Assembly: GCA_014189685.1 (NCBI GenBank) | Contig: DVAB01000049.1 | Location: 1 to 32,440, forward strand | Source: Candidatus Naiadarchaeum limnaeum | Lineage (GTDB): Archaea; Undinarchaeota; Undinarchaeia; Undinarchaeales; Naiadarchaeaceae | Direction of reading: 5' to 3' | DNA: 32,440 bases | Shown: one piece after another, positions 1 to 32,440 of the stretch | Position numbering within the stretch: position 1 is the stretch's first letter | Layout of the letters: each line of letters opens with the position of its first letter | Program-made: the position numbers and the translations under genes | The notes under the pieces: generated by a model | Databases searched by the model: none | What the model was told of the DNA's origin: nothing | Seen by the model: only the letters and a program-made list of their open reading frames with translations

Positions 1-616
1 CAATAATTTCTGTATAATTTTTGCTTTCTGCGGTTATATTAAATGTTGTGCCACTTCCTGAACTTCTATGGTCAATACCAAAATTCATTACTCCTGAGAC
101 TTTTGTCGCACCAGGATAATAAAATACATACCCACCATATTCTTTGAGTTCCAACTCAAAAATCTTCTTTTGAGTTTGACTTTTAATTGTAGCTTGCTTC
201 TTTGCGATTTCTTCACCAGTAATGCTATAATATTCGCTTTCTTCTAGAGCTACAACTCCTCTGCTATCTTTTGCTCGTGCTATCAGTTTAGTTTTTCCAT
301 AATGCTTTCTCGGATCAATATGAACATCGCAGTAAAAGTCAGTCCAATTATAAACACTTTTTTCACTTCTACAGTTAATATTTTCAAAAGTTTCTGTGTT
401 GTTTTCGCTCACAATTGAAAAGTCCAATGTAATAGGTGGATATTCGCTCTGAATATTTATTACCATATCAAAAGGAGCTTTAATAGGCGTAGCCTCTGGG
501 CCCGGATACATATTGTAAATAATCCACAAGCCCTCTGGCTGCACTAACCCAAATGACTTTTGCGATAGAAATGCAAATATCGCTATCAAGATTAACATTG
601 CTAAAATTTTTTTCAT
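1..616 (-). CDS. Exported protein of unknown function, cut by the left edge
   Basis: The frame is open from an ATG at 616 to the window edge (205 codons seen), so the C-terminus is missing. It begins MKKILAMLILIAIFAFLSQ, a typical signal peptide or membrane anchor. The rest is a polar region with several N-x-S/T sites (for example NNTE, NWTD, NITA, NYTE), as expected for a glycosylated archaeal surface protein. There are single cysteines in INCRSE and FYCDV. The ATG follows the htpX stop codon with no gap (TAAATG), so it is probably translated in the same operon as lemA and htpX. I recognise no domain. Role unknown. Confidence 0.75.
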   Translation of the reverse strand, partial: MKKILAMLILIAIFAFLSQKSFGLVQPEGLWIIYNMYPGPEATPIKAPFDMVINIQSEYPPITLDFSIVSENNTETFENINCRSEKSVYNWTDFYCDVHIDPRKHYGKTKLIARAKDSRGVVALEESEYYSITGEEIAKKQATIKSQTQKKIFELELKEYGGYVFYYPGATKVSGVMNFGIDHRSSGSGTTFNITAESKNYTEII

Positions 617-1528
617 TTACATACTTCGGAGTATTTTAATCCTCTCCTCTAAAGGAGGATGAGTTGCAAAAACTTTATCCAGAGCGCTGTGTGTTGGGTC
701 TGAAATAAACAAATGGGACATCCCCTCGCTCACATCCATTTTTCCCTGATTTTTTTTCAAAATTTTCTCAAGAGCATTTGCAAGCCCATCCGGATACCTT
801 GTTATTTTTGCTCCTGTTGCATCTGCCAATAACTCGCGCTTTCTTGAAATTGATGCCTGAACTATTCTTGTTGCAATCGGGGCCAAAACTGCGAGAATCA
901 CTCCTGCAATAATTATTACAAGTATAATAGCCCCGCCTTTTTTTCCACCGCCTCCGCCAAAACTCCCATGCCTCAGAGAGCGCAGGAAGATATAGCTGAT
1001 TATTGCAATTATTCCAACAAGCGCTACAACAAGAGTTGCATACTTTACATCATAATTTGCTATATGGGAAATCTCATGCCCCATGACTCCTTCAATCTCA
1101 TCCCTTTTCAGATTTTTCAGAGCGCCTGTCGTGAAAGTTATGGAAGCGTGCTCAGGGTCTTTTCCTGTTGCAAAAGCATTTATTTCCTCAGATTCCATCA
1201 CATAAACTTTTGGCGCAGGAATTCCTGCAGCAATTGCCAATCCCTCAGCAGTGTCAATCAAATACCTGTGTTTTACTGGATCAGCAGGCTGCGCATTCAC
1301 GGCTTTCAGGATTGATGCATCCCCATAATTGTAAGCGCGATAGATATGCAGAATTATCAGCAGGGTTGCAATCGGGAGTACGAAAATAGCATAAAACGGC
1401 GTGAAAATAACAGCAAGCGCAAAAACAAGAATAAAAAGTATTACAAAGAAAAATGAAACGAGCAGATATGATTTCCTTTTGTTGCGCGCGATTTCCTCAT
1501 AAAAAGACGTATGGTCAAACTTCTTCAT
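617..1528 (-). CDS. htpX: HtpX-like membrane zinc metalloprotease (M48 family)
   Basis: A 303-residue membrane protease of peptidase family M48, which degrades damaged or misfolded membrane proteins. The zinc motif HEISH lies at residues 151-155 in the context GVMGHEISHIANYD. The third ligand is probably the glutamate in RKRELLADATGA near residue 231. Two hydrophobic segments lie near residues 21-62 and two more near 163-182 and 200-220, giving the usual HtpX topology with the catalytic site in the cytoplasm. A glycine-rich loop (GSFGGGGGKKGG) lies between the later pair. It sits just downstream of lemA, a common bacterial and archaeal pairing whose functional basis is not settled. Length fits the family. 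Confidence 0.93.
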   Translation of the reverse strand: MKKFDHTSFYEEIARNKRKSYLLVSFFFVILFILVFALAVIFTPFYAIFVLPIATLLIILHIYRAYNYGDASILKAVNAQPADPVKHRYLIDTAEGLAIAAGIPAPKVYVMESEEINAFATGKDPEHASITFTTGALKNLKRDEIEGVMGHEISHIANYDVKYATLVVALVGIIAIISYIFLRSLRHGSFGGGGGKKGGAIILVIIIAGVILAVLAPIATRIVQASISRKRELLADATGAKITRYPDGLANALEKILKKNQGKMDVSEGMSHLFISDPTHSALDKVFATHPPLEERIKILRSM

Positions 1529-1559
1529 AAACGTAGATTATTAGAATTAATATTAAAAC

Positions 1560-2126
1560 TTATTCAAACTTCACTTTCACAACCCTGCGCTCAGCTTCTG
1601 GGGTTTCCAAATATGGCATTTGCACAGTGCGCCCCATCATTTTCGCAAACCAAATCCCGGGAACTGTTGAAATTGCATTGTTGTAGCCGAGGACTTCATC
1701 GTTGTAGAACTGCCTTGAGTATGCGATTTTGCTCTCAATCCCATCAAGCTGCTCCTGCAAAAGTTTAAAATTTTCACTCGCCCTTAATTGGGGATAGTTC
1801 TCTGCAATCGCAAAAATTGATTTAAGCGCAGCAGCAAATTGGTTTGCCTCCTTCATTTTTTTCTGAGGGTCAGTCTGTTTGAGCATGCGCTCGCGCGCTT
1901 TTGCAACCTCTGTGAAAATTGTTTTCTCGTGCCTTGCATAGCCCTTTACAGTCTCAACTAAATTTGGAACTAAATCTGCTCTCTTTTTTAGCTGAACATC
2001 TATCTGGCTCCACGCATTGGTAATCCTGTTTGAGGCAAGCACGATTGCATTGTAATAGGAGAAGAAAATCACAACTATAATAAGAATTATTACAACAACT
2101 CCAATCATTAATAATGGCAATGCCAT
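1560..2126 (-). CDS. lemA: LemA family protein
   Basis: A 188-residue LemA-family protein. It has one N-terminal transmembrane helix (residues 2-24) followed by the diagnostic helical region: YYNAIVLASNRITNAWSQID, then KKRADLVPNLVETVKGYA with E-K-x-I/L-F following, and a later NFKLLQEQLDGIE helix. LemA proteins form long helical bundles with a short outside N-terminus; their biochemical role is not established. The gene is first in a minus-strand unit with htpX (31 bases apart). An AAGGAGA-type ribosome-binding sequence and a TATA element lie directly upstream. Confidence 0.93.
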   Translation of the reverse strand: MALPLLMIGVVVIILIIVVIFFSYYNAIVLASNRITNAWSQIDVQLKKRADLVPNLVETVKGYARHEKTIFTEVAKARERMLKQTDPQKKMKEANQFAAALKSIFAIAENYPQLRASENFKLLQEQLDGIESKIAYSRQFYNDEVLGYNNAISTVPGIWFAKMMGRTVQMPYLETPEAERRVVKVKFE

Positions 2127-2143
2127 GAGCCTTTATTATCTCC

Positions 2144-2155
2144 TTTATATATTTA
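2144..2155 (-). promoter_or_regulatory. Archaeal TATA box for lemA-htpX
   Basis: On the minus strand the sequence reads TAAATATATAAA, about 20-30 bases before the lemA ATG. This fits a TATA box driving the lemA-htpX unit. It is directly followed by AAGGAGA (minus strand, about 2138-2144), a good Shine-Dalgarno sequence though 13 bases from the ATG. No other gene or RNA is evident between 2156 and 2370. Confidence 0.5.
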
Positions 2156-2374
2156 AGTTTATTCTAAAGCATACTTATGCCTTTGAGTGATAAGTAAATG
2201 TACGCTAGATAAAGTAAAATGTTGAGGAGAATTTTTGCAGAGCTAAACCCCGGGTACTTTTTAAAAGCACCACTTAAACTTAAGTCCTCTGCTTTCATAA
2301 CATAGAGATCGTAGTTGAAATCTATAGCAAGGCTTATCATAGCTTACTAATACTGTGACTACAACCTTTGCGCA

Positions 2375-2385
2375 AATATTTAAAT
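2375..2385 (+). promoter_or_regulatory. TATA box for purE
   Basis: AATATTTAAAT lies 26 bases upstream of the purE ATG, the spacing expected for a leaderless or near-leaderless archaeal transcript. No Shine-Dalgarno sequence is seen before this ATG, which agrees with leaderless translation. I found no riboswitch-like structure in the 284-base gap. Confidence 0.6.
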
Positions 2386-2410
2386 CACTTCGCATAATTG
2401 GTGAACTACT

Positions 2411-3085
2411 ATGGCTAAAAAAGTTTGTGTTATCATAGCTAGTGAATCCGACAAAGATGTAGGGGACAAGGCAATTGAGGTTCTTGGCAAATTTAGCATT
2501 CCTTACCAATACGAGCAAGCCTCTGCGCACAGGGAGCCAAAAAGGGTTGAGCAAATTATTCTGACAACTGACGCAGAAGTTTTTATTTGCATTGCAGGAT
2601 TAGCCGGTGCTTTGCCCGGATATGTTGCAGCGCTTACAAACAAGCCAGTGATTGGAGTTCCGAAAAATGTTAAACTTATGGGACTGGATGCATTGTTCTC
2701 AATGGTGCAAATGCCGAGCGGAATTCCAGTTGCAACTGTTGGAATCGACAATGGGAAAAATGCAGCTTATCTTGCAATTAGAATTTTAGGACTAAAATAT
2801 CCAGAGGTTTTAGCAGGCGAGGCTTCTGGGAATCCAATTTCCTATCCAAGCAGCTCACCTCTTCAAACTTATAACTTTGAGCCTCCGACTTCAAGCCCTT
2901 CTCCGAGTTCATACGCAGCTTTTCCTCTTTTCTCTTCTGAGCCTTCAGCTCCAACACCAAGTTACACTCCTCCGCAAACCACTCCGCCAGCACAAAAAAT
3001 GGAGCAGCGAAATCATATTGTTGGGGATTGGGGCGTAGAAGTTAAGAAAAACGAAAGGGCTCGCGGGGATTGGTTGCAATATTAA
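2411..3085 (+). CDS. purE: PurE (AIR carboxylase / N5-CAIR mutase family) with unusual Ser/Pro-rich tail
   Basis: Purine synthesis enzyme acting on the AIR/CAIR step. The N-terminal part (residues 1-140) has the family marks: ASESDKDV (phosphate and substrate loop, residues 10-17), ASAHREPKRV with the catalytic-type histidine near residue 38, IAGLAGALPGYVAALT, and the GLDALFSMVQMPSGIPVATV segment at about 97-116. That closing segment fits the class I-like form. Normal PurE ends near residue 160. This one carries about 80 further residues that are rich in serine, proline and threonine and end in a short charged stretch (VEVKKNERARGDW). The tail looks disordered; no domain is recognised. The stop is 16 bases before purM. 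Confidence 0.9.
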   Translation: MAKKVCVIIASESDKDVGDKAIEVLGKFSIPYQYEQASAHREPKRVEQIILTTDAEVFICIAGLAGALPGYVAALTNKPVIGVPKNVKLMGLDALFSMVQMPSGIPVATVGIDNGKNAAYLAIRILGLKYPEVLAGEASGNPISYPSSSPLQTYNFEPPTSSPSPSSYAAFPLFSSEPSAPTPSYTPPQTTPPAQKMEQRNHIVGDWGVEVKKNERARGDWLQY

Positions 3086-3101
3086 TTAGTGGGAGAAAAA
3101 C

Positions 3102-4097
3102 ATGTTGGCTTGGACCTATTCAAAAGCAGGCGTAAATATCTCTAAAGCAGACCTTGCAAAAAAATCAATTGCAAAAATTCTTGGAAAAACTTATTCTAAA
3201 AAAGTTCTGCAAAAAATCGGGCATTATTGCAGCGCAGTTGATATTGGGAATGGAAAAGCAGTTGCAATTACAACTGATGGAGTTGGAACAAAAGTCTTGC
3301 TTGCGCAAAAACTGGGTAAATATGATACAGTTGGAATTGATTGCGTTGCAATGAATGTTAATGATTTGATTTGTTTAGGAGTTACTCCTATTGCAATGGT
3401 GGATTATATAGCAATTAAAAAGCCAGATGGAAAAATTATTTCTGAAATCGGCCGCGGGCTTGCAAAAGGAGCGCAGCAGGCAGGAATCTCAATTGTAGGT
3501 GGCGAAACTGCAATTCTTCCTGAAATAATCAAGGGCGCAAACGAATACGCTTTTGATTTAGCAGGCACTGCAATTGGGATTGTTGAAAAGAAAAAAATTA
3601 TTGATGGGAGCAAAATTAAGGCCGGAGATGTTTTAATTGGTTTAAGGAGTTCAGGAATACATTCAAATGGATTAACTCTTGCGCGCAAAGTTCTAAATGT
3701 AAATAATAAAAAAGTTGCGTCAGAACTTTTGAAACCTACAAAAATTTATGTAAAGCCAATTTTAAAACTAATTAATTCTGCCCAAGTTCTCGGGTTAGCT
3801 CATATGACAGGTGGCGGATTGAAAAATCTTTTGCGCCTGAACAAAAAAATCGGGTTTAAAATTGAAAACTGGCCGCGGCCACACAAAATTTTCACACAGA
3901 TTCAACGCGCAGGAAAAGTTTCTGATTTTGAAATGTTTAAAACTTTTAATATGGGAATCGGGTTTTGCGTTGTTGTTCCAAAAAATCAGGTAAAGAAAAC
4001 TTTAGCGCTCTTAAGAAAAGAAAATCCTTTTGTCGTTGGCAAGGCAATTAAGGGAAATAAAATAATTTTCCCCTCAAAAAGCATAGTTTATAAATAA
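3102..4097 (+). CDS. purM: Phosphoribosylformylglycinamidine cyclo-ligase (AIR synthetase)
   Basis: Makes AIR, the substrate of the upstream PurE, from FGAM and ATP. At 331 residues it is of normal length. Family motifs seen are YSKAGVNI at the N-terminus (residues 6-13), TTDGVGTKVLLA (58-69), GIDCVAMNVNDLICLGVTP (78-96), GGETAILPE, GLRSSGIHSNGLTLAR and AHMTGGGLKNLLRL. All belong to the PurM/SelD fold. GGGAG lies 7 bases before the ATG and is a good ribosome-binding site. The purE-purM-guaAB order is a purine gene run on the plus strand. Confidence 0.95.
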   Translation: MLAWTYSKAGVNISKADLAKKSIAKILGKTYSKKVLQKIGHYCSAVDIGNGKAVAITTDGVGTKVLLAQKLGKYDTVGIDCVAMNVNDLICLGVTPIAMVDYIAIKKPDGKIISEIGRGLAKGAQQAGISIVGGETAILPEIIKGANEYAFDLAGTAIGIVEKKKIIDGSKIKAGDVLIGLRSSGIHSNGLTLARKVLNVNNKKVASELLKPTKIYVKPILKLINSAQVLGLAHMTGGGLKNLLRLNKKIGFKIENWPRPHKIFTQIQRAGKVSDFEMFKTFNMGIGFCVVVPKNQVKKTLALLRKENPFVVGKAIKGNKIIFPSKSIVYK

Positions 4098-4115
4098 CCT
4101 CATCCATTTTTTAAT

Positions 4116-5075
4116 ATGGTAGAAGCGGAAGAATTTGTTCAAAAAGCGATTTCTGAAATAAAAAATACTATCAAGTCTGGTAAAGCTATTATTGCAGCCT
4201 CTGGAGGAGTTGATAGTACAGTTGCAGCTATTTTGTGCCACCGCGCAATTGGAAAAAATTTAACTGCAGTTCATGTTGATACTGGACTAATGCGGAAAAA
4301 TGAAAGCGCACAGGTTGTTGAAGTTTTGAAAAGTTTTGGATTAACTGTTAGATTTGTTGATGCAAAGCAAAAATTTTACACTGCTTTAAATGGAATTACT
4401 CATCCGGAGGAAAAGCGCAAGATAATTGGAGAACTTTTTATAAGAATTTTTGAGGAAGAGGCTGAAAAAGTAAAAGATGTTCAATATTTAATTCAGGGAA
4501 CAATTGCTCCTGATTGGATCGAATCAGGAGGCGGGCTCAGAGATACAATAAAAACCCACCACAATGTTGGCGGGCTTCCAAAGGAAATGCAATTAAAATT
4601 AGTTGAGCCTTTGAGGGATTTGTACAAAGATGAAGTTCGGGAAGTTGGAAAGAATTTAGAAATTCCAGATTCCATTGTAAACAAACAACCATTCCCGGGT
4701 CCAGGGCTTGCGGTTAGAATTCTGGGAGAAGTTACAGAGGAAAGAGCAAAACTTTTGCAGGAGGCTGATTTTATTTGGCGCGAAGAATTGGAAAAAGCCG
4801 CAAATGAGGAAAAAATAAATTTGCCCTGGCAATATTTTGCAGTTCTTCTCCCAATTAGAACAGTTGGAGTGCACGGGGATTTGCGCGCATATGGCTATAC
4901 AATTGGCCTGCGCGCAGTTGAAAGTTTTGATGGAATGACTGCGAATTTTTTAAAAATTCCCCCAGAACTTTTGGAAAAAATTGCAATTCGCATTCACAAT
5001 ACCTTGAAAAAAGATATTAACAGGGTGGTTTATGATATTACAAATAAGCCGCCTTCAACAATCGAGTGGGAATGA
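4116..5075 (+). CDS. guaAB: GMP synthase subunit B (ATP-pyrophosphatase)
   Basis: Converts XMP to GMP with ATP, using ammonia from the separate glutaminase subunit, which here lies at 10646-11230. The PP-loop is ASGGVDSTVA (residues 28-37). Also seen are GTIAPDWIESGGG, IKTHHNVGGLP, the dimerisation-domain signature KQPFPGPGLAVRILGEV, and the C-terminal DITNKPPSTIEWE that is nearly invariant in GMP synthases. Archaea usually make the two halves from separate genes that often lie side by side. Here about 5.5 kb separates them, and a second copy of this gene's last codons sits at 9500-9565. The start is 18 bases after purM. Confidence 0.95.
   Translation: MVEAEEFVQKAISEIKNTIKSGKAIIAASGGVDSTVAAILCHRAIGKNLTAVHVDTGLMRKNESAQVVEVLKSFGLTVRFVDAKQKFYTALNGITHPEEKRKIIGELFIRIFEEEAEKVKDVQYLIQGTIAPDWIESGGGLRDTIKTHHNVGGLPKEMQLKLVEPLRDLYKDEVREVGKNLEIPDSIVNKQPFPGPGLAVRILGEVTEERAKLLQEADFIWREELEKAANEEKINLPWQYFAVLLPIRTVGVHGDLRAYGYTIGLRAVESFDGMTANFLKIPPELLEKIAIRIHNTLKKDINRVVYDITNKPPSTIEWE
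5010..5075 (+). repeat. Left copy of the guaAB 3' end (island boundary repeat)
   Basis: The last 22 codons of guaAB. They match 9500-9565 in the same orientation: 47 of 66 bases agree, and 18 consecutive residues (INRVVYDITNKPPSTIEW) are identical. Together the two copies bracket the RiPP island, like the attL/attR remnants left by integration at the guaA 3' end. Confidence 0.75.
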
Positions 5076-5097
5076 ATTTTTAATATTTTTTAAAAGT

Positions 5098-5109
5098 AAA
5101 GTATATAAA
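5098..5109 (+). promoter_or_regulatory. TATA box of precursor gene 1
   Basis: AAAGTATATAAA is a strong archaeal TATA box with purines before it (BRE-like). It ends 30 bases before the precursor ATG at 5139, so the leader would be very short. The same element at the same spacing precedes precursor 2. Confidence 0.75.
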
Positions 5110-5138
5110 CTGTTCATACGACTCCTTCTCTGATAAAT

Positions 5139-5237
5139 ATGGAGTATGTAACACCAGAACTTCGACCACCAGTTCCAATGTGCATGGGCGACAGAGTTGG
5201 AAGGCTTTGCATGTTGGGTGGAATTTCACTCATCTAG
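5139..5237 (+). CDS. RiPP precursor peptide 1 (32 residues)
   Basis: A 32-codon gene, ATG to TAG. It encodes MEYVTPELR, then PPVPMCMGD (residues 10-18), RV, GRLCML (21-26) and the tail GGISLI. Its paralogue at 5364-5468 shares 21 of the first 26 residues, and nine of those 21 codons differ silently, which shows selection on the peptide. Each of the two cysteines (15 and 24) is followed by methionine. There is no lysine. The charged N-terminal part would serve as leader and the PMCMGD-GRLCML part as core (inference). It lies next to a radical SAM/SPASM maturase with a PqqD-like domain, a GNAT and an ABC exporter. The mature product and exact cleavage site are unknown. It does not resemble any RiPP precursor I know. 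Confidence 0.85.
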   Translation: MEYVTPELRPPVPMCMGDRVGRLCMLGGISLI

Positions 5238-5265
5238 AGAGTGGCATTAAAATTTAGTAGTTATA

Positions 5266-5310
5266 TTAAATACTTACTGTGTTCTCTCTTCTTTTGAACT
5301 CAAAGCAATG
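5266..5310 (-). pseudogene. Remnant of the 3' end of the radical SAM maturase gene
   Basis: On the minus strand this reads HCFEFKRRENTVSI plus TAA. The true maturase end is HCFEFKEIENVIAT plus TAA at 5496-5540. Length and stop position are the same, and 33 of 45 bases agree. No more of the gene follows: at 5311-5314 the sequence passes into the promoter of precursor 2. It is the right-hand end of the first tandem-duplication unit, not a working gene. Confidence 0.8.
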
Positions 5311-5322
5311 CAATTTAAGAGT

Positions 5323-5334
5323 AAAGTATATAAA
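5323..5334 (+). promoter_or_regulatory. TATA box of precursor gene 2
   Basis: AAAGTATATAAA again ends 30 bases before the ATG at 5364. After it, TTCATAC-A/G-ACTCC is also kept between the two copies (5113-5125 and 5338-5350) although nearby leader bases have drifted. That could mark an initiator or leader element. Confidence 0.75.
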
Positions 5335-5363
5335 TTATTCATACAACTCCCTATGTGGTAACT

Positions 5364-5468
5364 ATGGAATATGTAGCACCAGAAGTTCAGCCGCCAGTCC
5401 CCATGTGTATGGGCGATACCACTGGAAGACTCTGCATGCTAAGCACGCTAAGCATAGAGCTTTACTAA
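5364..5468 (+). CDS. RiPP precursor peptide 2 (34 residues)
   Basis: A paralogue of the gene at 5139. It encodes MEYVAPEVQ, then PPVPMCMGD (10-18), TT, GRLCML (21-26) and a different, longer tail, STLSIELY. Both cysteines and all four methionines are kept. Conserved codons carry silent changes relative to copy 1 (GAA/GAG, CCG/CCA, GTC/GTT, CCC/CCA, TGT/TGC, GAT/GAC, AGA/AGG, CTC/CTT, CTA/TTG). Replacements fall at residues 5, 8, 9, 19 and 20 and in the C-terminal tail. The cell may therefore make two related products with the same modification. It converges on the maturase gene, with 27 bases between the stops. The function of the product is unknown. Confidence 0.85.
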   Translation: MEYVAPEVQPPVPMCMGDTTGRLCMLSTLSIELY

Positions 5469-5495
5469 GAATAGTATTAATTTTTAGTACGTGGA

Positions 5496-6917
5496 TTAAG
5501 TAGCTATAACATTCTCTATTTCTTTGAATTCAAAGCAATGCGGTGGTGTTGCATATAGTGCTTTAAAGCGATCTTTTTCAGGATAGCGATCTTTGTTATA
5601 CAGATATACTATTGCTCTGCACGATCCTCCACAGGCATACTTGAAAGTGCAGATACCACAGCGCTCAAATTGGTCAACGCTCATAGAGCGGAAGAGTTTG
5701 AAAATTTCAGAATTTTCTATAATATCCCAGACTGTTCGCTCTCTTACATTTCCGCCTGTGAATTCGGGCCACCCTCCTAAAAGAATACATGGTTTTACAT
5801 TACCTTCTGGGTCAATTGCAATTCTATGTATTGCAGCACCGCACATTTTGCGAGGCGCAACTTTTTTGTCCCATCTCTCTAAATTAAACAAATCTTCAAG
5901 CGGCTCATCTATATCAACAGCTATCTTCTGTTGATATTCCTTTGAAAGTTCAAGAACTGCTGCTACAAAGCTGCGCGTTTGGTCAGGCGTGAGTTCGGAT
6001 ACTATTCCTGCGCCACGTCCCATAGGCTGAGCAAAGCCAAGTCTGATTATAGGCGCGCCTAAACTTATTGCTAACTCCACCCTCTTTCTCATCTCAGGCA
6101 TATCTGCTGAGGTCATAACAGATGACACCATGACTATATGGCCAAGCTCAGCAAGCATTCTAACTGCGTTAGTTGCTCTTTTCCAAGATGTTGGCACTCC
6201 CCTAAATTTATCATGCATTTCAGGTGTTGAGCCATCTATGGATATTTGAACTATGCTAAAGAGCTCCTTGATTTTCTTTGCATTGCTATTATCAATAAAG
6301 AAGCCATTTGAAAAAAGAACAGGTGCGAGCCCAATTTTTTTGGCATATTCTGCTAGCTCAAAAACATCGTCCCTCATTAATGCTTCGCCGCCTGTAAAAG
6401 TTACACCTATTATACCCGCCTCCTGTATATCATCCAGCATCTTCTTGCACTCTGCTGTTGTCAATTCCTTTTCTTTTGCAAAGCCCGCATTTGCAGAGCA
6501 GTGAACGCATTTTAAATTGCATTTTAGTGTAAATTCAATATCCGCCCACAGCGGTCGCCTTATGCCACTGACTTGAACTCCTTTGTACTTTTCGTAATAT
6601 GAAATCTCAGGCTCAACTTTGTCTTCACTTTTAACAATAAGTTTGTGCTCAAACATCTTTTCTAAAACATTCTTTGTATCGCGAAGGGCAATTGGGAAAT
6701 CAACATTTTCAAATTCCTCGCAGATAACCTTTGCAATATCATTCACAGTCTTATCGCCATCACAACACTCAAAAATTCGAGCAGCAGTTAGATTTATCTC
6801 TCTTGCTATTGTTGTTCTTCTGTTAAAAACAGTGCCGCCATTTGGCTCTTTTCTATAAATTATTTCAGGACTTCTTATGTAGTACATCTTAGCACCATTT
6901 GTTTCGTGAAGTTGCAC
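5496..6917 (-). CDS. Radical SAM/SPASM peptide maturase with N-terminal PqqD-like RRE domain
   Basis: 473 residues from a GTG at 6917; an ATG at 6887 (residue 11, MYYIRSPE) is an equally plausible start. Domains: a PqqD-like winged-helix RiPP recognition element (about 11-98: FNRRTTIAREINLTAARIFE, then DGDKTVNDIAKVICEEF); a radical SAM core with C133-x3-C137-x2-C140 (CNLKCVHC) and the GGE-type motif TFTGGEALMR; and a C-terminal SPASM domain with all seven cysteines (359, 377, 420, 423, 429, 433, 461, including CGICTFKYACGGSC). This predicts three iron-sulfur clusters. Such enzymes make thioether, C-C or related links in peptides such as sactipeptides, ranthipeptides and PQQ precursors. The likely substrates are the two peptides beside it. 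The chemistry cannot be told from sequence. It follows the GNAT gene by 4 bases. Confidence 0.9.
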   Translation of the reverse strand: MQLHETNGAKMYYIRSPEIIYRKEPNGGTVFNRRTTIAREINLTAARIFECCDGDKTVNDIAKVICEEFENVDFPIALRDTKNVLEKMFEHKLIVKSEDKVEPEISYYEKYKGVQVSGIRRPLWADIEFTLKCNLKCVHCSANAGFAKEKELTTAECKKMLDDIQEAGIIGVTFTGGEALMRDDVFELAEYAKKIGLAPVLFSNGFFIDNSNAKKIKELFSIVQISIDGSTPEMHDKFRGVPTSWKRATNAVRMLAELGHIVMVSSVMTSADMPEMRKRVELAISLGAPIIRLGFAQPMGRGAGIVSELTPDQTRSFVAAVLELSKEYQQKIAVDIDEPLEDLFNLERWDKKVAPRKMCGAAIHRIAIDPEGNVKPCILLGGWPEFTGGNVRERTVWDIIENSEIFKLFRSMSVDQFERCGICTFKYACGGSCRAIVYLYNKDRYPEKDRFKALYATPPHCFEFKEIENVIAT

Positions 6918-6921
6918 TTAT

Positions 6922-7830
6922 TTAAAGATTTCTTTCGTAAAGTCTTATATTGGGGTTTCTTGTCTCTTTTTTAAACCCAATATTTAGATACATCCCTAGG
7001 GAAGGGGATGCTGTGCCAGCACTTGCAAGCACAGATCTTGTTCGCCTAGATCTTGCCCATTCAATGCTTCTCTTAATTAAGTAGGGCGAAACTCCGCTTT
7101 TAGCCTCATAAACAATTGATGTTCCACTTATCAGAGCACTAAATGGAAAACCGCTTGAGCAAATTACATTCTTTACAAAAGCCACAATTTCTCTCTTGTC
7201 ATTTTCTAATAGGAAAAAGCCATTTTGCTCTGCCCCCCATACTAATTCTTTGTAGAGGTACTCCTGAATCTTCTTTTCAATATTTTCAAACATTAAAGAG
7301 ATAAGCCTTGGCTTATCACTACTTTCAAAGACTTTTTCTCGTAGCCCTGCTGGCGGTTGCAAACTGAGCGGGTGTGGAGGAATTCTATATCTGAGCGTAT
7401 GTCCTTCGTATATTGGCTTAAATCCATAACCATCTAAAAACCCCCAAATATCATCATTTCTCACGATCGGCGAGGTATGCACTTTTTGAATTCCTGCACT
7501 CTTCATTTTGTCGCAAACAAGATCAAATAATTGCACTCCTGCAGTCTCCAAGTAACCTGGATGAATGGCAAAGAAAATTTGTCCAGTGGGTGGGCTCATT
7601 CCCTTATACTCTCGGCTTTGATGTCCTCTGACCGCTCCAACAAATCTTCGCTTATCGTAAGCCACAAAGTGCCAGTCATTATTGTACAATGGGTCGTTTA
7701 AAATAAGCTCTTTGACTGATTTTGGTGTAGTTTCTTGAAAAAATCGGTGGTAGTTATTTGCACTATTATATAAATCAACATAACTTTGCAAATCTTTTTT
7801 TGCATTGAAATTTCTAATTATAACAACCAT
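6922..7830 (-). CDS. GNAT-superfamily protein, probable double-domain acyltransferase
   Basis: 302 residues. The N-terminal half (about 3-150) has GNAT features: the strand VIIRNFNAKKDLQSYVDLYN, then VAYDKRRFVGAVRGHQSR and the IHPGYLETAGVQLFDLVCDKMKSAGIQKVHTSPI segment resembling the acetyl-CoA region, then FLDGYGFKPIYEG. The C-terminal half (about 165-302) repeats the pattern: FLLENDKREIVAFVKNV, then SPYLIKRSIEWARSRRTRS and MYLNIGFKKETRNP. It is the first gene of the maturase operon, with the stop 4 bases before the maturase start. It could acylate the peptide N-terminus or protect the host by modifying the product. Since neither precursor has a lysine, the alpha-amine would be the only obvious amine. 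Substrate unknown. Confidence 0.7.
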   Translation of the reverse strand: MVVIIRNFNAKKDLQSYVDLYNSANNYHRFFQETTPKSVKELILNDPLYNNDWHFVAYDKRRFVGAVRGHQSREYKGMSPPTGQIFFAIHPGYLETAGVQLFDLVCDKMKSAGIQKVHTSPIVRNDDIWGFLDGYGFKPIYEGHTLRYRIPPHPLSLQPPAGLREKVFESSDKPRLISLMFENIEKKIQEYLYKELVWGAEQNGFFLLENDKREIVAFVKNVICSSGFPFSALISGTSIVYEAKSGVSPYLIKRSIEWARSRRTRSVLASAGTASPSLGMYLNIGFKKETRNPNIRLYERNL

Positions 7831-7915
7831 GTGTATAAAATTAAAGTCTACTTCATAATATTTATAGTTTCTATAACAACTTTAATTAATACCATTTTTC
7901 ATTAGGTGTAGTAAT
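7831..7915. promoter_or_regulatory. Divergent promoter region between GNAT-maturase and exporter operons
   Basis: 85 bases separate the two opposed start codons. On the minus strand ATAAATATT (about 7857-7866) lies about 30 bases before the GNAT ATG. On the plus strand TTAATTAATA (about 7882-7891) lies about 25-34 bases before the exporter ATG. The two TATA-like elements lie back to back, so one regulator could control modification and export together. I see no clear palindromic operator. Confidence 0.5.
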
Positions 7916-8668
7916 ATGATAAAAACAACAAACTTAACAAAGAGATACCCTCTGCCTGGAAAAATGGGCTTTGTAACAGCTCTAAACAGAGTGAGCTTAG
8001 AAATTAAAGAAGGAGAAATCTATGGATTAGTTGGCCCAAATGGAGCTGGGAAAACGACCCTTCTAAAAACTATTGCCGGCTTGCTGATCCCGGAGAAAGG
8101 AACAGTTTCTGTTAATGGAAAAGATATTATTGAAGACCGCGAACAAGTGCGTGGCTCAATTGAATTTTTGATGAGTTCTGGTTGGATAATATTTGATTAT
8201 AAACTACCTTTGAATTTCAACCTAAAATATTGGGGAGTGATGCAAGGACTGGGGTTGAATGAAGCTGAGAAAAAGGCAGAGGAAGTGCTTAAACTAATTG
8301 GCCTTGGTGAATATGCAGATGCCTCACCTGAAAACTTATCCGCAGGAATGCGGCAAAAACTAAACATTGCCCGTATTTTACTCACTGAAAAACCAATTTA
8401 CCTTTTGGATGAGCCAACAACTGGTCTTGATGCGGTATCAGCAAATTTTACAAGGAATTTCATTAAGAAGAATTTAAAAAAGCACGACAGAACTATTATC
8501 ATGGCCACGCATAATCTCTGGGAGGCTGAGGAGCTCTGTGACCGGATTGGAATTCTGAATAAAGGAAAGCTGCTCTTCAGTGGCACAATTGCTGAGTTGA
8601 AGAAAAAGCACGGCAAAAAATCGCTGGAGCAGATATTTATGAAACTCGTTGGAGGCACAGAGATATGA
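7916..8668 (+). CDS. ABC transporter ATP-binding protein (exporter type)
   Basis: 250 residues, a complete ABC ATPase. Walker A is GPNGAGKTT (40-48), the signature is LSAGMRQKL (141-149, where LSGGQ is usual), Walker B is IYLLDEPTTGLD (161-172), and the H-loop is in MATHNLWEAEELCDRIG. The order and the C-terminal GTIAELKKKHGKKSLEQIF match the DrrA/CcmA-like ATPases that pair with ABC-2 permeases. It overlaps the permease gene by four bases (ATGA), so the two are translationally coupled. Its place beside the precursor and maturase genes suggests export of, or immunity to, the modified peptide. This is inferred from position only. Confidence 0.93.
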   Translation: MIKTTNLTKRYPLPGKMGFVTALNRVSLEIKEGEIYGLVGPNGAGKTTLLKTIAGLLIPEKGTVSVNGKDIIEDREQVRGSIEFLMSSGWIIFDYKLPLNFNLKYWGVMQGLGLNEAEKKAEEVLKLIGLGEYADASPENLSAGMRQKLNIARILLTEKPIYLLDEPTTGLDAVSANFTRNFIKKNLKKHDRTIIMATHNLWEAEELCDRIGILNKGKLLFSGTIAELKKKHGKKSLEQIFMKLVGGTEI

Positions 8669-9486
8669 GATTGCTTGATATCCTTTACATAAACACTTTA
8701 AGGTCTCTTAAGCTGTGGCTCAGGTTTAGAGTTAGCTTTGCCACATCCATTGTTGCAATGATCGCAAACATAGCAATCTTTTTCTTTTTGGGAATGGCTT
8801 TTGGGAATGCCGCAAATTCTGCAGTTGCTATTTATGGAACAACATTCTTCTCATTTGTACTTGTTGGAATTGCTTTTAATCAATATGCGCTTATGGCAGT
8901 AAATGACTACTTAAGGATTATACGAACCGCTTATTTCTCAAACTGGATGGAAATACTTCTTTCTTCAAGAACAATGGGATATTACTTGCTTTCAACCATT
9001 GTATGGAGCTTTATTTTGACAACTTTTAATCTCATACTCTATCTTGTTTTTGGGGTTTTTTTGTTTGGCGCAAACTTAATTTTCCCACCAAATTGGTGGA
9101 TGATTTTTGTTATACTCTTTCTTACAATTATTAGCTTATCTGGGATTGGGCTTCTTGGAGCTGCTGTTTTTTTAAGAGGAGCCAAAGGAGATCTTGAGCC
9201 AATAACATGGCTTACCGGAATATTTGCCGCTCTTGTTGCAGGTGTTTACTATCCAATTGAAAAACTGCCCGCGATTGTACAAACAATTTCAAAATTTTTG
9301 CCACACACTTACGCTCTCAGGGGGGTAAGATTGATTTTGCTGCAAGGCGCAGGGGGCGGGGAGATTTTTTCTATAATAGTTTATTTAGCACTTTTCTCAA
9401 TTGTTTTGTTTCCACTTGGTTACTTTCTTTTCATAAAAAGCTTAAAAAAAGCTGAGCGTGAAGGTACGCTAGTCCGCTGGGCTTAG
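8665..9486 (+). CDS. ABC-2 type transporter permease
   Basis: 273 residues with about six hydrophobic segments (near 22-47, 55-75, 108-132, 146-172, 184-200 and 238-262), the layout of ABC-2 permeases. The stretch LTGIFAALVAGVYYPIEKLPAIVQTISKFLPHTYALRGVR, split here by description only, is typical of the family (the YYPIEKLP and LPHTYALRGVR parts). It is coupled to the ATPase gene by a four-base overlap. Its stop lies only 13 bases before the guaAB remnant, so it is the last gene of the island. Confidence 0.9.
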   Translation: MRLLDILYINTLRSLKLWLRFRVSFATSIVAMIANIAIFFFLGMAFGNAANSAVAIYGTTFFSFVLVGIAFNQYALMAVNDYLRIIRTAYFSNWMEILLSSRTMGYYLLSTIVWSFILTTFNLILYLVFGVFLFGANLIFPPNWWMIFVILFLTIISLSGIGLLGAAVFLRGAKGDLEPITWLTGIFAALVAGVYYPIEKLPAIVQTISKFLPHTYALRGVRLILLQGAGGGEIFSIIVYLALFSIVLFPLGYFLFIKSLKKAEREGTLVRWA

Positions 9487-9499
9487 TATTCTGTGGGAA

Positions 9500-9565
9500 A
9501 GGAATATTAACCGCGTTGTATACGATATCACTAACAAACCGCCAAGCACAATTGAGTGGGGATAA
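9500..9565 (+). pseudogene. Displaced 3' end of a guaAB gene (right island boundary)
   Basis: Reads RNINRVVYDITNKPPSTIEWG plus TAA in frame, split here as RNINRVVY then DITNKPPSTIEWG. It matches the end of guaAB at 5010-5075: 18 consecutive residues are identical but many codons differ silently (47 of 66 bases the same). Similarity fades upstream of 9500, and no GMP synthase catalytic part remains. The TAA is one base before the next gene's ATG, as in an operon, so this looks like the original guaAB end, cut off by an insertion. Confidence 0.8.
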
Positions 9566-9566
9566 A

Positions 9567-10649
9567 ATGCCAGACGATTTCAGAGCAACTACTTTGGGAG
9601 GACTTTTTGTCCCAATTACAATGCTATATTCTAATTTAATAGCCGTGCTCATGGCACGATTTTTGAGTCTGAGAAGAAAAAAAGCTCATGCATATTTGGG
9701 AAGAAAGGAAATTTTCGATGCACTTGATAGACTTAAAACTGAGAGAGAATATATTGGATTTATAAGAAACTTTAGAAAAGATGTTTTCGATCCGTTTAAA
9801 GAATTATTATTTACAGCGCGCGAAGGCGTTTATACACAGATTCCGCGCAAACAATTGGCAACATTTTATCAGGAGTTCAATCTTGGCGGTCTTTACTATC
9901 CACGCTTTCAATTCGTATCTGGACGAGAGGAGGTTATTGGAAGCGAAGAGTACAAACCAGAAGCACTTGTAGAAGTAGAAAGAATAAAGGATGTTGAACT
10001 GGGCAAAATAATTAAAGAGCACAGTGTCCTTATTGACAAAATATTACGGCGTGCGCTATTTTCAAAAGAAAGAGACCTCATTGTTGCAGATCTTGTTTTT
10101 GCGTCAGGCACATATATTGTTGCGCGCATGTCAACTGAAGACATATATTTTACCATGAACAGGCTTCTTGGCGCTTATAGAACAAAGCCTTGGGCATCGC
10201 AATTTGCTCCATTTACTTATGCACTTACTATCAAACCAAATGATGTTGAAGTCGATATTGACACTTCAACAACAAAAATCTTTAAAGCTAAATATCGGTC
10301 AATAAGAAAGGAAGTAAAACGATACTTTAGGGTGAAAGGAGCAATAAAAAAAGTGCAAAGGATTTTGAGCAGCCGCGAATTAGGGAAAAAATTCTATCTC
10401 CAGCTTTCATATGCCCCCTCAAAAGAAAGAAATAAGAAAGGGGAAATGATAGTTCTAATAGCTTTTACTCCTCCAATTTCCAGGTTTGCGCGCGGAAATG
10501 ATTGGGATATCTTAAGGAATTTAAGCTTATCAGAACTTATGGGAACTTTTGATGGGATAGCTGATGTAATTTTTGAGCTGAAGGAAGAAATCCTCGGTGC
10601 ATTCGACCCAATTGATTTGAGCCGGCACTTGGAGGAATATTTTAAATGA
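9567..10649 (+). CDS. Conserved-looking protein of unknown function in the GMP synthase operon
   Basis: 360 residues from an ATG one base after the guaAB remnant's stop. A TTG start at 9516 would lie inside that remnant in another frame and is unlikely. One hydrophobic stretch, GGLFVPITMLYSNLIAVLMA, near residues 11-30 may anchor it; the rest is charged and mixed alpha/beta, with basic stretches such as KAKYRSIRKEVKRYFRVKGA. It ends SRHLEEYFK and overlaps guaAA by four bases, so it is translationally coupled to it. The original order guaAB - this gene - guaAA suggests a link to GMP synthesis or simple co-transcription. I recognise no domain. Confidence 0.8.
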   Translation: MPDDFRATTLGGLFVPITMLYSNLIAVLMARFLSLRRKKAHAYLGRKEIFDALDRLKTEREYIGFIRNFRKDVFDPFKELLFTAREGVYTQIPRKQLATFYQEFNLGGLYYPRFQFVSGREEVIGSEEYKPEALVEVERIKDVELGKIIKEHSVLIDKILRRALFSKERDLIVADLVFASGTYIVARMSTEDIYFTMNRLLGAYRTKPWASQFAPFTYALTIKPNDVEVDIDTSTTKIFKAKYRSIRKEVKRYFRVKGAIKKVQRILSSRELGKKFYLQLSYAPSKERNKKGEMIVLIAFTPPISRFARGNDWDILRNLSLSELMGTFDGIADVIFELKEEILGAFDPIDLSRHLEEYFK

Positions 10650-11230
10650 AAATAATTGTAATTGACAACGGCAGCCAATATACACACAGAATTTACAGAA
10701 CTCTTCAGGACTTAAAAGTTGAAACAAAAATTGTTCCAAACACAACTCCTTTGGAGCAAATCAAAGATGCGGATGCTCTTTGTTTTTCCGGAAGCGGAGG
10801 GCTAGTAAGCCAGGGAGCTTCTATGGGAAATTGTCCAATTTATTTGGAAAAATTCAAAGGCCCAATTTTAGGAATGTGCGCAGGCCATCAATTAATAGGG
10901 GAATTTTTTGGTGGAAAAGTTCGCTCAGCATCTGAATCAGATAGCGGGACTCCAGAATATGGAAAAACAGAAATAATAATTGACAAGCATGAGGGTTTGT
11001 TTAAAGGATTGCCTGTAAAATTTGCTGTTTGGGAATCACACAATGATGAAGTTTCAGAAATTTCTCCTGAATTAGAACTTTTGGCGCATTCAGATACTTG
11101 CGCTTTTGAAGCAATTAAACATATTTCTAGGCCGATTTACGGAGTTCAGTTCCATCCAGAAGTCCAGCACTCTCAATTTGGCCGCGAAATCTATGCAAAT
11201 TTTGTGCATATAGCAAAAACTTATAAATAA
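10646..11230 (+). CDS. guaAA: GMP synthase subunit A (glutamine amidotransferase)
   Basis: 194 residues, a class I glutamine amidotransferase that feeds ammonia to the guaAB subunit. The nucleophile Cys78 is in ILGMCAGHQLIG, and the His/Glu pair is H170 and E172 in GVQFHPEVQHS. The N-terminus, IIVIDNGSQYTHRIYRTL, is typical of archaeal GuaA glutaminases, and the length fits the stand-alone subunit. It is translationally coupled to the unknown gene upstream and lies far from its partner subunit at 4116-5075. Confidence 0.96.
   Translation: MKIIVIDNGSQYTHRIYRTLQDLKVETKIVPNTTPLEQIKDADALCFSGSGGLVSQGASMGNCPIYLEKFKGPILGMCAGHQLIGEFFGGKVRSASESDSGTPEYGKTEIIIDKHEGLFKGLPVKFAVWESHNDEVSEISPELELLAHSDTCAFEAIKHISRPIYGVQFHPEVQHSQFGREIYANFVHIAKTYK
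11219..11229 (+). promoter_or_regulatory. TATA box for the 11250 gene
   Basis: ACTTATAAATA lies inside the last codons of guaAA, 21-31 bases before the ATG at 11250. This suggests the small membrane gene has its own leaderless promoter. Confidence 0.5.
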
Positions 11231-11249
11231 CAAATTGTTAGTTCTCCTG

Positions 11250-11537
11250 ATGGAAGATTCGCAACTGGCATTCGTGCTTGGACTGGTAAATGGAATTATA
11301 GCACTATTGGCAGCGGTTTTCTATGGAATCCTAACTTTAGGGTTTTCAACGACACTTGGAGTTTTTATTAGTATTTTCTATCTGATAGCAGCCATTCTAT
11401 TGTTAGTTGGCGCATTCCAAGCAAAAGGCGGAAAAGCAAGTCCTGCCTGGATTCTGCTCATGATAGGCGGGATACTTACCCTGATAATTGGAATCCTTGG
11501 AATAGTCGCGGCCATGAAAGCACGAAATCTGAGATAA
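11250..11537 (+). CDS. Small multi-spanning membrane protein
   Basis: 95 residues from ATG 11250 (MEDSQLAFVLG). A TTG at 11235 is possible but would put a hydrophobic MLVLL before the charged MEDS. There are about three hydrophobic helices: residues 5-27, 32-54 and 65-86, the last ending VAAMKARNLR, with a short polar loop QAKGGKASPA between the second and third. Glycine is frequent in the helices. It resembles general small archaeal membrane proteins; no family is recognised. Confidence 0.75.
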   Translation: MEDSQLAFVLGLVNGIIALLAAVFYGILTLGFSTTLGVFISIFYLIAAILLLVGAFQAKGGKASPAWILLMIGGILTLIIGILGIVAAMKARNLR

Positions 11538-11584
11538 GCATAGGGTAAAGTTAAAATACTTCTTGAAGGACTTATTTTACTACT

Positions 11585-12082
11585 ATGGAAGCTCGAATTA
11601 AAAATATTGAAACCCACGTCAAAAATATTTTTGTTATTGACACTAAAGCAAAAATCCTGCTTCTAGTACTAACAGGCGCAGCCTCAACTTTTATTATCTC
11701 AATTTTGCTCTCAACAACTTATATTGGAATTCCTGCGCTTGCACTGATTCCTTTTTCACTCCTTTTGTTTGCAGCCGCTGCTCTAATTGAGAGACATGAA
11801 TACAGGGTGGGCTCATTTTATGCGATATTTGCAGGAATTGTTATTTTTCCCATCGGCGGATTTTTAGCTGTGTGGGGCGGATTTCATGCTTACAGATATC
11901 ATCCCCTACATCACCTTAAAAAATTGGTAAAGGATTTAAATGCACGGCCAGAGTTAGTTGATTGGATAAAAAGGCGCCTAGATCGCGGCTATATGGATGA
12001 TTATTTGAGGCATGTTCTCTATATTCACGGCTACAAAAAAGAAATTATTGATGCTGCTTTCAAAAAAATTATGAGCGGCTAA
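11585..12082 (+). CDS. Membrane protein of unknown function with C-terminal amphipathic region
   Basis: 165 residues with three hydrophobic segments near residues 23-43, 47-66 and 78-98. A cytoplasmic-looking C-terminal part follows (YHPLHHLKKLVKDLNARPEL, then WIKRRLDRGYMDDYLRHVLY and EIIDAAFKKIMSG). The C-terminal part looks like a short helix-turn-helix or bundle. A TATA-like AAGTTAAAATACT at 11547-11559 lies about 26 bases before the ATG, giving a leaderless transcript. I do not recognise the family. Confidence 0.75.
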   Translation: MEARIKNIETHVKNIFVIDTKAKILLLVLTGAASTFIISILLSTTYIGIPALALIPFSLLLFAAAALIERHEYRVGSFYAIFAGIVIFPIGGFLAVWGGFHAYRYHPLHHLKKLVKDLNARPELVDWIKRRLDRGYMDDYLRHVLYIHGYKKEIIDAAFKKIMSG

Positions 12083-12087
12083 ACCGA

Positions 12088-12098
12088 ATATTTAAATA
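12088..12098 (+). promoter_or_regulatory. TATA box for the PKD surface protein
   Basis: ATATTTAAATA lies 25-35 bases before the ATG at 12123, with no Shine-Dalgarno sequence near the start. It fits a leaderless archaeal promoter. Confidence 0.55.
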
Positions 12099-12122
12099 CT
12101 TAGTTATTCACAGTTTAAGATT

Positions 12123-13277
12123 ATGCGCGCAAATAAAGGTTTTTTAAGCAGCACAATGTCTAGACTAGTCCTAGCTGTTATTTTAGCCGGTTTTGTAGTT
12201 GGGGTTGCAGCCTTCGGACCTGGCCCAACTCTATATGCAATTCAAAAAGGAAAGCAAGTTCAGGCAAATGCAGGCCCTGATCAGACTGTTATGCTTAACA
12301 ATCCTGTTGTTCTAAGCGGAGGAAATTCAAAAGCAGTTGAGGGGCAGAAAATTATAAAATATAATTGGCGCATAGTGTCCCCTTCACTAAAAGGACCGAA
12401 AGAGTTTAGTGGGGTTGTTTACAAATTTACTCCTGAAAAAACTGGCAATTACATGGCGCAGCTCACTGTAATTACTGACAAAGGAGCTCGCGATACTGAT
12501 TTTGCTTTTATTACAGTGCGCGCAAAAGGCCAGGAAGGAGTTTCGAGAGCAATTTATGCAAAAGTCGCAAATAGATACTGCGCTCCAAGTAAAGAGTGCT
12601 CAATTGGCTGGACAGTCGCTGCGGTTGAGGGAACAGTAAAGCAGTACACAATTGATTTTGGAGATGGGAAAACAGAGACAAAGGAGATTTCAGAAAAAAG
12701 GATATCAACAACAAGTAAGCATACTTATGAAAAAGAAGGAACTTATAATTTCAAACTCACTGTTACATCAAGTACAAAAGAGGTTTCAGAGGCAAGCGCA
12801 ACAATAAAAGTTACAACAGCAACATCATTACCAACACCATCAAAAGAAATCATATCTCCTGAGCCAATAGTTCCTCTTCCAATTCCCCCCAAGAAATCTC
12901 CACTACCGCCTTATGATGTACCCGAGCCACAAGTTCTATTGAAAGTCAGTATATTAGCTCCTACAGAAGCAAGTCCAAAAGATTGGATTAAAGGCGCTAT
13001 ACGCCATATTAAATTTAAAGTAATTTACAAGAACACTTTAGTGCGCTCTGGGTTAACTCTTGAAAACCTAAAAGCAATATTAGATGGAAAAGAGCTAGTA
13101 GAGAAATTTGGCCCAACATTTGATTCAACAGCAGATGCTTGGGAGTTGCTTGTAAGAACTCCTGATATGGGAACAACCTTTGATAAATTTGACTTAACCC
13201 TCAAAGTAAACTATCTGACAGAAACAGGGAGCGATACAGAGAGAGATGCAGTTAATTACATGCTCCCTCCTAAATAA
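12123..13277 (+). CDS. Exported protein with two PKD-type domains
   Basis: 384 residues. An N-terminal anchor (residues 13-32, RLVLAVILAGFVVGVAAFG) is followed by a first PKD domain (about 45-135: ANAGPDQTVMLNNPVVLSGG, then YNWRIVS, YKFTPEKTGNYMAQLTV). A second PKD-like domain spans about 140-240 (YTIDFGDGKTETKE, HTYEKEGTYNFKLTVTSST). Then comes a proline-rich linker (about 242-272) and a C-terminal beta-rich domain (about 273-384) not recognised. PKD domains are extracellular beta-sandwiches used in binding. The two cysteines in NRYCAPSKECSIGW may form a disulfide. The protein is probably membrane-anchored and faces outside. Confidence 0.85.
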   Translation: MRANKGFLSSTMSRLVLAVILAGFVVGVAAFGPGPTLYAIQKGKQVQANAGPDQTVMLNNPVVLSGGNSKAVEGQKIIKYNWRIVSPSLKGPKEFSGVVYKFTPEKTGNYMAQLTVITDKGARDTDFAFITVRAKGQEGVSRAIYAKVANRYCAPSKECSIGWTVAAVEGTVKQYTIDFGDGKTETKEISEKRISTTSKHTYEKEGTYNFKLTVTSSTKEVSEASATIKVTTATSLPTPSKEIISPEPIVPLPIPPKKSPLPPYDVPEPQVLLKVSILAPTEASPKDWIKGAIRHIKFKVIYKNTLVRSGLTLENLKAILDGKELVEKFGPTFDSTADAWELLVRTPDMGTTFDKFDLTLKVNYLTETGSDTERDAVNYMLPPK

Positions 13278-13330
13278 TATTTCTATAATCTATTTATAGG
13301 AACTAACTTATTCTTTATTTGTTAAAATTC

Positions 13331-13405
13331 GGGCCCATAGTCTAGCGGTATGATGCCACTCTCACACAGTGGAGGCCGCAGGTTCGAATCCTGCTGGGCC
13401 CACCA
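13331..13405 (+). tRNA. tRNA-Val (anticodon CAC), CCA encoded
   Basis: A full cloverleaf. The acceptor stem GGGCCCA pairs with TGGGCCC, the D-loop is AGCGGTA, the anticodon stem is CCACT/AGTGG with loop CTCACAC (anticodon CAC, reading GUG), the variable loop has five bases, and the T arm is GCAGG-TTCGAAT-CCTGC. The discriminator A is followed by an encoded CCA (13403-13405). The D-stem is weak (G-U and U-U pairs), which is normal for this short D-loop form. No intron. A TATA-like TATTTATAGG lies about 32-40 bases upstream (13291-13300). Confidence 0.95.
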
Positions 13406-13441
13406 CAAAATATTATATATTATATAAGCTACACTTATCTT

Positions 13442-13939
13442 ATGACAGAGGATTTTTTAGCAAAATTTTTAGAAGAAAAAAACGAAGAACTCAAAGAACA
13501 AATTGATCAGGCACGTGAATTCTATATGCAAAAGCGATACAGCGAAGCAAGTGCTCTCTGTGCTATTATATTGTCTGATTATCCAAATGATATTGACACT
13601 CTTTTACTTCAAGGTCTTTGTTTTAAAAAACAAGGGAATTTAGAAGTTGCTATAAAAGATTTTTTTGATAAGATTCTTGAGCTTGCCGAAATTATTAGAG
13701 ATAAAGATGTAAAAAGCAAGGTTAAAGAGGCAGCTATGCTTAATAAAGCAAATTGCCTTCTTGAATTAGGATATTTAGATGGAGCGCTTAATCTTTACAA
13801 TAGAGTACTGAGAATTAATCCAAGGCAATGGCACGCGATGTATGGCAAACAAAGGGTATATGCAAAAAACTTGCAAATTGCTTTAGCTCAAGAATGGAGT
13901 CATAAGGCTGAACTAACAAAAAAGAGGTATCCTGAATAA
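13442..13939 (+). CDS. TPR-repeat protein
   Basis: 165 residues, probably cytoplasmic. There are at least two TPR-like helix pairs: residues 19-55 (ARE-FYMQKRYSEASALCAII, then YPNDIDTLLLQGLCFKKQGN) and about 95-140 (AAMLNKANCLLELGYLDGAL, then NLYNRVLRINPRQWHAMYGK). TPRs bind partner proteins; the partner is not known. The leader is very AT-rich (TATTATATATTATATAAG at 13411-13428) and provides a TATA element about 16-30 bases before the ATG. The gene ends 4 bases before a small cysteine-rich gene that is probably co-transcribed. Confidence 0.85.
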   Translation: MTEDFLAKFLEEKNEELKEQIDQAREFYMQKRYSEASALCAIILSDYPNDIDTLLLQGLCFKKQGNLEVAIKDFFDKILELAEIIRDKDVKSKVKEAAMLNKANCLLELGYLDGALNLYNRVLRINPRQWHAMYGKQRVYAKNLQIALAQEWSHKAELTKKRYPE

Positions 13940-13943
13940 AAAC

Positions 13944-14111
13944 ATGCCAACTTGTATCACTTGCTCCACAGAAACAACAGAAGGGTTGAGTTGCTCTACC
14001 TGTGGCAATCCAGTCCACAAATCCTGCTCCAAAATGTTCAACAACAAAAGATACTGCAAAAAGGATGCGCGCAAGGAAAGAAAGATTTATGATTTGGCGC
14101 GCGGGCTTTAA
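13944..14111 (+). CDS. Small cysteine-rich (zinc-ribbon-like) protein, 55 residues
   Basis: A 55-codon ORF from ATG to TAA, four bases after the TPR gene. It encodes MPTCITCSTE, then LSCSTCGNPVHKSCSKMF and YCKKDARKERKIYD. The seven cysteines and one histidine lie in CxxC, CxxC, HxxxC and YC spacing, which fits a double-zinc treble-clef or RING/FYVE-like finger that binds two zinc ions. The C-terminus is basic. The gene is too short for most gene finders, but its organised cysteine pattern and operon position support it. Its function may be tied to the TPR protein (inference). Confidence 0.75.
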   Translation: MPTCITCSTETTEGLSCSTCGNPVHKSCSKMFNNKRYCKKDARKERKIYDLARGL

Positions 14112-14124
14112 TTTTTTATAGACT

Positions 14125-17100
14125 CTATTTTTCTTTTCTTAAAAAGGAGTATGAAATCAAAATTAACGCTGCAACAACTAAAACAATAATTCCATAAATT
14201 AGGATCGGGGTTTCTTTTTTAACTTCCTCCTTTTTTTCAATTTCCTGAATTATTTCAGGTGCTTTCTTCTCCCCAGTTTCCGCAGGAATTATTGCCTGCT
14301 CTGGTGTTTTATTTTTCTCAGTGGCTTGACTCTTATTTAGCAACTGAGCACCACCCCCTCCCCCTCCTCCTCCTGTACCACTAGTTCCTGTACTTGGAGC
14401 AGGTATTGATGGAGGAACATACTCAGCAGCTGCAGAATAGTGCAATCCTGTAATCAGATAGCGATTTCCATTTACCAATGTGCACCTATGCTCATTTTGC
14501 AAAGTTCCATCGCATGTGAGCAACTTTTCGTTTGTGCCAGTGCATGTGCTTGTAATGTCTATTAGATTTTCCACTTCAGCATCTTTTATGCAAACTTTGT
14601 TGTCCGCAGTTGTCTTGTCAAGATACATCGACTTTGTCCTTCCTTCAGGAGTTAGATTAACGCCCCTTATTAAAATTCCTTTAGCCCCTCTTATCTGCTC
14701 CTCTTTAATTGTTATGTTGCTGAAATCCAAAATCTTTGAGCTATTAAATGTGAAATTAAATTGTATTAGCACTCTATTGTCTCCGGTAGAAATAAAATCA
14801 ACTGGCAATGTTCCATTTATTATTTTAAAAATATCGCCCGAGTTGTTTATTTTTATTGTAATGTTTATGTTTGAAATAATATTGCTGGCATTTCCCTGAA
14901 TGTAATCAAATATGTCTGGAATTCCATCGTTGTCATCATCCAAATCGCAGGCATCTCCTTGGCTGTCTTTGTCAAAGTTTTCTTGTTTAGGATTGTAGAT
15001 TAGCGGGCAGTTGTCCTGCGAGTCTGGAATTCCGTCATTATCAGAATCTTTAATAATTGGTTTGCCGCCGGAGAAAATTATATATCTTATTATATTCTTG
15101 AAATAACTCGCCACACCATCGCCATCTAAATCTTCACTTATAATAATTCCTGCATTACGGTCATAGTATATTTCCCCTGTGGTAAAAACTAGCGTATTGT
15201 TGTAGAAAGTTAGGCCGCTTCCAACAACATTTGTGTTAATCAACTTTTTGGTTAGGATATCGTAATATCTTATTATAGGATTGATACCATCAACTATAGC
15301 GATTGCTTTATTAGAAACTGCCGTAGCAAAATATCCTGCGAGACCGCCTATATCTGCAACTTCTCCTGTTGCGATATTATAATATTTTAATTTATTCTCA
15401 GGATAAGGCGTTGTAAAAACAACAATATTATTATAAAAAGCAAAGCCGGATGCACCAATGGAAATATTTGTATCAACTAATGCATTTCTATCTATGTAGT
15501 ATAATTTCAATTTATTTTCTGGAGCCGAACGGAATGCAATTATCCCATCTGCTATGTCAACCGACTCATATGCTGTAGCATAACTCGTATTCACAAACTG
15601 CTTATTGCCAGTATTGTAATAGGCAAGATAATAGTTCGGGTAACTCCCCATAATAAGGGCAATAATTCCGCTTGAAACACTTACCTCGCGGATACCATCT
15701 CTGACTGACAAAACACTTCTTGTTAATTCTTTTGTAAGAATATCATAGTAATTCAAATAAAATATGCCCTCTGTGTAGTTCCAAACTGAAAAAGCAATAA
15801 TATTGCCATCTCCAGAAGCAGTGTATGTAGAAATGTTAGTATTTTCAATGATTCCTGTATTTTTATTGTATAATCGCAAAATGTAATCATAAATGTCGCC
15901 ATCCCCATTTAGGTCTTTTCCTGCCTCATATGTTATAACTGGAATTATTGTTGCTTCAGGCTCTGCATTGCTATTGTTAATAGCTTGCCCAACCACTCCT
16001 GTATTAACTAAAGTTTCCTCAATACCATCCCCATCTATATCTGGGATTTTTGAGAATTGTGGGAAAGTAATGTTACTTTTTACAGTTATTGTTGTGTTTT
16101 GTCCATATCCTGTGTTTGCGCCATCGCTGCAGACAGCCTGTGCTGTGTATGTTCCAGTTTTATTTGGGGTAAATAAAGTCCACCATGTTTGGGCGCCGGA
16201 TTTAATCATTAACTTTTGAGTTGAGCCATCCCAGCGGAAGTTGCAATAACTTACATTTACATTATCAGTTGCAGTTATTGTAAAATTAGTTGCGTTATTT
16301 AGAATTGCAGTTGTTGGGGATATACTGCTTACGATTGGGGGAGTTGTGTCTTCGAGAGTGAGATAAACATATTCTATGAAAATATTTGAAATCTTTAAAA
16401 TACCAGCAGAATCTGAGTGAAAAATCAATGGAACTAAACAGTTACCACTTGAATCAGAACTACAGGTTCTTAGGAAATCATTGATTTCTGCTGAAAAATT
16501 AGAGGTGCTTTCTGTGATTTTAAACTCTCCTAGATAAGACCATTGTACATCTCCATCATTGGCAACATCAAGAGAGGGCTTGTTTGTGAAAGAAGGAACT
16601 GTAGCAGCATAACTTATAAACCGATAACCATAAACTGTTGTGGGATTACCAAATTCATCTATATAATGATAGGCATAGTTATCATCAGAGACAAGAGAAC
16701 CATTTTCTGCGCATCTAAAAGTAACAGTTTGTCCTTCGGCTATACCAGAAGTATAACGCAAAACCATCTTCCATATGAACTTACTTTGGTTTTGAACATA
16801 AAAAGCCCACATATCATATTGCCCATATTTTTGTTCTATTAACCGTGGATCTTTATATTCAGCTTCGCTTATTGCACCTACAAAAGAAACAGGGGCACCA
16901 ACTGGAGTATATTTCCAACCTCCGCAATCCCAGTTAATAGAAGATGCTGTATATATGGGATATTTCGTTGTAAATCTATAGATGTCTTTTAATGGGCTAT
17001 CCACATAGCCTGGATACTCGTATAGTTCTTGTGTAGCTAATCCTTTTATTGAAAGGGTGGCATTTGTGACGGAAGTATTTTTCAGCATCTTTAAGAAAAC

Positions 17101-18582
17101 AACTTGATTTTCTGCTCTTGTAAATGTTAAATTCTTCTCGGTAGAACCATCCGAAAGTGTATTGATGTAGTAGGTAAATGTTTTGGGAGCACTGCTAACC
17201 GTAAAACTCTTTATCCCACTATTTGCAGTATTTCCAGCAGCATCAGAAGCATTTGCCCAATAAGTGTGGTTTCCTGTAGAGTAAGTTTGTGCTGTTGTTG
17301 TGCAAGGAGAACTCGTGCAAGTATTTTTTAATACAGCGTCAACGTATATTCTGATACTACTTATGCCGACATTGTCAGAAGCTGTTGCTGTAATTATTAC
17401 TGAATCAGATGTTGTTGGGCTTGAAGGAGAATGAGAAATTGAAACATTTGGAGGAATCGTGTCTGCTGGTTGTGAGACTATAAAACTCTTTGTCCCAGTT
17501 GCCGGATCTCTTCCATAATTCAATGAAGTGTCATTTGCTACAGCATAGTAAGTATATGTTCCTGCGAGTGAGGCGACAATTGAGTATGTACATGGAGAGG
17601 TTGTGCAGGAATAAGCCCATCCGCCCCCACTTGGGTTAACAATCCACATTGAAATCATTTGTATGCCAACATTATCTGTTGCTATTGCAGTAAAGGTAAC
17701 AGTTTGTCCTGTTGTTAGATTTTGTGGACTATGAGTTATTGAAACATTTGGCGGAGTTGTATCTTTAGGAATTGGAATCTCATAAGTAACCTTTATATCT
17801 GAAACTTCCAAAATTCCGCCTGCAGAACTTGAATGAAAAAGCAGTGGAATTGTGCAATTGCCATTTGAATCTGGGGTGCATGTTGATAAATATTCATTCA
17901 GTTCTGCTGTAAACTCAGGAGTGGTTTCTGTAGTTTTAAACTCTCCAGAATAATACCACTGTAAATCAGCATCATTTCCAACATCTAAATTTGGGTCAGT
18001 TGGGGCAAAAGGCAAATAATATTCGTAATATATTTCATGCGGCTTGTTTTTATTAGGAGGCTCGCCGCAAACAACATTTTGTGCAAACTTACTTGTATTT
18101 AAAACATAAAATGTACCGCTGGCATTTATATTAGAAGGATCATTATATTGCTGCTCAGTTATTTGTGTGAAAGTTGTAAAGTTTGTAGGAACATTACCGC
18201 CCGGGCCGCAGTGAGTGACCGCATAGGAAATTGCGTATATATTGTTATATGAATTATATCTGCTAAAATTGCCTATGCTGTCTATGTAAGTAAGATTTTC
18301 AGCATGCACAATTCCATCACCTCTATATATTGAAAAACCGCTCAAAGTAAGAGAAGCATTTGTAACAGTGGCATTTTTTGCTATTTTTAAAAATTCTGTT
18401 TTTTCACCGGCATTTTCAAATATTAAATTTTTTTGAGTTGAGCCATCTGAAAGTGTATTTAGAGTATAGGTTTGAAGGCCAGTGGGAAAATTATTCCGCG
18501 TGGACAAAAGAAGAATGGCAATAATAACTATGAATAAAAAAGGTAGGTATTTTCTGAATTTATCAAAGCCTGTTTTCTTCAT
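14125..18582 (-). CDS. Large anchored surface protein (Ig-like, propeller-like and TSP3 calcium repeats)
   Basis: 1485 residues, exported and anchored at both ends: TM at 10-28, and a C-terminal TM near 1461-1481 followed by RKEK. In order: a paired module (about 38-270) containing [12 protein letters not shown], a D-x-G-N-D-A-D segment and [13 protein letters not shown]; two Ig-like repeats (about 280-465, [11 protein letters not shown] and [11 protein letters not shown]); a second copy of the module (about 469-745, [25 protein letters not shown]); an Ig-like domain (746-834); a propeller-like region (about 846-1167); thrombospondin type 3 calcium repeats (about 1174-1224, [15 protein letters not shown]); a C-terminal cysteine-containing domain; a run of eight glycines (about 1400); and a charged Glu/Lys stalk. 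Many N-x-S/T sites. Role: cell envelope or adhesion, inferred. Confidence 0.85.
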
Positions 18583-18610
18583 AACTCAAATAATTGTTAG
18601 GTGAGTTGAG

Positions 18611-18620
18611 TATATAAATA
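18611..18620 (-). promoter_or_regulatory. TATA box for the 1485-residue surface protein
   Basis: On the minus strand TATTTATATA lies about 29 bases before the ATG at 18582, giving a leaderless or short-leader transcript. Next to it, ACTCAA (18584-18589) and TTGAGT (18606-18611) form a 6-base inverted repeat across the leader that could be an operator, though it is short. Confidence 0.55.
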
Positions 18621-18640
18621 TAATATGGATAAAGCTCAAA

Positions 18641-18651
18641 GGATTTATTTA
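18641..18651 (+). promoter_or_regulatory. TATA-like element for rnp4
   Basis: GGATTTATTTA lies 21-31 bases before the rnp4 ATG and just beyond the divergent promoter of the surface protein. It is weaker than the other TATA boxes in the window. Confidence 0.4.
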
Positions 18652-18671
18652 GGAAAGGCTTATCTCATTTC

Positions 18672-18986
18672 ATGAAGCGCTTCAAAAAACCTGACTGGCA
18701 AAAACAAATCTCTCGCGAGAGAATTGAAATTCTTTTTTCCGAGGCTGAAAAAATCTTTCGCACAAATCCTGAAAGGGCCAAAAATTACATAAAGCAGGCA
18801 TGGAGAATTGCCTTAAAATACAGAGTAAGAATTCCGCTTGCTTTAAAAAGAAGTTTTTGCAAAAAGTGTTTTTACTATTTAAAAGCTGGTGCTTCAGCTT
18901 CAATCAGGCTCAATAAACAGCGCTTAATAATTACTTGCAAAAACTGCGGCGCGGTTAAGAGAATTCCGTATAAAAGGAAAGGTTAA
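18672..18986 (+). CDS. rnp4: Ribonuclease P protein component 4 (Rpr2/Rpp21 family)
   Basis: 104 residues. This subunit of archaeal RNase P helps the RNA cut the 5' leader from pre-tRNAs. The N-terminal helices (SRERIEILFSEAEKIFRTNP, then RAKNYIKQAWRIALKYRVRIP) are typical, as is the zinc ribbon with CKKC (residues 64-67) and CKNC (92-95). Length fits. Rnp4 genes often lie next to rps19e and the PDCD5 gene in archaea, as here. Confidence 0.93.
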   Translation: MKRFKKPDWQKQISRERIEILFSEAEKIFRTNPERAKNYIKQAWRIALKYRVRIPLALKRSFCKKCFYYLKAGASASIRLNKQRLIITCKNCGAVKRIPYKRKG

Positions 18987-19021
18987 TAAATAAATCAGTT
19001 GATAGAAATCGCACTTCTACT

Positions 19022-19567
19022 ATGGTAAAAGTATTCGATGTTGACGCAAACGACTTGATAGAATTTGCAAAAGAGGAGCTAAAGAAAAACGAGGCATTAG
19101 CTCAGCCAGAGTGGGCACTTTTTGCAAAATCAGGAGTTTCCAGAGAAAGGCCGCCTGAGCAAGAGGATTTTTGGTATATCCGCGCAGCCGCGCTTTTGAG
19201 AAAACTTTATGTAAAAGGCCCAATTGGAATTTCAAGATTACGAACAGAATATGGCGGAAGAAAAAATCGCGGCTCAAGGCCAGAGCATCACTATCCCAGC
19301 GGCGGAAAAATAATTCGTGTTTTATTGCAGCAGCTTGAAAAGGCAGGCTATGTAAAAAAAGGAAAAAAAGGCCGCGAAATAACTCCTGCCGGAATAAAAT
19401 TCCTGGATTCAATTGCTTTCAAAGTTTCTAAGACTCCGAAAGTTGAAAAGCACAGAGAAAAAGAAATCCGCCCTGAAATTGAAAAAATAGATAAGGAAAA
19501 GGCAAAGGAAAAGAAAAAAGGCGAAGGGGAAATAAAGCTGGTTGAGCCTGTCAAGAAAAAGAAATAA
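19022..19567 (+). CDS. rps19e: Ribosomal protein eS19 (S19e) with lysine-rich C-terminal extension
   Basis: 181 residues; archaeal S19e is usually about 150. Family marks: VFDVDANDLIEFAKEELKK, PEWALFAKSGVSRERPPEQ, DFWYIRAAALLRKLYVKGP, IGISRLRTEYGGRKNRGSRP, EHHYPSGGKIIRVLLQQLEK. From about residue 140 there is a highly charged tail (EKHREKEIRPEIEKIDKEKA then KEKKKGEGE), probably disordered and RNA- or ribosome-binding. A TATA-like TTAATAAATAAATC at 18983-18996 overlaps the rnp4 stop and gives S19e its own leaderless promoter. Confidence 0.95.
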   Translation: MVKVFDVDANDLIEFAKEELKKNEALAQPEWALFAKSGVSRERPPEQEDFWYIRAAALLRKLYVKGPIGISRLRTEYGGRKNRGSRPEHHYPSGGKIIRVLLQQLEKAGYVKKGKKGREITPAGIKFLDSIAFKVSKTPKVEKHREKEIRPEIEKIDKEKAKEKKKGEGEIKLVEPVKKKK

Positions 19568-19593
19568 ATAGTTACGTGCAAACTACTTTTCAT

Positions 19594-20136
19594 ATGAAAA
19601 GATTGTTAAATCTAAATGACAAGCTAATATTTGTTTTAGATAAGAGTACCACACCTCCCACATTCTATAAAGGAATTTGTCTCGCTACTTATGAAATGGA
19701 AGGAAATTGGTATAATTTAGCACTTGAGGTATACTGGAAATCTAAAGTATCGCCTAAAATTCAAGTACCCCTTGACTTAAGCAATGGGCATACGTTAAGT
19801 TTTATTTGGTTAGGTCCCTTTTGGGAGCGATCCCTCTCTTCAAAACGCATTCAAGTCGATGTAGAGCCACAACTTCTCGAGGGAAGTATAAAACCTATAG
19901 TTAGTATTCTAAATTGGCAACTCAAAAGAAAAAATATAGAATATGTAGAGATATTCTACCATTACAAGTACGACAGTCTTCCTGGTGATAGTATATCAAG
20001 CTTTGATGCGCAGTCAGGAAATATTGATAGAGTTGATGATAAATTGCAAAAATACCCACTATCGAGTATATGTAATGTCCGCCTAAAAAGTTCTAAATTG
20101 GGGCGTGTGGAGGAATATGGCAGAAATTTCCGATGA
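19594..20136 (+). CDS. Unknown protein inserted between rps19e and the PDCD5 gene
   Basis: 180 residues from the ATG at 19594; a GTG at 19576 would add six residues. It is a soluble, mixed alpha/beta, tryptophan- and tyrosine-rich protein (for example GNWYNLALEVYWKSKVSPK, LSFIWLGPFWERSLSSKR, YVEIFYHYKYDSLPGDS). No domain is recognised and it has no cysteine motif. Its 3' end overlaps the next gene by 20 bases (20117-20136), including that gene's ATG. It uses few GCG/CGC codons compared with its neighbours, which hints at later arrival. No promoter of its own is evident. Confidence 0.65.
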   Translation: MKRLLNLNDKLIFVLDKSTTPPTFYKGICLATYEMEGNWYNLALEVYWKSKVSPKIQVPLDLSNGHTLSFIWLGPFWERSLSSKRIQVDVEPQLLEGSIKPIVSILNWQLKRKNIEYVEIFYHYKYDSLPGDSISSFDAQSGNIDRVDDKLQKYPLSSICNVRLKSSKLGRVEEYGRNFR

Positions 20137-20458
20137 CGAATTAGAAGCAATAAGGCAGCGAAAGCTTGCTGAATTACAGCGCTCTCAACATGAATCCACA
20201 GCAAGAGAGCAGGCAATTTCCCGGGCAAAAACAGAAATCGAGACTGCAATGAAAAATCTTTTAACCGCAGATGCGTGGGACCAGTGGAACAATGCAAAAA
20301 TTGCAAATGAGCAAAACGCTTTCATTGCCGCAAGCGAATTAATAAGATTGGCGCAGAGCGGTCAGATTAAGGGAAAAATTACAAAGGAGCAAATCCGCGG
20401 TGTTCTTGCTGCGGTTGCACGCCAGACAACCAGAGAGTTTAAGATAAAGAGGAAATAA
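20117..20458 (+). CDS. PDCD5-family nucleic-acid-binding protein
   Basis: 113 residues. The start is the ATG at 20117, because GGAGG lies 4 bases before it and the family begins with an acidic MAEISDDELEAIRQRKLAEL segment. An upstream GTG at 20105 would destroy that fit. Family marks are the early charged helix with repeated Q/R (QRSQHESTAREQAISRAK) and the core AAVARQTTREFKIKRK at the end. Archaeal PDCD5 homologues (such as MTH1615) form a three-helix bundle and bind DNA. They often lie between rps19e and rpl39e. Confidence 0.93.
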   Translation: MAEISDDELEAIRQRKLAELQRSQHESTAREQAISRAKTEIETAMKNLLTADAWDQWNNAKIANEQNAFIAASELIRLAQSGQIKGKITKEQIRGVLAAVARQTTREFKIKRK

Positions 20459-20498
20459 AAGTTAATTATAAATACTGTTCAATCAATTATTTTTAAGA

Positions 20499-23400
20499 GT
20501 GGGAGTGGTGGTACGAAAATTTTTATTTCCTAGACAGAAATCTCTAAAATTTGCTGTAATACTATTATTTTTTATACTATTTTCTGTTTCATTATCATAC
20601 AGCACCTTTGCTTTTCATATAGGCGAACTGCACGCAAGCGTTTCCCCAACATCTGTTGCAACAACTCCTTCAAACACAATCACGCTTACTGTAACTGTTG
20701 GCAACACACTTAGGCTCACATCGCTGGACATTTACATTAACAATGTTTTCAAAGGGTCAGTTCCTGCTTGTGGGCTTTTTTGCCCGGCCAATAAACAATT
20801 TTCATATTCTTTTCTAGCCTCCTCAACTCCTAAGAACTATAATGTGGGGATTGATGTAAAAGCAGTTGCAAACGGATGGGACAAAGGAACATGGACAAAA
20901 TCTTTTCTCATTCCTGTTTCAGTTTCAGAAACTCCAGCACAGCCTGTAATCAAAGCTGATATAACCTCGTTTGTGGTCAATTCTGGAACCTTCAACCCAG
21001 GCGACACTGTTAACGCAACTGTTACTATCAAGAACACAGGCACGAATGCATACAGATTTTATGTTGGCTATTCCTTACAGGACCCAAACAGAAACTATAT
21101 TGATATTCCCTATCAGGAGGCTTATCTTTCAGTTGGAAGTTCAAAAACACTTACTTTTAAGTGGACTGTTCCAAGCACCCCTGTCTCTGGAACTTATAAT
21201 GCAGTGACTGCTGTCTGGAAAACTCAATCAGGCGGAAAACTTTCCGATGAAGTTGCAAGGCAGTGGAAATACAATGCATTTAGCGTTTCAACAGATGTGG
21301 TAAAGGGAGAAATAACATCTTTTACAGTAAGTCCTGGAACTTTCAGGCCAGAGGATACTGTGCGCGCAAACATAACTGTAAAAAATACAGGAACTAAGGA
21401 TAACACATTTTATGTTAAATTTTCTGTGCGCGACTCAGGCGGAGTTATTTCTGATACACCTTATCAACAAACATTTCTTACAGCCGGCGCTTCAAAGAGT
21501 TTAAACTTTTCCTGGAAAGTTCCAAGCACTGCGCGCACAGGGGCTTATGATGCTACTGCAGCACTTTTCAAAACTCTCTCAGGCGGCCAGCCTTCTGGGG
21601 AGCTGGACAGGGAATGGAAATATAGTGCTTTTAGTGTGACAACAGCTCTTGCAAAAACTAATTATATCCGCGGATTTTTTATAAGACCTTTTGCACGGCC
21701 TGCAGACCATTACGGGAATCCGCATGATATCAATACTGTAATTTCAGACATTAAAAGAATTGAAGGTACGTTTGGAATAGATATAGATGCGGCTTATGTT
21801 AATTTTAGAAGCGGTAATTTTGGTGGCGACGCGTTTCAGGATTATCTCTACTACCAACAAACTCAATATCCATCAGTAGTTGTTCCTTATGCAAAAGGAA
21901 ACGATTTTCTAAAAACTTGGATTAAATCATTTCATGATAACAATATCAAAGTTCATGCCTGGATTACTTTGTTCAATGACAATATGCTTCTAGAGCATCC
22001 AGAGTTGATTGGAAAAACACGCGCCCAAATAGAAGTTCCTGGATGTGAAGGATTTGTAAATCCTGCAATTCCTGAGGTTAGAAATTTTGAGCTAAGTATC
22101 ATAAAAGAGATTGCAGCAAATCCAAATTATAATATTGATGGAATAAATCTAGACTATGTGAGATATCCTGAAAGGAATAGCACTTGTAATCCAACAGTTG
22201 ATAAAAATGTTATAACTAATTTTGTTGCAGAAGTTAAAAACGAGCTGGCAAAGATTGAGCAGCAAAAAGGCAGGGATATAGTTCTTTCTGCGGATCTGTT
22301 CACATTTCCGGCTGATGCAAGTGTTGGTCAAGATGTGGGTGCGCTTGCTCAGCATATAGAATTTTTGCATCCAATGATTTATAATGGAGCAGAGGGAAAA
22401 ACGGAATCTAATTTACTTATTTCTGGGGCAAATGTGTTCTACTCAGCCACATGTGCTGGAAAGGGATGTAAGTATGCTCCTGCCACAAGAACTCATAATT
22501 TAAAAGTGAATAGGGACAATGCAATAGATAAAATAAAAAGCGATATTTCAACATCAAGTGCTTTGATTTCTAATGGCTATGTTTTGTTTGAATATTCATA
22601 TCTCAGCACATACACAACTCCTTACATAAAAGGAAATGCCGCATGGGTTTATTCTGCGGAGGATCAGTATAATCAAGTCTATATTTCTCAAATCAAAGCT
22701 CATAACTCTAAGGCACTTGATAACGATAAAATAAGGTACCTCTTTTGTAAAGCCGGCCGCATAGATGTTGATTCTCTGAGTATTGTTTACGATTCAAGTA
22801 AACTTAATTGGTGCAAATCTAATTTTCCAGAGCTAGAGGTTTATCCAATGATTGACCGCGGCGATTATAATACCGTAGGGAAAAAGTTCAGCGATTTGAG
22901 TTCTTCTGAGCTCAAGACTCTGGCAGATAAAATAGCTGATTTAATAATAAATGAAAAAGGCGTTCATTTGAATATTGAGCCTGATAATTCAAATACAGTT
23001 TCGCTTATTTACAAATTAAGGGAAAGTTTGGGCGATAATGAGTTTAAATATATAATAAGTGCAACTGCTCAGGATGGAGTGCTTTTCCCCTTAGATTTGG
23101 ATAAGCGCGCTGATTTTGTTGTATTGATGAATTATGATAAGGCTAAAGATCTTAGCTCCTACAAGAGCGCAGCTGACCATCACTCATCAACTTTTCTTTC
23201 GCGTCTGAATTTAGGAAAAGGAAGGGGCATTATCGGATTACCAGCAATTGCTACAGGCACTGAATATGAGTGGCAGCAAACACACCCGGGTCATGTTATC
23301 ACCGAAAATACCAGCTATAAGATGTTCGATTATTTCAGAGCAGGCTTTGATAGTATTGATAAAAATAATCCTAAATTCATTGGCGTGAGTTTGTGGGCAT

Positions 23401-26400
23401 TTCATCCGAGCTATTGCCTTAGGCATGATGATCCTGCTGCAACATCCGAGAATTGTCCAATCGTAATAACTGAAGAAGAATTCATGTATTTGCGCGGCGA
23501 GCTGCAGATGTTTAATGCTCCAACAAGCGGTGAAATTATACGCGATGGAATTCTAACAAATTCATATTCAATAAAAAATGTAATACAGATATTTTCTGGA
23601 TTGACAAATCTAATATTCCAAGTTAGATGGGGTGGAAGTGATATTGATGTTGTAGTTGAAACCCCAAACGGAACAAATATCAGCAGGGCAACTATTGGCG
23701 ATGTTGAATTTACTTCAACTGCGACTTCCGAATATTATAAAATTGCTAATCCAGACGCAGGAAACTGGACAGTTTATATTAATCCAATTGATATTCCAGC
23801 TTCTGGCGAAAACTATACATTTACAACTCTTACTGAGAGCCCAACTGATCTTTTTATTTCTCCCTCAGACATTTCCTTCTCAAACAGCGCCCCTCTTGAA
23901 AACACAGTAGTTCAAATAACAGCTAATGTTCATAACTTAGGGGGCCAAACCCCAACCGGAGGAGTAAATGTTAGTTTCTATGATGGCGCGCCGGGGAATT
24001 CAAAATTAATTGGTTCAACTCTGCTTGCAGTTCCTGTGGGTGGAAGTGCAACTGCTCAAATAAACTGGATTGCGACCTTAGGCACTCAAAATATCTACGT
24101 TAGTGTTGACCCTTCAAATCTAATAAGCGAAAGCAACGAAAGTAATAACATCGCGTTCAAACAGCTCACGGTGAAAAGCGGGGCAGATGTTGCTGTGTTT
24201 AGAGAGGATGTTACATTTTCCCCCGAAACTCCGCTTGCGGACGAGTTAATTGTTGTGAATATTACACTACACAATCTTGGGGATACAGATAGCGGCTTGT
24301 TCAGGACAGGACTAATAATAGAAGGCGTCAAAACAATTACTGAGCAAGTTTTGAACATTCCAAGCCACTCAACTTATTTTGTTAACCACAGTTTTACTCT
24401 CCCTGTAGGAAAATACAGGCTTAAAGTTTTTACTGATATCTTTAATGTTCTTTCTGAGCCAAATGAAACAAACAATATTGTTGAGTTTGACTTGGAAGTT
24501 TTTGAGCTAAGGCCGCCTGTTATTGCAATACGTTCCCCCTTGCAAAAGGGATACTCTTACAAAGAAAACTTAACTCTTGATTTCTCTGCAACAGCCGAGG
24601 CAGGGCTTAAATCAATTAGCGCGCAATTAGATACAACTCCAGCTAATAATGGAGATGCGTTTGATTTGTTTAATTTCACTCTAGGAAAGCACAATTTAAC
24701 AGTTACAGCAACTGACAATCTTGGAAGAACAGTTAAAAAAGCAGCAGTGTTCAGTGTTATTGATAGAATCCCTCCGGAAACCTCTGCAAATATAATTGAG
24801 GGCAGGCTTGGAAACAATGAATGGTTTGGAAGCGATGTGAAAGTTGAACTAACAGCTAAAGATGAAAAATCAGGACTAAAAGAAACTGGCTACAATTTTG
24901 ATAACTCTGGAAACTTTTTGCAGTATACTGAGCCTGTTCAGATTGCAAATGAAGGGACAACAACGCTTTATTATCGTTCAATTGATAATGCAGGAATTTT
25001 GGAAGGTGCGAATCCGTTTTCAATCACAACTTTTTCAGATGGTTCAGCTAAAAAAACACTTTTATTTAAGGCCGAAGAAATAGTTAATCTTTCAATTCCA
25101 AAGGATGCAAAAATTATCTCTGCAACTCTTGATGTTCAAGGAAAGTCAACAGCATTACCTACTACACCTTCTTCCGCAGGCTGGGAAATGGCAGATGATG
25201 GGCCCGGAGAGGGAATAATTTGGAATATTGCTCCATATCGTCTGGACAATATTGATTTTAGATTCACTTATGCTCAAGTTCCAACAAGTGGCTGGGAAGC
25301 AGCGCCTGACCTAAGTACAATCGAATTTGTTCGAGTTCCAAGTAATCTTGCTCCATGCTCAGGTGATTATTCTACACAACTTGATTACAAATATTTCAGA
25401 AGAAAATTATTTGTTCCAGACTCAGCAAGCAGTGTAAAAATAAAGTATTCTTGGATCGATGATAGCACACAGGCAAGAATAAATGGAGTTGCTGCTGCAC
25501 TCGGAGGTGGCGCAGGTGGTGATCGCTTTTTCATTGATAATGCCGCAAACAATAATTTAATTAACTATTTCACAAAAGGCGCTGAAAACGAAATCGTGCT
25601 TGTGGCCCAGGACAGTTGCGGCACAGACTTCAGGGCGCAGGGAGTTGAGATTTTTGTTGACAATGTTAAAATCAACCTTTTTTCCGCCTTTTCAGATTTT
25701 GATATCAAAGCAGCAATTACGCAGCAAGCTGGGAATGCGCAAAATTATCAAATCTTTGGAAAAGCAACCGCACTTGGCGAGACTGTTTCTGCGAATTTAG
25801 AAGAGAGTCTTAACGAAACTGTTCAACCCCTTAATACATGCATGTGGGCCGGCTATCCAACCCCTGAGTGGAATTCCTACTCAATTGCAAGAGAATCAAT
25901 AATTCCTGGGCAGAAATACAGGATTACTGTGCGAGGCGGGGCATCTGGAGCCTATCCTGGGATAAGCGCTTTTGTTGAATTGACTGACCCAAGTTGGAAA
26001 ATAACAACGTTTGAAAAGCAAAGCATAGCCCCTACCATGGCACTTACATATGATTCCAAGAAAGTAACAATAACCTATACAGGAGGTCCGAGCTGCTCTT
26101 ATTGTGCATGTAGGGATGGTGGCACACTTGACGTCAGTTTCATTGTTGAGAAATTTGAAATATTCCCATTGAATCCAAATATGGATGCGGGCGCTGATGG
26201 GGATTATGAATGGCAGCACAGCGGTGCACTTACAACAAAAGTAACAACTCCTGATTTCTCAGCAGAGCTCAATGAGCATTTAAGAGCCTGTGCAGATGCC
26301 TCTGGAGTTTGCACAATTCCTTTGAAGTTTTTTGCACAAAGTGGAAATTTGGAAATTTCAAATCTAAATATTCAGGTTGCTCCTTTTGAAGGCAATATTG

Positions 26401-28595
26401 AGTCTCTAAAAAACATTATAGTAAAGATTGACAAATCCGCTCCAACAATTATAACAAATATTCCGCGTGACTGGATGAATGAAACTGTTGAGGCAAAATT
26501 AACTGCTGAAGACAATCTAAGCGGCGTTGCTTATCTCTATTATTGTACTGACAAAGAAAATACTTGCGACCCTCTATTAGTTGCTGAAAATACTAGTAGC
26601 TATAACTTTACAATAACTGATGAGAATGTTACTTACATCAGATATTATGCAGTTGATAATGCAAACAATGTTGGGCAAATTAAATCTTCGCCTTTAAAAA
26701 TTGACAAAACTCCTCCTGAAATAAATATTTTCTCCCCGAGAAGTTACTACTATTACTACTCAGAGGAGTTTATTGAAATCGCTTATGATTCCTTTGATTC
26801 TCTTAGTGGTGTTTTCGATGTTATTGTAAAGCTTGATGGTGTTATAATTGAGGGAACATTTGCTACCCTAAGGGATATTGGAATAGGACTGCACAAGCTT
26901 CTTATTGAAGCATGGGACAATGCAGGAAACTATGCAACTGGCTTTGTGGCATTTGAAGTTTTTGATGATACAACTCCTCCTGTTTCAACAGCAACATGGC
27001 AGGGCGAGCAAGGAAATAATGAGTGGTATATAACAGATGTCACAATTGAAATAGAAGCAACTGATGATCAGAGCGGAGTTGCCAGAATAGAGTATGATTA
27101 CGATGATGAATTTTATGAAAACTATAACAATCCAGTTGTGGTAAGTAGAGAAGGAGAAACAAACTTTACTTATAGGGCAATTGATAGGGCAGGTAATGAG
27201 GAAGAATTAAAGCTAGTTCAGCTAAAAATTGATAAAACGCCCCCTGAAATTGAGGATGATTCTCCTTCCGGGTGGTACAAAGAAGATATTATTGTAACTT
27301 TAAGTGCATCTGATTCAATGAGTGGAATTGCAGCAACATACTATTGCGTTACGCAAACAAATAACTGCGACCCCAATATAAGTGGGAACACAATCAATGT
27401 GAGCGAAGAGGGAAGAAATTACATCAATTATTATGCAGAGGATAACGCAGGACTTACAAGTGCAGTAAAAACAGCTGAGGTTTTGATAGATAGAACACCT
27501 CCTAATACAATAGACAATGCTCCTGCTGTATGGGTAAACAAGGATGTGACTGTTACTTTAAGCGCAACTGATAGCGCAAGCGGAGTTGCGAAAACTTTCT
27601 ATTCAATAGATGGAGCAGGGTTTGTTGAAGGAACGGTTTTACTAATTTCTCCTGAAGGAGCGCATACAATAAAGTACTATTCAATAGATGTTGCAGGAAA
27701 TGTTGAAGCACAGAAAACCGCAACTGTGAGAATAGACAGAACCGCTCCAAGTACAACTGCTGCTGGAATAGATAGTTTGTGGCACAACTCAAATATACAA
27801 ATAACCCTCTCAAGCTCGGATAATTTAGCAGGAATAAATAAAACTTATTACACAATTTATCACGATGGAGTTACGCAGGGAATAAAATCTTTGGGCACTA
27901 ATGGCCAGCCTATAATCACTTACGAAGACGATGATAACTGGATTGAGTATTGGAGCACTGATAATGCTGAAAATGAAGAAGTGCATACAATTAAAAAACA
28001 AATCAAATTGGACAAAACAAAGCCAAATGTTGATGTCTGGCTTGACCCATTAAAAGATTTATATTCCTTTTTAGAGCCTTTGCCAGTTCAGTACTCAGCA
28101 AGCGATCCGCAAGTGCAGGGAACCCCAAGCAATAGCTTAACTAAAGTCTGGGATATAGATGGAACAGTTGTTCAAGACCCAACTAATATCACTAATTGGC
28201 TTGGAACTCATACTCTCACACTAAAAGCAACTGACTTAGCAGGAAACAGCAATTCAGATTCAGTTCAGTTTACAACAGCATTGGAACTAGTAGGAGAAGA
28301 TCAGTTAAAAATAACTCCAGAGGTTTTGAAAGTTAATCCAGGGATTTTAACAGTTCATATAAATTTCCCAGCTCCATACGAAGATGCTGAAATTCTTAGC
28401 GGGGTGTGTGATTATGCACAGCATGTTGATATAGCAGGCCACAACATTAAATTTGAGCGCGAGGATATTGAAGAGGCCCTTGCAGCGCGCGGCGAAACTC
28501 TGGATATTCACTTTGAAGTGAATGGAACTTTTTCATATAATGGTCATACTTACATGTTTAAGGGCAGTGATAATATAACAAGAATTGAAGATTAA
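20499..28595 (+). CDS. Giant secreted protein with two TIM-barrel-like hydrolase regions and many adhesion domains
   Basis: 2698 residues. The start is one of three nearby GTGs (20499, 20505, 20508); a TATA box lies at 20464-20475. A signal sequence (about 19-37) is followed by: an Ig-like domain; two CARDB-like repeats with the same WKY(N/S)AFSV ending (about 155-385); a glycosyl-hydrolase-like TIM barrel (about 388-700, HAWITLFN and DGINLDYVRYPE, as in GHL10/YddW-type enzymes); a second barrel-like region (about 737-970, VHLNIEPD, FVVLMNYD, GVSLWAFHP, GH18-like); a proprotein-convertase P-like domain (about 1001-1111); two more CARDB domains (about 1118-1338); Ig; a split module (about 1507-1966) shared with the 14125 gene; and about six repeats with W-x(5)-V-x-L-S-A-x-D-x-x-SG (about 1975-2505, OmpL47-like). 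No C-terminal TM. Substrate unknown. Confidence 0.85.
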   Translation: MGVVVRKFLFPRQKSLKFAVILLFFILFSVSLSYSTFAFHIGELHASVSPTSVATTPSNTITLTVTVGNTLRLTSLDIYINNVFKGSVPACGLFCPANKQFSYSFLASSTPKNYNVGIDVKAVANGWDKGTWTKSFLIPVSVSETPAQPVIKADITSFVVNSGTFNPGDTVNATVTIKNTGTNAYRFYVGYSLQDPNRNYIDIPYQEAYLSVGSSKTLTFKWTVPSTPVSGTYNAVTAVWKTQSGGKLSDEVARQWKYNAFSVSTDVVKGEITSFTVSPGTFRPEDTVRANITVKNTGTKDNTFYVKFSVRDSGGVISDTPYQQTFLTAGASKSLNFSWKVPSTARTGAYDATAALFKTLSGGQPSGELDREWKYSAFSVTTALAKTNYIRGFFIRPFARPADHYGNPHDINTVISDIKRIEGTFGIDIDAAYVNFRSGNFGGDAFQDYLYYQQTQYPSVVVPYAKGNDFLKTWIKSFHDNNIKVHAWITLFNDNMLLEHPELIGKTRAQIEVPGCEGFVNPAIPEVRNFELSIIKEIAANPNYNIDGINLDYVRYPERNSTCNPTVDKNVITNFVAEVKNELAKIEQQKGRDIVLSADLFTFPADASVGQDVGALAQHIEFLHPMIYNGAEGKTESNLLISGANVFYSATCAGKGCKYAPATRTHNLKVNRDNAIDKIKSDISTSSALISNGYVLFEYSYLSTYTTPYIKGNAAWVYSAEDQYNQVYISQIKAHNSKALDNDKIRYLFCKAGRIDVDSLSIVYDSSKLNWCKSNFPELEVYPMIDRGDYNTVGKKFSDLSSSELKTLADKIADLIINEKGVHLNIEPDNSNTVSLIYKLRESLGDNEFKYIISATAQDGVLFPLDLDKRADFVVLMNYDKAKDLSSYKSAADHHSSTFLSRLNLGKGRGIIGLPAIATGTEYEWQQTHPGHVITENTSYKMFDYFRAGFDSIDKNNPKFIGVSLWAFHPSYCLRHDDPAATSENCPIVITEEEFMYLRGELQMFNAPTSGEIIRDGILTNSYSIKNVIQIFSGLTNLIFQVRWGGSDIDVVVETPNGTNISRATIGDVEFTSTATSEYYKIANPDAGNWTVYINPIDIPASGENYTFTTLTESPTDLFISPSDISFSNSAPLENTVVQITANVHNLGGQTPTGGVNVSFYDGAPGNSKLIGSTLLAVPVGGSATAQINWIATLGTQNIYVSVDPSNLISESNESNNIAFKQLTVKSGADVAVFREDVTFSPETPLADELIVVNITLHNLGDTDSGLFRTGLIIEGVKTITEQVLNIPSHSTYFVNHSFTLPVGKYRLKVFTDIFNVLSEPNETNNIVEFDLEVFELRPPVIAIRSPLQKGYSYKENLTLDFSATAEAGLKSISAQLDTTPANNGDAFDLFNFTLGKHNLTVTATDNLGRTVKKAAVFSVIDRIPPETSANIIEGRLGNNEWFGSDVKVELTAKDEKSGLKETGYNFDNSGNFLQYTEPVQIANEGTTTLYYRSIDNAGILEGANPFSITTFSDGSAKKTLLFKAEEIVNLSIPKDAKIISATLDVQGKSTALPTTPSSAGWEMADDGPGEGIIWNIAPYRLDNIDFRFTYAQVPTSGWEAAPDLSTIEFVRVPSNLAPCSGDYSTQLDYKYFRRKLFVPDSASSVKIKYSWIDDSTQARINGVAAALGGGAGGDRFFIDNAANNNLINYFTKGAENEIVLVAQDSCGTDFRAQGVEIFVDNVKINLFSAFSDFDIKAAITQQAGNAQNYQIFGKATALGETVSANLEESLNETVQPLNTCMWAGYPTPEWNSYSIARESIIPGQKYRITVRGGASGAYPGISAFVELTDPSWKITTFEKQSIAPTMALTYDSKKVTITYTGGPSCSYCACRDGGTLDVSFIVEKFEIFPLNPNMDAGADGDYEWQHSGALTTKVTTPDFSAELNEHLRACADASGVCTIPLKFFAQSGNLEISNLNIQVAPFEGNIESLKNIIVKIDKSAPTIITNIPRDWMNETVEAKLTAEDNLSGVAYLYYCTDKENTCDPLLVAENTSSYNFTITDENVTYIRYYAVDNANNVGQIKSSPLKIDKTPPEINIFSPRSYYYYYSEEFIEIAYDSFDSLSGVFDVIVKLDGVIIEGTFATLRDIGIGLHKLLIEAWDNAGNYATGFVAFEVFDDTTPPVSTATWQGEQGNNEWYITDVTIEIEATDDQSGVARIEYDYDDEFYENYNNPVVVSREGETNFTYRAIDRAGNEEELKLVQLKIDKTPPEIEDDSPSGWYKEDIIVTLSASDSMSGIAATYYCVTQTNNCDPNISGNTINVSEEGRNYINYYAEDNAGLTSAVKTAEVLIDRTPPNTIDNAPAVWVNKDVTVTLSATDSASGVAKTFYSIDGAGFVEGTVLLISPEGAHTIKYYSIDVAGNVEAQKTATVRIDRTAPSTTAAGIDSLWHNSNIQITLSSSDNLAGINKTYYTIYHDGVTQGIKSLGTNGQPIITYEDDDNWIEYWSTDNAENEEVHTIKKQIKLDKTKPNVDVWLDPLKDLYSFLEPLPVQYSASDPQVQGTPSNSLTKVWDIDGTVVQDPTNITNWLGTHTLTLKATDLAGNSNSDSVQFTTALELVGEDQLKITPEVLKVNPGILTVHINFPAPYEDAEILSGVCDYAQHVDIAGHNIKFEREDIEEALAARGETLDIHFEVNGTFSYNGHTYMFKGSDNITRIED

Positions 28596-28637
28596 GAAGG
28601 CAAACTTTTATTAATGCATGCGAACTAATTTTTTCTT

Positions 28638-28877
28638 ATGGAATCCCATGAGGTTGCGATTACAATTGTAATTATTGCCTTGATAGGAATACTCCTGTAC
28701 ATTGTTGTAAGTATTATATCTCAACCATCTGCTACCGAAAAAGCAAGCCGAGCAGAGGGAGTAATTGAGGCCCCATCTCCCTTTAATCCGCTTGGAAAAG
28801 CAAGTAGTTTTGAAATATTAATCAATCCGCCAAAAGAAGAAATCTGCGGAAATTTTGGGCCGCGCGTGGCCTTTTAA
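28638..28877 (+). CDS. Small single-span membrane protein
   Basis: 79 residues. One N-terminal helix (residues 6-28, EVAITIVIIALIGILLYIVV) and a polar tail with EAPSPFNPLGKASSFEIL and ICGNFGPRVAF. It ends 4 bases before the PP-loop gene's ATG. A TATA-like CTTTTATTAA near 28605-28614 precedes it. No family is recognised. It may be an accessory membrane protein for the giant secreted protein upstream, inferred from position only. Confidence 0.6.
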   Translation: MESHEVAITIVIIALIGILLYIVVSIISQPSATEKASRAEGVIEAPSPFNPLGKASSFEILINPPKEEICGNFGPRVAF

Positions 28878-28881
28878 TTTT

Positions 28882-29511
28882 ATGAAAGCAATTGTCCTTT
28901 ACTCCGGGGGCAGAGATTCTTCTCTTGTAGCCCATTTGCTCGATCATTTTGGCTATGAAGTTAAATTAATTACAGCAAACGCAGGAATTGTAAAAAATTC
29001 CTGGAAAACAGCGGCTAAAGCCGGGAAAATTTTAGGGTTCAAGCACGAAGTTTTAAAAATTTCTCGAGAAATAATCAAGCGCGCTGCTGAAATTGCAGAG
29101 GAGGATGGATTTCCTCTGCATGCTGTAAATTATGCACATAAACAAGTTTTAGAAGTTATTGCGCAAAAATACAGGAAAAAATTTCCAACAATCGCGGATG
29201 GAACACGACGCGATGATAGAACTCCGAAATTAACTTACCAGGAGATGCAAAGTTTGGAAGATAGGTATGGAATTGCATATTTTGCGCCGCTTTTGGGCTT
29301 TGGGCATAAAACAATAAATCACCTCTCAAAACAAATCTTTAATTACAAAGAAATTTATGCAGGTTCGCAGCCAACAGCGGAGTATGAAACCGAAATCCGC
29401 GCGGTTTTGAGAAAAATGGAGAAAGGACTTGACAAAAAAATTTTTCCGAAAAAGCATTTTCACTCTGTTATTACAGGATGGCGGAAAGAATATAAACCGC
29501 GCTGCGCATAA
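28882..29511 (+). CDS. PP-loop ATP-pyrophosphatase family protein
   Basis: 209 residues from ATG 28882 ([17 protein letters not shown]). The earlier ATG at 28855 would overlap the previous gene and break the typical start. The PP-loop SGGRDSS (residues 8-14) binds ATP and is followed by [19 protein letters not shown]. Also seen are [19 protein letters not shown], which resembles a substrate-site loop, and [19 protein letters not shown]. The family activates a substrate by adenylation (tRNA thiolation, NAD or other ligations); the substrate here is not clear. It lies directly before rpl39e and may be co-transcribed. Confidence 0.8.
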
Positions 29512-29524
29512 ACAAAAAGCTCCT

Positions 29525-29680
29525 ATGGGCAAAATAAAAAAACTAAATCTAAAATTGCGGCTTGTAAAAAAAGCAAAACAGAATCGCACTGTTCCACTCT
29601 GGGCAATAGTTAAAACTGCGCGCAGGGTAAGGACTCATCCGAAGAGGCGCAGCTGGAAGATGTCAAAAATAAAAGCCTAA
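29525..29680 (+). CDS. rpl39e: Ribosomal protein eL39 (L39e)
   Basis: 51 residues, [20 protein letters not shown], then [20 protein letters not shown] and [11 protein letters not shown]. Very basic with the family's typical W-x-I-V-K and RRSWKxxKIK pattern; the length is exactly that of L39e. In many archaea it follows the PDCD5 gene directly and is followed by rpl31e and the eIF6 gene. Here it is about 9 kb from PDCD5, and rpl31e does not follow. Confidence 0.95.
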
Positions 29681-29681
29681 A

Positions 29682-29690
29682 GTATTTAAA
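29682..29690 (+). promoter_or_regulatory. TATA box for the 29714 gene
   Basis: GTATTTAAA lies about 25-32 bases before the ATG at 29714 and directly after the rpl39e stop. It gives this exported protein a leaderless promoter of its own. Confidence 0.6.
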
Positions 29691-29713
29691 CATTCAATCC
29701 CACTTATTTTTCA

Positions 29714-30490
29714 ATGGCAAAGGAATCCATAGCTAAAAACAAATTAGTTCTTGCAATTTTATTAGTGGTTTTAGCAGTTGCATTAGTTGTTTATATAAAT
29801 TCAACAACTGGGTTTCTAACTTTTGGGCCAGTTGTGCGTGCACCTGAAAAGCAGACCACCCTCACCTCTTACCTTGGCGGCGCGCCGATTTTGGATGGCC
29901 AAATTTCTTCCTTAGACAATTGGAACGAGGCTGTGCCTTCAACAATAACTTACGAGCGCGGCACTGTAAAAATTGCAAGCAAGCACGACCTTCAATACAT
30001 TTATTTCCTTGTGCAGTGGGATGATGATGGGCCAGCTTGGAATGATGCAATTAATTTTTACTTTGAAGATGATGGAGTTACACATGATCACTCCTTGGAT
30101 GGTAAATATGATTATTCATTCAGAAATCTGATTATGGGCTGCAATGTAATTGCGGGCGGTTATTGGACAGCCGGAGCAAATGACTGGACTCCTGCTGGCG
30201 CGGACTTTGATGTACGCTGCAATCATGAAAAGCGCAGATGGACAATGGAAGTGAGGCATGTTCTTTTTGATTTATTGAGAGGCGATAAAGTATTTAGGAT
30301 CGAGCCCGGCAATGAAGAGATTCTTGGAATGGCAATGGTAAACTGGGAAGAGAACTCAATGGGCGGCTCAGGATGGCAGAGCTGGAACTGGCCAATTGAT
30401 GCAAAAGCAGGCACTTATTTTGGAACAAATCCGGCTGAGCCTGCAACATGGGGAGATTTAAAAGTGGTTTGGACTAGAAAAGTAAAGTAA
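29714..30490 (+). CDS. Exported protein with DOMON/CBM9-like (ethylbenzene dehydrogenase-type) beta-sandwich
   Basis: 258 residues. An N-terminal anchor (about 11-30, LVLAILLVVLAVALVVYINS) and a linker lead to a domain from about 50 to 258. It starts with LGGAPILDGQISSLDNWNEA and continues with the jelly-roll pattern KIASKHDLQYIYFLVQWDDD, DAINFYFEDDGVTH, and WTMEVRHVLFDLLRGDKVF near the end. This pattern (D-G-x-x-x-x-W, then strands with acidic turns) is that of carbohydrate- or heme-binding domains of the CBM9/EB_dh type. It is probably extracellular. Two cysteines (GCNVI and RCNHE) could pair. Ligand unknown. Confidence 0.75.
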   Translation: MAKESIAKNKLVLAILLVVLAVALVVYINSTTGFLTFGPVVRAPEKQTTLTSYLGGAPILDGQISSLDNWNEAVPSTITYERGTVKIASKHDLQYIYFLVQWDDDGPAWNDAINFYFEDDGVTHDHSLDGKYDYSFRNLIMGCNVIAGGYWTAGANDWTPAGADFDVRCNHEKRRWTMEVRHVLFDLLRGDKVFRIEPGNEEILGMAMVNWEENSMGGSGWQSWNWPIDAKAGTYFGTNPAEPATWGDLKVVWTRKVK

Positions 30491-30510
30491 ATAAATACCT
30501 GTGCTTATTT

Positions 30511-31125
30511 TTAAGTACTTTCTTCTACATAAGTTTTTTTCATAAATAATAAATAAGTAGTAACAATAATAACTATAATCGCGCCCGCAACAACTGCAAT
30601 TCTAAATGGTGATGTAGTATTCTTTAAAAAGCTGGGGATTTGTTGAATAAAATTTTTCTGCTTAGGCGGAGCAACTGGTTGCGGGGCAGGTGGTGCGGAT
30701 TTTGGCTGTTTAACTGGCTCAACAAAACCAATTTTTACTGATTTCTCATTGTTGTCATTGTTTAATTCAGGAACAACATTTCCTATATCGACAACAATCC
30801 TTATTGTCGATGGGCCAAAAATTGTGGCTTTCAGAGTTGTTTTATATATTTTCCCAACTCCAAGCTTATTATAGTTCCAATTTGTTTCAATTTTCCTTTC
30901 CCCAAACTTCTCGTCTATAACATATAAATCATAAGGAAAGAGAGGAGACGTGTTTGTGCCATTATTTTTTATTTCAACATTTATGCTTATCATCTCCCCG
31001 CTCTTTGGATTGGTATTTGAAACAGCTATTGTATCAACAATTAAATCAGGCAAAACCTGCGCCGAAACTATGGGGGTAAATACTAGAAAAATTGCAAATA
31101 TTAGTAAAGAAAGCTTAGGTCTCAT
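30511..31125 (-). CDS. Exported CARDB-domain protein with C-terminal anchor
   Basis: 204 residues: a signal peptide (about 5-22, LSLLIFAIFLVFTPIVSAQ), then a CARDB domain (about 25-135: DLIVDTIAVSNTNPKSGEM, VEIKNNGTNTS, VVDIGNVVPELNNDNNEKSV), a Pro/Ala/Gln-rich linker, and a C-terminal helix (about 176-197) with KKTYVEEST after it. CARDB domains act in adhesion. The same domain occurs several times in the giant protein at 20499. A TATA box ATATATAAAT on the minus strand (31150-31159) overlaps the stop of the next upstream gene. Confidence 0.85.
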   Translation of the reverse strand: MRPKLSLLIFAIFLVFTPIVSAQVLPDLIVDTIAVSNTNPKSGEMISINVEIKNNGTNTSPLFPYDLYVIDEKFGERKIETNWNYNKLGVGKIYKTTLKATIFGPSTIRIVVDIGNVVPELNNDNNEKSVKIGFVEPVKQPKSAPPAPQPVAPPKQKNFIQQIPSFLKNTTSPFRIAVVAGAIIVIIVTTYLLFMKKTYVEEST

Positions 31126-31157
31126 TACTAAAACCCTAGAATTTAGTAATTTATATA

Positions 31158-31376
31158 TTATGTTGGCAAACTCGGCGGCTCGAAATCTTGCGGCGGCTCT
31201 TCAAAAACATCGTTTATTCCAGTACCAGTTGTTTTGTTTTCCTCTGCACTCTTGGGTTGCTGCGGAGTGCCTCTTGTTTTCTCATTTAAGTTAGGCTGAA
31301 TAAAGTCTCTCCATACAAAATAAGCTATAATCAAAAATAATATTATGACAACAGATACCAATATTTTTGAGGCCAT
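31158..31376 (-). CDS. Small single-span membrane protein
   Basis: 72 residues: one helix (about 5-25, ILVSVVIILFLIIAYFVW), then a polar, acidic and proline-rich tail (NDVFEEPPQDFEPPSLPT). The minus-strand ATTTTAAATAC at 31402-31412 is a TATA box about 27 bases before the ATG. It stands between two other exported proteins; function unknown. Confidence 0.65.
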   Translation of the reverse strand: MASKILVSVVIILFLIIAYFVWRDFIQPNLNEKTRGTPQQPKSAEENKTTGTGINDVFEEPPQDFEPPSLPT

Positions 31377-31413
31377 ACTACATTTTTAAGACTAATAAGT
31401 ATTTAAAATTATT

Positions 31414-32440
31414 TTAATCAACTTCGTAGAATGAAATTCCATCGCCAGAATCTGTTTGTGGTGCTGTTCCACCATCTGTGCCTGTTTGGGTTGTTGTTCT
31501 TTTTGTGAGCGTAATTCTCAATCCGCTAGTACTGCCTGCAGTGATTGTAAATTGCGCTCTTCCAATATTGTATCCCTCTGCGCTTGCAATAGCTGTGTAA
31601 CTGCCTGGCTTCAAACTAGGGAATACTGCCGCGCCTGGGCGCATATCAGCAGTTGCTACTGTAACTCCGCTTTTATCAAGAACTTGAACAAATGCCAAAT
31701 TCAACTTCTGGCCTGTTTCCTTATCAATTACAATAATTTTTATCCCGCCTGTTCGTGTTTCTACTTTTACTTGCTCTACATATGGAGCTTCAACAATTGT
31801 TTCTTTACTTCCTTCCTTTTCTATATCTATTTCTCTCTTCTCGATCTTCTCTACTTCATCTTCCTCAGGAAAACTTGGAGGAACTATTTTCGCGCCTCCA
31901 AGCACACAGGCATTTCCAGTTTTAACTAAAACACCTTTGTGCAAATCATCTGTGCTAAAGGATTTCTCAAAGTTAATTTTCTGCCATTTCTGCGCGCCTT
32001 CCTCCCATCTGTAAGCTGATTTGAGTTCACAACTTGCCTTTATATCATTCAATGAAAGCCCTTTCATATCAACTGTGACAGGAACTAAATTCCATCCTTC
32101 GACTAGTTCAATTGCGTTGAATGTTTGATATTCTGTTAATTCAAAAGTAATTCTGCAGCTCTCAAATCCATATATCCAGAAGGCATTTTCGCTTAGGTAA
32201 GCTTGCATTTCTTTTTCTCCCATTAAGCGCTCAGCTTCTTGGATTGTAATGAATTCGCCTTTTTCTTTTAAGTAAACAAATCCGTATGGGTATTGTCCGC
32301 AGGTGCTTGTTGTGCTTTCAAAAATTCCGGGCAATGAAACAGGATTCCAGCCGCGCTTTATATTTAACTCAGCAGTTACAGTTTCGCGTTCATCTGGGAA
32401 TGGCGGAGGTCTTAGTGGCTCAATTATGGGCTCAGGAATC
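31414..32440 (-). CDS. Large surface protein, cut by the right edge
   Basis: Open to the window edge (342 codons seen), with the N-terminus missing. The visible part begins with a proline-rich linker (PEPIIEPLRPPPFPDERETV). Next is a repeated pattern: KRGWNPVSLPGIFESTTST, then VEGWNLVPVTVDMKGLSLND, each with a downstream cysteine (TCGQYPYG, ESCRITF, KASCELKS), as in archaeal S-layer-like proteins with GWN(L/P)V motifs. Then come a charged linker, a carboxypeptidase-regulatory-like Ig domain (about the last 100 residues: GIKIIVIDKETGQKLNLAFV, AVFPSLKPGSYTAIASAEGY), and a Thr/Gly-rich tail ending SFYEVD. The in-frame TTG at about 32334 is not the start, because the frame continues upstream without a stop. 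Confidence 0.75.
   Translation of the reverse strand, partial: IPEPIIEPLRPPPFPDERETVTAELNIKRGWNPVSLPGIFESTTSTCGQYPYGFVYLKEKGEFITIQEAERLMGEKEMQAYLSENAFWIYGFESCRITFELTEYQTFNAIELVEGWNLVPVTVDMKGLSLNDIKASCELKSAYRWEEGAQKWQKINFEKSFSTDDLHKGVLVKTGNACVLGGAKIVPPSFPEEDEVEKIEKREIDIEKEGSKETIVEAPYVEQVKVETRTGGIKIIVIDKETGQKLNLAFVQVLDKSGVTVATADMRPGAAVFPSLKPGSYTAIASAEGYNIGRAQFTITAGSTSGLRITLTKRTTTQTGTDGGTAPQTDSGDGISFYEVD

Follow-up and report, generated by a model that had tools for sequence, protein, structure and literature searches.

A gene islet of approximately 4.4 kb (5.08–9.50 kb of the window), located at the 3' end of guaA in a small archaeon, Candidatus Naiadarchaeum limnaeum, very likely encodes a RiPP system built around two short precursor peptides and an RRE-fused radical SAM maturase. 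The window is the whole stretch of DNA that was analysed, 32,440 nt of the forward strand of contig DVAB01000049.1 (GCA_014189685.1). This reading is preferred because the gene anatomy, an RRE-type leader motif in the peptides and the short peptide genes found beside RRE-fused relatives of the maturase jointly point to it. This evidence upholds the RiPP part of an earlier note, which had proposed a new RiPP class; since chemistry is what defines a RiPP class, sequence tests leave the second part of that proposal undecided, and a new class is possible. The peptides probably form a new family of ribosomally made modified peptides. The features of the locus are as follows.

5013–5075, + strand: guaA 3' end, left cassette boundary; the gene (4116–5075) encodes the GMP synthase PP-ATPase subunit, with GAGTGGGA at 5064
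5089–5313, unstranded: tandem duplication unit 1, comprising promoter, precursor 1 and a degenerate copy of the maturase 3' end
5102–5109, + strand: precursor 1 TATA box (tatataaa), starting 37 nt upstream of the ATG
5139–5237, + strand: precursor peptide 1, 32 aa (MEYVTPELRPPVPMCMGDRVGRLCMLGGISLI), leader motif YVTPEL, core PPVPMCMGDRVGRLCML
5271–5311, − strand: maturase 3'-end remnant between the precursors, HCFEFKRRENTVSI-stop versus HCFEFKEIENVIAT-stop
5314–5541, unstranded: tandem duplication unit 2, comprising promoter, precursor 2 and the real maturase 3' end
5327–5334, + strand: precursor 2 TATA box, identical to that of precursor 1 in tract and in distance to the start
5364–5468, + strand: precursor peptide 2, 34 aa (MEYVAPEVQPPVPMCMGDTTGRLCMLSTLSIELY), leader motif YVAPEV, core PPVPMCMGDTTGRLCML
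5496–6917, − strand: maturase, 473 aa from GTG, with N-terminal PqqD-type RRE, radical SAM and seven-Cys SPASM domains
6922–7830, − strand: GNAT acyltransferase, one clear domain (34–131), TATA at −36
7916–8668, + strand: DrrA-like ABC transporter ATPase, by Pfam/NCBIfam matches
8665–9486, + strand: ABC-2 type permease, by Pfam/NCBIfam matches, overlapping the ATPase gene by 4 bases
9503–9565, + strand: diverged second copy of the last 21 codons of guaA, right cassette boundary, with GAGTGGGG at 9554

Over their first 26 codons the two precursor paralogues differ at 4, 3 and 11 first, second and third codon positions (11 of 18 differences in the third) and retain 21 of 26 identical residues, a conservation that was reached by none of 20,000 random placements. 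The third-position bias, the residues kept and the identical TATA box that each gene has 37 nt before its start together indicate that both ORFs are real genes, as the earlier note had held for its 32- and 34-codon paralogues, and their codons are under purifying selection. Both TATA boxes are promoter-like. No Shine-Dalgarno sequence precedes the start of precursor 1, and its mRNA is expected to be near-leaderless. A tandem duplication of about 225 bp, absent from the earlier note, spans the 3' end of the maturase gene; judged from these repeats, the precursors arose by tandem duplication, which left the maturase 3'-end fragment between them, a history that is new here.

The leaders YVTPEL and YVAPEV match in sequence the published RRE-binding motif [Y/W]xxPx[L/V/I/F/A] (PMC13381572), with binding predicted, and they also fit the W/Y/LxxP/L/I group, which takes in PqqD and the sactipeptide RRE StsC (PMC12710340). 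Core positions that both paralogues retain include the Cys residues and their adjacent Met residues, and the two conserved Cys of each precursor are available for a sactipeptide-type link from Cys sulfur to an alpha-carbon. AF2 modeling of the peptide pair placed strands at residues 13–18 and 21–26, with C15 opposite C24 at a pLDDT of about 65, which weakly suggests that the core forms a hairpin pairing Cys15 with Cys24. The leader stretch MEYVTPELRPPVP, which includes Y3 and P6, is the putative partner of the RRE region (approximately residues 1–100 of the maturase).

The precursors matched no Pfam or NCBIfam family and no relative was found elsewhere, in agreement with the earlier note, which had recognised no family for their motif. 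In pattern searches of the kind that it had proposed, the motif was found only in the window among the data searched: the 39 occurrences of PVPMCMG across 257 Gb of genomes all lacked both the second Cys motif and a precursor-like ORF; four places in viral contigs did not qualify; and PMCMG occurred in none of 394 archaeal genomes besides the window. Precursor 1 gave no tblastn match in phages and plasmids. The next best match of a two-precursor profile to the 394 archaeal genomes (E=0.009) lay antisense to an ftsZ-like gene and was rejected as chance, as was IPMCMGDNMN at locus L090, where GRLCML is absent. The system was seen in a single genome among the data searched.

The maturase contains PqqD (35–94; PF05402, E=5.9e-10), radical SAM (127–268) and SPASM (359–424) domains. 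Its CX3CX2C cysteines are 133, 137 and 140, and cysteines 359, 377, 420, 423, 429, 433 and 461 complete the seven-Cys SPASM pattern, so that every maturase element described in the earlier note is present. An alternative ATG start lies 10 codons inside the GTG. The best solved-structure match was the sactisynthase SkfB (E=1.4e-16), followed by CteB and PqqE. The maturase meets no NCBIfam equivalog cut-off. Scores, written as bits obtained/bits at the cut-off, were highest for NirJ2 (187/500); the others were AhbD 164/500, the sactisynthase models AlbA 116/850, SkfB 83/300 and StsB 146/625, the ranthipeptide models SCIFF 59/425 and PapB 85/340, and the cofactor-maturase models PqqE 125/381 and MftC 157/265. 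In the tree the maturase stands alone on a long branch; its 58 viral homologues are all distant, and peptide patterns found no close relative in the one-genome-per-species set. A PADLOC match to viperin was rejected because it reflects the generic radical SAM core.

Coordinates confirm that the GNAT stop lies 4 bases before the maturase GTG, as previously noted. The description of this gene as a double GNAT is weakly supported: its first half alone carries a Pfam match (34–131), and a second GNAT unit is weakly indicated by a PDB match (E=0.012) and a low-confidence secondary-structure pattern. A GNAT fold predicted without an alignment (pLDDT 35) was left out of every claim. GNAT relatives were limited to one weak archaeal match, with none in plasmids or viruses. 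Domain matches confirm the ABC ATPase-permease pair on the opposite strand.

In the archaeal genomes sampled, short peptide genes of other sequence also accompany distant RRE-fused relatives of the maturase. An RRE-fused relative lies approximately 15–60 bases downstream of such a gene in G068, G324, G235, G162 and G112, and in G295 and G241 the two genes share a cluster. Reading of the loci of RRE-less relatives (L106, L109, L151 and L152) revealed no comparable adjoining peptide gene, and it is probable that these members of the superfamily do not work on peptides. The archaeal RRE-radical SAM cassettes L107/L108/L146/L147, L110 and L148/L149 resemble the islet in pairing an RRE-fused SPASM enzyme with an adjacent short peptide gene, but their peptides are wholly different (EDFEKAACYRDHGDYRP; TQWTIWGLWG; DTWC..DAWC) and their other accessory genes differ; the maturase is 26–30% identical to the L107/L108/L110 relatives. 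None of the peptides beside RRE-fused relatives matched Pfam or NCBIfam. The earlier note had held that maturase orthologues with no peptides nearby, or the motif in a known unrelated family, would speak against its proposal; no close orthologue was found, the distant RRE-fused ones adjoin peptides, and no known protein family includes the motif.

Among described systems, the sactipeptides (SKF/SkfB, subtilosin/AlbA, thuricin Z, streptosactin) share with the islet an RRE, a radical SAM enzyme with auxiliary clusters, a short Cys peptide and an ABC exporter. Two precursor genes sometimes occur, as in thuricin Z with its radical SAM enzyme and ABC transporters (PMC8172795), and Met is a precedented thioether acceptor in SKF (PMC6231123). 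The islet differs in its unrelated precursor, its GNAT, its archaeal host and the missed sactisynthase cut-offs. The ranthipeptide systems (SCIFF/CteB, PapB) likewise combine a seven-Cys SPASM domain with an RRE, and CteB was the second-best solved match, whereas the precursors have two Cys rather than the six in 45 residues of SCIFF and no SCIFF- or PapA-like family match. Sacti/ranthipeptide-like chemistry is our best guess, and for the bond itself a thioether has about an even chance.

A RiPP in which the radical chemistry yields no Cys thioether, such as a C–C or C–O crosslink, an epimerisation or an oxidative change of Met or Cys, is unlikely although conceivable: radical SAM-SPASM enzymes make many bond types (PMC11002830) and the MftC, PqqE, StsB and WgkB models also rank among the NCBIfam matches of the maturase, but the Cys with neighbouring Met are kept in both paralogues, which contain no Trp or Lys and have Tyr only at leader Y3 and in the variable tail of precursor 2. 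The facing strands of the model, on which Cys and Met cluster, would also suit a metallophore, in which the MCM/LCM hairpin, whether radically modified or not, would bind a soft metal, for instance Cu(I), and the ATPase-permease pair would move it; we consider this improbable, as the cassette has no metal importer, receptor or regulator and no homologous metallophore family was found.

Relation to PqqE and MftC, the PqqD-type RRE, the SPASM enzyme and the very short peptide are also features of the PQQ (PqqA/D/E) and mycofactocin (MftA/B/C) pathways, in which the peptide would be consumed to a redox cofactor and not exported. In the islet, however, the RRE is fused, the Glu-Tyr pair of PqqA and the C-terminal Val-Tyr of MftA are absent, an exporter is present, cofactor-processing and dehydrogenase genes are missing and the cofactor-maturase cut-offs are not reached, which leaves this pathway little probability. 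That the genes are chance neighbours, with a radical SAM protein in tetrapyrrole or other small-molecule work and small ORFs that are unrelated or non-coding, is very improbable. The heme-related NirJ2 and AhbD models do score best, but far below their cut-offs, and the codon-position bias, the conserved peptide, the RRE domain, the duplication tied to the maturase end and the peptides beside RRE-fused relatives all argue against coincidence.

Taken as a whole, an acquired RiPP islet with thioether crosslinking is the best explanation, and one that we regard as fairly probable. A separate TATA promoter would drive each precursor gene and yield a near-leaderless mRNA. Family knowledge suggests that the YxxPE[L/V] leader would dock on the PqqD-type RRE, and that the maturase would cleave SAM at its CX3CX2C cluster, with two SPASM auxiliary clusters aiding oxidative crosslinking of the core around Cys15 and Cys24. 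The linkages would most likely be Cys-sulfur-to-carbon thioethers in the GDxxGR hairpin, the acceptor being Met or a different neighbouring residue. The GNAT may acetylate the peptide for tailoring or self-protection, and the ABC-2 pair, again by family precedent, would export it and/or protect the producer; we can only infer the thioether chemistry, the GNAT role and the biological purpose. Points that weigh against this explanation are that the cassette has no leader peptidase, that the maturase reaches no NCBIfam cut-off and stands on its long lone branch, that its RRE-less archaeal relatives probably do not work on peptides, and that the system was seen in one genome. The fuller proposal is tentative and rather doubtful: a new RiPP class confined to a poorly sampled archaeal phylum, in which a divergent RRE-SPASM enzyme would crosslink the two facing, Met-flanked Cys of a short hairpin and a dedicated GNAT would acetylate the peptide before export, the whole passing between archaea as a minimal islet via the guaA attachment site of bacterial islands.

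Few modified-peptide systems have been described from small-genome archaea. One enzyme with a 32-residue substrate is about the simplest form of a RiPP pathway, and the islet should therefore be easily tested in vitro. Because RRE-fused relatives adjoin short unannotated peptides, archaea probably hold several RiPP families missed by gene callers.

The 3' end of guaA is present in two copies bounding the cassette, which the earlier note did not report. GAGTGGGA at this gene end is the integration site of bacterial guaA islands (PMC9376610); the left copy matches it at 8 of 8 bases and the right copy, GAGTGGGG, at 7 of 8. GIsul2 and its kin share with the islet the insertion at GAGTGGGA and the gene end on both sides, but the islet is 4.4 kb long, lacks an integrase and lies at an archaeal split GMP synthase gene. 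No tyrosine integrase (PF00589) was found in the cassette or the host genome (98% complete), the control genomes all being positive. The cassette shows no GC anomaly, so base composition neither backs nor opposes transfer, and the five genomes of the same order in the synteny comparison of the insertion lacked a complete guaA. From its flanking repeats, the islet looks like an acquisition by insertion at the guaA end, and the scar suggests mobility of such cassettes along a route that the literature found has so far described for bacteria.

The host genome (0.98 Mb, 98% complete), of which the window is contig 35, belongs to a phylum represented by only six genomes in the genome set compared. 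Every relative found carried the label 'same order' or 'same domain'. The GMP synthase is split in two genes, for the PP-ATPase and the glutaminase, which is consistent with archaea. In the interval between them, a pair of short genes is followed by genes for a PqqD-radical SAM-SPASM protein, a GNAT, an ABC ATPase and an ABC-2 permease, and by a gene of unassigned function:

4116-5075, GMP synthase PP-ATPase (Pfam)
5139-5237 (+), precursor 1, 32 aa
5364-5468 (+), precursor 2, 34 aa
5496-6917 (-), PqqD-radical SAM-SPASM maturase
6922-7830 (-), GNAT
7916-8668 (+), ABC ATPase
8665-9486 (+), ABC-2 permease
10646-11230, GMP synthase glutaminase (Pfam)

Between the first 26 codons of the two precursors there are 18 base differences (4, 3 and 11 at the first, second and third codon positions), and 21 of the 26 residues are identical; when 18 changes were placed at random 20,000 times, this number was never reached. 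This codon-position bias and the residues kept indicate that the two short paralogous genes proposed in the earlier note are true genes. A common tract, agtaaagtatataaa, precedes the ATG of both, and the TATA box starts 37 bases upstream, a spacing that one expects of near-leaderless mRNAs in archaea. Each precursor lies, with its promoter and with the final 14 maturase codons, in one unit of a direct repeat of approximately 225 bp (5089-5313 and 5314-5541). A remnant of the maturase end, HCFEFKRRENTVSI followed by a stop, is readable on the minus strand between the precursors (the maturase's own end is HCFEFKEIENVIAT and stop). The pair thus originated by local tandem duplication at the maturase 3' end. 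After the duplication, the peptide sequence was conserved and the maturase fragment drifted. No third precursor copy was found by a search of the host genome.

Pfam analysis identified PqqD (residues 35-94), radical SAM (127-268) and SPASM (359-424) domains in the maturase. The PqqD match and the cysteine positions (C133/C137/C140 in the radical SAM domain; C359, C377, C420-X2-C423-X5-C429-X3-C433 and C461 for SPASM) agree with the recognition domain, radical SAM motif and seven SPASM cysteines described previously, and would provide one SAM cluster and the ligands for two auxiliary clusters. Residues 3-8 of the precursors, YVTPEL and YVAPEV, match the motif [Y/W]xxPx[L/V/I/F/A], which is recognised by lasso-type RREs (PMC13381572), and a structure-based survey placed PqqD, along with StsC from a sactipeptide system, in the group of RREs reading W/Y/LxxP/L/I (PMC12710340). 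In the core, GDxxGR resembles a turn, and AF2 modeling from a two-sequence alignment predicted strands at 13-18 and 21-26 (pLDDT about 65), which, with modest confidence, would set C15 opposite C24. In SKF, Met supplies the carbon to which the Cys thioether is attached (PMC6231123); a Cys-Met hairpin is accordingly a specific prediction for these precursors rather than a result.

The cassette very probably functions as a RiPP system of the RRE-dependent, radical-SAM kind. A thioether is the most likely bond in the modified peptide, a prediction to which we give about an even chance. None of the NCBIfam equivalog cut-offs was reached by the maturase, the nearest models being NirJ2, AhbD, MftC, TIGR04053 and StsB, and membership in the sactipeptides or ranthipeptides cannot be claimed because the tested family models were not matched at their cut-offs and the bond type is a prediction. 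That the system represents a new RiPP class, as proposed earlier, is possible but less likely than not.

The solved enzymes nearest to the maturase by sequence are SkfB, CteB and PqqE. The maturase is not closely related to any sequence found: the best identity was 36%, in the SAM-SPASM part, and identity to RRE-fused relatives over the full length was 26-30%. In a quick tree of 33 different sequences, several of them long rows, the maturase formed a long lone branch outside a clade (starred, 98) that comprises archaeal relatives with no RRE.

The "double GNAT" of the earlier note was supported for its first domain (Acetyltransf_1, residues 34-131, 25.2 bits, cut-off 20.7), the one clear domain, and weakly for the second half, which gave only a match to a GNAT structure at E=0.012. 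Almost no GNAT relatives were found in archaea, plasmids and viral contigs. Lysine is absent from both precursors, so that acetylation, if any, would fall on an N-terminus or on the product. Acetylation may serve for self-protection, by analogy with MccE of microcin C. The DrrA-like ATPase and ABC-2 type permease resemble those of exported RiPP clusters. The cassette contains no peptidase gene; an HtpX-like M48 protease is encoded outside it at 617-1528, 3.6 kb upstream of precursor 1.

In the 394 archaeal genomes searched, just a few maturase matches reached into the N-terminal RRE region; PqqD scored at or above the Pfam cut-off at loci L110 and L148 and slightly below it at L107 and L108. 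Three genomes of one genus (G068, G324 and G235) have a common peptide ending WKLTIEDFEKAACYRDHGDYRPIAPQ approximately 18 bp upstream of the maturase relative, and G162 has a 32-aa version. By locus, the short ORFs beside relatives were:

L107:7123-7242, L146, L147 and L108:948-1046, conserved short ORF containing WKLTIEDFEKAACYRDHGDYRP, present in two archaeal families and followed directly by two radical SAM-SPASM genes
L110:7765-7863 (genome G112), 32-aa ORF MKTLQFEKPKIVPLKSKKTQWTIWGLWGKLPL, with a PqqD-rSAM-SPASM gene 54 bp downstream
L148:8049-8246 (-) and L149:8716-8910 (-) (G295 and G241), 64-65-aa peptide with DTWC...DAWC, in the same cluster as the maturase relative

None of these peptides had a Pfam or NCBIfam match (L149 was scanned against NCBIfam only). 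The WKLTIEDFEKAACYRDHGDYRP ORF is a candidate for a separate archaeal RiPP family. The G112 peptide carries FEKPKI, a leader-like FxxPxI motif, near its N-terminus, and is accompanied by the PqqD-rSAM-SPASM gene, a 260-aa protein of unassigned function and a multi-helix membrane protein. The DTWC...DAWC peptide has two W-C motifs, both conserved, shares a cluster with a PqqD-rSAM-SPASM enzyme and a protein of 703-718 aa, and is a candidate RiPP in an archaeal family with larger genomes. No comparable peptide gene was seen beside RRE-less relatives in the surroundings of L106, L109, L151 and L152. This small sample was read by eye and the choice of precursor ORF was our own; the EDFEKAACYRDHGDYRP peptide is conserved in two families (f5 and f77) and the DTWC/DAWC peptide in two genomes, which lends support.

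Immediately to the right of the permease gene (9503-9565), 21 codons (stop included) repeat the end of guaA, a fragment found in only these two places in the host genome (E=3.1e-6). Of 63 DNA positions, 17 differ between the copies (3, 3 and 11 at the first, second and third codon positions), and these mostly synonymous differences indicate that both were apparently guaA ends under selection before being brought together; a plain duplication that then decayed would not leave this pattern. The guaA copy carries GAGTGGGA and the right copy GAGTGGGG. In bacteria, GAGTGGGA is the published site at which GIsul2 integrates into the 3' end of guaA (PMC9376610); its core lies in conserved I-E-W-E codons, so that a match is expected in many guaA genes and proves little alone. 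It is the second copy, at the opposite cassette edge, that suggests insertion. This diverged right copy marks the right edge of the cassette and may be a scar of integration, here in an archaeon, at a site that bacterial islands are known to use. No tyrosine integrase was detected in the host genome by PF00589, complete guaA was absent from the same-order genomes compared for synteny, and guaA is unmentioned as a target in a review of archaeal tyrosine recombinases.

Between this copy and the glutaminase gene, a protein of approximately 360 aa (9567-10649) had no Pfam match at E up to 0.01. Elsewhere in the window, two very large surface-type proteins (14125-18582, 1485 aa; 20499-28595, 2698 aa) have common short motifs, such as TFSDGSAKKTL, and repeated Ig-like TPPxVxI segments.

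Follow-up and report, generated by a model that had tools for sequence, protein, structure and literature searches.

We conclude, with a probability of roughly 0.8, that two short ORFs of an archaeal contig, designated here A and B, are RiPP precursor genes for the RRE-radical SAM-SPASM maturase encoded beside them, that they derive from one tandem duplication and are both under purifying selection, and that they sit on a cassette at the end of guaAB. The window, meaning the whole stretch of DNA analysed, covers positions 1-32,440 of the forward strand of contig DVAB01000049.1 (assembly GCA_014189685.1) from Candidatus Naiadarchaeum limnaeum. Gene A (5139-5237, plus strand) encodes the 32-residue peptide MEYVTPELRPPVPMCMGDRVGRLCMLGGISLI, and gene B (5364-5468, plus strand) the 34-residue peptide MEYVAPEVQPPVPMCMGDTTGRLCMLSTLSIELY. 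The ATG at 5364 is the likely start of B, which the ORF list begins at an upstream GTG, position 5355. Gene callers easily overlook precursor genes of only some 30 codons, and little is known of modified-peptide pathways in archaea with small genomes.

Over codons 1-26, the two copies agree in 21 of 26 residues. Nine codons differ only silently (E2, P10, V12, P13, C15, D18, R22, L23, and L26), while five, at positions 5, 8, 9, 19, and 20, carry replacements; recomparison found these counts, and every position named for them in the initial annotation, to be correct. The 18 nucleotide differences in this stretch are distributed 4/3/11 over codon positions 1/2/3 (Fisher P = 0.009), and the difference in tail length, a net 6 nt, keeps the frame. 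A dN/dS calculation over the two copies, suggested earlier as a check, gave an NG86 omega of 0.07 in the ATG frame (pS 0.66, pN 0.11), a rough value because dS is near saturation. Omega in the other five frames ranged from 0.26 to 1.5.

Simulations were run with the ATG frame fixed and the number of differences kept close to that observed. Across the 26 codons, so few replacements arose at P <= 0.0005 with two neutral copies, and at P = 0.002-0.004 with one neutral and one conserved copy. With the tail included, for 31 codons in an alignment made by eye, the corresponding results were 0 of 3000 runs for two neutral copies and P = 0.0003-0.002 for one. A simulated omega of about 0.1 acting on both copies gave a good fit, and values of 0.3 or more a poor one. 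The statistical base is small, with only the 18 differences to draw on, and in a scan that assumed no frame the best third-position signal reached P = 0.075. Divergence is 42% at silent sites vs 24% in the flanks, a faster rate that is not significant (P = 0.09). Because the differences in DNA are mostly silent, both ORFs very probably make a short peptide, and that both are translated and under selection is, as far as sequence can speak to it, well supported.

The duplication itself offers a control. Its unit, about 228 nt long, comprises a TATA box, the ORF, and the final 15-16 codons of the radical SAM gene, which is convergent to the ORF, and it is visible as two self-matches, 5089-5213 with 5314-5438 (80%) and 5238-5311 with 5468-5541 (72%). 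Since the second block of copy B enters the 3' end of the radical SAM gene, the segment at 5266-5313 (minus strand) is recognized as a copy of that gene's last codons; it reads HCFEFKRRENTVSI and a stop, vs HCFEFKEIENVIAT and a stop in the living gene. This fossil differs from the living gene by two silent and seven replaced codons, and, being a product of the same duplication, has therefore drifted while the ORFs have not. A direct contrast between the precursor pair and the fossil yields P = 0.09, which we regard as support for selection on the ORFs, not as proof. Taken together, the silent-codon test and a neutral control in place make a good case for two real genes.

A counterexample, however, lies 4 kb away in a duplicated end of guaAB. 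Although separate from every guaAB gene, the fragment at 9503-9565 shows 11 silent codons and a changed stop against two replacements. It keeps this bias because its divergence happened while it was coding, in another gene copy, and it follows that a silent pattern alone is no proof of present function. The initial annotation had stated that a pattern of this kind would not survive in non-coding duplicates, and the fragment contradicts this. It had further stated that the pattern proves both genes to be translated and selected. The direction of that claim stands, given simulations at P <= 0.004 and a radical SAM fossil with no silent bias, but the word "proves" is too strong in light of the frame-free result, homologue searches that found nothing, and the guaAB tail, whose pattern is even more silent.

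Three other explanations of the pattern were weighed. A pairwise comparison with no outgroup cannot be polarised, and so the silent differences might reflect constraint on one lineage, with a single working precursor gene and a decaying duplicate. The longer tail of copy B, which by inspection contains a near-repeat (CTAAGCACG CTAAGCATA), would suit such decay. This explanation is nevertheless improbable: when one copy is neutral, so few replacements are seen in 0.03-0.4% of simulations, and start, stop, frame, and TATA element are intact in both copies. It is quite improbable, too, that the divergence took place between coding genes of separate genomes, which recombination later joined, in which case the pattern would be inherited and one or both genes might now be idle. 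The guaAB tail is a case of exactly such inheritance, in a region that looks like a mobile cassette; yet the fossil lying between the two copies drifted without silent bias, as expected after a local duplication, and both ORFs remain intact.

That the repeats are non-coding, whether as conserved regulatory DNA or as structured RNA, we consider very improbable. Conservation does extend to the 50 nt upstream of the ORFs, where the copies have nine differences, but the differences within the ORFs spare the first and second codon positions in the ATG frame. A structured RNA was rejected, as the repeats have no Rfam match and fold no better than shuffled sequences (z -0.98 and -0.59).

In the preferred reading, a single duplication would have produced two RiPP precursor genes, each with its own archaeal TATA promoter. 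A TATA-type element, AGTAAAGTATATAAA, is found at 5095-5109 (plus strand), about 34 nt 5' of the ATG of A, and an identical one at 5320-5334 (plus strand) precedes B. Matches to it with up to two mismatches number four across the window, vs 0.22 expected. By the usual spacing of archaeal promoters, the distance from TATA element to ATG implies nearly leaderless messages.

The precursor genes converge on the maturase gene (5496-6917, minus strand) and lie outside its operon. The maturase has 473 residues if translated from the GTG at 6917, or 463 from the ATG at 6887, and matches the Pfam models PqqD, Radical_SAM, and SPASM, all above cut-off. Its cluster ligands, Cys 133/137/140 of a CxxxCxxC motif and seven SPASM cysteines (359/377/420/423/429/433/461), are invariant in nine aligned sequences. 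An AlphaFold model has a mean pLDDT of 70, with the N-terminal domain (residues 12-97) mostly at 65-88 and the SPASM end poor; its best structural matches are SuiB, SkfB, CteB, TigE, and PqqE. Directly upstream on the same strand is a GNAT acetyltransferase gene (6922-7830; PF00583, E 2e-5, above cut-off), ending 4 nt before the maturase GTG. Diverging from this pair, on the plus strand, are genes for a DrrA-like ABC transporter ATPase (7916-8668) and the ABC-2 type permease paired with it (8665-9486). Neither a leader protease nor a lasso cyclase was found among the eight neighbouring proteins scanned. For the preferred reading, the convergent placement of the precursors and the missing leader protease are both points against.

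In its architecture the cluster belongs with known RRE-radical SAM RiPP clusters, and its precursor family is an orphan. An N-terminal RRE followed by radical SAM and SPASM domains, with a short precursor ORF adjacent, is the arrangement of SuiB/streptide, SkfB, CteB, and AlbA, which include the nearest solved folds, although the maturase is only 15-20% identical to solved enzymes of the SuiB/SkfB/CteB type. With this enzyme, every NCBIfam maturase model stays below its cut-off. Scores against cut-offs, in bits, are 146/625 for StsB, 116/850 for AlbA, and 83/300 for SkfB among sactipeptide equivalogs, and 157/265 for mycofactocin, 125/381 for PQQ, and 187/500 for heme d1 (NirJ2). The enzyme is related to StsB and PqqE, at scores far below both curated cut-offs. 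Precursors A and B match no family.

The peptides share the motif Y3xxP6. YxxP and W/Y/LxxP/L/I are recognition motifs mapped for the RREs of lasso, PqqD, and StsC systems (PMC12710340). In StsA/StsB/StsC and PqqA/PqqD/PqqE, a W/YxxP leader motif is read by a PqqD-like RRE (PMC12710340), but the RRE there is a separate protein whereas here it is fused to the maturase, and no other gene of either pathway is present. Lasso peptide leaders likewise carry a YxxP, read by the B1 RRE, and here as there a hydrophobic residue stands two places on; unlike in lasso systems, the genes scanned here include neither a lasso cyclase nor a leader protease. Among all the residues that the initial annotation proposed to meet the enzyme, only Y3xxP6 has outside support (PMC12710340), and a motif as short as YxxP could occur by chance.

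A plausible pathway can be put together from these parts. The PqqD-like RRE of the maturase would grip the N-terminal Y3xxP6 strand of the precursor, and the radical SAM centre and SPASM clusters would then modify the conserved part, P10-D18 or G21-L26. Both precursors have two conserved cysteines, C15 and C24, compatible with the thioether links of sactipeptides or ranthipeptides; the modified site would most likely be at or near them, and the bond could be a thioether or a carbon-carbon cross-link. The GNAT protein might either acetylate the peptide or serve to protect the host, the ABC transporter would export the product, and a leader protease would be supplied from elsewhere. Both genes are tied to one enzyme open to testing in vitro. 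A more ambitious proposal sees here a new RiPP class from an archaeon with a small genome, in which orphan two-Cys YxxP precursors receive a new radical SAM cross-link together with acetylation, an integrase-free guaA-end cassette has spread through archaea, and the duplication lets positions 19-20 and the tail diversify; this we consider doubtful.

Searches for relatives of the precursors were negative. A precursor profile found no homologue in 297 genomes, where non-self matches were weak (the best having E 0.009 over 19 positions), and none in viral_contigs. A relaxed pattern, MCMGxxxGxxCM, had one viral and six genome matches, all of which we read as chance frames with no leader. No close relative of the maturase was found in genome_contigs or viral_contigs, and no relative of the GNAT protein at E <= 1e-8 in the 297 genomes.

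The same enzyme architecture, PqqD-radical SAM-SPASM, does occur at 29-30% identity in three genomes (loci L051, L052, and L053). When the precursors were aligned locally with ORFs near distant radical SAM matches, nothing rose above background. At these three loci, a conserved ORF of 32-39 residues lies 19-28 nt upstream of the PqqD-radical SAM-SPASM gene (L051:7123-7242, L052:3886-4005, L053:948-1046). Two of the three ORFs have 0 amino acid differences and eight nucleotide differences, at third positions only. Identity in protein with differences that are purely silent is an independent sign that short selected ORFs accompany this type of enzyme. The peptide (WKLxIEDFEKAACYRDHGDYRP) has no Pfam or NCBIfam match, and the ORFs probably represent an undescribed precursor family. 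These loci differ from the cluster described here in that their precursor is unrelated and its gene, on the same strand as the enzyme gene, directly precedes it, with a second radical SAM gene next; following the PqqD-radical SAM-SPASM gene are a second SPASM gene and an MSMEG_0568-like radical SAM gene.

The guaAB gene occupies 4116-5075, and a cluster of about 4.5 kb separates its end from the second guaAB 3' end. The left boundary of this putative cassette is the guaAB 3' end at 5013-5075 (plus strand), with a GAGTGGG core at 5064-5070. The right boundary is the second 3' end at 9503-9565 (plus strand), which reads NINRVVYDITNKPPSTIEWG and a stop, has 73% DNA identity to the first over 63 nt, and carries GAGTGGG at 9554-9560. 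This right copy adjoins the next gene, with ATG at 9567, after which comes guaAA. As it differs from the left copy mostly at silent sites, it probably comes from the guaA of another lineage. The GMP synthase is split, and subunit A (guaAA) scores above the cut-off of NF001975; this split and the TATA-type promoters are the grounds for taking the DNA as archaeal. Bracketed by guaAB ends (5064-9565), the cluster interrupts the order guaAB-ORF377-guaAA. The gene at 9567-10649, between the guaA subunits, encodes a protein of 360-377 residues that neither Pfam nor NCBIfam models match, and a search of 20 genomes found no relative.

The 3' end of guaA is a known target of elements with tyrosine recombinases (PMC5704250). 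The published guaA att core is GAGTGGGA (PMC9376610), and GAGTGGG stands at both ends here as in that core. GIsul2 and other guaA-end islands similarly combine a duplicated guaA 3' end with the GAGTGGG core (PMC9376610, PMC5704250). In contrast to those islands, the element here is only about 4.5 kb long, its end copies differ by 27%, and no integrase was detected among the genes between the repeats or in the genome, where neither PF00589 nor PF00239 has a match to indicate a tyrosine or serine recombinase. PF00589 has no match in this 98% complete genome vs a match in 14 of 14 control genomes, and thus no XerA-like enzyme was detected. The simplest reading is that the cluster is an integrated cassette whose integrase apparently acts in trans or has been lost. 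It would then represent an insertion at the guaA end in an archaeon with a biosynthetic pathway as cargo; a literature search of partial coverage gave no direct report of guaA-end elements in archaea.

Another genome of the same domain (locus L048, G244:C134) has, at 2506-3783, three guaA 3' ends in tandem, in an array free of integrase. A small GNAT gene and an ORF of 79 residues lie between the first two ends, and about 190 bp separate the last two. Elsewhere in the window, positions 14125-18582 encode a repetitive protein of 1485 residues, apparently a surface protein, with internal repeats at 16382-16569 and 17795-17985 that are 72% identical.
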